Below, one piece after another: positions 1-64,000 of a stretch of DNA of 64,000 nucleotides. Position numbers and translations under genes: made by a program. Source of the stretch: Protonemura montana (lineage: Eukaryota > Arthropoda > Insecta > Plecoptera > Nemouridae); contig OX387603.1 in the NCBI GenBank assembly GCA_947568835.1, positions 1,427,701 to 1,491,700 of the forward strand. The letters run 5' to 3'. How positions within the stretch are numbered: the first letter of the stretch is position 1; every line of letters begins with the position of its first letter. Under the pieces are notes generated by a model. That model searched no databases. It was given only the letters and a program-made list of their open reading frames with translations, and was not told the origin of the DNA.

Positions 1-882
1 GACATGGGACATGGGACATGGGGGCAGGGTCCAGGCAAGGCTGGGACATGGGACATAGGAGCAGGGTCCAGGCAAGGCTGGGACATGGGACATGGGGCAT
101 GTTGGCAGGGTCCAGGCATGGCTGGGACACAGGACATGGGACATGGGGGCAGGGTCCAGGCAAGGCTGGGACATGGGACATGGGACATGGGGGCAGGGTC
201 CAGGCAAGGCTGGGACATGGGACATGGGGGCAGGGTCCAGGCATGGCTGGGACACAGGACATGGGACATGGGGGCAGGGTCCAGGCAAGGCTGGGACATG
301 GGACATAGAGGCAGGGTCCAGGCAATGCTGGGACACGAGACATGGGACATGGGGGCAGGGTCCAGGCAAGGCTGGGACACAGGACATGGGACATGGGGGC
401 AGGGTCCAGGCAAGGCTGGGACATGGGGGCAGGGTCCAGGCAAGGCTGGGATATGGGACATGGGGGCAGGGTCCTGGCAAGGCTGGGACATGGGGGCAGG
501 GTCCAGGCAAGGCTGGGACACGGGTCATGGGACATGGGGACAGGGTCCAGGCAAGGCTGGGACATGGGACATGGGGGCAGGGTCCAGGCAAGGCTGGGAC
601 ATGGGACATGGGACATGGGACATGGGGGCAGGGTCCAGGCAAGGCTGGGACATGGGACATGGGGGGCAGGGTCCAGGCAAGGCTGGGATATGGGACATGG
701 GGGCAGGGTCCAGGCAAGGCTGGGACATGGGACATGGGGGCAGGGTCCAGGCAAGGCTGGGACATGGGACATGGGACATGGGGGCAGGGTCCAGGCAAGG
801 CTGGGACATGGGACATGGGGGCAGGGTCCTGGCAAGGCTGGGACATGGGACATGGGGGCAGGGTCCAGGCAAGGCAGGGCGC
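1..882 (+). repeat. G-rich minisatellite (GGCAGGGTCCAGGCAAGGCT / GGGACATGG)
   Basis: Tandem array with a compound unit: a 28-base core containing GCAGGGTCCAGGCAAGGCT followed by one to four copies of a 9-base GGACATGGG block, so unit length varies in 9-base steps. It runs off the left edge of the window. The right flank (about 868-905) carries AGGGCGCGATGGGACAG and GTGGGTTCTTGGC, the same flank as one end of the inverted array at 5084-5825. All three frames are open on both strands because the unit lacks stops; no gene is implied. Confidence 0.95.
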
Positions 883-1159
883 GATGGGACAGGGTGGGTT
901 CTTGGCCATGGAAACCAGTTAAAAACGTGCTCTAAGACGAAGGAATTGTAATAATATCACCAGGCAGGCGGTGGAGGCAAGAAGTCGACGCGATGGGCTA
1001 AACCTGGATCAGTCCAACTAGACATACCTGAAACAGACAAAGAAAACAGAGTGTTAGGTTAGGTTACCATGACAAATGTACAATTAGATACAATTATCCG
1101 GCTTCTCTTCGAATGTTTCTCATTTGTTTTGCTTCTCTTCTGTTCCTTCTGCTGTCAAG

Positions 1160-2508
1160 AAGGATCAACTAACCCCACCGTGTCCTTCCCAGCCGGCGAT
1201 TTGTCGACCAGTTATACGCATGCGCCGCCGCCTCCTCCACCCGCTGCGCCCACGACGGCCACCTCCATGGACAGCTCCATCGACCGCTTCAAGACGCAGC
1301 TGCACGTGCGTCTCAAGACTCCTGAAGAACGATTCGACACCAAACTCAAGTACTCGACAATACCGAACAAAACAACATCGCACACGAATCCATTCGGTTC
1401 GCCCAACAACTACGTACTTCCGGCCAACTTCCCGTTCCAAGAACTCGTCCACGAGGCGACGCCGAACAACAACTCAAACAACCCGTTCTGTGCCAATTAC
1501 ACGGCCTCCGAACACGTGAACCCAGCGTTCAACAACTACTCGCCGCGAGGATCTCCGAATCCAGTGCGCAGACTCCCCGAGCCGACGCCGACAACGACGC
1601 GACACAACGGCGTCCTCGGCGACGCCAACCAAGTCGGGCTGCCCAAGATCCAGGAGAATTTGTTCGAACCCAACGCGTATCAATCGAGTCCCGTGGCCAG
1701 CATTGCGTTGCAGAATCAATCTAATGCAGCCAGGAGTTTTATGAATGTACCACAACACGCAAGGCTTGGTCCACACGACCAGGCAAAGGGGGCTGCAGAG
1801 TTGCCACTGCACTCGTCCAGCGTCCCCAACTCCCCGTCGAGTCCACGACGCCGTGCCCAGAAGAAGTCGATGATCGCAAGCCGCCAGCGGCCGTGCGACG
1901 AACTGGTCACCAACTCCAATCTATCACCGGTACCGCCACGTCATCAAACGGCTCCCAATTCGCCGAACTTGTACGCGAAGAACCAACGCAACCCGAGGAA
2001 GATGTCAAACCAGTCAACAAATAGCAACACGCAGGACTCTGGCGACGTCGAGAAGTCGGCGCCCAACGCGACCAGCTCGCCGATAGCCAAGCCCAAGCAT
2101 GGCAACCGGAAGTTGAGCGTCAGCATCAATGAAGGCCATGTGGTCGATGTCAGTCGGTCGTCTTCTTCCGGTCAGGACTCGCCGACCAAGGTCGAGCGAC
2201 GGAGACGCGTGTCGATCTACTTTAACAACAAGAAGGGTTCGAGGCGGAACTCGGCGGTGGCTAACGGGCTGATCCAGCGCAGTGCTAGTCTCGATCCTGT
2301 ACGGTGTCGCTTTGGTAACGGGTCGCTGGATGGTGGTAATGAAGCGACCACCACGTGCAGTGAAAGGGAGAGAACTAACAGTGTTAGCTCGAGGGGTAGC
2401 AGTGTTGGCGGGAAACGGAAGTCGAGGCGAGCTAGTTTGCGGACGCTGGAGGGTGCCGACAGCGAGAAGTTGCCGTGGTGTGGGTGCTGGGGCAATGGGT
2501 GTCTGTGA
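1160..2508 (+). CDS. Terminal exon of an unrecognised Ser/Arg/Asn-rich protein
   Basis: Long G/C-rich open frame ending in TGA at 2506-2508. An ATG at 1069 is in frame, but the next 90 bases are pyrimidine-rich and end in CAAG at 1156-1159, so I read them as an intron tail and place the exon start near 1160 (AG at 1162 is an alternative). If the ATG is real, the protein has 479 residues with a hydrophobic N-terminus. The sequence looks largely disordered: a proline run (HAPPPPPPAAP), SPNSP-type Ser-Pro sites, Asn-rich stretches, and at least three basophilic-kinase sites of R-R-x-S type (RRRVS, SRRNS, SRRAS) in the last third. It ends in a Cys-rich tail, CGCWGNGCL, possibly lipidated. Upstream exons lie outside the window or were not found. 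I do not recognise the family. Being coding is well supported by codon-like composition over 1.3 kb; the start is uncertain. Confidence 0.7.
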
Positions 2509-3115
2509 AGATTTCGGGGCTAAGGGCGACCGTGTGTTTCTATGTGTATCGGTGCAGCTTTGCGGGGGAGAGTAACGACGGTTCAGGGACCTTAATATGT
2601 ATATACTAAACAAAATATCACATTTCTATAATTGGACAGTTTTAGAGTTGTTGGCTTGGGACCTAGATCGTAACTAGCATGCCTGTACGTGATTCTATTC
2701 ATTCTAAACCTAGATCCACATTACTTTCAGCTCTGGATACCTCGAAGTAAGACTTCCAAATTATAACATTTTGTAAATTCATCGTGCTCGTCTTTGCTAC
2801 TATGCACCTTTGTCTCATTGCAGTGGCGTCCCATTCCTCTCCGAGCAACACCATATACCATTAATCTATTGAACTTTACAACTTAGTTCCGTCAATGCCC
2901 GAGCTGGCGCTACTGTAAATTACATTTCCAATTACGCCCCCTGTGTTCTCTGTACATTGATGTATCTCGAGTGCCGGGAAATTACACTTGCATCTTGTTC
3001 AGAACTTTAGACTTGAGTCGAGTCTCGAAGCTACCGTTTAACGACCTCACTGCGGGGCAAATTGTCAAAACAGTGCGCCGTTCCACACAATAAAATATCG
3101 GTAATACCTGGCGTA
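2509..3115 (+). other. Probable 3' UTR of the 1160-2508 gene
   Basis: Non-coding A/T-richer sequence after the stop. An AATAAA at 3089-3094 is a plausible poly(A) signal and lies in a remnant (about 3064-3096) that matches the 3' tail of the 5S-derived SINE seen complete at 6496-7198. No other gene is visible. Confidence 0.45.
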
Positions 3116-3209
3116 TGGAAGTCAGGTAAGCACCGTCGAGTTCTGCAATCAGCATCTCTTCTAGCGACAGAGTGGAGTTCTCTTCGGAGAAGTAAGTTGC
3201 TCACTTAGT

Positions 3210-4452
3210 TTTATTATTATAAACACTATAAAACATCTCAGAAATTGATGCCCAAACGGGGTCTCAAACCCCGATCTCCACCTGTCACGGGTGTTGTTCT
3301 AACCAATTGAGCTACTTGGACCCCGATCTCCACCTGTCGCGGGTGTTGCTCTAACCAATTGAGCTACTTGGACCCCGATCTCCACCTGTCGCGGGTGTTG
3401 CTCTAACCAATTGAGCTACTTGGACCCCGATCTCCACCTGTCGCGGGTGTTGCTCTAACCAATTGAGCTACTTGGACCCCGATCTCCACCTGTCGCGGGT
3501 GTTGCTCTAACCAATTGAGCTACTTGGACCCCGATCTCCACCTGTCGCGGGTGTTGCTCTAACCAATTGAGCTACTTGGACCCCGATCTCCACCTGTCAC
3601 GGGTGTTGCTCTAACCAATTGAGCTACTTGGACCCCGATCTCCACCTGTCGCGGGTGTTGCTCTAACCAATTGAGCTACTTGGACCCCGATCTCCACCTG
3701 TCGCGGGTGTTGCTCTAACCAATTGAGCTACTTGGACCCCGATCTCCACCTGTCACGGGTGTTGCTCTAACCAATTGAGCTACTTGGACCCTGATCTCCA
3801 CCTGTCGCGGGTTTTGCTCTAACCAATTGAGCTACTTGGACCCCGATCTCCACCAGTCGCGGGTGTTGCTCTAACCAATTGAGCTACTCGAACCCCGATC
3901 TCCACCTGTCACGGGTGTTGCTCTAACCAATTGAGCTACTTGGACCCCGATCTCCACCTGTCGCGGGTGTTGCTCTAACCAATTAAGCTACTTGAACCCC
4001 GATCTCCACCTGTCGTGGGTGTTGCTCTAACCAATTGAGCTACTTGGACCCCGATCTCCACCTGTCACGGGTGTTGCTCTAACCAATTGAGCTACTTGGA
4101 CCCCGATCTCCACCTGTCACGGGTGTTGCTCTAACCAATTGAGCTACTTAGACCCCGATCTCCACCTGTCACGGGTGTTGCTCTAACCAATTGAGCTACT
4201 TGGACCCCGATCTCCACCTGTCGCGGGTGTTGCTCTAACCAATTAAGCTACTTGAACCCCGATCTCCACCTGTCGTGGGTGTTGCTCTAACCAATTGAGC
4301 TACTTGGACCCCGATCTCCACCTGTCACGGGTGTTGCTCTAACCAATTGAGCTACTTGGACCCCGATCTCCACCTGTCACGGGTGTTGCTCTAACCAATT
4401 GAGCTACTTGGACACTGACTTTTTGAGACGGTTTTAGTGTTGATAATAATAA
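3210..4452 (-). mobile_element. TIR element carrying a 22-unit tRNA-like tandem array (copy 1)
   Basis: Left inverted terminus 3210-3257 (TTATTATTATAAACACTATA ... TTGATGCCCAAACGGG) and right terminus 4417-4452 (TTTTTGAGACGGTTTTAGTG then TTGATAATAATAA) are reverse-complementary. The interior is about 22 copies of a 52-bp unit. On the minus strand each unit is the 5' part of a tRNA: acceptor strand GTCCAAG, box A-like D arm TAGCTCAATTGGTTAGAGC, anticodon-arm-like hairpin ACACC/GGTGG, start of the T arm. Only the copy next to the left terminus adds a T arm and 3' acceptor side. Imperfect direct repeats of about 55 bases (3150-3212, 4460-4520; both contain AGCGACAGAGT and GCTCACTTA) flank the element. 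Confidence 0.8.
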
Positions 4453-5014
4453 AATACGCTTCTCTACTAGCGACAGAGTAAAGTTCTCCCTAAGGGAGCA
4501 AGATGCTCACTTATTTTTTACAAACAGCAGCAAAGCAATAATGTTTCCGTATGTTTAATGGACTCCATCAACGAGCCTGCACTTTCCACACTTCGTTTTG
4601 CCCCATCGATCTACGCGCGTGTAAAGATAGACCGATCCAGCGAGTCGTGTTCTTTCCATTCTATTTCCACCAATTCGTACAAGAAGCTAAACGATTTATG
4701 ACAGAGATCATGTTCGAAAGTGTAAAACGGAGCGAGAAAAAAACCCCGGCGGCGCTCGTATCCCGGGGCAACGAGCTTCCAAACACGACGCATGTTAAAA
4801 CCCGGCGGCGCGGAAGAAACAAAAACAAAAATAAGCCACTTATTTTATTTACATCGCGTCGCTTTTCACGGCTGGTTAACATTTGTTCACGTTCTTCGCT
4901 CGCGAGTCTCGACACACTTCACCAACACGTGTTTTCAGGGGGGGGGGGCGCTGTCGGCGTCGGCGTCGATAGCAAGACCCAGTCACACGGTCAAATCGTA
5001 GGTCCTCCTTGACT
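4453..5014. other. Unassigned spacer
   Basis: A short open frame (4551-5012, +) has no recognisable domain and overlaps low-complexity sequence including a G9 run at 4939-4947. I see no gene here. Confidence 0.4.
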
Positions 5015-5894
5015 GGAGGTCGTGGGGTATGAACCACATCATGGCTGTGCTTGCAGCGTGCCAAGAACCCACTCTGTCCCATCGCGCCCTGCCTAACCTG
5101 GACCCTGCACTCATGTCCCATGTCTCGTGTCCCAGCCTTGCCTGGACCCTGCCCCCATGTCCCATGTCTCGTGTCCCAGCCTTGCCTGGACCCTGCCCCC
5201 ATGTCCCATGTCTCGTGTCCCATGTCCCAGCCTTGCCTGGACCCTGCCCCATGTCCCATGACCCGTGTTCCAGCCTTGCCTGGACCCTGCCCCCATGTCC
5301 CATGTCCCAGCCTTGCCTGGACCCTGCCCCCATGTCCCGTGTCCCAGCTTTGCCTGGACCCTGCCCCCATGTCCCATGTCCCATGTCCCATGTCCCATGT
5401 CCCATGTCCCATGTCCCAGCCTTGCCTGGACCCTGCCCCCATGTCCCATGTCCCAGCCTTGCCTGGACCCTGCCCCCATGTCCCGTGTCCCAGCCTTGCC
5501 TGGACCCTGCCCCCATGTCCCATGTTCCAGCCTTGCCAGGACCCTGCCCCCATGTCCCATGTCCCATGTCCCATGTCCCATGTCCCATGTCCCAGCCTTG
5601 CCTGGACCCTGCCCCCATGTCCCATGTCCCAGCCTTGCCTGGACCCTGCCCCCATGTCCCGTGTCCCAGCCTTGCCTGGACCCTGCCCCCATGTCCCATG
5701 TTCCAGCCTTGCCAGGACCCTGCCCCCATGTCCCGTGTCCCAGCCTTGCCTGGACCCTGCCCCCATGTCCCTGACTTGCCTGGACCCTGCCCCCATATCA
5801 CATGTCTGGCGTCCCAGCCTTGCCAGGAGGTCGTGGGGTATGAACCACACCATGGCTGTGCTTGCAACGTGCCAAGAACCCACCCTGTCCCATC
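5015..5894 (-). repeat. Inverted second copy of the minisatellite, bounded by 69-bp direct repeats
   Basis: The array 5084-5825 is the reverse complement of the family at 1-882 (CAGCCTTGCCTGGACCCTGC with CATGTCCC blocks). It is bounded by near-identical direct repeats at 5015-5083 and 5826-5894, both starting GGAGGTCGTGGGGTATGAAC and ending in CTGTCCCATC, with about three mismatches. The array is therefore embedded in, or expanded from, a larger repeat unit rather than sitting in unique DNA. Confidence 0.9.
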
Positions 5895-5897
5895 CAT

Positions 5898-5991
5898 CGT
5901 GGTTAACGCGTGAGACAAAGACGGTTTCCAAGAAAGTGTTCAACGCCTCGGGGTCGTGTAAATCATCAAATATCTCGTCGAATTGTTCCCT
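5898..5991 (-). CDS. Possible exon fragment beside the minisatellite
   Basis: On the minus strand an acceptor-like ATTCAG is followed by an open, coding-like stretch containing EQFDEIFDDLHDPEALNTF and ending VFVSRVNHDG where the minisatellite flank begins. Codon use looks coding, but I find no donor and no family match. It could be a truncated exon or a transposon fragment. Confidence 0.25.
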
Positions 5992-6483
5992 GAATTGAGT
6001 GTTACTTTACATGCCCCAGGAACACGGCGGAAACTTGGCAGCCTACGATGACAGCCGCCATTCGTTTGGCGAGGTTTGAATCCTGGTTTTAAGTTTGGGT
6101 CCACAGTTTCACCGAAGAGAGAAGTTTTGGTATAAAAAGGCGCAGTATAAATGTGATCTCCACTTGTCATATTCACAGGCTGTCGACACTAGCACCTCGA
6201 TCAAAAGCTTGAAGGTACAAATACCGGGTTTATCATCGAATCAAACTACGACTTGCTTCATGTTCAGCGGGGTGACGCATCGGAGGGACGCCAGGGTGAG
6301 CTCGGGGTGCTTCTGTTCACTCCACGCCTCGCTGAACTCAAATAATAGGCCAATTATTTTTCTACAACTGCCCCCTCGACTTGACTCGTAATGACGAGCC
6401 GGTGATTGGGTGTTTGTTGCTCTCGACTTGGACTGGAATCCAGCTGATGACGTCTCTGTGACGGTGATGACGTCACTGTGACG
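5992..6483. other. Unassigned spacer
   Basis: Mixed-composition sequence with short open frames only. Near 6450-6490 there are two copies of a short GTGACGGTG motif. No gene or known element is recognised before the target duplication at 6484. Confidence 0.4.
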
Positions 6484-7210
6484 GTGGAGGCGATTATTAT
6501 TATTATTTGTGGTGTTTAACGACGCACTGTTTTGACATCTAGCTATGCCGCACTGGTCTAATGGCGTCGGTGAATGAGTGTATGATGATGATGTACCTAA
6601 CCTAGCCTAGAAGGGGGAAGGGGAAACCTGGTGCCGGCACGTAGCCTACTCCTGTCGAAGACCAAGGGGACCACCGGCTTAACGTCCCTTCCGAAGGACG
6701 GTACAACGCGAACAACAGGATTCCTCCACAAATCCATGCTGTCGAGAGGTTGATAAGCAAGGCGAGTGAAGTTGCTGTACCAACTTTCATCCCTCCAACC
6801 TCTCTACCGAACAGAACTGGTCATGTGTATGATAGTCACCCATCCAATACCTGACCCAGCGCAGTGTTGCTTAACTTTCATCCCTCCAACCTCTCTCCCG
6901 AACAGAACTGGTCATGTGTATGATGGTCACCCATCCAATACCTGACCCAGCGCAGTGTTGCTTAACTTTCATCCCTCCAACCTCTCTCCCGAACAGAACT
7001 GGTCATGTGTATGATGGTCACCCATCCAATACCTGACTCAGCGCAGTGTTGTTTAACTTTCATCCCTCCAACCTCTCTCCCGAACAGAACTGGTCATGTG
7101 TATGATGGTCACCCATCCAATACCTGACTCAGCGCAGTGTTGCTTAACTTCAGTGATCTAATGAGAACCGGTGTTTCCAACACGACCAACTGTTCGGTGT
7201 GGAGGCGATT
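6484..7210 (-). mobile_element. 5S-rRNA-derived SINE, full length with 12-bp target duplication (copy A)
   Basis: The minus-strand 5' end (from 7198) matches 5S rRNA: an ACACCGGTTCTC block, then GATCAC, GAAGTTAAGCAAC, and TATTGGATGGGTGACC, the box C-like part of the 5S internal control region. The 91-bp segment from TTAAGCAAC through a GGTTGGAGGGATGAAAG block is present four times. A body of about 290 bases and an A/T-rich tail (TATTATTATTATT on the plus strand, 6493-6507) follow. GTGGAGGCGATT occurs exactly at 6484-6495 and 7199-7210, a target-site duplication proving retrotransposition. The family resembles the SINE3 (5S-headed) class. Confidence 0.92.
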
Positions 7211-7517
7211 GAAAGGCTGGTAATGAGAACGATGCAGCGTCGCTATACTTCGAGGGAAGCACCGGATACGAACCAGAAGAACCTTCCGATGGACAACTAG
7301 GATCCATAATGTTCAGAATAACAATTTTTCAGTTTTAGCTTCCAGACTAAGCCCGTGTAAACTGGGCGTCCCGACGCCTAACAGCGGCGTCGAGCGTCGT
7401 TTTGTGGTTTGGTAGTCACGGCTTCTCGCCTTTATTTCTGTCTGAGTCGGTGTATGTTTTTTTTTTCAAAGTGCACCCGTTTTATCGCGATCATTTGTCA
7501 CATTCCCCCGTGCACTG
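7211..7517. other. Unassigned spacer before the telomere-like arrays
   Basis: Ordinary unique-looking sequence with a T9 run near 7457. No coding or repeat feature recognised. Confidence 0.4.
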
Positions 7518-7880
7518 GGTTAGGTTAGGTCGGGTCTGGTCGGGTCGGGTCGGGTCGGGTCGGGTCGGGTCGGGTCGGGTCTGGTTAGGTTAGGTTAGGT
7601 TAGGTTAGGTTAGGTTAGGTTAGGTTAGGTTAGGTTAGGTTAGGTTAGGTTAGGTTAGGTTAGGTTAGGTTAGGTTAGGTTAGGTTAGGTTAGGTTAGGT
7701 TAGGTTAGGTTCGGTTCGGTTTGGTTCGGTTCGGTTCGGTTCGGTTCGGTTCGGTTCGGTTCGGTTCGGTTCGGTTCTGTTAGGTTAGGTTAGGTTAGGT
7801 TAGGTTAGGTTAGGTTAGGTTAGGTGAGATTAGGTTAGGTTGGGTTTGATAAGGCTAGGCTAGGTTAGGTAAGATGGGGT
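7518..7880 (+). repeat. Interstitial TTAGG telomere-like array with TCGGG and TTCGG blocks
   Basis: Pentamer array organised in homogeneous blocks: TCGGG about 7531-7578, TTAGG about 7583-7712, TTCGG about 7711-7776, TTAGG about 7777-7835, then degenerate variants. TTAGG is the canonical insect telomere repeat. The array is flanked by unique DNA on both sides, so it is interstitial. Confidence 0.95.
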
Positions 7881-7993
7881 TGAGTTGGGTTTTGGTTGAG
7901 ATAGATTTGGTTAGTTATTTTCATAAAAAAAAAAATAAAAAAAAAAATCTAAAAAAATTCGAAACTTTTTGAATTTAAGTTTCAGAATAATTT

Positions 7994-8029
<36 letters not shown>

Positions 8030-8142
8030 TTTGAAATTGATAAAATTATTTTAACAAAATTAAAAAATGTCACATTAACTTTCAAACAATTTTTGTAAAA
8101 TTCTGAAATTTTTTTTTTTTAAGTGTTTAGTTAGGAAGTCAG
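7881..8142. repeat. A-rich low-complexity spacer between telomere-like arrays
   Basis: Contains several poly(A) runs (longest near 8000-8025) and a T10 run near 8110. No gene. Confidence 0.8.
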
Positions 8143-8655
8143 GGTAGGTTAGGTAAGGTTAGGTTAGGTTAGGTTAGGTTAGGTTAGGTGAGGTTAGGTT
8201 AGGTTAGGTTAGGTTAGATAAGGTTAGGTTAGGTTAGGTTAGGTTGGGTTAGGTTAAGTTGGGTTGGGTTGGGTTGGGTTGGGTTGGGTTGGGTTAGGTT
8301 AGGTTAGGTTGGGTTGGGTTGGGTTGGGTTGGGTTGGGTTGGGTTGGGTTGGGTTGGGTTGGGTTGGGTTGGGTTGGGTTGGGTTGGGTTGGGTTGGGTT
8401 AGGTTGGGTTAGGTTGAGTTGGGTTAGGTTGGGTTAGGTTGGGTTGGGTTGGGTTGGGTTGGGTTGGGTTGGGTTGGGTTGGGTTGGGTTGGGTTGGGTT
8501 AGGTTAGGTTGGGTTGGGTTGGGTTGGGTTAGGTTGGGTTGGGTTGGGTTGGGTTGGGTTGGGTTGGGTTGGGTTGGGTTGGGTTGGGTTGGGTTGGGTT
8601 GGGTTGGGTTGGGTTGGGTTGGGTTGGGTTGGGTTGGGTTGGGCTGGGTTGGAAA
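8143..8655 (+). repeat. Telomere-variant array, TTAGG then mostly TTGGG
   Basis: TTAGG pentamers (8143-8260) pass into a long, highly homogeneous TTGGG tract with occasional TTAGG units at about 8290, 8400-8440, 8500-8510 and 8530. Pentamers keep all three frames open on both strands, so the apparent Gly-Trp-Val and Asn-Pro-Thr frames are artefacts. Confidence 0.95.
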
Positions 8656-9112
8656 GATGTGCACCAACTTTTTGTCGCTCCTGAGTTAAATTTAGCTCAG
8701 AGTTCACTTGTTTAGACGGCAGTCGTTAACTTCTACATTTAACAATGCTTCTAAACCTTGTCTAATTCTGATGGTTGTTTGGTATTTAAAATTTTTTTTA
8801 TAACTTTCAGAATCCAAGTTTTACACGTAATTGACATCGAAGAGAACAGCGGGCCTGTCACTTTTAACTGCGAGAGGAAACACAAGTCGTAAATCATAAT
8901 CATTTACAGCTCAGCTTCTGTGGGGAGAGAATTAAAATAGCTTTTATCACCCATTAATATTGTTCAAGAAAATGTCACCATAATACCGCACTGACAAATT
9001 GACGCTCTGAGTCGTTCCTTATGCTGGACATTCCTGGACAAAGATCAGAATATGGTAAAAGCTTGAATAAGAAAGTTTGAGTAATTTCAGTTGCCAAAAA
9101 CAATTAACTTCG
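8656..9112. other. Unassigned spacer
   Basis: A/T-rich sequence; no open frame of note, repeat or RNA gene seen. Confidence 0.4.
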
Positions 9113-9120
9113 GTTTGAAT

Positions 9121-9566
9121 TAGGATTGCCATACGTCCCGCTTTTCACTCAAAAGTACCGCGTCCCGCTCGATCGTGAATTTCTTTTAAAAAATCGTGAA
9201 ATCGAACGTTGCATTCGCATTGTTTCTTATAAATAGCTAATTGTTCCTCTAATTGTGCCAATGACATTATAGTTGTACTTGAACTGTCACCCATACATTT
9301 TTCAAATAGTTATACGAATTTTACCTAAATTTCCTGCTGATAAATTTAAAGTTGATGCATAAATATGACTCAGGATTTCAAGTGCCAAGAAAAACCTTAA
9401 TATATCTAAAACACGTAAATTTGCTGAAAATGGCCCTCAAATCCTGTTCCCACATCGACACCCTTATTTTTTGGGGGGCTCTGTCTGTCCCCCGAGCCTC
9501 CGGCCTAACTACTTTCGTTTGTTAAAATTTGTCCCGCATTACGAAATTTTTATTATGGCAACCCTA
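9121..9566. mobile_element. Non-autonomous hAT-type MITE with 8-bp TSD
   Basis: Left end TAGGATTGCCATACGTCCCG and right end GGTTGCCATAATAAAAATTT (reverse complement of 9544-9563), both running into GTCCCGC/GCGGGAC, form imperfect inverted termini. GTTTGAAT occurs directly before (9113-9120) and after (9567-9574), the 8-bp duplication expected of the hAT superfamily. The 446-bp body holds a short minus-strand coding relic (about 9293-9180) that reads MGDSSSTTIMSL then a charged helix-like stretch, probably left from an autonomous ancestor. Confidence 0.85.
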
Positions 9567-9574
9567 GTTTGAAT

Positions 9575-10060
9575 GTCACTTTTATTGTATTCAAAGCGCA
9601 AATAATTGTCATAAATCCGGCTATTGAGAAGTTGGGCATCGAACCAGTGACCCCTTTGACTAATAAGCGAGTAGCGACCAAAGCTCATAAAAAATCTGTA
9701 TGCTTGCTTGGAGCTAAAAAAATAAATAAATCATGAATGTGTCAAATGACTGTTGCTAGTTTTAATAGCGTTCTACCCTCGCTTGTTCGGAGACTGACTT
9801 GTCTTGTAAGGAAAGCAATCAAATGAAATGTCTTGGTGATAATTCCTGGAATAATAAGCTAAGACATTTGGGAAACCAGATACTCCAGGAATTATTTACA
9901 CAACTTGATGCAGATTTCAGACAAGTTCCCTGGCAAACAAAGACTTCATCCTTTGTTGGGCGCTGTCACAATTCTTGGGAACATTTCTTGAAATCACTCA
10001 ACCACTGGACCGAAAGTTATCAATTTGTTATTTTATCGAAACAAATCCCATGTTTCATAT
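9575..10060. other. Unassigned spacer
   Basis: Short open frames only. A GGGCATCGAACCAGTGACCC segment near 9638 faintly resembles a tRNA T-arm relic. No gene called. Confidence 0.35.
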
Positions 10061-10795
10061 TTAACAACGCTATAACCGTCTCAAAAATTGATGCCCAAAC
10101 GGGGACTCGAACCCCGATCTTCACCTGTCGCGGGTGTTGCTCTAACCAATTGAGCTACTTGGACCCCGATCTCCACCTGTCGCGGGTGTTGCTCTAACCA
10201 ATTGAGCTACTTGGACCCCGATCTCCGCCTGTCGCGGGTGTTGCTCTAACCAATTGAGCTACTTGGACCCCGATCTCCGCCTGTCGCGGGTGTTGCTCTA
10301 ACCAATTGAGCTACTTGGACCCCGATCTCCACCTGTCGTGGGTGTTGCTCTAACCAATTGAGCTACTTGGACCCCGATCTCCACCTGTCGCGGGTGTTGC
10401 TCTAACCAATTGAGCTACTTGGACCCCGATCTCCACCTGTCGCGGGTGTTGCTCTAACCAATTGAGCTACTTGGACCCCGATCTCCACCTGTCGCGGGTG
10501 TTGCTCTAACCAATTGAGCTACTTGGACCCCGATCTCCACCTGTCGCGGGTGTTGCTCTAACCAATTGAGCTACTTGAACCCCGATCTCCACCTGTCGCG
10601 GGTGTTGCTCTAACCAATTGAGCTACTTGGACCCCGATCTCCACCTGTCGCGGGTGTTGCTCTAACCAATTGAGCTACTTGGACCCCGATCTCCACCTGT
10701 CACCGGTGTTATAATTTTTGAGATGGTTATAGTGTTGATAATAATAAAATACCCCGCGCATTGCAAGCGTTTGCAATTTAAATGAGATTTCATCT
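10061..10795 (-). mobile_element. TIR element with about 12 tRNA-like units (copy 2)
   Basis: Left terminus 10061-10100 (AACAACGCTATAACCGTCTC ... TTGATGCCCAAAC) and right terminus 10713-10795 (TTTTTGAGATGGTTATAGTG ... TTGCAAGCGTTTGCAATTTA) are inverted copies. About 12 of the 52-bp tRNA-like units lie between. The leftmost unit retains a perfect T arm (GGGGACTCGAACCCC on the plus strand, a box B complement). The units are more homogeneous than in copy 1, consistent with later expansion. Confidence 0.85.
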
Positions 10796-11282
10796 AAAAT
10801 CTCAAGTTATTTCCGATTTAAACGTCACATTTGCACTCCAGCTGCGTTGAATTGATATCCAAGAGAATGCCGCAAGACCGAGACCCGGAATATGCAGCAA
10901 CACCTTCCTAATTTAGCCGTCGCTACGATAAAGTCGTAGAAATATGGAAATCACTTTCTTGTCCCACCCCATCGGAGAGTGGTGCCCTATTCTTTGGTCG
11001 GGCCAGCTCTTACTCCAGGGGTGGGAAGGAAGTGGGGGGGGGGGTGTAAATACATAAACATGGGGGTCTGGCCCAAACCACCACACAAACACACGCACAG
11101 TTTTTGCTTCATTTTTTCACTTTGCCAGGGCAACCCTTGAAAAATAGACACATAAAATCATGGATACACTTTTTCCTGGTAATTCAATCTCGCGTGGTAT
11201 GGGAGGCTGGAAGGGTGGGAGAGGGGGGAGGGGGTTACCCGAGGTAAAGACACCTAAAACGTGGCTTGCTCCGCACAAAAAA
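10796..11282. other. Unassigned spacer
   Basis: Contains a G9 run near 11035 and G-rich sequence at 11200-11240. No gene recognised. Confidence 0.4.
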
Positions 11283-11810
11283 ACTTTCTGTCACGGAATG
11301 TCCAGCACAGAGGCGACGGCGAGTGTCCGCTCCTTTGCGTGGAGCGAAACAAGCGCCCTGTCACGGAATGTCCAGCACAGAGGCGACGGCGAGTGTCCGC
11401 TCCTTTGCGTGGAGCGAAACAAGCACCCTGTCACGGAATGTCCAGCACAGAGGCGACGGCGAGTGTCCGCTCCTTTGCGTGGAGTGAAACAAGCGCCCTG
11501 TCACGGAATGTCCAGCACAGAGGCGACGGCGAGTGTCCGCTCCTTTGCGTGGAGCGAAACAAGCGCCCTGTCACGGAATGTCCAGCACAGAGGCGACGGC
11601 GAGTGTCCGCTCCTTTGCGTGGAGCGAAACAAGCGCCCTGTCACGGAATGTCCAGCACAGAGGCGACGGCGAGTGTCCGCTCCTTTGCGTGGAGCGAAAC
11701 AAGCGCCCTGTCACGGAATGTCCAGCACAGAGGCGACGGCGAGTGTCCGCTCCTTTGCGTGGAGCGAAACAAGCGCCCTGTCACGGAATGTCCAGCACAG
11801 AGACGGCTAC
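11283..11810 (+). repeat. 70-bp tandem repeat, seven and a half units
   Basis: The unit starts CACGGAATGTCCAGCACAGA and recurs at 11292, 11362, 11432, 11502, 11572, 11642, 11712 and 11782 (last partial), with almost no divergence. Because 70 is not a multiple of three and the unit has no stops, three overlapping frames stay open; these are not genes. Confidence 0.95.
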
Positions 11811-11925
11811 TTTAAAGGTCGCGAATCCCGAGTCGACCCAGGCTCCTTGTACCCTAGTGGTCTACATTTAGTTTATGTCCAGTGGTTAGCTGAAACAAGG
11901 CCCGAGAAGTTTGTGTGTTCTCCGC

Positions 11926-11972
11926 ATGGCGCGCGGTGTCCCCCAGGGGACAACTCTTGGCCCGGTTAGTGT
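11926..11972 (+). pseudogene. Reverse-transcriptase relic (RGVPQGTTLGPV)
   Basis: A short + strand frame reads ARGVPQGTTLGPVSV, closely matching the conserved GVPQGS-LGP block of non-LTR retrotransposon reverse transcriptases. No YxDD box or other RT motif is nearby, so this is a tiny fragment. Confidence 0.55.
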
Positions 11973-14108
11973 CAAATTAATCCCGAGCGCATGGCAAGCA
12001 AAGCGGCCCACAACCATCCGCTCCAGCCGGAGAACCCATCGGTACGATCAGTGGTGGAACTTGGGGCTGACCGTAGCGGGTTTTATTGGCGCGCCAGAAC
12101 GCAAACCCGTTTTCAATTATGAACCCTATTGAAATCACAACGCGCGTGGCATTATTTGGGGTCGATTTTTGGGACAGGTCTCCCTAAAGCTAAGATAGGG
12201 GTCGAAGTTACAAGCGTATAGCCATTGCCTTGAGATACGATATTGAATCCACGCTTCCATTCCTGACTCTGCGATTTGTAACCACGTTCTGGGCCCAGTT
12301 CACCATTTGAATCCACGCTCCTTACCCTGGCGTCGTCGTTGAAGAGTTTGAGAATACCGAGGAGATAAAGCCGATAATTTCAAGATCACCTGTTCTCTTC
12401 CCGTGTATTATCGGCGCCGGGAATCGAACCCCTGCCTCTGCCCCACCGCCCCCACCGCCCAGAGTTTGGCGAGCTTCCACCGCCGACCGAAATTGCTTCC
12501 CAAGTGTGAAAGTAAAGTTTTTACGGCGTGCAATTTCCCCCGGCCCGGTGAAAGCGCCAGTCGCTGCTCGGGTGTTTCAGGAAACGAACGACGGAGATAT
12601 TTACGAGGCGACCACCCTGCATTGTTGTGTGTTTTAGGGGGCCTAGATCGTGGTTTGTTTTGTCTCCTGGCCTGGACCTCGCAGCTCGGACAGGCGATCC
12701 TGGGCTGCAGAGAGGACAATACCCACTCGCATTGTAACCAAGACCAGTCCTGTGCATTGCAATACATTTTATAATGGTACTAATTTATTTAACCATCTTT
12801 CAGTATGTTTAGTGTCAAAAGTTTAACACGTCCCCAAGTTTAGAGCTAATGTGAAAAGTGTTTTACTAAAAAAACACCTTTTTCTAACATAGCTGCATGT
12901 TATCAGATACCAATGACCGAATTTAAATTCTGGTGTAATGCACTATGATGTAGGTATATAGTTTTAGATTTTAGATTTAGATTTTCTCACCCGCAATTTT
13001 TCTTCTATGCTATTTTATTATTTTATCTTATTATTATTATTATTTTTAATTATCGCACAAATCCTGTAAACACTTTGTAGAATTGTGATAACGAGCAAAA
13101 CAAACAGACAAACAAAGTTGATTGAGATATGTTTCCAGAATGCCGTGAATGTCAATCGAGTTCGCTAGAAGCCAGCTTTTGTCAGGATACTTTGCCACAA
13201 AAACTGGCTTCTCTGTGAAATCCTCGCTACGCCATGTTTTGAAAATGAGCAAGTACTTTCAGGAGCAAGGTACTTATTCCAGAGCAACGCCAGAGAATGA
13301 GCCAAAGTAATATTGTGTAGAAACCATCCGATGCAATTCGGTGACTGAACCACGTCGCAGCCCGACCCATTAGACGCCAGCAAATGAGCGGAGATTTCAG
13401 GACCGCAGCCACCGCGACGAGATGAGCAAGACCTCTTAACGCCTCCAGTTCCCGCTGCGTCTGAACACGCTGAACGTGTACAGGGATTTCAGTGAAAATA
13501 AACTGCGGTCTTAGTCTTATCTTGGGATTGCTGCCGAGTTTTCATTGTTTTCCTTACTGGTGATTGGGTGTAGACAGAGATAGGTGACTTTGCCACCTGC
13601 ACGGCGATCAATAATGTAGTCTTATATTGTCACAGTTGGACGCTCAGACATGAGGATGATGATGCGGGTGATGATAGACGATAAATCAAACAATTACGCC
13701 GAATATTTCAAGGCGCGTCAACTCGATTTGTTCGAAATAAACCGGAAATGAGCTTAATTGAAGACAATAAAACAAAATGCTGGCGCGGCGTAGCCATGGC
13801 GACGAATAACTTGGAAATAATTCAATCTCATGTTCGATTCCTTAACCCGAGTTGTCAAAGAAGTCAAAGATGATTGAGATTCCTAGAGCGACACTTTTTT
13901 CGCTTTAAACCCACCGTGTTTATCAATCGTGGGGGTAAACATTGATGGAGATTTTTTAAACATGAAAAGTCACAAAAGCGAGTTAATCTGCGAGAAATAT
14001 CGAAATTAAATTTCATACGACAGTGGCTCCACTTAACGTGATGTTCCGGTACTCTGCATTTTTGTTGGTAAGGTGGTCATTTGGCGGCCATCTTTCACGC
14101 AGAGACTG
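11973..14108. other. Gene-poor stretch, nothing firm
   Basis: Short open frames (12403-12774 +, 12408-12767 -, 13165-13412 -) have no recognisable domain. An A/T-rich tract lies at 12960-13060. A GCGCCGGGAATCGAACCCC segment at 12412-12430 resembles a tRNA T-arm complement, a possible SINE relic. Confidence 0.4.
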
Positions 14109-15090
14109 TAACATTAACGTTGTTTCTCTACCTAGAACCTGCACTCAACGGTTTAACATTGACGTTGTTTCTCTACCTAGAACCTACACTCAACGGTTTA
14201 ACATTAACGTTCTGTCTCTACCTAGAACCTGCACTCAACGGTTTAACATTGACGTTGTTTCTCTACCTCGAACCTACACACTCAACGGTTTAACATTGAC
14301 GTTCTGTCTCTACCTAGAACCTGCACACTCAACGGTTTAACATTGACGTTCTGTCTCTACCTAGAACCTGCACACACAACGGTTTAACATTAACGTTCTG
14401 CCTCTACCTAGAACCTGCACACTCAACGGTTTAACATTAACGTTCTGTCTCTACCTAGAACCTGCACACACAACGGTTTAACATTAACGTTCTGCCTCTA
14501 CCTAGAACCTGCACACTCAACGGTTTAACATTAACGTTCTGTCTCTACCTACAACCTGCACACTCAACGGTTTAACATTGACGTTCTGTCTCTACCTTGA
14601 ACCTGCACACTCAACGGTTTAACATTAACGTTCTGTCTCTACCTAGAACCTGCACACTCAACGGTTTAACATTAACGTTCTGTCTCTACCTACAACCTGC
14701 ACACTCAACGGTTTAACATTGACGTTCTGTCTCTACCTAGAACCTGCACACTCAACGGTTTAACATTGACGTTCTGTCTCTACCTAGAACCTGCACACTC
14801 AACGGTTTAACATTAACGTTCTGTCTCTACCTAGAACCTGCACACTCAACGGTTTAACATTGACGTTCTGTCTCTACCTAGAACCTGCACACTCAACGGT
14901 TTAACATTGACGTTCTGTCTCTACCTAGAACCTGCACACTCAACGGTTTAACATTAACGTTCTGTCTCTACCTAGAACCTGCACACTCAACGGTTTAACA
15001 TTAACGTTCTGTCTCTACCTAGAACCTGCACACTCAACGGTTTAACATTAACGTTCTGTCTCTACCTAGAACCTGCACACTCAACGGCAT
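14109..15090 (+). repeat. 47-bp tandem repeat, about 21 units
   Basis: The unit contains GGTTTAACATTAACGTTCTG, TCTCTACCTAGAACCTGCAC and ACTCAAC. The first units are about 45 bp (CTGCACTCAAC without the extra CAC) and use a TTGACGTTGTTTC variant; later units are 47 bp. Point variants (TTAACG/TTGACG, TAGAACC/TACAACC) are shared by non-adjacent units. Confidence 0.95.
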
Positions 15091-15436
15091 ATGGAAACAA
15101 GAGAGAGTGAAGGCCCCTTGGTCGCAACTTCAGATTAAATCCTCGGCAGTATACACAAAGTCCCGCCCCCGAGTCACCCTCGATAATCCGTCTTACATTC
15201 ATCTCCAGTTCCCGGGTAATACCGACAGTAATACCGACAGTAATACCTTACTCTTACCGTTTTGATCCGATTGTAAATGGGGGGGGGGGGGGGGGGGGAG
15301 GGCGTCAGACAGTCAACGAGGCGCTGGGGAATCATTTTTCAATTTCATTTCCCTATTTTTTGAAAGTATATTACAACCAGTGGTATAATAACTCAGAGCT
15401 AGCAGATGTCAGAAACATACAGACCAGTTCAGCGTA
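15091..15436. other. Spacer with a long poly(G) run
   Basis: Contains a run of about 20 G at 15279-15298 and short GACAGTAATACC repeats near 15222-15245. No gene. Confidence 0.5.
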
Positions 15437-15625
15437 TACGGGGGACGATTCGGGGGCCATACATAAGCACAAGTTAAGCAACATTGCGTTCAACTGGATA
15501 TTGGATGGGTGACCATTAGAAGAATACTAGCAGTACCTGCTGCCTGAGGGCCGCTGTTGATGTTGAGGGAGTTTTGTCAGATGCTCTTTCCAAAGCTTCT
15601 GATGGGACAATGGGAAATTGAATAA
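15437..15625 (+). mobile_element. Diverged 5S-derived SINE fragment (copy E)
   Basis: AGTTAAGCAAC followed about 20 bases later by ATATTGGATGGGTGACC matches the 5S internal-control-region part of the family. The sequence after it (CTGCTGCCTGAGGGCCGCTG) differs from the other copies, so this may be another 5S-headed subfamily. Confidence 0.5.
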
Positions 15626-16084
15626 AATAAAAATTGGTAAAAAAAATCCTGAATTATGAACTGATATAGCCCAATTGCACACGTTTATGACCAAATTTCA
15701 CGATTTCTATAAAGATTTACGCTGGCAAAATGAGAAATCCCAGCCAGCCAGAAACAAAACTAATTCAGAGCTTTTGTAAAACGTTACTTAAGGCAAGATG
15801 CACGCTGTAATGGTTGATTGTGACGAACCTAGCCGAGCCTAAACGGGAGCTGGAGTGTAACAGCACGGGCTTAACGTTCTTTCCACGGCGTTGACTGCGA
15901 CAACAGGTTCACCAACCCAACACATGAATCAATGAATATCACATTAGTTACACATGGCTGAACATCGATTGATTAATGAGCTCCTAAGAGACTGGGTTGG
16001 CGCGTCAGACTAGCGGGGAGTTTCACCCTCGACACCACGCTCTAAACTTGGTAGTCAATTTAATTATATTTCAATTATATACAG
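15626..16084. other. Unassigned spacer
   Basis: No open frame or repeat of note. Around 15826-15900 there are faint matches to the 5S SINE body (GGCTTAACGTTCTTTCC). Confidence 0.35.
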
Positions 16085-16560
16085 CATAGGATCCAGCCAG
16101 CTGATCTCAAATAACCTGGATAGAGCATAGGATCCAGTCAGCTGATCTCAAATAACATGGATAGAGCATAGGATCCAGCCAGCTGATCTCAAATAACCTG
16201 GATAGAGCATAGGATCCAGCCAGCTGATCTCAAATAACCTGGATAGAGCATAGGATCCAGCCAGCTGATCTCAAATAACCTGGATAGAGCATAGGATCCA
16301 GCCAGCTGATCTCAAATAACCTGGATAGAGCATAGGATCCAGCCAGCTGATCTCAAATAACCTGGATAGAGCATAGGATCCAGCCAGCTGATCTCAAATA
16401 ACCTGGATAGAGCATAGGATCCAGCCAGCTGATCTCAAATAACCTGGATAGAGTATAGGATCCAGCCAGCTGATCTCAAATAACCTGGATAGAGCATAGA
16501 ATCCAGCCAGCTGATCTCAAATAACCTGGAAAGAGCAAAGGATCCAGTCAGCTGATCAAC
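16085..16560 (-). repeat. 41-bp tandem repeat, array 1, inverted orientation
   Basis: About 11.5 units of the reverse complement of the 41-bp unit GATCCTATGCTCTATCCAGG plus TTATTTGAGATCAGCTGGCTG. The units are nearly identical. Confidence 0.95.
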
Positions 16561-17379
16561 ATTAAAGTCAGGCAATCCATTGTTGGCAACAGGTAGTAAT
16601 CCCTAAGCCCGAGGTGACCCTATGATTTCAATGCTAATTTTATAATTTTTAAACCACGTTTACAACCAATTTAACCATTAAATCGGTGAAAACCACAAAA
16701 ACTACCGATGAAGACACTTGAAATAGCACGGACTCGTTGAGAGAAGTGAACATAAGGGACTCTCAAGATGGCGGTCTTGGCTTCAAAGTGTCTCTATGAC
16801 AGTCAAGTTATGGAGATGGTCGTTGCACCCGAGTGTACCCGTCAAGCCAAGTGACAAAGCGTATTAAACCCCGGACGTGGCTGTCACTGACACTAGTTCG
16901 ACCGCCGTCCATCGGCCCGTGCTGGGGGTTGGTTGGGGGGTGGGCTGGGACGGGGGCTGGGACGGGGGTTGACATGCAAAGAGGGTGGAGGTGGCACAGG
17001 GCGCCGATATTGATTCGCTTGCTCGTGCATACAATCTCGATTAGTGCACAGATAATCTGTCCCGCTCGCTGATTGGCTATCGTTTTAAAGGATGGACTTT
17101 GAATGATGGACTTTCCTTCGGTTCAGAATCGAGTTATGGTCATTTGCTTGAAATGTGGTTTGGAATTTTTTGATGACCAATAATGTCCATATATTGGCAA
17201 GCCTGTTCAAGATTTATTCTTGGATTAACGGATTTTTAATGGAAAACTGATCGATATTTTATGTAGTTCACATTTATAGGTGGACAACACAGCTGTTCGG
17301 TTGAAATTTTGAAGCAAAAACTTGATTTATTTTGCCACAACCCTAAGTAAAAGTTAAAAAAGATTTAAACGAGTTGACA
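16561..17379. other. Unassigned spacer
   Basis: Short open frames only. A G-rich tract at 16920-16995 contains GACGGGGGCTGG repeats. No gene recognised. Confidence 0.4.
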
Positions 17380-17612
17380 AAAACTATTTCAAATGGGTTT
17401 TGAATGCTAAGTGAAGAACAACTGAATTTTCCAACGTTTCGTAACTTGTACCTGTTACTTTATCAAGGGTAAGAGCAGTCCTGACAATTTTCCGATAACA
17501 AAAGAACCACATAAAATTATAACAATTACCAAGTTCAAGCTTCCTAAATGCATCTAAATATAATAATCAGGGTCAATAACTCAAAAACTAATGTATTTTG
17601 TATTTTCTGAAA
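17380..17612 (+). mobile_element. Dispersed foldback-type element, copy 1
   Basis: Shares ACAAAAACTATTTCAA, TGCTAAGTGAAGAACAACT, CAACGTTTCGTAACTTG and the following 150 bases with 21397-21690; the first part also recurs at 36.4, 38.6, 39.2, 39.5 and 50.8 kb. This is a longer form that continues beyond the TTATCAAGG hairpin centre instead of folding back. Confidence 0.75.
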
Positions 17613-18531
17613 TGAAATTCTGAACAAACGAATTGCATATACCGACTTGCCTCCCATTATGAAAGACATGCACGCAGAATCAATGGGGTCGTATTAACAG
17701 ATATTTTATTCAATTATTTAAAAAAAACAGTCAAATTTAACGAGCGTGTTAAGTCAATTCTTCAACAACGCCAAAAAAGAAAAGCACTTCCCTCTGAAAC
17801 GCCCCCAAATCCAGTAGAAGCCCAGTCTTGATCGAGCAACACCGGCCCTCGCATTCAAGGGGAGTCAATGCACTCAAAGTCACCTAACATTCTCATCGAA
17901 ACATTTCACATAGACGTGGTTTTGTCGGGACTAAACGCTCAACACAACGCAGCGCTAGCGATTCTTTGCCGCACGCACCGCACGCACCCCAACGAATTGA
18001 ATCTGTCTCTTGATTTCCATCACAAGCCGTTAATGAAGGCACCCATTGTCCGTCGCTGCCGAGCAAAGTGTGAGTCGGGGAGTCTGTTAAACTTGAAGAA
18101 ACGTTCCCTTTCCATCTCCCTTTCCATCTCCCTCCTGCACAGGAGGAAGTGTTTTGTATAGACAGCTTCCTGATTGTCAGGGCAACACCCCTCCTTGCAC
18201 CCCTACCCTCCCCTCCTCCCGTCCTGGCGTTTGACACCCCTGAAAGTAGAAGCTACCCTTGTCAACGAGAAGAGAGAGTCAAGGCGTGTCGGGAGTGGCA
18301 AACTGAGTCAAAATGTCAATCGCGCTAAAATGCTATTCCAAAGAAATCGACACAAGAAACAACGTGAAACAAACATAAACACAAAGAATTTGGTGTTCAT
18401 AAAAAAATATATCGGTCCCTAATCGTCTTCTGGAGCCTAATCACAAAGGAGGGTTAAATTTTAGCACATTGTGACAAAAACTTAACATCCTAATCATGAA
18501 AGTAAAGCTTAACCAAAGATTGATTTATCAG
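17613..18531. other. Unassigned spacer
   Basis: A short + strand frame (17868-18161) and a pyrimidine-rich tract (18100-18225) are present. No family recognised. Confidence 0.4.
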
Positions 18532-18660
18532 CTGTGTTCAACGACGCACTGTTTTGACAACCGGCCTTGTGGCACTGGTCTAACGTCGTTGAATGAGTCA
18601 ATTCTGATGAACCTAACCTAGCCTAGAAGAGAGGAGGGGAAACCCGGTGCTCGAACGATC
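18532..18660 (-). mobile_element. 5S SINE 3' fragment
   Basis: Matches the tail end of the 5S-derived SINE (CAACGACGCACTGTTTTGAC, GGCACTGGTCTAA, CCTAACCTAGCCTAGAAG). Only the 3' part is present. Confidence 0.75.
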
Positions 18661-18964
18661 TAGTTGATGAAGTTTCTACGCCAAGTTTGTGCCAAGATGA
18701 ATGTGAGCTGCGTTCTGTTGCTCCAGCATCCGCCACAGCCCTCCCCTTGCACCACCCCTCGAAGCACCCTCTGGCACAAGCAACACAATTCAGTTGCCAT
18801 GACGACGCTCTGTTCGGCGACACCAACAAGTTGCAGCACGGAGCAGCCAGGGTGACCACAAAACACCCTCCCTTCCTTCCCCACCCCTTCCTACCCTTCC
18901 CCTTCCCTCCCTAACTCCATCTCATCGATGTTGTGCAAGGCGCGGCCCACTGACTACACATCCA
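18661..18964. other. Unassigned spacer
   Basis: Pyrimidine-rich at 18865-18915. Overlapping short open frames in several phases, none with a domain. Confidence 0.4.
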
Positions 18965-20757
18965 TCAAATGACCATCATACACATGACCAGTTCTGTTCG
19001 GGAGAGAGGTTGGAGGGATGAAAGTTATGCAACACTGCGCTGGGTCAGGTATTGGATGGGTGACCATCATACACATGACCAGTTCTGTTCGGGAGAGAGG
19101 TTGGAGGGACGAAAGTTAAGCAACACTGCGCTGGGTCAGGTATTGGATGGGTGAACATCATACACATGACCAGTTCTGTTCGGGAGAGAGGTTGGAGGGA
19201 TGAAAGTTAAGCAACACTGCGCTGGGTCAGGTATTGGATGGGTGACCATCATACACATGACCAGTTCTGTTCGGGAGAGAGGTTGGAGGGATGAAAGTTA
19301 AGCAACACTGCGCTGGGTCAGGTATTGGATGGGTGAACATCATACACATGACCAGTTCTGTTCGGGAGAGAGGTTGGAGGGATGAAAGTTAAGCAACACT
19401 GCGCTGAGTCAGGTATTGGATGGGTGAACATCATACACATGACCAGTTCTGTTCGGGAGAGAGGTTGGAGGGATGAAAGTTAAGCAACACTGCGCTGGGT
19501 CAGGTATTGGATGGGTGACCATCATACACATGACCAGTTCTGTTCGGGAGAGAGGTTGGAGGGATGAAAGTTAAGCAACACTGCGCTGGGTCAGGTATTG
19601 GATGGGTGACCATCATACACATGACCAGTTCTGTTCGGGAGAGAGGTTGGAGGGATGAAAGTTAAGCAACACTGCACTGGGTCAGGTATTGGATGGGTGA
19701 CCATCATACACATGACCAGTTCTGTTCGGGAGAGAGGTTGGAGGGATGAAAGTTAAGCAACACTGCGCTGAGTCAGGTATTGGATGGGTGACCATCATAC
19801 ACATGACCAGTTCTGTTCGGGAGAGAGGTTGGAGGGATGAAAGTTAAGCAACACTGCGCTGAGTCAGGTATTGGATGGGTGACCATCATACACATGACCA
19901 GTTCTGTTCGGGAGAGAGATTGGAGGGATGATAGTTAAGCAACACTGCACTGAGTCAGGTATTGGATGGGTGACCATCATACACATGACCAGTTCTGTTC
20001 GGGAGAGAGGTTGGAGGGATGAAAGTTAAGCAACACTGCGCTGGGTCAGGTATTGGATGGGTGACCATCATACACATGACCAGTTCTGTTCGGGAGAGAG
20101 GTTGGAGGGATGAAAGTTAAGCAACACTGTGCTGAGTCAGGTATTGGATGGGTGACCATCATACACATGATCAGTTCTGTTCGGGAGAGAGATTGGAGGG
20201 ATGATAGTTAAGCAACACTACGCTGGGTAAGGTATTGGATGGGTGACCATCATACACATGATCAGTTCTGTTCGGGAGAGAGGTTGGAGGGATGAAAGTT
20301 AAGCAACACTGCGCTGGGACAGGTATTGGATGGGTGACCATCATACACATGACCAGTTCTGTTCGGGAGAGAGGTTATAGGGATGAAAGTTAAGCAACAC
20401 TGCGCTGGGACAGGTATTGGATGGGTGACCATCATACACATGACCAGTCCTGTTCGGGAGAGAGGTTGGAGGGATGAAAGTTAGTACAGCAACTTCACTC
20501 GCCTTGCTTATCAACCTCTCGACAGCATGGATTTGTAGAGGAATCCTGTTGTTCGCGTTGTACCGTCCTTCGGAAGGGACGTTAAGCCGGTGGTCCCCTT
20601 GGTCTTCGACAGGAGTAGGCTACGTGCCGGCACCGGGTTTCCCCTGCTCCCTTCTAGGCTAGGTTAGGTTCATCATCATCCACTCATTCACCGACGCCAT
20701 TAGACCAGTGCCACATGACCAGATGTCAAAACAGTGCGTCGTTAAACACCACAAATC
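18965..20757 (+). mobile_element. 5S SINE with a 17-unit 91-bp internal array (copy B)
   Basis: The unit runs GGTATTGGATGGGTGACCAT through CACATGACCAGTTCTGTTCG to GATGAAAGTTAAGCAACACT and is repeated about 17 times from 18970 to about 20490. It is followed by the normal SINE body (GTACAGCAACTTCACTCGCC ...) and tail to about 20757 (GTCGTTAAACACCACAAAT). Each unit contains the 5S-like internal control region, so the array is a string of promoter-like segments upstream of one body. The 5' 5S head (ACACCGGTTCTC block) is absent here. Confidence 0.92.
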
Positions 20758-21396
20758 AATCGATCTTTTATTTAACTCCATTTTTCCCCAACTTCTCCAC
20801 ATTGGATTGTACTTTGTCCACCCATCTTCCTTTTGGTTTTCCAATAAAGAATATATTTTCCAATAAAACATGCTGATTTATGGTAGAAAACACAGCTCTG
20901 GCCCAAGTTTACTGGACGTGCTGTTTGCTTTCAGCTTGGAAGTCCTCTAGCGTTATACTTGGTTCGGTTCCCGTCTGGTGCCTCGGGCACGTGCACCCTT
21001 CTATACAAGTAATAACCAGACGAGATTTGTTCAGATTCTTCCCTCGGGATAACCTTACAAGCCACGGGATGATCTTCCCTTCACGTTCCCTCTCAACAAA
21101 CTATTCTATAGATTGACTCTCGCTTTAAAAGTCAGGTAAAGTTTTTACTGTCATTTTGAAAGGTTTCAAAAAAGTTCACTTCTATAACTACTAATAAATA
21201 AATTAAAATTAGCATTTTAATCTGTTTTTAATTCCAGAAGGCTGTGTTCTGTCAAAAACATAGATTTTTTTAGCTGTCAAGATTTTTCCTTTGTGTTAAT
21301 CCCCGATTAAAATCTTAACCTGAATCAAGTAAAGATTTAACTTTAAGCCGCTCTTCGAGTTGACAGAAAATAGCGCCGGACAAAACTGTGACGTAG
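20758..21396. other. Unassigned spacer
   Basis: Short frames without domains. No gene called. Confidence 0.4.
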
Positions 21397-21690
21397 TTTC
21401 TTAAACTCATGTCTACTTGATGTAAACTTAGCACTAGTTTTAACAAAAACTATTTCAACTGGGTTTTCAATGCTAAGTGAAGAACAACTAAATTTCCCAA
21501 CGTTTCGTAACTTGTACCTGTTACTTTATCAAGGGTTAGAGCAGTCCTGACAATTTTCCAATAACAAAAGAACCACATAAAATTATAACAATTACCAAGT
21601 TCAAGCTTCCTAAATGCATCTAAATAAAATAATCAGTGTCAATAACTAAAAAACTAATGTATTTTGTATTTTCAGAAATAAAATCCCGAA
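21397..21690 (+). mobile_element. Dispersed foldback-type element, copy 2 (long form)
   Basis: Begins AAACTCATGTCTACTTGATG and continues through the shared core to the same extension as copy 1 (TTCCAATAACAAAAGAACC, AAGCTTCCTAAATGCATC). Near-identity to 17380-17612 shows both derive from one family. Confidence 0.8.
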
Positions 21691-21820
21691 CAAATTGGCG
21701 TTTTTTTACCAACTAACCAATTATGTGAAATAAATTTAGGTTTGTGTGGTTCTGCTTCAGAGAAAAGCAAATGTTGAGACTGAACCGCGTTTAAAGGCGT
21801 TGCAGACAAACGCTCTTTAT

Positions 21821-21987
21821 TTGAAATCTGATTCAAATTGCAAACGCTTGCAAGGCGCGGGGTATTTTATTATCATGATCACTAGAACCGTCTCAAAAAT
21901 TGATGCCCAAACGCGGACATTTTTGGCAGCATTTGGTATGTACCCGTTTTGGCATCAATTTTTGGGACAATTTTCGTGTTCATAATA
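21821..21987. mobile_element. TIR element without tRNA array (short copy)
   Basis: Left terminus TTGAAATCTGATTCAAATTG, then CAAACGCTTGCA, GGCGCGGGGTATTTTATTAT, ACTAGAACCGTCTC and TTGATGCCCAAACG, as in the array-bearing elements. The right side is its inverted counterpart (TTTTGGCATCAATTTTTGGG). There are only about 40 bases between; no tRNA-like unit. Confidence 0.8.
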
Positions 21988-22154
21988 CAAAAAAAAACAG
22001 TTAAGTTCCTTGAATTCCCTGATAAAAATTTGAGGTGCTGTAATCGAAATTATTTCAAAGAAATAAAAAAAAAATTTTATGTAATTTTTTGAATGTTTTT
22101 ACTTTGGTTAAGTTGGTACGTGTGGTGCAGAGTTAAGCGAGCGATTAAAAGACC

Positions 22155-22258
22155 ATGCGTAAGATGCGTAAGATGCGTAAGATGCGTAAGATGCGTAAGA
22201 TGCGTAAGATGCGTAAGATGCGTAAGATGCGTAAGATGCGTAAGATGCGTACGGTGCG
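22155..22258 (+). repeat. 9-bp tandem repeat (AAGATGCGT), 11 units
   Basis: Perfect repeats of nine bases. The open frame through it reads CVRCVRCVR and is an artefact. Confidence 0.95.
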
Positions 22259-22830
22259 TACCTAAAACAGCTCGACTTCCAAGTAAATCAGTTTGTTAAT
22301 TAATCTCATCTCCTCTCCACGCAAACAAAAGAACATTTTAATGAACGTTAGATTCCCATGTCTTCCGGTGTAACATCTCCACTTCCGGTCTCTCCTATGT
22401 CAGCCATCATCAAAGAATCTATTCTTGATTCCTGGCGATACATTCTCTCTTCTCTCTTCTTGCGTCCTTCCGAAGAAAGCCATCGTGCGCCGAGAGTGGC
22501 CAACTAGTTGCCAACATGTCTTCGATGTCAAGTTCAGACCAAAGTCTTCTTTAAAAAGAAGCTGGCGCTCCATTCTAAGCCAATATAAGCCATTCTGAGC
22601 CAATATAAGCCATTCTAAGCCATTCTGAGCCAATATAAGCCATTCTAAGTCGAAGAGCAACATGTGTGTGGAATGTGATCACGTGCATTCAGCTGTAAAT
22701 GGACAGAAAATTGAAAATAATTATAATTTCGTAGTTAGCTTTCTGACTATGAAAGCAATTGATTGTCAATCACTGCCAGGTCGATCTTGAAAGAATTCTC
22801 CATGACAAAACTTCCCAACACCACCCGACA
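22259..22830. other. Unassigned spacer with a short imperfect repeat
   Basis: AAGCCATTCT(A/G)AGCCAATAT recurs about four times at 22575-22650. No gene recognised. Confidence 0.4.
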
Positions 22831-22970
22831 TATTTTATTATTATTAACACTAAAACCGTCTCAAAAATTGATGCCCAAATGGGAACATTTAATACAGTTA
22901 TAGTGTTGATAATGCTAAAATACCCCGCGCATTGCAAGCGTTTGCAATTTAAATGAAGATTTCATCAATC
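22831..22970. mobile_element. TIR element without tRNA array (minimal copy)
   Basis: TATTATTATTAACACTAAAA with CCGTCTC and TTGATGCCCAAATGGG, followed within 15 bases by the inverted terminus (GTTATAGTGTTGATAATGCT, CCCCGCGCATTGCAAGCG). About 140 bp in all, a near-solo TIR pair. Confidence 0.8.
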
Positions 22971-23290
22971 TCCCGACATCCCCATGTGTAACTAACACAG
23001 CCAGCATCAAACATGGTGGCTTCTTGTCAATCCAGTCGGCCACTCCACAACATAGAGCTCTCAACGCATCTACCGCCGTCCAGGACCCTTCTTGGCCCGA
23101 GTGACGTACGTATCCTGTTCCTCATACGCGTCCCACACTTGCTACCATGTCGCTGCCTCCACCTCGAGATCAACGTCTTCACCAGCAGCCGACTCTACAT
23201 TGATAGACGCTTCCTTCCCGGCAGCTCACTTGACCGACACGTCACTCATGGGACATTAAGAAGGTCTTTACTGACTTGCTAATAGCGTTG
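22971..23290. other. Unassigned spacer
   Basis: A short + strand frame (23013-23282) has no domain. No gene called. Confidence 0.35.
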
Positions 23291-23798
23291 TGATAGCATC
23301 ACACCGGCCACATGGAGGCGTCTAACAATTCCATCCCCGCTTGTACATAGCCACGTGAAACAAGCAAGCTGTTGAAACGCCTCTCTCCAGGAGCCAGCGT
23401 ATTGCTATGGGATTGTTGCTACACTTCAAGACACCGGCCACGTGAAGGCGGCTAACAATTCCATCCCCGCTTGTACATAGCCACGTGAAACAAGCAAGCT
23501 GTTGAAACGCCTCTCTCCAGGAGCCAGCGTATTGCTATGGGATTGTTGCTACACTTCAAGACACCGGCCACGTGAAGGCGTCTAACAATTCCATCCCCGC
23601 TTGTACATAGCCACGTGAAACAAGCAAGCTGTTGAAACGCCTCTCTCCAGGAGCCAGCGTATTGCTATGGGATTGTTGCTACACTTCAAGACACCGGCCA
23701 CGTGAAGGCGTCTAACAATTCCATCCCCGCTTGTACATAGCCACGTGAAACAAGCAAGCTGTTGAAACGCCTCTCTCCAGGAGCCAGCGTATTGCTAT
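23291..23798 (+). repeat. 130-bp tandem repeat, array 1 (about 4 units)
   Basis: The unit starts GACACCGGCCACGTGAAGGC and includes CCCGCTTGTACATAGCCACG and CTCTCTCCAGGAGCCAGCGT; starts at 23430, 23560 and 23690. The array breaks off inside a unit at TATTGCTAT (23798). Confidence 0.95.
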
Positions 23799-25438
23799 AT
23801 GAATGATGATTTCTGTCTATCCGGCCCAACACTCCATCATCGGGAGGTGTTAAGACAGATAAAAAATGCCACGAGACTCTTTCAACTCCCTGATCACCAG
23901 CAAAGCGAAGATGAGCGACCACCCAAAATGTATTCAGCTGTCACCTTAATCCCACTTAACCTCGAAAATAGATCGTCAAGCGATGAAGTTCTGTGCCCCA
24001 ACCACAGGGCCCTGTCCAAACAAGCGGAACAGCCGTGCATTTAGCTAGAACATTTAATTGTATTACAAGCATATAGGGGACCGAGGACCGATGCGCTGGG
24101 GTTGAAGTGTCAATGAAAGAGCTGCTGGTCCCTAAGATGAGGAACAAAGACCCGTCTGCGGTGGCCTGAGAAACCTGGCGCTCCAATGTGTGAGAGAGAG
24201 GCGTCAGAAATTATTTACTTTTGTCTATTTTGACAGTTGTAACTCAACTGGAACTTGTATAGGAGGTACAGTCGGTGTTCGAAGCAAAGGTGAGTTCGTT
24301 TTTCTGGGCGCGTGAGCTCGGGTATCGAATAGGTGGACTTGGATTTGACGGTTCGGCGTCGTTGAACGAATTTGGCGATCCGGAATAATCCCATAGCAAT
24401 ACGCTGGCTGCTGGAGAGAGGCGTTTGGACAGCTAGCGCGTACTTTTGACAATGTAGTGATATCACTGATAGGTTTAGACAGCTGTTAGTTCGAATGAGT
24501 TTGGTGGGTGTTCGATTGGGCGGGGTCACGGTCTTGTCAAGCAGGGTAACATGTTAGGTATCCGTATATCGCAGTCTAGCGGGACAATGTCGCTGTTTTG
24601 ATTGGTATTCGTTTTATCTTCCAGATTCATCTCTGTCATTATGTGCAATGCCAGTTGATGGTTGCCAGGACTTCATGGGATCTCACTTGGTCTTGGGATG
24701 ATTGTTAAAATAGCGAATACTGACCAATTTGATGTTTGTGTGTCTGAGATTGAAATTGAATTCGAAGTTTCTTTTAATTTTTAGCGGTAATGTGGCAGTT
24801 TGCTTGTTAATTTTAGCAAAATTTCAAAGTAGATTGTGTTTATACGGAAACTACGAAGCAGCTATGGGTGTGAGAAGCGTCCGACTCGACCGCTTGAAAT
24901 TAAAATGGTAGTCGCGTCAAATTGCTCTGTTGTTGAGGAATGAATTATAATTCCAGACAATGTCTTCAGCCGAACATACAAACACAACTAAATAACGTCA
25001 CTTTCAGAGCCATAAGCAATTTTTAATGATTTTATCTCAAAAATATTTTAACATCGCTTTTATTTTCCCACAAAGTTGCGTCGCTCGTTCGAGGATAAAA
25101 AAACTAAACAAGATTTTACAAATCTGACAGTAAAAAGTGACAGATTGAAATCAATTTATCACCGCCTCCTCGATTCTGCTAATTCCAACGCACACTTGTT
25201 GACTTTCACACCCGTTCAAAGATTCGAGCACAAAATCACGTTTGAAATAACGGTCAGTTGTTCTGACAATCATATGCATATGCATGTGGATTTCATTAAG
25301 TTTCCTCGACCGCGGAGAATTTCGCTCCTCATATAAAGTAAGCGTCGCTCATTTAAGATAATACGTGGATTCCTTGTGATAAAACATGAGCCACAGTACG
25401 CTAATAAGACAGGACAGGATTCTCTTAAAAACCCCTGC
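23799..25438. other. Gene-poor stretch with a 130-bp repeat remnant
   Basis: Reverse-complement remnant of the 130-bp repeat at about 24383-24428 (CCATAGCAATACGCTGGCTG, then CTGGAGAGAGGCGTTT). Other open frames (23799-24044, 24215-24529, 25076-25336) have no recognised domain. Confidence 0.45.
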
Positions 25439-26215
25439 AAATTTTATTATTATGAACACTAATAACCGTCTAAGAAATTGATGCCCAAACGGGGACTCGA
25501 ACCCCGATCTCCACCTGTCGCGGGTGTTGCTCTAACCAATTGAGCTACTTGGACCCCGATCTCCACCAGTCGCAGGTGTTGCTCTAACCAATTGAGCTAC
25601 TTGGACCCCGATCTCCACCTGTCGCGGGTGTTGCTCTAACCAATTGAGCTACTTGGACCCCGATCTCCACCTGTCGCGGGTGTTGCTCTAACCAATTGAG
25701 CTACTTGGACCCCGATCTCCACCTGTCGCGGGTGTTGCTCTAACCAATTGAGCTACTTAGACCCCGATCTTCACCTGTCGCGGGTGTTGCTCTAACCAAT
25801 TGAGCTACTTGGACCCCGATCTCCACCTGTCGCGGGTGTTGCTCTAACCAATTGAGCTACTTGGACCCCGATCTCCACCTGTCACGGGTGTTTCTCTAAC
25901 CAATTGAGCTACTAGGACACTAACTTTTTGAGACAATTTTAGTGTATTTGATGAGAATGACAGATCTCCAAGGAGTAGAACCAAGAGGCTGTGAATACTC
26001 ACAGTCACTCTGATTCTAGTGATGCTATATCACGTCACAACCTGTCAATCTCGAATAACTCCAATTTGACGTAAGACGCGTTGTATATAGATTTAAAATT
26101 GCAGTTATAAAATTTGGGCATCAATTTTTGAGACGGTTATAGTGTTGATAATATTAAAATACCCTGCGCATTGCAAGCGTTTGCAATTTGAATAAGATTT
26201 CATTTAAAAACCCCC
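25439..26215 (-). mobile_element. TIR element with 8 tRNA-like units plus spacer and outer terminus (copy 3)
   Basis: Left terminus 25441-25490, array 25491-25918 (8 units of 52 bp, the first with an intact T arm), then a short inverted terminus 25922-25945 (CTTTTTGAGACAATTTTAGT). A spacer of about 130 bases (25946-26075) contains GTAGAACCAAGAGGCTGTGA. An outer inverted terminus (26113-26205) ends GCAAGCGTTTGCAATTTG. The same spacer follows the array of copy 4 at 56.09 kb, so it belongs to the element. One unit variant (CACCAGTCGCAGG) marks the second unit. Confidence 0.85.
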
Positions 26216-26861
26216 GCAAATGTTCGAGTATTATGTTTCCTTGTGTTGAACTCTACAGTGGCCGACGCCGCGAATCCCGTGACGGTTTAGGAGTCCCAAC
26301 TTTGTCGGACATCTTTAGCAATCCATCTCACCTTCTCGGCGGGATTTAATATTTCTTAACTCCTCCGGTACACGCTAGAAGAAGGTGCCCCACTGTGATC
26401 GTCTAGCACGGCTCTGCGGGTTGGACATCAGCAGCTGGCGAGGAACAAATATCTGTCGCCATCTTGAAACTCATTCTCTTCAGTTCATGGTTGGACGTCG
26501 ATGTCAATCGATGCAAGTAATTGTATGGTATAATCGATTTCACTGGCAAAATCACAAGCTTTGTTGACTCTGCCATCTTCCCATCATGGAAGTTAGCTCA
26601 CAAATAGTCAATATAGAACCGTGATTATTGCATCCTATTGAATTTGAACATTTGCAAGGATATAAATTGGTCGTGGCGCTATCACTTCCTTGCAATCGTG
26701 TCACTACCCCGCTCCCCAACCTCACATAGAAGGTTGACAATCCTTGTCAATGTTCTAGTGCTGGTGTACTGATAGGCAATGCGTAATAAAAAACTCTGAA
26801 ATTTGCATTGAAATCATAGGGACACTTTGATTTTAAGGACTCCTATACATGTTGCCAGATC
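26216..26861. other. Unassigned spacer
   Basis: Short frames only (26385-26567 +, 26552-26740 -). No gene or element recognised. Confidence 0.4.
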
Positions 26862-29537
26862 AGCTGGTTGAATCCTATGCTCTATCCAGGTTATTTGAGA
26901 TCAGCTGGCTGGATCCTATGCTCTATCCAGGTTATTTGAGATCAGCTGACTGGATCCTATGCTCTATCCAGGTTATTTGAGATCAGCTGACTGGATCCTA
27001 TGCTCTATCCAGGTTATTTGAGATCAGCTGACTGGATCCTATGCTCTATCCAGGTTATTTGAGTTCAGCTGGCTGGATCCTATGCTCTATCCAGGTTATT
27101 TGAGGTCAGCTGGCTGGATCCTGTGTTCTATCCAGGTTATTTGAGATCAGCTGGCTGGATCCTATGCTCTATCCAGGTCATATGAGATCAGCTGGCTGGA
27201 TCCTATGCTCTATCCAGGTTCTTTGAGATCAGCTGGCTGGATCCTACGCTCTATCCAGGTTATTTGAGATCAGCTGGCTGGATCCTATGCTCTATCCAGG
27301 TTATTTGAGATCAGCTGGCTGGATCCTATGCTCTATCCAGGTTATTTGAAATCAGCTGGCTGGATCCTATGCTCTATCCAGGTTATTTGAGATCAGCTGG
27401 CTGGATCCTATGCTCTATCCAGGTTATTTGAGACCAGCTGGCTGGATCCTATGCTCTATCCATGTTATTTGAGATCAGCTGGCTGGATCCTATGCTCTAT
27501 CCAGGTTATTTGAGATCAGCTGGCTGGATCTAATGCTCTATCCAGGTTATTCGAGATCAGCTGGCTGGATCCTATGCTCTATCCAGGTTATTTGAGATCA
27601 GCTGGCTGGACCCTATGCTCTATCCAGGTTATTTGAGATCAGCTGGCTGGATCCTATGCTCTATCCAGGTTATTTGAGATCAGCTGTCTGGATCCTATGC
27701 TCTATACAGGTTATTTGAGATCAGCTGGCTGGATCCTATGCTCTATCCAGGTTATTTGAGATCAGCTAGCTGGATCCTATGCTCTATCCAGGTTATTTGA
27801 GATCAGCTGGCTGGATCCTATGCTCTATCCAGGTTATTTGAGATCATCTGGCTGGATCCTATGCTCTATCCAGGTTATTTGAGATCAGCTGGCTAGATTC
27901 TTTGCTCTATCCAGGTTATTTGAGATCAGCTGGCTAGATCCTATGTTCTATCCAGGTTATTTGAGATCAGCTGGCTGGATCCTATGCTCTATCCAGGTTA
28001 TTTGAGATCAGCTGGCTGGATCCTATGCTCTATCCAGATTATTTGAGATCAGCTGGCTGGATTCTATGCTCTATCCATGTTATTTGAGATCAGCTGGCTA
28101 GATCCTATGTTCTATCCAGGTTATTTGAGATCAGCTGGCTGGATCCTATGCTCTATCCAGGTTATTTGAGATCAGCTGGCTGGATCCTATGCTCTATTCA
28201 TGTTATTTGAGATCAGCTGGCTGGATCCTATGCTCTATCCAGGTTATTTGAGATCAGCTGACTGGATCCTATGCTCTATCCATGTTATTTGAGATCAGCT
28301 GGCTGGATCCTATGCTCTATCCAGGTTATTTGAGATCAGCTGACTGGATCCTATGCTCTATCCATGTTATTTGAGATCAGCTGGCTGGATCCTATGCTCT
28401 ATCCATGTTATTTGAGATCAGCTGGCTGGATCCTATGCTCTATCTAGGTTATTTGAGATCAGCTGGCTGGATCCTATGCTCTATCCAGGTTATTTGAGAT
28501 CAGCTGACTGGATCCTATGCTCTATCCAGGTTATTTGAGATCAGCTGGCTGGATCCTATGCTCTATCCATGGGTTATTTGAGATCAGCTGGCTGGATCCT
28601 ATGCTCTATCCAGGTTATTTGAGATCAGCTAGCTGGATCCTATGCTCTATCCAGGTTATTTGAGATCAGCTGGCTGGCTCCTATGCTCTATCCAGGTTAT
28701 TTGAGATCAGCTGGCTGGATCCTATGCTCTATCCAGGTTATTTGAGATCAGCTGGCTGGATCCTATGCTCTATCCAGGTTATTCGAGATCAGCTGACTGG
28801 ATCCTATGCTCTATCCATGGGTTATTTGAGATCAGCTGGCTGGATCCTATACTCTATCCAGGTTATTTGAGATCAGCTGACTGGATCCTATGCTCTATCC
28901 AGGTTATTTGAGATCAGCTGACTGGATCCTATGCTCTATCTAGGTTATTTGAGATCAGCTGGCTGGATTCTATGCTCTATCCAGGTTATTCGAGATCAGC
29001 TGACTGGATCCTATGCTCTATCCATGGGTTATTTGAGATCAGCTGACTGGATCCTATGCTCTATCCATGGGTTATTTGAGATCAGCTGGCTGGATCCTAT
29101 ACTCTATCCAGGTTATTTGAGATCAGCTGACTGGATCCTATGCTCTATCCAGGTTATTTGAGATCAGCTGACTGGATCCTATGCTCTATCCAGGTTATTT
29201 GAGATCAGCTGGCTGGATCCTATGCTCTATCCAGGTTATTCGAGATCAGCTGACTGGATCCTATGCTCTATCCATGGGTTATTTGAGATCAGCTGGCTGG
29301 ATCCTATACTCTATCCAGGTTATTTGAGATCAGCTGACTGGATCCTATGCTCTATCCAGGTTATTTGAGATCAGCTGACTGGATCCTATGCTCTATCCAG
29401 GTTATTTGAGATCAGCTGGCTGGATCCTATGCTCTATCCAGGTTATTCGAGATCAGCTGACTGGATCCTATGCTCTATCCATGGGTTATTTGAGATCAGC
29501 TGGCTGGATCCTATGCTCTATCCAGGTTATTTGAGTT
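26862..29537 (+). repeat. 41-bp tandem repeat, array 2 (about 65 units)
   Basis: The unit is GATCCTATGCTCTATCCAGG followed by TTATTTGAGATCAGCTGGCTG. Most units differ by one or two bases. Recurrent variants are GCTGACTGG for GCTGGCTGG, CCATG(G)GTTAT for CCAGGTTAT (some 42-43 bp) and TTATTCGAG for TTATTTGAG. In the last 0.8 kb these variants recur in a fixed order about every four to six units, a higher-order repeat. It is inverted relative to 16085-16560. Confidence 0.95.
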
Positions 29538-29894
29538 TTATTTAGCATCACGGGTTATACTTTGCTTGACATCGGCTGTACACGTCGTTAGTTGTTTTGC
29601 TTTTAAATTGCATACATTTTTCATTTCTCTCGACTGGAAAACGGCCAGTGATCGGGTTACCAGTGCTTTATTATCGTCTTTAGAAGGCTGTGCCTTGCAT
29701 ATCAGATTGCACGTTTGTTTCAGCGGCCGCGCCATTTCACCGTCCTTTCGTTCGTTTTTTGTTTTGCTCGTCGCTGGTTCACGAGGACGAGGTGTGAACT
29801 CCCTGTCCTTTGTCGTCGATTCTCTTCGCTGCAGAAATCAAGGTTCATTTGCAAATATTTTTAACGATGCTCTGACACGCGAGCTTTGCTGCCG
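29538..29894. other. Unassigned spacer between two arrays
   Basis: An open frame at 29566-29919 (+) has no recognised domain and runs into the next array. No gene called. Confidence 0.35.
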
Positions 29895-30678
29895 TCCCCG
29901 CTTGTACATAGCCACGTGAAACAAGCAAGCTGTTGAAACGCCTCTCTCCAGGAGCCAGCGTATTGCTATGGGATTGTTGCTACACTTCAAGACACCGGCC
30001 ACGTGAAGGCGTCTAACAATTCCATCCCCGCTTGTACATAGCCACGTGAAACAAGCAAGCTGTTGAAACGCCTCTCTCCAGGAGCCAGCGTATTGCTATG
30101 GGATTGTTGCTACACTTCAAGACACCGGCCACGTGAAGGCGTCTAACAATTCCATCCCCGCTTGTACATAGCCACGTGAAACAAGCAAGCTGTTGAAACG
30201 CCTCTCTCCAGGAGCCAGCGTATTGCTATGGGATTGTTGCTACACTTCAAGACACCGGCCACGTGAAGGCGTCTAACAATTCCATCCCCGCTTGTACATA
30301 GCCACGTGAAACAAGCAAGCTGTTGAAACGCCTCTCTCCAGGAGCCAGCGTATTGCTATGGGATTGTTGCTACACTTCAAGACACCAGCCACGTGAAGGC
30401 GTCTAACAATTCCATCCCCGCTTGTACATAGCCACGTGAAACAAGCAAGCTGTTGAAACGCCTCTCTCCAGCAGCCAGCGTATTGCTATGGGATTGTTGC
30501 TACACTTCAAGACACCGGCCACGTGAAGGCGTCTAACAATTCCATCCCCGCTTGTACATAGCCACGTGAAACAAGCAAGCTGTTGAAACGCCTCTCTCCA
30601 GGAGCCAGCGTATTGCTATGGGATTGTTGCTACACTTCAAGACACCGGCCACGTGAAGGCGTCTAACAATTCCATCCC
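29895..30678 (+). repeat. 130-bp tandem repeat, array 2 (6 units)
   Basis: Same unit and orientation as 23291-23798, almost invariant (one AGCAGCCAGCG and one GACACCAGCC variant). It starts mid-unit at CCCCGCTTGTACATAGCC and ends at CAATTCCATCCCC. Confidence 0.95.
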
Positions 30679-31077
30679 CACTCTTAACACAGGTGTTACT
30701 TACAAGATGTTAGTTTGTTGAACAGACTGTACTTGTATCTCGGGAGGAAATATCATATAAATAAAAAATGCTTGTAAAAATATCTTTGGAGTATAAATGA
30801 ATTAAATTCCCGGCTGCAGTCGAAGAAAACATGACTATCGGCCACGGCATGCGAGGCGAAGTCATTATGTCGTGTGGATTCAACTTTAGAAACTTGTTGC
30901 TTGTATGGCTTTTGAAAAATAATTGTTAATGAATTGTTTGTCAGCTCATAGAGATGAATGCGTTGCTAGGATACGCATGTTAAACTGTGAACCACACGGC
31001 ACCTCGTTCAGTCTTTTACATGTTAAGTTATTTAGCATACAAATAACTGCAACATTATTTAAATGTAGAGGTTTTTA
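30679..31077. other. Unassigned spacer
   Basis: A/T-rich; no gene recognised. Confidence 0.4.
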
Positions 31078-31384
31078 TCCAGGTTATTTGAGATCAGCTG
31101 GCTGGATCCTATGCTCTATCCAGGTTATTTGAGATCAGCTGGCTGGATCCTATGCTCTATCCAGGTTATTTGAGATCAGCTGGCTGGATCCTATGCTCTA
31201 TCCAGGTTATTTGAGATCAGCTGGCTGGATCCTATGCTCTATCCAGGTTATTTGAGATCAGCTGGCTGGATCCTATGCTCTATCCATGTTATTTGAGATC
31301 AGCTGGCTGGATCCTATGCTCTATCCATGTTATTTGAGATCAGCTGGCTGGATCCTATGTTCTATCCAGGTTATTTGAGATCAT
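31078..31384 (+). repeat. 41-bp tandem repeat, array 3 (about 7.5 units)
   Basis: Same unit and orientation as array 2, starting and ending within a unit (ATCCAGGTTATTTGAG / TTATTTGAGATCA). Confidence 0.95.
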
Positions 31385-33186
31385 GACTTATGTCCTACTT
31401 ACTATAAAGGTGAAGCCAGAATCCTGTGCTAAGATGCAACCCCATGATCGGATATACAACTTCATCTCGGCAGTTACCTCCTACACATGCAGACGTGAAT
31501 GAATATTAAAATGCGTCGTACCTACATTGACAAAACTCGGCTGGTTTGTGGCGAATTAATTTTTGCTACCTCCCATATTATTTGACATTTTATGCACATT
31601 GTCTGCGTCGTGGTTTTCTCCTTGCACCCGCGAGTTTGTCGCTAAGACAGCGTGGGTCGCTAATTTATGACAATGGCGAATGAATTAATTTATGGCGAAC
31701 TAGAATCTGATTTTGATTGGCGGGACACTGCACGGATTAAAATAGTGTCTAGAAATAATTGCGATAGATTTAATAACAAAACGGGTAAATAGGGATCATA
31801 CTTATTTGCAGGTACACTGTCCATTAAATGTACTACATAACTGAATTTAACCAGTAATAACTTTATGTGCGGAAAGTTGGACTTTTTTAATCAACATTTT
31901 TGCCTTAAATCCAACAAATTAATATTTTATTAATAATATTTCAAACTTTTTGGACGGTATTCGAGTTGTAATTATGTCGTGTATTAATTGGAAAAACTCC
32001 ACTCGGCCAGAAAAACAAATTTAGCAACAAACAGAGAGTGAATTACGTTGCTGATTTGAGCGAAACAAGTTTGTCGCTAGGCGACAATGTCACCGCCCCC
32101 TCACACACAATAACAACACGTGACCATCTGATTCTGACTCGTTCTGATTGGTTGGTTTGAAAACGTGATTAGAATCCCGGGGGGCTGTGAGATCGGAAAC
32201 CCAACGGACGCCAAAACGTCGACAACTTTTAATTGAATGTCTTTTGTTTCGCGCCGAACAATAACCTAACTTTTATTTCAACATTTCAGCGTGATTGCGC
32301 GAGTCTGCAGCTGACAATAATTGAGAAGTGTTCAATTCTGTTTTTTAATCAAATTGTGAATTTAGTTTCCATTTGAAATGAAAATAAAGAAGTTTGAATT
32401 AATAAAGACATATTTCGTTTTATCTTGAAAATGAGTTAGTTACGCACGAATAACACCGAGTTTTGAACCAGTTGGACCAAGGGCCCAAGGGGTTGCAAGG
32501 TTTTCAAGAAATCTGCCATTATGCTAAAATAACGCATTAAAATTGCACTCATTTTGAATTAAAAAAAAAAAGGTTCGATGCAGAAAGACCATTTTTAGAG
32601 GAATTGTTCCGCAAAACTGAAAAGTTAATGAGCGATTTAACTCGGCGTTCCATAAAGCTCTCTAAGTGCAAGAAAACGTACGATTCAGGATACTTTTGCA
32701 ATAATAATAATAATAATAACATGGTTTTTATTCGATTGATCCCATGAATATGAATAAGTCGTACACAAAATATATATGCATAGTTAGGTTTTTGCTGCAG
32801 TATGAATACCTGTAGATGTTTACTGACCTAACTGGGTGTTACGACCACTGGGAGTTACGACCACTGGGTGGGTGTAAAGAGTCTACCAGTAAATCGATCA
32901 ACACAAGAGACTGACCTTGATATCCTCCCACCATTGACTAGCAGACAATTAGTCTATGAGGACAACTGTCCTGTTCAAATGGTTGTGTCAACAAAGCATG
33001 CAAAGCAACGGTCGAAGCGAATACTTCTCTAGTCGCCCATCTAAACGCTGTGAACTCGAGACCGAGCGCTCTGAGAGAAACTGGTTTGCTTGGAAGATTG
33101 CTTGCACCGATAGCATCACGTTTGTACCTACTAGTGCGCTCAAATTTTTACTGGGTTATGTTCATACATCCCGTTGCAATGCATTG
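31385..33186. other. Gene-free A/T-rich stretch
   Basis: About 1.8 kb without a convincing open frame. It includes an (AAT)n run at 32700-32718. A short frame 32956-33534 (+) only exists because it runs into the TGCCA array. Confidence 0.5.
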
Positions 33187-33462
33187 AATTGCCTTGTCCT
33201 GCCATGCCATGCCATGCCATGCCATGCCTTGCCATGCCATGCCATGCCATGCCATGCCATGCCTTGCCATGCCATGCCATGCCATGCCATGCCATGCCTT
33301 GCCTTGCCATGCCATGCCATGCCTTGCCATGCCTTGCCATGCCATGCCATGCCTTGCCATGCCATGCCATGCCATGCCGTGCCTTGCCATGCCATGCCAT
33401 GCCTTGCCATGCCTTGCCATGCCATGCCATGCCATGCCATGCCATGCCATGCCATGCCGTGG
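33187..33462 (+). repeat. TGCCA pentanucleotide array with TGCCT variants
   Basis: About 55 pentamers; TGCCT interrupts TGCCA at irregular intervals and TGCCG occurs three times. The pentamer keeps all six frames open; none is a gene. Confidence 0.95.
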
Positions 33463-34742
33463 GTTGCTTTGCAAGGGGGCTCATCGTTTCGCGTTGGTTT
33501 GGTACTGTTTTACGATAGCTACAAAACGCTCTAAAGACCACAGGTAATGTTCTATCTTTAGTGTTGATATTTTTAATAGAGTTTTACCATTTTATACACA
33601 AGCTATTGAAGTATCTTCATATTTTCATTGTGTTCCTTGTGCCTTGGTTTATGCTAAATACGGGACATTTATTTAGACTGCTTGTCGGAAATTTTATGAG
33701 GAAAAAAAACTTGAATCGTCGGTGTATTGATCCTTGTTTCACGCCTATGCATTTTGCCAAAGTCGCTCGTATTTCATCGACATTTCAACCATGTGAATAG
33801 CAACGAGTTTCAAATTAAGATCTAACCACATCTAACTTCAGAATGTTCATAGTTTCTTTCAAATAGAAGCGAGTAATTTTCAGAAAACTGTCACCGCTAC
33901 TGAGCGAAGACATGTTCGAGACCTACTAAACGTTGTGACTGTTGCTGTGACGGCCTTCTCAAGCGAGGAGCGAATCTAACGCAGGTCCAGGCATCCCAAC
34001 ACGCACCCGGTTTGAAAGAAATGTGATACCCACTTTCCTCTCGTGGGCCAGGCGCTATCTTCGAGTAGAATCAAACAGGACACAGGGCACGACACTCGTG
34101 AGACTCGTGAGAACAGACTCGTGCCAGAATTCTAGCGACACGAGCAAGCGGCGACATTTTTACCGTGGTTACCCACTCTCGAGCGCAGAGACCGACTTTA
34201 AAAAGCTTCAACTTGCAGAAAATCTCTTCGGAGATGGCTGACCACGCATGGAATACGCTGATATGTGTGCGGATTTTCACAAAACATTATTTATTATTTT
34301 CTTCAATCGAACATAGAAATATGCTATGAGAAACATGGAGGACCCTAATACTACGCAGGTAAGTAAACCGCTCACTAAGCAAACAAGATTTATAGGAACC
34401 GCTAATAGCTAAGAACCGTAACTCGATTGCTGGCAGATTGCGTCGTTAAACAAGACTCTCTCTCTCTCTTTCTCCAGTCTCTAGGTAATCAATCGGATGT
34501 AAAAATCTCCGTACATATTGCCGATGTGACCCAATTCTGTCGCCCGGTCTTTACATTGACAAGCTAGTTATGTTATGTTATGTTATGTTATGGTCAGAGT
34601 ATACGACCGTTGAGTGAATAGGTATAGGTTAGATACTAGTTCATAAACCAATATTCAATTATCATCTCGGGTGACGTTCGAGCTACAACGCAGCTACAAC
34701 CGGTAGTTTTAATATCTGCTAACAGTGGTCGGACATACATAC
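33463..34742. other. Unassigned stretch with microsatellites
   Basis: (CT)n at 34452-34470 and (TATGT)n at 34566-34591. Short frames (33561-33800, 34023-34241) lack domains. Exons 2 onward of the signal-peptide gene at 34743-34848 should lie at lower coordinates, but I could not find them. Confidence 0.4.
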
Positions 34743-34848
34743 CTTTGAGAGTTTTTGCCAAAGCAGTGGAGGAGGTCAGCAGAATGACGAGCAGGAATCT
34801 CAGCATAGCCGTTGTATCCATCGCATTCGCATCAAATAGTGTATCCAA
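34743..34848 (-). CDS. Probable first coding exon with signal peptide
   Basis: Minus-strand frame from an ATG at 34848 (a second in-frame ATG gives MDTTAMLRF) reads into a hydrophobic segment LRFLLVILLTSSTALA, typical of a cleavable signal peptide, then KTLK. It is followed by a strong donor, AAAG|GTATGT (exon end 34743, phase 1). This fits exon 1 of a secreted or membrane protein. The remaining exons were not identified, so the product is unknown. Confidence 0.5.
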
Positions 34849-36376
34849 TTTGCACTTTTCACACGTATTATTCCATTAATTATCACACGTCTACTTTGTT
34901 TAAAACTATTTAATCGCACTCGTTTCACGAATAATTAGCAACACAAAACATTTTACAACGCGAACCCGCTACACCGCGCTCCGTAATAACCAATCGTAAC
35001 GTTTTTCCATAATTTCAAACGGCAGTGATTTGAAATATCGCGACCACGAAGTGAAGTGTCGATTGCACGTGACATTACCGAGCTGTTCAAGCGCAGATTT
35101 AATTGCCAGACGCTGGCAACAAAGATCGAAAGAAGATGCACGAGGTGGCAATGAAATTCACATGAAGCTACCGTCGACAATGCATGTGGTCTACTCGTCG
35201 CGGCGTTGGCGGCGGTACGAACGCTCGAGGACGACAACCTCTTGCCGTCGACGACCGCGTGCTACTGACGGGGAGCAGGATTTAAACTTGACGCGAACGT
35301 CAAGCGGCCAGCTGATGTCATGCGCCTTCGAACCATCCGTCAGAACCTCGTTGGCGGCAACAGAATATACGAGTTTGTCGCCGCACGTTGCTAGAAATGA
35401 GCCCATGAACTGTAATAATGTTGAAATGTGAATGTGTGGGCTGTGCTACCGTATTCCTGAGTCTGAAATACCCTTAAACCAGTGATTCAAACGTCAAAAC
35501 GTCAAAATTAACGTCAAAACCTTTGTTTGATTTCTCCTGAACTACCTTCTGCATGTTTAAAAAAACGACCCACCTAATCCCAATCAACCTCTCTACTAAT
35601 GAAGAAATTCTATCACAGTTTCTTCTATGATTCTACCGTAGAATACGGACAGGTCGTATTAGAGCCATGATTCCAGAACCCTTCAAATTGGAAATGCAAA
35701 TTTAAAAATTAAATGCTATTGTCAATTATGCCGATAAAAAGTCGATATGTAAATGACAGTCCTCGGGCTTTACGTTCACCCTAGACTTCGGATGGGTGGT
35801 AAGGGGGAAGTTTGGCAAAGGAAATCCAGGAAATTAAACAAACCACTACCGATTGGTGGAAAGATTACAGGAAGTGCATTCTGGAGAGGAAATTGTGAAC
35901 CAGCCAATTTTCACTCTGGCTCTGCAAAGCCATTTCCTCCACGAGCAAAATTGTGGCATGCAAAGGTGGGTGCGTCACATCGCTAATTATGCAAAATCTA
36001 AAATCAAATTTCACACATATTTGGAGGCCTTAATAGCTTTCACTGACTACGGCACCTATGCTTACCCAACTTAGAATTGGATCCCTTTTCTTCAGCTATG
36101 CCATGATTGAAGATATAAAATATGAGATGAAACTTGAAAACTAGCAAGTCAATATAAGTTAATAGTGTAAATCAAGCTAAAATACATCAAAATGACAAAA
36201 AAAGTTACATATTAGTACAAGACGGTCGTTTTATTACTTCACAGGAAGGTAAATGCTCTGTTTTCACAAATATCGACACATCGACCAATATGAAAAGCAG
36301 AAGGGAAAGTGCGTAGTAATTTCACAATTTGTATTTTACCTCTTTTCAATCAGTACCGAAACGTTATGATCGTTTT
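34849..36376. other. Unassigned stretch
   Basis: Upstream region of the signal-peptide exon, possibly its promoter. Overlapping short frames at 34953-35431 on both strands have no domain. No gene called. Confidence 0.35.
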
Positions 36377-36541
36377 CAGACTCAAGTCTACTTGATGTAA
36401 ACTTAGCACTAGTTTTGACAATAACTATTTCAACTGGGTTTTCAATGCTAAGTGAAGAACAGCTAATAATTAACTAAACTAACAGTTGTTCTTCACTTGG
36501 CATTCAAAACCCGGTTCATATTGTTTTTGTCACTTGTCAGT
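36377..36541. mobile_element. Foldback MITE copy 3
   Basis: AGACTCAAGTCTACTTGATG ... GCTAAGTGAAGAACAGCT is followed about 20 bases later by its reverse complement (AGTTGTTCTTCACTTGGCAT ... AACCCGGTTCA). The hairpin centre is deleted relative to the 50.8-kb copy. Confidence 0.75.
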
Positions 36542-37591
36542 ACCTAAACGTCTTCAAATGCGAGAGATTTGGTGACAAGAACCTACGATGGGAACCTTTC
36601 TGATGTCCTTCTGTCTCCAAACGGCCTCTCGGATGCTAAATTTACTAAACACAGAAATCAACAAATGTTTGAACCATCGACCAATTAGACAAAAGCTTTG
36701 AAACAACAAATCTTTTGCGAAGTCATTTCTTGGCACATATTACGCAACAACACAATTTTCTTCAACCAATTTGTTTGCAAAGGAAAACAAAAGACTACAA
36801 AAAAACTGCATGCGAAACATTTTTCAGTTGGTATCAAATATTAAAAATGCATGCATGAAATTTAGCAGAATTTTTTAACTCTGATAACTTAGCCATACGT
36901 AGGTTTGCATGTTGCCTTTGATTACTTAGCTACGGTCGCTAATTGGTACAGAGACACATTACAATAAACTTGCTTTACATGTTCGATGATTCAATTAAGA
37001 AAGCTTTGAAACTGTAAATTAAAGTGGAAAACAAGTTTGTAGCACGCAATCTTGCGATGCTAAAGTCTCAATCGTACCGGCGTGAAGATGGCAGGAAGTT
37101 TTGTTTGGAAACTCTTGGTAAACGGCCCAGCCACCTGGACGAAGCTTCGCTCTCAATAAAAAATGCACAAACATTTTGACCGCGCTCTTCCATCTAATTT
37201 TCAAACAGAAGATGAAATGAATCTGTGTTCTTGGCTCTAAATGCAATAGATACAAGACCGATCTAATCTATCTAATTCTAACGAGCAATTTAAAGAAATC
37301 CTCACAGTAGTTGCTCAGCAATGGGTGAACATTGCACAATTACAAATCTCCGCGACAAAACCAGCCCAAAACATCTTGGCTGCTCTGCGAGTTGCACGAA
37401 ATCCAAAAGAAATTGGAGTTTAAATCGGATTTCAAATCAAATACAAAGTCACAAAATCACAGAAGCAAAAGATTTTTAGCTCGAAACCTGTCGATCATTT
37501 TGAGCTGTAAATTAATTCCACGTCTGCAAAGACGCAAGTGAAGTTCTGTTCGTTGCTTCAGTTCCGTCTCGGCTTCTGACCGATAGCAAGC
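36542..37591. other. Unassigned stretch downstream of Tap42
   Basis: Includes the presumed Tap42 3' UTR just below 37592 and short frames (36554-36736 -, 37019-37255 -, 37332-37541 +) without recognised domains. Confidence 0.4.
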
Positions 37592-40500
37592 CTAGCTGCG
37601 GTTTGCACGATTTCCCCAGCCGCGGCGGTGCGTGTCCTTGTACTCGTCCATCGATCGCGACCGTTGCAGCGATTCCTCGTCGTCTTCCTCTACGCGTCGC
37701 TCCATCTCCGCTTGCTCCGCCTCCGACTTGCGCGACGCGGCATCTTCTGCCATCCATGCCGGGAGCTGCGGCCCCGACGGAGACTGTCCTGCCGGGAAGC
37801 TGCACAAAACAGTATTTATTTATTTGTGGTGTTTAACGACGCACTGTTTTGACATCTGGCCATGCGGCACTGGTCTAATGGCGTCGGTGAATGAGTGGAT
37901 GATGATGAACCTAACCTAGCATAGAAGAGAGGAGGGGAAACCCGGTGCCGGCACGTAGCCTACTCCTGTCGAAGAGCACCAAGGGGACCACCGGCTTAAC
38001 GTCCCTTCCGAAGGACGGTACAACGTGAACAACAGGATTCCTCCACAAATCCATGCTGTCGAGAGGTTGATAAGCAAGGCGAGTGAAGTTGCTGCACTAA
38101 CTTTCATCCCTCCAACCTCTCTCCCAAACAGAACTGGTCATGTGTATGATGGTCACCCATCCAATACCTGACTCAGCGCAGTGTTGCTTAACTTTCATCC
38201 CTCCAACCTCTCTCCCGAACAGAACTGGTCATGTGTATGATGGTCACCCATCCAATACCTGACTCAGCTCAGTGTTGCTTAACTTCGGTGATCTCACGAG
38301 AACCGGTGTTTCCAACACACCAAACCATTTGGTTTGTCCAAACAGGCGGTGACGTTGGAGAAGTCTCGGGGATCCAGGATGAGTCATGCGGTGACAGGAC
38401 TTGGAATTGCTAAATTGGGAAGTTTTCTGTAAGGGTTGCCGTGCTCATAATGCAAAGCGCCACCAGAGTGAAAAACGGGCTTGAGAATCAATCTCCAAAT
38501 ATATTTTTCCCATTGTTTTGGAAAATTTGTACGTTGGGAGTTGACAGGATGCTGGATAATCTTGGGGGAAAGAGAATTGGAAAACACAACGTGACAATTC
38601 TAATTGGTGTCTTGAATGAAAATAGCTGGAAGGATATTAAAACGTTATGATAGTTTTTAGACTCATGTCTACTTGATCTAAACTTAGCACTAGTTTTGAC
38701 AAAAGCTATTTCAACTGAGTTTCGAATGCTAAGTGAAGAAAAACTAAATTTCCCTGCCAAAAATTTGCCTGGAAATTTAGTTGTTCTTCACTTAGCATTC
38801 AAAACCCAGTTGAAATAGTTTTTGTCAATATTAAAACATTGTTTCTGTGTTTGGTTGGAAGGGTGAGCCTAATGGTCCAAGCAAACCAGTCTTCCTGCCA
38901 GTGCCTAGGTAAAATCTACATAAGATCAGGACTCCAAAACATTGAGCCTTGAAAACTGTGAATTTGAAAATCAGAACGGCTGATATTCTTTGACCAATGG
39001 ATTTCTTTACGCCAGGAACCTTCGTGAAAGTGTCAATCTCGATTTCTAAGAGAATTACAGAGCCCGATCGTTTGCTAGACTTACTCTCCAACTTTAGCCC
39101 GCTGTTCGTAGAACTCATCGACGGTCATCGTGGGCAGGCTCGGGTATCCGGCGCCGTAGATTTTCTTCTGTATCTCGTCTCGGGTGATAATTATCGGCTG
39201 CAAGGGTTTCTGCTGGACCCCAAACCTGCAAAAATATAACTTAACTATAAGGACTGCTCTTACCCTTGAAGAAGTAACTAGTATATGTTACGAAACGTCA
39301 GGAAATTTAGTTGTTCTTCACTTGGCATTCATAACCCAGTTCAAATAGTTTTTGTTAAAACTAGCGCTAAGTTTACATCAAGTAGACATGAGTCTAAAAA
39401 CAATCTTAACAGCAATATTTAACAAAAGGGTAGATAAGAGATTTCAAATGCAAAGTTCAAATATTTCCAGGAAATTGAATCCAAATTGATCCAAATTGGT
39501 CAGGAAATTTTGTTGTTCTTTACTTAACATTCAAACCCCAGTTGAAATAGTTTTTGTCAAAACTAGTGCTAAGTTTACATCAAGTAGACATGAGTCTGGA
39601 AACTATCATATTGGTCTGTTCAGTAGAGTAGAGCCAACATACACAACAAAAGATTGGGATGTTGAATCAGAGACTTTGAATGTCGATTGATAAACTTGCA
39701 TTTGGTCCTTTGCAACAATTCGTAACAATCACAGATATCGATTGAGATCTAGTTCTCCATTTTGGCAAAAAAAAACTTTTAGAATCTTTGCTTTCTACGC
39801 TTATCTAGCCAGGTAATTTTCTAGACTTACCTGCTGAGCACATGGTATTGAAGCTAACAAGTATAAAAACCAACACTTGCCAAGCGGGCAGGTACAAACC
39901 TGGCCTTGCGTTCTTCCGCAGACTTGCTGCCATCCTTCTGCAAACGCTTCATGTGTTCGACCATTGGTTTCTCTCCATCGATTGCTTCGAGCTCCTCTAA
40001 AGCATTGTGTGCGTAAGACTTAATCATAGTAATGTTATAATCGCGTCTAACATCGTCATCGGCTGACTGTGAAGCCATCAAGATCTTTAACTCTGCAACG
40101 TGTTGTTCAAATTCTTTCTTTTCTTTGAAGCGTTGTATCTTCATGTTGCGTTTCTGCACTAAATTTGTAATGTTAAGCACTTTATCTTCAGCTGTAACTT
40201 CTGCAACTTCATTTGATGGTTCAGGTACATCGTATTCTATAATACCATAGTTCTTACAACGGTTTAAAAAGTCTTTGAAATATATTTCGGCTGTGTTTAG
40301 TATATCCATTCTATCTGATGAAGTCAAACGAAGTGTCAACGATCCTAGCAATGCTGGAAGTAAGAAAAATTTCATTTCTGCAGATGATATTTCATTGATG
40401 CTCTCGTTGGTACTAAACATTCCTACAAGTGAAATTATTTTTGTTGTTTCTTCAAGTATTTCGATAGCTCGGTGAATCATACTCTGTAAGCAAAACGATA

Positions 40501-40722
40501 CAAATTATGTTTTTGTGTAAGAGCAACGTTTAGGTTAAGGCTGACGAGGTCGCATATAATCACATTTACCTGGATTGTTCCGCTGTTATTAGGCTCTGAC
40601 TTATTACCTAGGTCTTCATATATCTCCAACCCTTCGTCAAACATTTCAGAAACATTGAATCCATCCACCCCCATACCCCTAGAAGACCCTCCTAAACTTG
40701 ACACTTTCGTGATGTACGACAT
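37592..40722 (-). CDS. Tap42: Tap42/IGBP1 (alpha4), PP2A catalytic-subunit binding protein
   Basis: Four coding exons with GT-AG introns and matching phases: 40722-40570, 40483-39900, 39225-39085, 37799-37592 (TAG 37594-37592); 361 residues, against about 340-390 usual in animals. Exon 1 starts MSYITKVSSLG; later in-frame Met codons are possible starts. Exon 2 has the TAP42 helical domain, including SSAEMKFFLLPALLGSL and RNMKIQRFKEKKEFE. Exon 3 carries the signature IYGAGYPSLPTMTVDEFYEQ. Exon 4 is acidic (VEEDDEES) and ends in DTHRRGWGNRANRS, the usual D-T-H-x-R-G-x-G-N-R tail. Known role of the family: binds free PP2A/PP4/PP6 catalytic subunits, stabilises them and links them to TOR signalling in the cytosol. 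The introns are filled with mobile elements: foldback MITEs in introns 2 and 3, and a 5S SINE in intron 3 ending about 12 bases from the exon 4 acceptor. The reading frame is intact. Confidence 0.95.
37812..38335 (-). mobile_element. 5S-derived SINE (copy C), two 91-bp units, in Tap42 intron 3
   Basis: On the minus strand: 5S-like head GTGTTGGAAACACCGGTTCT, GAGATCACCGAAGTTAAGC, two promoter units, body, and tail ending CACCACAAATAAATAAATA at about 37812. It lies in sense with Tap42. The head is the best preserved 5S match in the window (GATCACCGAAGTTAAGC). Confidence 0.9.
38641..38835. mobile_element. Foldback MITE copy 4, in Tap42 intron 3
   Basis: ACGTTATGATAGTTTTTAGA leads into GTCTACTTGATCTAAAC and GCTAAGTGAAGAA. 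After a 35-base centre come the inverse GTTCTTCACTTAGCATTCAA and GTTGAAATAGTTTTTGTCAA. A near-perfect hairpin of about 60 bases per arm. Confidence 0.8.
39249..39412 (-). mobile_element. Foldback MITE half copy 5, in Tap42 intron 2
   Basis: Only the right arm is present: from the hairpin centre AAGGACTGCTCTTACCCTTG through AACGTCAGGAAATTTAGTTG to AGTAGACATGAGTCTAAAAA. Its truncated edge lies about 24 bases upstream of the Tap42 exon 3 acceptor. Confidence 0.75.
39499..39612 (-). mobile_element. Foldback MITE half copy 6, in Tap42 intron 2
   Basis: Right arm only: GGTCAGGAAATTTTGTTGTT through CCCAGTTGAAATAGTTTTTG to GTCTGGAAACTATCATA. Same orientation as copy 5. Confidence 0.75.
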
Positions 40723-40887
40723 TTCAGAAATTTTAAATGGGATGAGACACCGATCAGAGTCGATGGAAAATTGAAAAACAGCGCGTTTCGAAAATACACA
40801 CACATTTTCTTTACCTGAAATAATAAATTATTGTCGAGGAGAAATTAAAAGGGGCGAGAAAAAATATGTTTTGTGGTATTGTGATGT
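40723..40887 (-). promoter_or_regulatory. Tap42 5' region, very close to the upstream gene end
   Basis: Only about 165 bases separate the Tap42 start (40722) from the stop codon at 40890-40888 of the upstream terminal exon on the same strand, so the promoter and 5' UTR must be compact or overlap the upstream 3' end. No TATA box is obvious. Confidence 0.35.
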
Positions 40888-41060
40888 TTATTTGTTGCCA
40901 AATACATTTTCAATTTTCGAGCGCAGATCAAATTGAAATATGTTCATCATTCCCAGTTGTTTTAACATTTTAAGATCATCTTCACTATCAGTCGCTTGTT
41001 TTGTAGTTGGTCCAAGAACCTCCATACAAATATATGTGCTCAGGTTCTGCGTTCTAGCAA
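40888..41060 (-). CDS. Terminal exon of an unrecognised gene (ends IENVFGNK)
   Basis: Minus-strand acceptor CTAGAACAG| (41069-41061) then an open frame entered in phase (two bases, then Ala). It has 56 residues including STYICMEVLGP, DSEDDLKMLKQLGMMNIF and FDLRSKIENVFGNK, and stops at 40890-40888. An AATAAA overlaps the stop (40892-40887). Coding character is clear; no family is recognised. It may be an alternative 3' exon of the same gene as 41161-41295, or a separate gene. Confidence 0.55.
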
Positions 41061-41160
41061 CTGTTCTAGTCTAAATCACAAATCGTATTTAGAAACAAGC
41101 GTTATTTTTTGTGTATAGGAATTTTATTTTTCATTTGCAGTCAGAATATAATTGTAAGTA

Positions 41161-41295
41161 TTAAAGCTTTCTTATCTTCTTTGGTCTTTTCTTCACGAGA
41201 TCTTCAGCGGCTGAATATTCTTCTGCCTTTTGTAGGCTAGCCAGCAACTGGCTCACAAACACATCTTTTCGTATTGATAAAAATCGGTCGGGATT
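41161..41295 (-). CDS. Terminal exon of an unrecognised gene (ends KKRPKKIRKL)
   Basis: Minus-strand acceptor TTTCATCAG| then 44 residues in phase 0 (NPDRFLSIRKDVFVSQLLAS ... EEYSAAEDLVKKRPKKIRKL) and TAA at 41163-41161. A poly(A) signal AATAAA lies at 41128-41123. The lysine/arginine-rich C-terminus resembles a nuclear or nucleolar targeting tail. Upstream exons were not found; the MULE and retrotransposon fragments occupy the adjacent upstream DNA. Confidence 0.55.
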   Translation of the reverse strand, partial: NPDRFLSIRKDVFVSQLLASLQKAEEYSAAEDLVKKRPKKIRKL

Positions 41296-41396
41296 CTGAT
41301 GAAATGAGGTGAATTCTAGACGACTTGAGAGACGCTAGGCAGGGAGGATTCACAGAGGTAAACAAAGGATCTGGGTCTACACAAAGAATAGATTAG

Positions 41397-41759
41397 CCAT
41401 CCAAACTCCATCGCAACGGAGATTCAAGACCTTCACAACACGCTACCCAAACAGCTGGCAAAGAGCATCAATCCGATTGCGTTCACGCCGCAGCAACGAC
41501 GGAGCCATCTGAAATATTCTACCAACGTCTTGCATCCACACAACAGTTCCATGACATCAAGCGAGAAATTGAGATACCGTGTTACGAACATGGAAAGAAT
41601 TTCAAACGTGTCCCAGCAACTCTGGATCTGCCGAAACCATCTGACGTTGAATGCGGAGAAAGAAGCAAACGTGAGACAAGTCTTTTCAGGGGAGAAGATT
41701 ACTACCATCAAACAAACCTGATCCATCTTCCTTCCGATTCAAAATCAGAGGAAAATTAA
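41397..41759 (+). pseudogene. Coding-like fragment, unrecognised
   Basis: A + strand frame open from a TAG at 41394-41396 to TAA 41757-41759, about 120 residues without a convincing start. It includes EPSEIFYQRLASTQQFHDIK, FKRVPATLDLPKPSDV and GEDYYHQTNLIHLPSDSKSE. Codon composition looks coding, and AATAAATAAATAA follows at about 41804, so a retrocopy or terminal exon is plausible. No family recognised. Confidence 0.35.
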
Positions 41760-41900
41760 GTCGTTGCTGAACGTATTATGACGTCTTGAGCCTACGTTGA
41801 GGCTAATAAATAAATAACTGGAAATAAATGATCAATCCTGATCGTAATCTGACAGTTCTCCGTAACTAGGTTCAAGATTCCGACAAAAAACGGGACTTTT

Positions 41901-43586
41901 CTACAAATTCTTTCTTTTCGATGGGCGGCAAAATTTATTGGTTTGTAATTTCCGTTTCTTGTTCAGTTGCAGCACAAGTCTAGGAATAATTTCTGTGCGC
42001 GAAGAGAAATCTGTGGCTGCAATTGTTTGGCATTGACTTACGAGTGTTTCAAGAGATCGCTCCATGTTTTCCAAAAGAAGCCGACTTTTACCATTGTAAT
42101 TTGAAGCGTATCTGTGTAACACGTCCAAATATTTCACGCACTCGTCCGCAGTTGCATCGGAATCGAAAGTAGTGTCTCTAGAAGTTGCAGTCGTCGTGAA
42201 AGTAGATTTTCCCGACTCGTCGATCGCAGGAAACGGTGATAAAAGCTGGGATCGCCGATCTGCGGCACAAACTTTGTGGATGTGTTTGCACGTGCCGCTA
42301 GTGTTGGGACACGAACACTCAAACAGATGACAGCAAAGTCGGAAACAACCGAATTCCGAGCAAACTCGGTGGCAAAAGTCCGAGCTGCAAACCTCCGACG
42401 TTTTCTCCACGGAATAGCGAAGCGAGCCAGCAGTGGAAAGAACTTGCCAGGAAGTCGGCGTCGTGCGAAGGACGTGGGAATCGAGAATACGAATCGACTT
42501 CGAATGTTGTAACGCGACAGCGACGGATGATTCCGCTGCGGGAAGCGTCAACTTTTGCATCAAACCGTGGTTCAAACTACGGTCATGTTCCATTTCCAAC
42601 AGAATTTCGACGAGTTCGTCTACGCTCCTGACCTGAGACCTTCCCGAGGAGAGTTTCTCCAGTTTACTGTGGAAAGATTTACTAAACGTGTTGGTATCCG
42701 TGTTACCGTGAGGGAAATTTCTGTAACATAAAGCCCATTCGAGTGTGCGGTCGCAATAATGCTTTTTATAATATGTGACAAAAGATGGACAGGAATCAGA
42801 GAATTTTTCAATAAAGACGTCAAGCAGCCGATTAAACTTGTGAATAGATTGTTCTTTGATTAGCACGTCCAGGGCAGCAAAGAAATCTTCCTGCAAATCA
42901 CGATCGTCGTTAGCATCGTGGCAGATCTTGCTTTGCCACGCACTGAGAACATGCCACACGCAGAGAATGTGTTTCACCTCCTTGCCAAACACAGTTTGAA
43001 CGGCATTCCACGCAACGGCATCGTCATCTGTCAATAATGCATTCAGTTTCATTCCCTGGGGACATCGTTCATGAACGCTGTCCAGCATTAGAGCCAGAGT
43101 CGATAAATCTCGCCTGTTTGAAATGAAGTGGGCAACAGCGTAGCCAATGCCAAACTCGTCAGGAACAAATAAATTAATCAAATGAAAGCCGTTACGATTT
43201 GTCCGATGCGTAGAATCAATGCAAAGAATTTTCTGCGAGCCCTTCAACATCATTGCCAGCTGTGCCTCTGTCTGGATTCCCAAGACAAACAAATCCTTGC
43301 TGTCTTTGAGGCTATCGAACCCTGGGTTTCCTATCACGGTGTCTGCCCACTGTGGCTTGTAGGCGATGATGGGGCTGTTGATTGCCAAGCCCAGAGAGTT
43401 GACAATTTTACGTACGGCCACTGCTTCAGCCAGCCTACCATTCGAGCTCGTCTTTGAATTTAACCTATTGATATATCGAACGGAAAGGTAGTGCTCCTTT
43501 TCGGAAACCGAGATGCCATCGCTTTTGCTGAGCTGGCCAGCTTCTGCCTGCGCAGATTCCTTAATTTTGTTTATGGAAACTCCCAA
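41901..43586 (-). mobile_element. MULE-type transposase, DDE and SWIM part
   Basis: A 561-residue frame, intact. It has the MULE transposase fold signature: first Asp in LCIDSTHRTN (about residue 124), second in LLTDDDAVAWNAV (about 187-189), the C-x-x-H pair in LCVWHVLSAW (about 209-212) and the NTDTNTFSKSFHSKLE segment (about 296-310). A SWIM zinc finger follows (CSCPNTSGTCKHIH, about 424-437). In active MULEs the last block usually reads TN-x-x-x-E-S; here the Glu is Lys (codon AAA, about residue 303), which should abolish DDE catalysis. The frame also stays open upstream of the first Met (GFEKAIATGHLSLGVS), so this is probably the continuation of the zinc-finger frame at 44188-45006. It lies between Tap42-side genes and a non-LTR relic. 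Confidence 0.85.
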
Positions 43587-44187
43587 AGATAAATGTCCAG
43601 TTGCAATGGCTTTTTCAAATCCTAGAACGCTATTGAGAACCCTTTGAAATGACGTACAGTTGTGTTAGCCTTACCTTGCCACAACCTGGTGGACTCTGAT
43701 TACACATTGCCAACTTTAGAACGGAAAATAAAGCCAGTCTTCACCGGGGAGTTTGAAAATTAACCAGAAAATTATGACCAAACAATGCATCATGCACTTA
43801 AATTCTTTGTGGATTTATCAGTTTATTTAAGTGAAATTAATTTTCTTGAAAAATAAGAACTTACATGCAAAACTAAAAGTCCTAATGACTTCTGGTAAAT
43901 ACCTACCGTACACTAGCGGATTCTAGCAATGGCTGCCAAAAAGCAGTTTGCGAGCTTGGTTTCCTGCCTAAACCTGATAAAAGTTAAAAGTAATCCAAAA
44001 TATATTAATTTTAACTTTGGTTGATAAAAATTTATTGTTTTTCATTAAATATTTTGTTTTCCTGAAATTATTAAATGTTTCAACCAAAGAAAAACATGAT
44101 TTTGTTGCTTTTAAATCGGATAGTTAATAGTAGCATCATAGTGTCATGTTTTCTAGGTTGGTACAAGCACCCCAGAAAGTGGCAAAC
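43587..44187. other. Gap between the two MULE reading frames
   Basis: Either an intron or an insertion. A donor-like CAAG|GTAAGG occurs on the minus strand near 43674, and an acceptor-like CGTTCTAG lies just before the transposase frame at about 43624. The zinc-finger frame ends in TGA about 600 bases earlier in transcription. I could not settle the splice pattern. Confidence 0.4.
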
Positions 44188-45006
44188 TCAAATTAATCCA
44201 AGTGTATTCTTCCAAGAGATGACGTCGTGGTTGTGAGTTGAAATGTATTCTACGCTTACTGACTGGTCAGCATTGTTCACTGAAACTAGCATCCGAGATG
44301 GACATTTGAAATCTGGAGTCCTGCCTTTCTTCCATTTCAACGCAGAGGTTCTATTGATATCGTTATCTAGCGGCTTTCTGTTTGTGCCGTCAAACTGACA
44401 GGTGTAATACAGGTGTGAAGTGTTGCCAATACACTTCTCCCCGGAAGAACAAATAAATCTGCAACAAGTTCGGGCCTCCTCCTGGTTTTTCCACGCTTTA
44501 AATTCACTGAGGGTAGTAAAATTAACAGATTTTTTATCCATAGCTACTGAATGGTCCAACACCATATGCTGAATCATCGATGTCCTATGAAAGAAAGACT
44601 TTGCACACTCTTCGAAAAGACACAAACATCTGCCGTACTTTGCATCAGACCCGCACGATTTCTGGTGACGGCTGAAACTAGGACCAGTTTGGTACACTCG
44701 GTTGCATGCCTGGCAAGTTTTTGGATATGCCGAAGGTTTGGGGACATTGCAATATTTTAAATGGCGAGTGTATCCAGAAAGGCTTAAAAATGACCTATTA
44801 CAAAAGGTGCAAGATTTCGAGAACGGTGCATTTGATCTTTCAGCTTTCAAGCTGTCCCCTACAAAGTCCAATCTTTCACAGCCTTTCTCATGGACTGGCC
44901 GCTCAAAAACTCCGTCAGCAACCGGAGAGACTGGCTTTTTACGGCACAGGACTGGTAGAGGAGGGACATCAGCCTGGCATAGGCTTGAATTAGAAAACGA
45001 ACCCAT
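44188..45006 (-). mobile_element. MULE N-terminal part: C2H2 fingers and FLYWCH/WRKY-like finger
   Basis: A 272-residue frame. Three zinc-finger-like segments appear in order: CTFCNRSFLSLSGYTRHLKYC-type (about 66-86, last ligand Cys), CQACNRVYQTGPSFSRHQKSC-type (about 97-117, also Cys-terminated) and CLFEECAKSF...HMVLDH (about 128-151). A region with YYTCQFDG, CPSRMLVSV and YISTHNHDV (about 205-265) follows, the Cys/His layout of FLYWCH/WRKY-GCM1 DNA-binding domains commonly found before MULE transposase domains. On the same strand as and upstream of the transposase part, it is most likely the same gene. No terminal inverted repeats were identified around the pair. Confidence 0.75.
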
Positions 45007-45446
45007 ATTTTAACTTATAGAAAATCAATAATAAAATACAAAATTCTGCATGCTCACCTTTAAAACAAAGTACTATTGATGCAAATTGCAAAGCTAACCT
45101 AACCGAACAAGACTTTATAATTCTGCGAAACAGCTCACTAATCCAAAATACAAGTAGCCGAACAAACTTACAATGCGAATCACGAACGCTGACGATTACT
45201 ACAGACCTAATGCTGGGTATTTAATGAAAACGCCAACAGAAAATACAATCAATGCACCTAAAGGTACTAAGATTTTCAATTGACGTCTTCCCTCCTTACG
45301 CCAGCGTGACGATCCATCGACTCTGGTTCTACTGCTGTGCTGCCATCTGTTAGCCAATCTTTTAAGCAAGTCGAAGCCCGCTGAATTCAGATGAGAGTGC
45401 TTTGTCCCAAATAATAATATTATTTCAAATAATAATTAAGGAGATC
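45007..45446. other. Unassigned spacer upstream of the MULE
   Basis: No gene; presumed 5' flank of the transposase gene. Confidence 0.35.
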
Positions 45447-45474
45447 AGTTATTTGAGATCAGCTGGCTGGATCA
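45447..45474 (+). repeat. Single remnant of the 41-bp repeat
   Basis: TTATTTGAGATCAGCTGGCT followed by GGATC: less than one unit of the family that forms the 65-unit array at 26.9-29.5 kb, isolated here. Confidence 0.85.
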
Positions 45475-45710
45475 TGGCATTCCAGCAAGGCGGCGAAACA
45501 GGAAGCAATCTCTTAATCTGGTTGAATGCTTAAAGCGTGGTGGTACAAGAGAAAACAAAATGTCTAGGACTTTTTGCTGACAACAAACTAAGTTGGAAGT
45601 CCTGTAGTAAGATTTCCTCCGGAATATTCCTAATAACAAGATTAATGAAAGTTTCATCTCCCAGCCTCGTGAAAATGGTTTACTTTTCACATTAGAAGTC
45701 CATTATAAAA

Positions 45711-46330
45711 TATGGTATAATTCTTTGGGGTTGGTCACCCTATACAAAGAGATTTTGTATTCCAAAAATAACACTCTGGTCAATGGTTCGGGCCAGCAAG
45801 GATCCATGCGCTGAAATCTTTTACAAGGACTTGCGTATTAAATATTCTATCAAACTGAACATTTCAACCTTGCCATGTCTGTATATTTGACAAACTACTA
45901 ACAAAGTCCATGACTTTGATGTGAGAAACAAAAAAGATATCCTAATTGAATTTTGTAAAACTGATAAATGGTCTCAAGGACCGCTAATCATGGGCTCAAG
46001 ATTTTATAATAAAATTCTTAGCGCTATTAAAGAAAAAAGTGGCGAAGCTTTCAAGGCTACATTTAAACAGTTTTTAACTGACAATTGTTTTTACTCTGTT
46101 GATCAATATTTTAAATCACAATGACAAGTATTGAGACAATTGCATTTAATAAATATGTATTATCGACAATGATCATAAAGTAAATCATCTTCTGTTTATG
46201 TTATTTAACTTAACTGCATAATTGACTTATGTACGTATTTTATTTGTATGATTTTATTTTGTGACTTTCCTTATATCATCTAATATGATCAATCATGGAA
46301 TAAAATTAATTAATTAATTAATTAATCATA
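45711..46330 (+). pseudogene. 3' end of a non-LTR retrotransposon (broken)
   Basis: A + strand frame reads YGIILWGWSPYTKRF, then SKDPCAEIFYKDLRI and LNISTLPCLYI before a TGA. After a frameshift it resumes (45921-46124) as DKWSQGPLIMGSRFYNKILS and a tail ending VDQYFKSQ. YGIILWG, the TLP-LYI box and the G-x-x-x-YN block are characteristic of the region C-terminal to the reverse transcriptase in non-LTR elements. A TAATTAAT microsatellite-like 3' tail (46305-46325) follows. The 5' end is truncated; the frame is broken. Confidence 0.7.
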
Positions 46331-47589
46331 GAAGCAACTTCTTACCTTTGCAGCTAACAAATACCAACAAAATAAAAGATGGAACTTATATGGTTATATG
46401 GAATATTGTTGTGATGAGTATCCGATGGAATAATCCCCCATCTTTTAGGAGAAAAGCTGAAAACACAAAGTAGAACACGGGTAGCGAAGGTAAATCTATT
46501 TAGAAGATTCAATTGACAGCATTTTTATAACATTTTATTTTGAGGGACAAAAACGCTAACATCGTCTTGCATTGAACACGTTTCATTTGTAATTAGTATT
46601 TATATCATAAGTAGACAGAGACACACAATTCTAAAGTACATTACAATGTTTATTTTCAAAATTACGGGAAGTGTTCGTAACATTTTCAATCCCCGATTAA
46701 AAAATATTTCCTACCTATGAGGGAACATTTTTCCGAAATTAGTGGACGTTGATTCCCGTGCTGCTAGCGCAATCTGGTGTCAAAAGTCAGGACTCGAAAC
46801 TCCGGAGACATCGAGTTGTGGCATCGTTGTAAATCTGACGAGGAGGTTATAATTTACTGTGACAAATCTACCGCTTGTTCGACTTACGTCCGAATTACGA
46901 GGCAGAGTTTCGAGCGCTGATCAACAGTTGAAGGGTGCAAGGCTAGTTACGTTCGACTTCGAGGGAAACGCTACGATCCTACGATGAATGATTCTCCATA
47001 CACCACTTTTACCACGCACGATGAACGTTTTTTAATTATGATCAAACATATTTTTTTTTCTGATTAAGATTATAAACTACGATGAAATATTATTCAACAT
47101 TTTATGCATTTTATATTCATACATATTTATATATTTATATATAATTAGCCCACGTTTTGTTTTCAGCTATATATTTATTTCAACAGGATGCCGCACCCGA
47201 CATTGAAATATTTGCAATTTCCAAACGACAAACGACAGAGAATGGCGAAGCCTCAAACTTACGACGGTGAATTCCAATTATTGCGAAAAAATTCTGTTAA
47301 ATGCACGATCTCGTCAGCTAATTTAGCGAGTAATTAGTTTTTGGATGTGATTTTAAGAAAGATAATAAAACTAATCTCATAAAGCAACAGGCACATTTTA
47401 TGTGCATCGACAGTACCAACCTGACAACAGAAAACATGACCTATCTTTGCTTGTATCGACGGCAAGACCCGAATCTAAGTGCGTTTCTTACGAAGGCAAG
47501 CGAGGAAGAAATACGACTAGATTTAAACGACTGATTAGTAATATTTCAGAAAGCATTCGTTTGTCACGGTTTCCTGGATGGCTCGTTTG
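46331..47589. other. Gene-poor A/T-rich stretch
   Basis: Contains TATATTTATATA-like tracts near 47120-47145. Only short frames; no gene or known element. Confidence 0.45.
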
Positions 47590-47937
47590 AACCTTATGGG
47601 GGATCGGGATCTTATGGGAGACCGGGACCTTATGGGAGAACGGGACCTTATAGGAGACTGGGACCTTATGGGGGACCGGGACCTTATGGGGGACCGGGAC
47701 CTTATGGGGGACCGGGACCTTATGGGGGACCGGGACCTTATGGGGGACCGGGACCTTATGGGGGACCGGGACCTTATGGGGGACTGGGACCTTATGGGAG
47801 AATGGGACCTTCTGGGAGACCAGGACCTTATGGGGGACCGGGACCTTATGGGGGACCGGGACCTTATGGGAGACCGGGACCTTATGGGGGACCGGGACCT
47901 TATGAGGGACCGGGACCTTATGGGGGACAAGAAAGAG
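47590..47937 (+). repeat. 18-bp tandem repeat, about 19 units
   Basis: The unit is GGGACCTTATGGGGGACC with (A/G)GA and TGG variants. The unit length is a multiple of three, so one frame reads a regular hexapeptide (GDRDLM) and the complement reads SPIRSR or PHKVPV. There is no domain context, so this is treated as a minisatellite rather than a gene. Confidence 0.9.
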
Positions 47938-48354
47938 GCCCGACAGTGAATTAAACAAAGCTTTAAAAATGTACTCTCCGCCTTCTCATGCTCGATAAAG
48001 AAGAGCGGAGAAATGAAAACCGTTCACTTCACGATTCTCTGTCGTCTCACTTGTCATTTAAGGGCGAGTGGAATCGAGTGATCCAAGTACATCGATTATT
48101 ATCATGATAAGTCACAAAACTGAAGGAATAGAGCGAGCTCGCGAGCGGAATGTCGAAATCAACAGCATTTCCGGTTCAAGACATCCCCACCCCTCGATAT
48201 CCAATTGACACGACTCTCTAAGAAGTGGTTGCCGGGACAATTAACACGACGAAATAAGAAATAGAGAAATCGGGTCTTAATACTTGACGGGGAAATCGTT
48301 CGACGACTTCGAAGGAAAGCTAACTAAAAAAATATACATATACGTCGCGCAGAG
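47938..48354. other. Unassigned spacer
   Basis: No gene recognised. Confidence 0.35.
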
Positions 48355-48406
48355 TTAGGCAATGACGAGGCTGACGATGCGAATCAGCATCTCGGCCCGC
48401 CGCACG
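48355..48406 (-). CDS. Possible tiny terminal exon (VRRAEMLIRIVSLVIA)
   Basis: Minus-strand acceptor GTATACTCAG| is followed by a G/C-rich frame of 16 residues and TAA (48357-48355), standing out from A/T-rich surroundings. It could be a 3' exon of a gene upstream on the same strand. An alternative csp 3' end is possible but unsupported. Confidence 0.25.
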
Positions 48407-49423
48407 CTGAGTATACACAAGCCAACTTAGGTATAAATAAAATTACATAAAAAATAGTCGGCAACGGAAAAAGAAGTCCGTTTCAGTACGGACTACGAGT
48501 CGAGGAATCTCGCTGCACACACGACGAACCGAAAACTGCGATTTAACGGAAATTGGCAAGCGTTCGCGGAACTAGATCGCGTTAATCGCACCAATCGAAT
48601 GAACTACGATGCTTTATTGAAGCATACTTGCCTGACCTAACCTCACAACTCACTTAACAGCACTGCAGCCACAGCCTCCCGAACTCAAAACAAAACATGG
48701 CCACTGAATATTCTTGAAGTATAAACACTTGTCAATGACAACAAGTCTTTTGAGGTTAACTTTTACCAGCTTTTTTATTAAAATCAAACTGCGAGATCAT
48801 CAGTTTTGTGTTTGCAACGAATGTTCGTCACAAACTCAAAGTCAGCGGGAGAAAAAGACAACGCTACGCTGGGATTCCAAGACGTATTAGAAACAAAAAT
48901 TATAAACAGACTTTTGTTTTTTAAGGCTTTTTGATTCATTGACGACAAAAACAGCTAAGTTTCAAATTAAGAGTCGGTCTCCGATACAATTTCAGTCATA
49001 ATTTGCAACGTTTTCCACTCATGCGGTGTCGACGTTGCATTCAAGTGACCGCCCACTCTTAACCTATAAATCTCTTAAAATCTCAATGCAAACCAACTGT
49101 GTTTACTCATCATTTCATCTTGAACCCGAGGACTTCTGCGGCTCTGAAAGGCGTCTGACGCTCGTCATAGATTTCACATCTCGGAACCGACGTTGTGTTC
49201 CGACTAAAGCAGCAGACGCCTTTTAAAAGCAACAAAGTCGCGTTCGAGCTCACGATGAAACGGACCAACGGGAAGCTGCGACTGAACCGAAAGTAACGCA
49301 AACAAAACTTCAGCGTAGAAATTCCGGAGATGCGTTGATTCCGAGCGGAGTCCGAACTCGGCTGCGAAGCTACGAGCGTGAAATGTTGCGGGCGAGACGT
49401 CCAAGGCTCTGATGTCGAACGGT
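48407..49423. other. Presumed csp 3' UTR and downstream region
   Basis: Includes the sequence just after the csp stop at 49424. Overlapping short frames (49026-49226 +, 49110-49580 -) are shadows without domains. Confidence 0.35.
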
Positions 49424-52400
49424 TTACCACTGCGTCGGGGCACCGATGTTGATGCCCCCGGGAGCGACCATGGCGGGCGATCCCTTCTCTGACATCCCTA
49501 CGAGCAGATAGGGTTTTAGGACTTAAAAGGGGCGGGGCAAAGGGGGCCGCAGACTTTGCTTTCCTACTTGCGGCCGTCACCGTAATTCACCGACAGTTCA
49601 ATAGATAACTGCAGGTGAGAATGAAGATCTGTAAGAATGTGATGGAGAGAAGGAGCGCAGCTTGCCGGAGAAAAATATTGGCACTATTTGGTGCACTTGT
49701 CGAGTTGCCTTCGTCTTATGCTACAAGTTCCGAAAATAAATTTCTAAATTCTCGGAAGTTGAGCTCCTTACCTAATACCTTCCTCAACACAACAAATATC
49801 CAGCCTCTTGGCATCCTATTCACAATATCCAGCCTCTTGGCACCCTATTCACAATATCCAGCCTATTGCCACCCTATTCACAATATCCAGCCTCTTGGCA
49901 CCCTATTCACAATATCCAGCCTCTTGGCACCCTATTCACAATATCCAGCCTCTTGGCATCCTACTCACAATATCCAGCCTCTTGGCATCCTATTCACAAT
50001 ATCCAGCCTCTTGGCATCCTATTTACAATATCCAGCCTCTTGCCACCCTATTCACAATATCCAGCCTCTTGGCATCCTATTCACAATATCCAGCCTCTTG
50101 GCATCCTATTCACAATATCCAGCCTCTTGCCACCCTATTCACAATATCCAGCCTCTTGCCACCCTATTCACAATATCCAGCCTCTTGGCATCCTATTCAC
50201 AATATCCAGCCTCTTGGCATCCTATTCACAATATCCAGCCTCTTGCCACCCTATTCACAATATCCAGCCTCTTGGCACCCTATTCACAATATCCAGCCTC
50301 TTGGCACCCTATTCACAATATCCAGCCTCTTGGCATCCTATTCACAATATCCAGCCTCTTGCCACCCTGTACACAATATCCAGCCTCTTGGCATCCTATT
50401 CACAATATCCAGCCTCTTGCCACCCTATTCACAATATCCAGCCTCTTGGCATCCTATTCACAATATCCAGCCTCTTGGTAAAGAGAGACTGTGCCATGGG
50501 ACAGCAAGGTTGTGACATGCAAGTGTTGATTGGGAGAGATATTGTTGTGAGGTCACGCACCCGGTGTATATGTGACCCTGTCCGCGGGACTCAGCGACGT
50601 TTGCTCCGTGAGGTTGGCCGCGGCTGGCATCGCGAACGATCCCGGGGCGGGCTGGCTCGTCACCGCCGCGCCGCCGCCAGTCTCCTCAAGGTCGCTCAGG
50701 TCATCCTGCGTGGGACACAACGGGCAAGGCTCGTAAGCTCAGCGTTATTCATGATGAGCTGCTTATGTAACGGCAACATTGGCGTAAAGATTATACTATA
50801 ATGACCTATTTATGCTTATCCTGTACATAAATTATTGTTTTTAGACTCAAGTCTACTTGATGTAAACTTAGCACTAGTTTTAACAAAAACTATTTCAACT
50901 GGGTTTTGAATGCTAAGTGAAGAACAACTAAATTTCCCAACGTTTCGCAACATGTACCTATTACTTTATCAAGGACTGCTCTTACCCTTGATAAAGTAAC
51001 AGGTACAAGTTACAAAACGTTGGAAAATTTAGGTGTTCTTCACTGAGCATTCAAAAAAGGGATTATTATTGTAAGTCACATTCTTATCAGTTTTTTTCCT
51101 TTTACTCGTGGCTTTTAAGACCTCTAATAAGAAGAATTTACTCCTCGGACTTAAATAGTATTTGAAAGTATTTCGATTGGCGATGTAGCCAACTGATTGA
51201 TCTTTTACTCTCATACGAAATAGATAAATTAAACGCTAAAATAATTAAAGATAAGTTTTCGTTGAAAAGGTGAATTATAAATAACGCCTTGAAGAACTTC
51301 TGGCAAACCTCAACTTTTTCTCCACAACGACTTGGTCTCGCGAGACTTTCCAAGACTCACGAACGGAAGGAGATCAAATTAAAAAGTAAAACAGAACAAG
51401 TCTACTAAACCGGCAAGACTAAATTACAAAATACAAAAACAACCATAACTTGACAAGTTGAAAACAATGTAATGATCACTGTACGCTGGTTTCATTTGAT
51501 AAAAACCACAGAAATCAGCGAAAATGTCAATCATTTTTGCCGTAAATTGATTATGATTGACCAAAATAAGTTCAACTTGTAGAAATGATATTATTTTACT
51601 GATACTAATATGCTACAGTCAAAGAAACATCTGGTAACAAGTTTATATGATGGTTGGCAACAGAATAAGTTAGATTAATATGTGTAAACTTGAAAAAACT
51701 TAAATATTTATGAAAATATTGTCAGAAACTTTAGTGTTTCTATGTTGGCAGTTTATCACAGGTGCCGAGGTTTTATTTGAAAATAAGCTACTTGATATTT
51801 AATCACTAAGAAGCAAAACCGCACACAACGAAGTTAAGATCGAAGAATTCTGCACAAATAGCAAAGAGATTCCAGCGTGCCCAGCTTACCGTTAGGTGAG
51901 CCAAGTGAGACAAGAAATGACACAACAGAAGAGATGAAGATGAACATGCTTTATTCACGGAAACACAACACGAAAGCGGCAAAAAAAACATGCATGGAAC
52001 GACTGGGAGTTTGACAAGAGATAATTCTGACCGGATCTTGAGTTTAGTGGCAATGTCGTGGTTGGTAGTCCTGTTTCAACAGATCAACGCCTTCAAAAGT
52101 AGCTGGCATTTAAGAACACTTTTCACAAATTAAAAAGTAAAGTGGAATAAATTTAGGCTGTTGGTAGCTCTGGTCTGCAATAGTTGGCCATCTCTTATGT
52201 AACCCAACCACAGACCCAGCAAAACTTCCAGTCAGAAACTATTTACATCTCGATCATTTTGGACAAAAAGTGACCCTATCTATTTACCTATTATTGACTG
52301 ACCAGGCTGCTGTATTAGGGGGACAAATTGGAGGTTGGCAGAAACTGCATCCTGGGCAAGAATGGAATCTACTGGGTCCGTGTCTCAGAAAGAATGCAGC

Positions 52401-55400
52401 CAACATAACCTAAAAATTGTTCAGAAGCAAACTAGATTTAGATTTGAGTTGATCAATATTTATACCTTGTCGCAGTGCCATTTTTGTACGCTTGTAAGTT
52501 GTTATAAAAAATAAATAAAATAAAATATTGTAATAATATATAAAATAAAGTGTGCTTTGACTACAGGTTGGTGCTAGCATAAATGGCTGCAGCGTTCAGG
52601 TGGTGAAATGACATTGCAAAGAAACTGAATCGGTGATCCGGGGGAATTTAAGTCTGGATGCTTGCAACGTAGGACAGGATCTCGGCAAACAGGAGCAAGG
52701 TTCAGGTTCCTCCGGGCGTGTTTTCAATGCTAAGAGGAAGTCGGGTGCCCACCTGTCTCTGTTCCAGCCGGGGTTGTTCTGATATCACCGCCCCCTGTCT
52801 TTCTGGGTCGTTTCTCTAAAAAAAAAAACACAACAAGGGCAAAACTGAAAAATCAAAAAACAAATAAAATAAAAGGTAGGCATTGTTGGAAGCTAGAGGT
52901 GTCCTGGTGACTAGCGACAAATCATAAGTGAGCTTTTTTCTTGCAAATCTAAGTTTTTTTTTTTTGGTATAGGAGGGTTTTTTTAGCCGGAAGTCACTCA
53001 ATGTGTACATTTGACGGGCTTCACGTCTTGGCACATTCGTCGTTTTTACTTCCACAAACATTTTCGTGAAAAGTTTGCATACGTTTTTGAGATTTTGTTA
53101 TTTTGACAGCAATTTCTTAAAGCAATAGTTCACTTATTTTAGTCCAAAATTGCAGGTGAGAAATTGTGCAAATATTGTGCGACAACAGGAAACATTTTGG
53201 AAACTATATGTGCTCAAAAAGTGCAAGAGAAATAAAAATTGATTCCAAAAAAAATATTTTGCAGTTTGTAATTTTTTTTTTGACATGTCAAATTTGAATT
53301 CACTCAAAGATTTTGTCTGAAGGGCTATGCGTGCTTGACCGTTGCAAAAAAACCAAACAAAATATTCCAGCAAAATGAAAAACTCAGTCGTAAGTTCAGT
53401 GAAAAGATGACGTAAGTCTGGAAACTACATGACTCGCTAGTAAAACCAAAGAACGTTCCAACCTAAAATCAAGATTCCTTCTAGCGGCTACCATTCCAAA
53501 CACAACTACCGGCAAGTCTATCAAGGAACAAACCCACAGGTCACAATCAGAAGGTCGTCAGGAAAAATATTCTCTTTTAAGTGAATTTAGTCAGAAATCT
53601 TCAACAGATATGAACTTTTAGGGCTGTGACAAAGTGCAGTTGCTGAGCGGAATGTTTCAATGGAGAACATCTGTAGCAAATAGCGACCCAGAAGATGAAT
53701 TAGTCATTTGAAGTTAGCACTTGATGTAAATTATTAGAAATTTAGATGACAAAAAAAACCCAGTCTTTGTCTTAACCATTATCTTAATTGTTAGTTTTAA
53801 TAAATTTCCTTAGCAAAATTTTCTTGCAATGTAAAAATTTAAAAATTTAAAAAATCTAGGTACGACCATCCTCATGAGATGTGGTGGACTCTAATTGCAA
53901 AACGAGAGTTCTACGTTGACAGGTTTAACTACCGACGGTAAGAAAAATAAACTCCAAAAAAGTAACTTACCGTCGTGCAAAGCAATCCCCCATCGCGCGC
54001 TAGATTCTGTTTACGCCCATAAAGAAAAATCATGCGAAGGAGAAAAGAAAAATAAAGAAAACTTGGGTAAAACTTACGATCGGTCACAAAGCAGAACTCT
54101 GCAAACCAACGTCGTCGACTTTAACAATCGACCGCTTGCTTGGAATTGCCTTGAAAGAGGCTTTGTGGAAATAAAAATAGAAAAAAAACCACCAAATCCC
54201 TGGAATTGGCTAACGAAGAGGGTTATGAAAGAAACTACGTAACATCCAGCTGGTTTGTCATGGATAATAGAAGAGAGGGATCTTAACTACTCCGTGGTTC
54301 TTCGCAAATCCTTCAAGATATCAAAAGCAGTCGAGCGATCATTCCAGGCATGCTCAACGCTCTTACAATACCTTGCGGCCGTCCACAACGACCAAGACCA
54401 TGTCGTGGAGCTGCCTTCAATCAAAAACACTCATGCAGTCCCGTAATTCCACACCACCATTGTTTTAATAAGATGGACACTTCCAAGAAACTGACCAGAG
54501 AAACAGCGCGAGATGAAAGGGAACTCTTCTTTAATGAAGATTATTTATAATAGCAACCAATTGATTCTGCGAGCTGGTGGTTTATTAGAAGCGTCCCGTT
54601 TCCAAACCATGCCGTAAGATAAGTCAAGACATCCTTGCAAACGTTTAGTTTCGCTTCGGAATTGAATAGCAATAAAAGAATCGGTAAATCGATTACTTCT
54701 CGACTATGTGGATTGGGAAAGTTCTGTACTCTCCCTATACTTTATCCCAATCAACAAATTTGCTATCCCAGCACTTTGACACATTACAAATCAACTACTT
54801 TTTAAGTCATTCTTGTAAAACACTAAATTTAACTTGAACGCAATTAATTTTATACGTCTACTTCGACTCTGCCTAGTTTGGACTTGGAAAGCCAAGCTTA
54901 TGACCTGACCAGACAGTTGACTGTAGAATACTCTGAAGAGCAAAAGGGAGATTAAAAGCTCCAATCGTTGCTAGCCGTTGGGATATCGGTCCGTCATCTC
55001 CGTGCCAAAACGAGAACAATAATGAAAATGAAAAAAAAACCTTCCCCGCAATGAGGTACGTATTGTAAGGCAAACTCGGCAATTGCTGCAAAAACCACAT
55101 CGCACGAGTTGAACTTCGCCCACTTTAAAATGCTAGCGCAACCAATCCATAATCTCAGGCCAAAAGCACAAGTATTCAAGTTAGCTAAAGAAGAGGTGAG
55201 TTTAAAAACCAAACAAGTTTTGATATGTCATTTTTATGATGGCCCAATCAAGTCTTTGTTCCTAGAAATAAATTCAATCGGGGGATTCCAGGTTTGATCC
55301 AGGTGACAATGTGTCATATTCCGTCATATTGCCAAATTTGGGGAAGTTTACCTTCCTGTCTCTTAAACCGATTCTCACCCCACAGTCTTCAAACTATCTT

Positions 55401-58400
55401 TAATGGCCTCAGAGAATGCGAGGCTTGTACGAACCAACGTTTACCACATCCATGAATAACTTGGCTCGCTGGCGGTGAAACGAGACGGACCCCGATCGGC
55501 TAGCAACGACAGAAAGCTTCCGTTTGCAGCTGCTACTCACGTGCAACGTGTGGTAGTCTCCAGAGTCCTCTGGTGGCCTCGGCTTGCACTTTCCACAGCA
55601 GAAGTTGCAGCAACAGCAACAACAGCAACAGAAGTAGCAGCCGGTGACGATGCCGCAGAAGACAATCAGCGCCTGTCGATGCAGAGAGAAAATATGTTGA
55701 GTGTTTGTTTGAAATCTTATTAAAATTGCAAACGCTTGCAATGCGCGGGGTATTTTATTATTAACAACACTAAAACCGTCTCAAAATGCCCAAACGGGAA
55801 CTCGAACCCCGATCTCCACCTGTAGCGGGTGTTGCTCTAACCAATTGAGCTACTTGGACCCCGATCTCCACCTGTAGCGGGTGTTGCTCTAACCAAATGA
55901 GCTACTTGGACCCCGATCTCCACCTGTCGCGGGTGTCGCTCTAACCAATTGAGCTACTTGGACCCCGATCTCCACCTGTCGCGGGTGTCGCTCTAACCAA
56001 TTGAGCTACTTGGACCCCGATCTCCACCTGTCGCGGGTGTTGCTCTAACCAATTGAGCTATTTGGACACATGCTTTTTGAGACGATTTCAGTGTATTTGA
56101 TGAGAATGACAGTTCTCCAAGGAGTAGAACCAAGAGGCTGTGAATACTCACAGTCACTCTGATTCTAGTGACGCTATATCACGTCACAACTTGTCAATCT
56201 CGAATAACTCCAATTTGACGTTGGATACGTTGAATTTATTTGAAATCTTATTTAAATTGAAAACGCTTGCAATGCGCGGGGTATTTTATTATTACGAACA
56301 CTATAACCGTCTCAAAGATTTATGCCCAAAAGGGTATGTTTGTATTTTAGTAAATGTAATCGTGAAGATAGCATCTGGACATTGAGTTTAAACTCTAAAG
56401 CAGGCTAAACGGGTAGCAATGTTACTGTGGAGCAAAAATACCAGGTTACAACCAAGATCAGCTTCCTTCCTCCTTCTTTCCGTATACATCTGTAAAGTGT
56501 AAAATCGTGACGGTAACTGACCTTGCACCAGCCCGACGTAACGAGGAAGTAAGCGTTGACATTCTCCTCGCCGAACTGCTCGGCGATGTAAAGTCCAAGC
56601 GAGCCGTAGTTGTCGTAGATGTTGCGTTTGTTCAGATCGCTCAGGATCGTGTGGGCTCGATTCACCTCCTTGAACTGCAAGCGAACACGCATGCATTTTC
56701 ACGTCAGTTGATACTTCATGTTGCAAGCTGGCGGAGCCTTGCTTTAATGTTATTAACACACAAGACTGGTATGAAAACATTGAAATGCAAGTTTTTCAAA
56801 ATTCTAATCTTGTTTTTATGCAGTGTCATATTCAATTACTATCCTATTTATCCAAAGAAGTTGATTTTATTTTTATTTGAGGGGATTAACGACGCACTGT
56901 TTTGACACCAGGCCATGTGGCACTGGTCTTATGGCGTCGGTGAATGAGTGGATGATGATGAACCTAACCTAGCCTAGAAGGGAGGATGGGAAACCCGGTG
57001 CCGGCACGTAGCCTACTCTTGTCGAAGACCAAGGGGATCACCAGCTTAACGTCCCTTCCGAAGGACGGTACAACGCGAACAACAGGATTCCTCCACAAAT
57101 CCATGCTGTCGAGAGGTTGATAAGCAAGGCGAGTGAAGTTGCTGTACTAACTTTCATCCCTCCAACCTCTCTCCCGAACAGAACTGGTCATGTGTATGAT
57201 GGTCACCCATCAAATACCTGACCCAGCGCAGTGTTGCTTAACTTTCATCCCTCCCACCTCTCTCCCGAACAGAACTGGTCATGTGTATGATGGTCACCCA
57301 TCCAATACCTGACCCAGCGCAGTGTTGCTTAACTTTCATCCCTCCCACCTCTCTCCCGAACAGAACTGGTCATGTGTATGATGGTCACCCATCCAATACC
57401 TGACCCAGCGCAGTGTTGCTTAACTTTCATCCCTCCAACCTCTCTCCCAAACAGAACTGGTCATGTATATGATGGTCACCCATCCAATACCTGACCCAGC
57501 ACAGTGTTGCTTAACTTTCATCCCTCCAACCTCTCTCCCGAACAGAACTGGTCATGTGTATGATGGTCACCCATCCAATACCTGACTCAGCACAGTTTTG
57601 CTTAACTTCAGGGATCTCATGAGAACTGGTGTTTCCAACACGACAAACCTTTCGGTATAGGTACCTAGTTTTTAATGTGTTGATAGCTTTGCATGGGCTA
57701 ATCCAAGTCTAATTCAAATAGTGACAGATGCTTTGAAATAATTTTGACAGAAGAAAGATTTTAATACAAATTATATGAAATCAAATTTTTTTAAATCATC
57801 AATATTTTCATAAAACTTGTCAAACCTAACTGATAGTGAATAATTGATCCCATGGGAGGAGGACACCAAGTTGTGACAGACCTTGCAGGTATCTGAATCT
57901 TATTGATTAGTCACCGCTTGCTGAAAATAGTTTCATATAACGACGATGTAGTCTCCCCGTGTCAGCATTGCACTTGAAAACTCCGAGAGTCTCTCACCGA
58001 GCCTTGAACTAATGACCTGCCACCTCGTCAAAGTCGGGCTCGAACAAATGTTTCCTTCTCGTTTCATTCTGTGTGGATTTCATCGAGATACAACACAGCG
58101 TTGGTTTGAATCAAGAGTTCAGAGAGCAGGAGTTAAAAGGTAACGTGTGGAATGAGTGGAAAAATATTTCCTTGCTAGATATGCCCTTAATCAATACATG
58201 ATTATCACACACTTGTGCAAGACAGACTCTGTATTATATTTGAATTTATATCCTGAATTAATAATGTATAATTACTTTATGCTATTCTATTGTCTATTAC
58301 TCCTCTCACTTTATGTTATCCATGACATATTCTATAACAAACCTTACTCTTTTCTTTTGTATTGTATTGTTCAGAGAATAAAATATATGTTATTATTATT

Positions 58401-60445
58401 ATTATTATTCTGAATGATATTGTCTAGAAGTGATATACTTTTCATTAGGTGGCGCTGAGGTCTCCCCTTCCCAATAAGTGCACCCCTATGTTTGACGACG
58501 TAGCACCAATCAAGATCAAAACAAGTACAGAGTTCCTAAGCACGGTACTCAAGGAGCCCAAGACTGGAGACCGTCTCTGAACTAATCTACTTCTTGGAAG
58601 TAAATGATGCTTTGAATTTAGAATCAAATATTTTGTCAAAATGGCAGACAATTGTATATTATAGTTGAAATAATGGCAATGTAAAACAGCTGATTACTAA
58701 GCTGGCTTGGTAGTCAAAGAGGAAGCACTTCAGAGGGTTTTAACATTTTGAAAATAAACTCTTCTTTAGCAGAACTATTACTAACCTAACCAGGGAGGTA
58801 AGATGAATATAGATCACTTTCAGTTCTCTGTTTTGTTGCCTATAATATTCACAAGTATCCATACAAATGACTAGATGATTCCGAATAATAGGCTACATGT
58901 GACCTAGCAAGGGGTTGGTGGTAATATACCCACTACAAGGCAGTTCCAAGTAGCATATGGGCCAAGTAACAGACCAAGTATTGTTCGGATATCTTTCTGT
59001 TTTCTAAACTTTGACCAAAGTTTTGAATTTTCCAGAACACCCAGTTAGCAAATCAGCTGCCCTGTCAATAATCCAGAAGCTACATTTTTAGGTTTTCATT
59101 TAAAAAAATTGGTTCCATAGCAAAATGTTTATGATTTAAATTTGAATTAGTTGTTGGTTAACATTCTATCGTTTCTCCGTAGAAAACAAAGAAATAAGAA
59201 AGAAAATAAACATTAAAGATAAGACGGCTAAGATAAGTGGCTGGAATTAAGACATGCTTTCAGATAATTTCTAAATTTAGCAGAGAAATATTTGAACAAG
59301 AAGAGATAAAATGTGAATTAAATGCTGCAACCACGTTGATTAAAAACAGTCTAGATTAACATATACTTTTTCACACCAAAAACAAACTGAATATTTTTGC
59401 AATTTACATTTAATTTACCTAATCAGAGACCAATTTCACCACCGCTGTGGTGAATTAAGCAAGATTTGAAAGGTGTTGGTAAAATTGGCCCTTATACATA
59501 CAAATCAACAAATACTTGAAATAATTTGTAACGAAAGAGAATGTAAATTGAGACAACAAAGTGTCTGGTATTTTTGTTAGGTTTCAAGTTTAAGATTTAT
59601 TGCCTAATGTAGAATTTAGATGCTAACTGCAAAATGAGGGGGAAAAGTCTCTTGCACCACATAGCAGATTAAGAGCAGCTAGAAGTTGGTAGGTTGGATT
59701 GAATTGCTACAAACACATTTATGAAGTTTTAGCAAAAGTTTTAATAAGAATAACTTTATCTTATGTTGTTATCTGATAGATAATAGACAATGGAAAGGCG
59801 TAGCCATACATTTTAAAGCATCCTGGAGAGTGAGTAACGAATCAGTAATTACCACCGACAGCTGTTACAGTCACGTGCAGTCCATAGCAGGCACAATTAC
59901 CAGCTTGCAATGACTCACCTTATCAGCAGCTTCTGGGTTATTGGGGTTCTTGTCTGGATGATACTTGAGAGCAAGTTTCCGATATGTTTTCTTGACATCG
60001 TCAGCCGTTGCCGTCTTGGGTAGACCAAGGATAACGTAAAGTGTATCACCAGAAGTTCTAAAAATATCAAAAGTCAGGTGGTAACATGGAACGAGTCTCG
60101 TTATTTGTAGATTCTAACGAAGTCTTTCTTATCTTAAGTAACATTTTAAGAAAATGGAATTGAAAAAGATTAAAGACAGATAGCCATAAGGCACTGGTGT
60201 CATGAAATGCACTTCCATTTAAAAAATGAGCTACACCCCGTTTTATGTATCATGGTGCAGAGGCTTAGCTCGTAGGGTCACGATATGTAACAAGATTTAC
60301 TTATTTTCATTTAATTTACATAATCCTTAATCACGTGAGCGTTAATCTTAAGCTGAAATCAAAGAGGTAGAAAATGTGGGAGAGGTGTGAAAGAGATGGG
60401 GAACGAATTTTCAACAGTCACTTACGACAGTTTTCGTTTGTCCAT
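49424..60445 (-). CDS. Csp: Cysteine string protein (DNAJC5 family), six coding exons
   Basis: Exons on the minus strand, all GT-AG and in phase: 60445-60426, 60057-59919, 56674-56522, 55672-55541, 50705-50561, 49497-49424 (TAA); 220 residues, close to insect Csp. MDKRKLSTSGD carries the conserved kinase-site Ser (7). The J domain spans about 8-75, with HPD at 40-42 in [11 protein letters not shown] and then [18 protein letters not shown]. The palmitoylated cysteine string (13 Cys, 110-133, [11 protein letters not shown]) lies in exon 4. Exon 5 has [25 protein letters not shown] and [16 protein letters not shown], matching the insect C-terminal pattern. Exon 6 adds [20 protein letters not shown] and TQW. 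If the last intron is retained, the protein ends VTYTPGA (stop 50555-50553). Family role: synaptic-vesicle co-chaperone with Hsc70 and SGT, protecting SNAREs. Introns carry a 5S SINE, a tRNA-array TIR element, a foldback MITE and a 29-bp minisatellite. Confidence 0.95.
49795..50480 (+). repeat. 29-bp minisatellite in the last csp intron, about 24 units
   Basis: The unit is CACAATATCCAGCCTCTTGG plus CATCCTATT, with GGCACC, GCCACC and GGCATC variants. It lies between csp exons 5 and 6, ending about 70 bases from the alternative stop at 50553. The unit has no stop codons and stays open in all plus frames; no gene. Confidence 0.95.
50841..51058. mobile_element. Foldback MITE copy 7 (most complete hairpin), csp intron 5
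   Basis: After a unique 60-base lead (TTTTTAGACTCAAGTCTACT ...), two arms of about 70 bases are inverted around TTATCAAGGACTGCTCTTAC. Left arm: GAATGCTAAGTGAAGAACAA ... GTACCTATTACTTTATCAAG. Right arm: CTTGATAAAGTAACAGGTAC ... GTTCTTCACTGAGCATTC. Confidence 0.85.
51059..55540. other. csp intron 5, no other gene seen
   Basis: 4.5 kb of mostly A/T-rich sequence. A retrotransposon-tail-like sequence (TGCCATTTTTGTACGCTTGT then TATAAAAAATAAATAAAAT) lies at 52479-52545. Open frames at 53895-54242, 54255-54446 and 52816-53061 have no domains. Confidence 0.45.
55709..56335 (-). mobile_element. TIR element with 5 tRNA-like units (copy 4), csp intron 3
   Basis: Left terminus 55709-55797 (TTGAAATCTTATTAAAATTG, CAAACGCTTGCAATGCGCGG, CACTAAAACCGTCTC). 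Array 55798-56067 has five units, two of which carry a TGTAGCGGG variant and two GTGTCGCTC. Then come an inner inverted terminus (56072-56092), the same 135-base spacer as copy 3 (GTAGAACCAAGAGGCTGTGA), and a further full terminus in the left-hand orientation at 56241-56331. The edge at 55709 lies 36 bases upstream of the exon 4 acceptor. Confidence 0.87.
56865..57657 (-). mobile_element. 5S-derived SINE (copy D), five 91-bp units, csp intron 2
   Basis: 5S-like head near 57657-57600 (GTGTTGGAAACACCAGTTCT, GAGATCCCTGAAGTTAAGC), five promoter units, body and an A/T tail at 56865-56880. Sense orientation with csp. Units share a CCCACCTCTC variant at two adjacent positions, suggesting local duplication. 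Confidence 0.9.
57658..59918. other. csp intron 2, remainder
   Basis: 2.2 kb A/T-rich, with an ATT microsatellite at 58391-58409. No gene or recognised element. Confidence 0.5.
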
Positions 60446-60660
60446 CTTGCGAGTATAGAGCTAGAAACTTGAACACTCGGTTTACCGTCTAATATATACA
60501 CTAATTAGCTAAGTCACACCGATATACACTAAACTAATGTATAATTTAAGATGCTAAAGACATTTTTCCACCCGTAACGCGCAATGGACGTCGGCTTTAG
60601 ACGGAAATTATTGATTTTCGTGTTATCACACTGGCGACACTGGAGAAATTAAAGCATGGC
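60446..60660. promoter_or_regulatory. Divergent promoter between csp and the 61.0-kb gene
   Basis: Only about 210 bases separate the csp start codon (60445, minus) from a probable 5' non-coding exon of the + strand gene at about 60640-60701, which ends in AAAG|GTAATT and contains the short upstream frame MAAVNMSL-stop. This head-to-head spacing is typical of a bidirectional promoter. No TATA box is evident. Confidence 0.5.
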
Positions 60661-61028
60661 GGCTGTAAATATGTCACTCTAATCAATATCTACCAAGAAA
60701 GGTAATTACATGTTTTTCTCACCAAATCAAGATTAAATCAAATAAAAATACTCTTAATATAAAATATAATTATTTGCTAGGTCTTGTGTTTTCTCTGTTA
60801 AATATAATTGTAGTAGATTTTGACATAACCTTCAAATTTTCACGCGCCCTTTGCAACTGTCAAATAATTTCAAAATATATTAGGGGTTTGGGCAAAATTA
60901 ATTTACATGATTATGAGCTAATTTCATATCCCCTCATGTCTCTGACTGATCGTTTTTGACTGACATTTTTAGATGCTGACCATTTTGAAAAGAAGAAAAA
61001 TACCATTGCCAATACAAGTGGTAAACTG

Positions 61029-62734
61029 ATGGCTACCAACAATGTCGAGATCATTGATTTGGATACTAGTGACGCTAGTGACAGTGAAATTGAAATTATC
61101 GAGAACAAGGATGATGACTTCCTAACTGCCGAAACCATTTCTGCATCAGACATAAAAAAATTTGTATCCAACATCGGAACTCTCGACTCCAAGAATCAGC
61201 TACTGAGAATTGTAATGTTTTTAATGCTGCTGATAGATTTTTTTTTAAACTTAAAAAATTAAAGAACTCGGAATCTAATTTTGTTTGAAAGTTGTAGTAT
61301 CAGTTATCATATTTAGAAATAAACATCGCTGTTTTTGCCAAAGTTGGTTTAAATCTTGCTTATGTTAGGGCTTAATAACTGAATTTATTTTCTCTGTTTT
61401 ATTAGAATTTTGAACAATGGCCTGAGAGTCAAACACATGAAACTTGCTCTGGGACAAAGTCAAATGCCCAGCGGAACACCATAAGGTCCTAATGATTAGT
61501 GATTCAAGAAAGTGAAGTCCAATCACATTGCAGGCACATTTTATTTTGCAGCCGTCACTATTGTGTGAAATATTTCAATTTTAGACTTAGAGAAATAAGT
61601 AGTTCCATGCATTTCTTCATTTTTGCTGTTCCCAAATGTTTTATTTTTGGAGAGCGAGAATTTTCTTTCTCAATCTTCATGTTCTGTCTAAATTTTTTTG
61701 GGTGTTATTATTCTAATTATCAGTGTCATTCACAACTCCAAACCAATTAAAAGGAGCCTTCGAGCGATTTCAACCCACTCAGTAAAATTAGCCAAATGGA
61801 AACAATTTTAGATCTTGGCAAAAACAGTAGAAAATATTTGTTCCACGTAGCAGCATCGTAATGCAATAATAGTAATTTATATTTGTTTTGTTAACAGGAA
61901 AAACTAAGAACACTTCTTCACATCAGCAACTGTTCGCTGATCTATAATCCGAAAAGTAGTTTTGATTTCAATCTTGCAGTGGAAATAAACTCTATCAACT
62001 TGGAACAATTCAAGGAACATGAAGAGTCACTTGCAGATCTTATTGCTATGGGAAACGGAGTCATGCAAGTGTACAAAGAATGCGATTCTCAGAGTTGGCT
62101 GCAGCACATCATCGAACAAATCAGTAAATTGAATGATGGGTCATCAAACGACGTTGATAACTTCTTTCGCAGTTTATGGGACATGAAAAAAGAACTTTAT
62201 TTCCCGTCATCTATAATCGAGTTGGTTGTGTTCACGTATCCAAGTGATCTTGAAGATTTCGTGATAACCCTGGTCACAAAATGTTCCGAAACAGATAAAG
62301 TAGTATTACAGAATCACCTCGATGAAGTGTATAACGATGATGGTGTAAAAGCCTGGGTTGCCATATGCTCGAAATGCCCACAAATGTTTCAGATGTCATC
62401 CAGTATGATACAAACTCTCCTACATTATTCTCGTGGTAACAAAAAGCTCCTTGCGTTCGCTCAGTCGTTTCATAACGCTGTACGTCTCCGCTGTAATTTG
62501 TTCCACACGTTGTTCCCAGTTCATCTCCAGCCGCTTGTACGCAGATTGATAACGAGGACTCCGGGAGATGATGAAGTGTTGCACGAGCTGTTGAAATTGA
62601 TGGTCATTGAAAGACCAGCTTGCCAAGCTCTAATGACGTGCTTCCCGAAGTGGCTTCCCAGGCTTTTAGTTCTTGCAGTGAACAATCGTGTGGCTAGCAT
62701 TATCAGCGAGGAATTCGGAGACTGGCATCGTTGA
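61029..62734 (+). CDS. Helical protein with SUMO-interacting-like motifs, unidentified
   Basis: Two coding exons, 61029-61211 (61 codons, donor ATT|GTAATG) and 61898-62734 (acceptor GTTAACAG|, phase 0), giving 339 residues. A 5' non-coding exon at about 60640-60701 probably splices to an acceptor TTTTTAG at 60972. The N-terminus is acidic with two hydrophobic clusters flanked by Asp/Glu/Ser, VEIIDLDTSDAS and SEIEIIENKDDD, the pattern of SUMO-interacting motifs. From about residue 45 it looks all-helical with HEAT-like leucine spacing (SLADLIAMGNGVMQVY, RSLWDMKKELYFPSS, EVLHELLKLMVIERP, LPRLLVLAVNN) and ends FGDWHR. There is no catalytic motif. I do not recognise the family; a nuclear scaffold or DNA-repair adaptor is inference from the motifs. 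Head-to-head with csp. Confidence 0.75.
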
Positions 62735-63150
62735 TTTGCAATTACATCGTGTACCTACCTTGAAACTGACATTCGTATGAACTCTACAATTAAAGGTGTC
62801 TTTGATTTGTTAACTTTGCCAAAGAATGTCAGGCAAATACAGACCTGGGCGGCTGAAAATACTTGTGAAACAGCATTCTTATTCATGGGAAAAACTGGAT
62901 TGGCAGCGATCAGGTTTGAACATTTTGTATCGATTGAAATAGAAGCTGTTTGGTGTATGAATTTGGGATGTGGATTCTCAGGCGATGCTCAACTATCAAC
63001 GCATATCATAAACTACTTTCTTTTTCTTGATTGTGTGTCCCTTTTAATTAAATCAGAAAGTGACGTTTGTGAAACTTAATTTTGGTTCGATTAATAATGG
63101 TTGACTAACAAACTGAAAACAAGAGAATGCTCTTAACAGTTAAATAAATA
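62735..63150 (+). other. 3' UTR of the 61.0-kb gene
   Basis: A/T-rich tail after the stop with AATAAA at about 63143. A frame at 62777-63079 lacks any domain. Confidence 0.45.
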
Positions 63151-64000
63151 AGAAGTTGTTAACAATTAAAATGTATCTCATTATTTTTCTTTTTTAGATT
63201 AACATCTTTTACTAATATACACGCTAGATTCTTTGTCGTTGATTTTTAGAATTAATTAGAATTAATACATTTTATTAATAACAGAAAGAAAACGCATAGG
63301 TTCTGATTTCGTTTCTTTTACAATCAAGCAATGAACGATTGAAAGCGGAGAAGAGACGCCTGGCTGAAGGTAGAGCGGCCAGTCGATGAGACGGCAGTGA
63401 CAAATTGCGTTATTTGTATCAAACAGAAACCCGGCCGCAGATCCATTCAGCGAAGCATCTCTTCTCGATTGAAACTTCTTACATAAGCTAGAATAAAATT
63501 ATTTTGTCCAATTCACACAATCGTCCCGAATCGGTCATTGCGTTAGTTTCTTCGTAGGTTTTCTCATTTTTATTTTATTGTATAATTTTATTAATCATGG
63601 CTCACAGAAACAACGAATAATCTCTTGCGAGAAGAGACAATATTTGTGAGTTGGCAGTGTTCCTTCACTAACACGTCATTTCTAGCTCCGGGTCTGGTCA
63701 CGAGCAACGTAACCGCAGTTGTTGAAGTGCAACGCGATCGTCAAACAAGCGAGACGGATTCCTTTCAATTAAATCCACCGCAACTTCTTCGTCGGAAAAA
63801 AACCACAAACGCAACTTAACAGAAACGAACATAGGATCAATTCCGTAACCAAGCGGAGAACAATCGAACGAAACAATACGTTAGGTGTGACTTGCAATTT
63901 ATAACCAACCGTAGAAACGTTTACACAAGAGCTCCGAGCAAATACCTCGAATAAATCGTAGCGTTTGTTTGTCCATAACTTTTCATTTTCGAATTCATAT
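63151..64000. other. Unassigned right end of window
   Basis: A/T-rich with a short frame (63625-63819 +) without domain. Nothing recognised. Confidence 0.4.

Follow-up and report, generated by a model that had tools for sequence, protein, structure and literature searches.

Tandem DNA from Pol III retroposons is already known, because two tandem families that come from the tRNA-related region of a SINE, Hy/Pol III of Hydromantes and Satellite 1 of Xenopus laevis, are listed in a review (PMC9659126). The 64,000-nt stretch of Protonemura montana DNA analysed here (the window) resembles them in carrying tandem DNA of such an origin. In that list both stand as independent tandem families; in the window, it is dispersed elements with ends of their own that contain the iterated, truncated tRNA segment, and a single complete tRNA borders the array on one side. 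The same review also lists the central repeats of Drosophila DINE/Helitron elements and the Tetris foldback element, in which a mobile element holds a variable tandem array or has internally repetitive ends (PMC9659126). The human tRNA VNTR at 1q23.3 shares with our arrays that it is an unstable tandem repeat containing tRNA (9-43 units with tRNA genes), but its units measure 7.3 kb and, in the portion of the source consulted, it is not described as a mobile element (PMC4041453). Galileo, like DINE/Helitron and Tetris, is a mobile element that either bears a variable tandem array or is repetitive within its ends. All three are DNA transposons, and their arrays are not known to consist of Pol III gene parts.

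With tRNA-derived SINEs, the element described here has in common a tRNA-like region that includes both an A and a B box, target duplications whose length varies and an A-rich 3′ end; it departs from them in the position of the tRNA near the 3′ end, a T-run before the 3′ end, self-complementary ends and a 48-nt leader. A second family in the window possesses the 5S head, body and tail CGTTAAACACCACAAATAA of 5S SINEs (SINE3), with a body that we take to resemble MetaSINE and, in one window copy, a clear target duplication; it differs from SINE3 in iterating a 91-bp promoter-bearing segment up to 16.6 times in the window. Among open-licence titles and abstract openings, which cover few subscription papers, we found neither a truncated tRNA promoter iterated in a foldback retroposon nor tRNA and 5S families iterating side by side. 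Within that literature, truncated-promoter arrays inside a foldback retroposon, accompanied by a 5S parallel, look new, while tandem SINE-derived DNA as such is known.

The 52-bp arrays and their tRNA-like units

TRF detected a 52-bp tandem repeat at 3.2, 10.1, 25.4 and 55.7 kb of the window, with 96-98% matches and strongly variable length: 22.0 copies at 3268..4413, 11.5 at 10111..10710, 8.0 at 25501..25918 and 5.0 at 55806..56067, all on the minus strand. ARAGORN made one tRNA call at each of the four loci, and Infernal placed one RF00005 match, also on the minus strand, in the unit adjoining the left end of each: 3249..3321 (34.1 bits), 10092..10164 (49.7 bits, E 1.2e-7), 25482..25554 (48.5 bits) and 55787..55859 (42.9 bits). 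The initial annotation had read the 52-bp unit as the 5′ two-thirds of a minus-strand tRNA, and the covariance-model search of the terminal unit bears this out, the four scores lying above the gathering score of 29. Its further description of the four loci also holds: only the unit beside the left end has the T arm and the 3′ acceptor strand, and in this complete unit the acceptor strands GTCCAAG and TTTGGGC pair. Each inner unit ends at the T stem and is followed directly by the next acceptor strand. The anticodon loop lacks U33, a base usual in tRNA anticodon loops; for this reason the unit is, as judged from its sequence, a tRNA-derived region and not a working tRNA.

The copies belong to one dispersed family, as had been supposed. 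A 35-mer spanning the unit junction gave 13,070 matches at up to two mismatches in the 258-Mb genome (reversed control, 0), corresponding to about 0.68 Mb if each match is counted once as 52 bp. The end core CGTCTCAAAAATTGATGCCCAAA had 7,244 matches genome-wide (control, 0).

Over the window and the 61 fetched loci described below, we counted 484 units in 98 chains, the shortest of 1 unit and the longest of 66; a laxer mismatch limit raised the number of units to 487. A box-A match was kept in 453 of these 487. In single-unit chains, box A was found in 32/38 and box B, at no more than one mismatch, also in 32/38; the terminal units of multi-unit chains scored 42/43 and 38/43, respectively. None of the 386 inner junctions examined contained a box B, each showing 2-6 mismatches to it. 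A run of at least four T lies 3′ of the tRNA in 36/38 single-unit and 38/43 multi-unit chains, upstream of the 3′ end of the element. Because this T-run precedes the 3′ end, transcription from the tRNA promoter should yield only a short product, different from the full-length RNA that was inserted; with the T-run present in 74/81 chains, the sequence appears to speak against a Pol III transcript spanning the element.

Element architecture, ends and mode of insertion

To delimit the elements, we mapped the 333-bp monomer of locus L060 onto the window and 61 fetched loci (L011-L072 without L036; L009, L010 and L036 overlap other analysed sequence, and L001-L008 came from a separate search). Read as RNA, the element runs from the leader through a reverse-complemented tail, the middle region and the tRNA to the tail itself. 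The leader, TTAGGATGAAATC...GCGGGG, is about 48 nt long and occurs on one side only, the middle region of about 150 nt is followed by the tRNA-like region with its A and B boxes, and the 3′ tail terminates in AATAATAAAA. Since its 3′ end recurs inside it in reverse complement, the element is largely self-complementary. If the leader end is regarded as 5′, the tRNA lies beside the 3′ tail and not at the 5′ end, and some copies have an additional inverted tRNA beside the leader. Many copies are foldbacks with differing turning points. Tail ends fall at monomer positions 276-292 (...AATAATAAAA) and leader ends at 320-333, where the reverse complement reads ATTAGGATGAAATC...; these are not tRNA ends, and the idea that the element ends are set by tRNA-end processing was rejected.

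All four array-bearing copies in the window were mapped on the minus strand. Copies 2 (10053..10794) and 3 (25441..26203) both have the tail end on the left and the leader end on the right. Flank comparison found no target duplication for copy 2; copy 3 is flanked by one of 18 bp with one mismatch, whose left copy (25425..25442) has 2 bp in common with the mapped tail end and whose right copy lies at 26204..26221. Copy 4 (55710..56330) consists of a leader end on the left, the array, the middle region and a second, partial leader/tail segment; its right end was not recognised in the monomer mapping, and it reaches at least 56330. The right termini noted initially at 25.4 and 55.7 kb are in fact an internal inverted copy of the core, reading CACTAAAATCGTCTCAAAAAG from the right in most copies, and both elements continue past it through the middle region, to 26203 and to at least 56330. 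Two short foldbacks without a tRNA array, which had also been noticed, were confirmed at 21822..21993 (leader end left, tail end right) and 22831..22966 (tail end left, leader end right).

Copy 1 (3209..4457), with 22 units and two tail-type ends, is the least typical of the four, and flank comparison found no target duplication for it. By eye, this copy is flanked by a direct repeat, imperfect and about 60 bp long (3150-3209 and 4460-4520), which has diverged too far to be a target duplication if the insertion is young. Farther out on the two sides of the same element, TRF reported complex TGGGACA-type arrays in opposite orientations (1-879 and 5097-5806).

In the window and the 61 loci together, 95 element clusters were delimited, 42 with both ends recognised and 53 missing one or both. 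One leader and one tail end were found in 37 of the 42, two tails in five and two leaders in none; the five comprise copy 1 of the window and four segmental copies of one divergent element. Target duplications with a score of at least 9 flank 23/42 two-ended copies, compared with 4/638 mispaired flanks, and at a score of at least 11 the numbers are 13/42 and 0/638. Their lengths range from 9 to 18 bp and vary between copies, single values being approximate as the search tolerated one mismatch in long duplications and let the ends shift by a few bases. No duplication at threshold was detected in the remaining 19/42, copies 1 and 2 of the window among them. The only segmental duplicates among the 42 in which both flanks are alike are the four two-tail copies, none of which (0/4) has a duplication. 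By hand count, 9/18 two-ended copies with at least two units carry one.

Cut-and-paste transposons leave duplications of fixed length and have two equivalent ends, and variable target duplications are a mark of reverse-transcribed insertion. With ends that are unequal and duplications that vary in length, cut-and-paste transposition is contradicted and a retroposon fits. We therefore consider it probable that the repeat is a short non-coding retroposon whose promoter segment was iterated and whose arrays were resized in place, a 5S family having behaved likewise. It would have inserted by target-primed reverse transcription with the help of a partner enzyme, whose own element may carry GTTATAGTGTTGTTAATAATAAAA at its 3′ end. 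The DNA-transposon-like reading of the initial annotation, according to which a non-autonomous foldback element or MITE captured a tRNA and then iterated it, could draw on inverted ends that are real, on ends that stay fixed while interiors vary and on the existence of short foldback copies. The ends are indeed inverted, but equivalent they are not, being unequal in 37/42 with the 48-nt leader on one side only, and duplications of 9-18 bp, differing from copy to copy in the 23/42 that have them, led us to reject a DNA transposon with fixed target duplications; a captured tRNA in any such transposon now seems quite improbable. Its second suggestion, a tRNA-headed SINE, comes nearer, except that the tRNA lies near the 3′ end and does not form a 5′ head. 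Animal retrozymes form tandem and inverted multimers and have variable target duplications. Tandem dimers of the 333-bp monomer (L059, L060), inverted dimers (L065, L071) and the variable duplications would suit a non-autonomous, retrozyme-like element with a Penelope-like partner; yet Rfam models of the hammerhead ribozyme gave no match in six loci at E <= 5 or in the window at E <= 1, on which a hammerhead retrozyme was rejected, and we regard a Penelope partnership as rather unlikely.

Array behaviour and a parallel 5S-derived family

A single tRNA is the simple state of the element, because 26 of the 53 chains with both natural borders consist of one unit. Segmental copies of one and the same insertion differ by whole units. 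L045, L046, L047 and L049 are paralogous segments, 93-96.5% identical over kilobases, and hold a common insertion, lacking the terminal complete tRNA unit, whose arrays agree in phase and contain 4, 6, 7 and 9 whole units. Array length has thus changed in place, at the DNA level. These four loci also have in common a divergent two-tail copy. In L048, L049 and L050, whose longest matches are 93-97% identical, one array numbers 4, 4 and 8 units and the other 7, 6 and 17. The longest array, with 66 units (L043:2422-6037), shows a higher-order pattern: one variant recurs at intervals of mostly three or four units, which is what blocks duplicated in place would produce.

Among arrays of three or more units, with segmental copies counted, units differed on average at 2.75 of 52 positions within arrays, at 2.61 between neighbours and at 3.04 between arrays. 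Local homogenisation, for which 2.75 against 3.04 is a weak signal, was set aside; the values point to little of it and to a recent common source of the units. A marker of an old subfamily, G at tRNA position 17, is present in 13/26 single units, 7/23 first, 1/23 second, 34/163 inner and 1/23 last units. Five of the seven first-unit cases lie in the segmental copies L048-L050, and the marker was withdrawn as proof of arrays moving. Some arrays may nevertheless also have moved as arrays, though the signal is weak.

By TRF and Infernal, the 91-bp arrays at 6.8, 19.0, 38.1 and 57.1 kb of the window are 5S sequence. Three of the four adjoin a 5S rRNA match (56.7, 51.0 and 47.2 bits), and the array at 19.0 kb has lost its head. 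The first lies within 6484..7210 on the minus strand, a 5S-headed SINE-like element with the array at 6782-7150, the 5S match at 7078..7198 (minus strand, Infernal) and a perfect 12-bp target duplication (7199-7210/6484-6495). On the plus strand, 18970..20483 comprises 16.6 copies without a 5′ head, followed by a SINE-like body to about 20755. The two others, both on the minus strand, combine array and 5S head at 38098..38332 (2.1 copies, 38098-38285) and 57148..57656 (5.1 copies, 57148-57608). The family layout is a 5S head, a body with CCTTCGGAAGGGACGTTAAGCCGGTGGTCCC and the tail given above. We take the 91-bp unit to contain the internal promoter region of 5S. Genome-wide, the junction pattern of the 5S array had 24,910 matches (control, 0), about 2.3 Mb if every match stands for 91 bp. 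Among copies possessing both head and tail, target duplications reach a score of at least 11 in 4/13 cases compared with 6/349 controls; the four include one pair of segmental copies, and the 13 include a copy cut by its locus edge (L014). The best match between the tRNA and 5S elements is 10 nt long (E 0.37); by this comparison, the two families are unrelated in origin and each iterated its own promoter part separately.

Several other repeats and features were noted in the window. A 41-bp minisatellite occupies 16079-16557, 26857-29535 and 31076-31383, with a candidate box-A-like stretch in its unit (GAGATCAGCTGG); two of the three arrays have one 69-bp flank stretch of 77% identity in common and nothing else. 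A 130-bp minisatellite is found at 23301-23798 and 29895-30679 with differing flanks. The left flank of a 47-bp minisatellite (14109-15087) matches 11 of 62 analysed sequences, and this repeat may adjoin a dispersed element of its own. Telomere-like 5-mer arrays (GGTTA, GGTCG, GGTTG) were detected by TRF at 7528-7870 and 8157-8652, about 1.4 Mb from the contig start; (CCTAA)n, the telomere unit of many arthropods, stands at the start of contig C16. The COX1 reading frame fits when AAA is read as lysine, at odds with the echinoderm mitochondrial code, and the mitochondrial proteins, like the telomere unit, have an arthropod look. Two long open frames on the minus strand of 41901-45009 resemble, by eye, a MULE-type transposase and a zinc-finger/FLYWCH protein. 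A hairpin at 36416-36532, where two miRNA models matched with scores well short of the gathering thresholds, is probably a mere inverted repeat.

Origin of the arrays

The arrays probably began in one abundant lineage, in which the segment from the tRNA start to the T stem was tandemly duplicated, perhaps between the imperfect 10-nt matches GTGTCCAAGT and GGGTTCGAGT (7 of 10 identical), leaving many A boxes and one B box. Growth and shrinkage by slippage or unequal exchange would have followed, favoured near chromosome ends, and the 5S-derived SINE-like family would have undergone a separate duplication of the same kind, its 91-bp unit bearing the 5S internal promoter. In a test of the microhomology, arrays occurred in 20/38 AAGT and 1/5 AGAT backgrounds (p 0.34), and this background was discarded as a predictor of arrays. 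The chromosome-end comparison was made with exact matches on one chromosome, C1, up to 27.3 Mb, some loci being segmental copies: among the matches listed, 6/11 tRNA-array loci and 16/24 5S-array loci lie in the first 2.5 Mb, compared with 17/85 core-repeat loci (p 0.02 and 3e-5, respectively).

A neutral cause for the arrays is most likely, supported by the fact that other minisatellites in the window, which have no common host element, also expanded; on this reading the extra units would bring no benefit. It is reasonably likely, and compatible with the retroposon reading, that we see ordinary subtelomeric minisatellite growth, in which any sequence with short stretches of internal homology may expand and the promoter parts of SINE-like elements, being abundant, are common substrates. 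The 41-bp arrays at three and the 130-bp arrays at two places in the window, again without a common host element, argue for it, as does the excess of arrays near one chromosome end. Against it, each of the two families with a genome-wide count consists of Pol III promoter parts, which amounts to no test as the counts covered these two alone. Selection might be added to the retroposon account if extra Pol III promoter elements raised transcription or set chromatin boundaries: two unrelated families iterated the promoter-bearing part, the box-A match was kept at the frequency given above and the 5S unit keeps its internal promoter region. Such conservation means little, because the units are too alike, and with inner tRNA units that lack a B box at 386/386 junctions and other window minisatellites that expanded as well, we hold a selective contribution to be unlikely. 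More far-reaching, and very doubtful in our view, is that two retroposon families convergently amplified their promoters as docking arrays for TFIIIC and Pol III, with promoter number selected and tunable. If true, docking arrays would raise the supply of the element's RNA or protect distal chromosome regions.

Irrespective of their cause, one genome thus contains two Pol III promoter parts, of tRNA and of 5S rRNA origin, that have turned into dispersed arrays able to expand, with 13,070 and 24,910 junction matches. The position of the tRNA near the 3′ end, with a T-run before that end, raises the question of the route by which the element is transcribed. As otherwise similar elements carry from 1 to 66 copies of the unit, it should be possible to read directly how promoter number affects transcription, mobility and chromatin. 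Finally, the arrays illustrate how a minisatellite can arise inside a retroposon, one insertion being present with 4, 6, 7 and 9 units.
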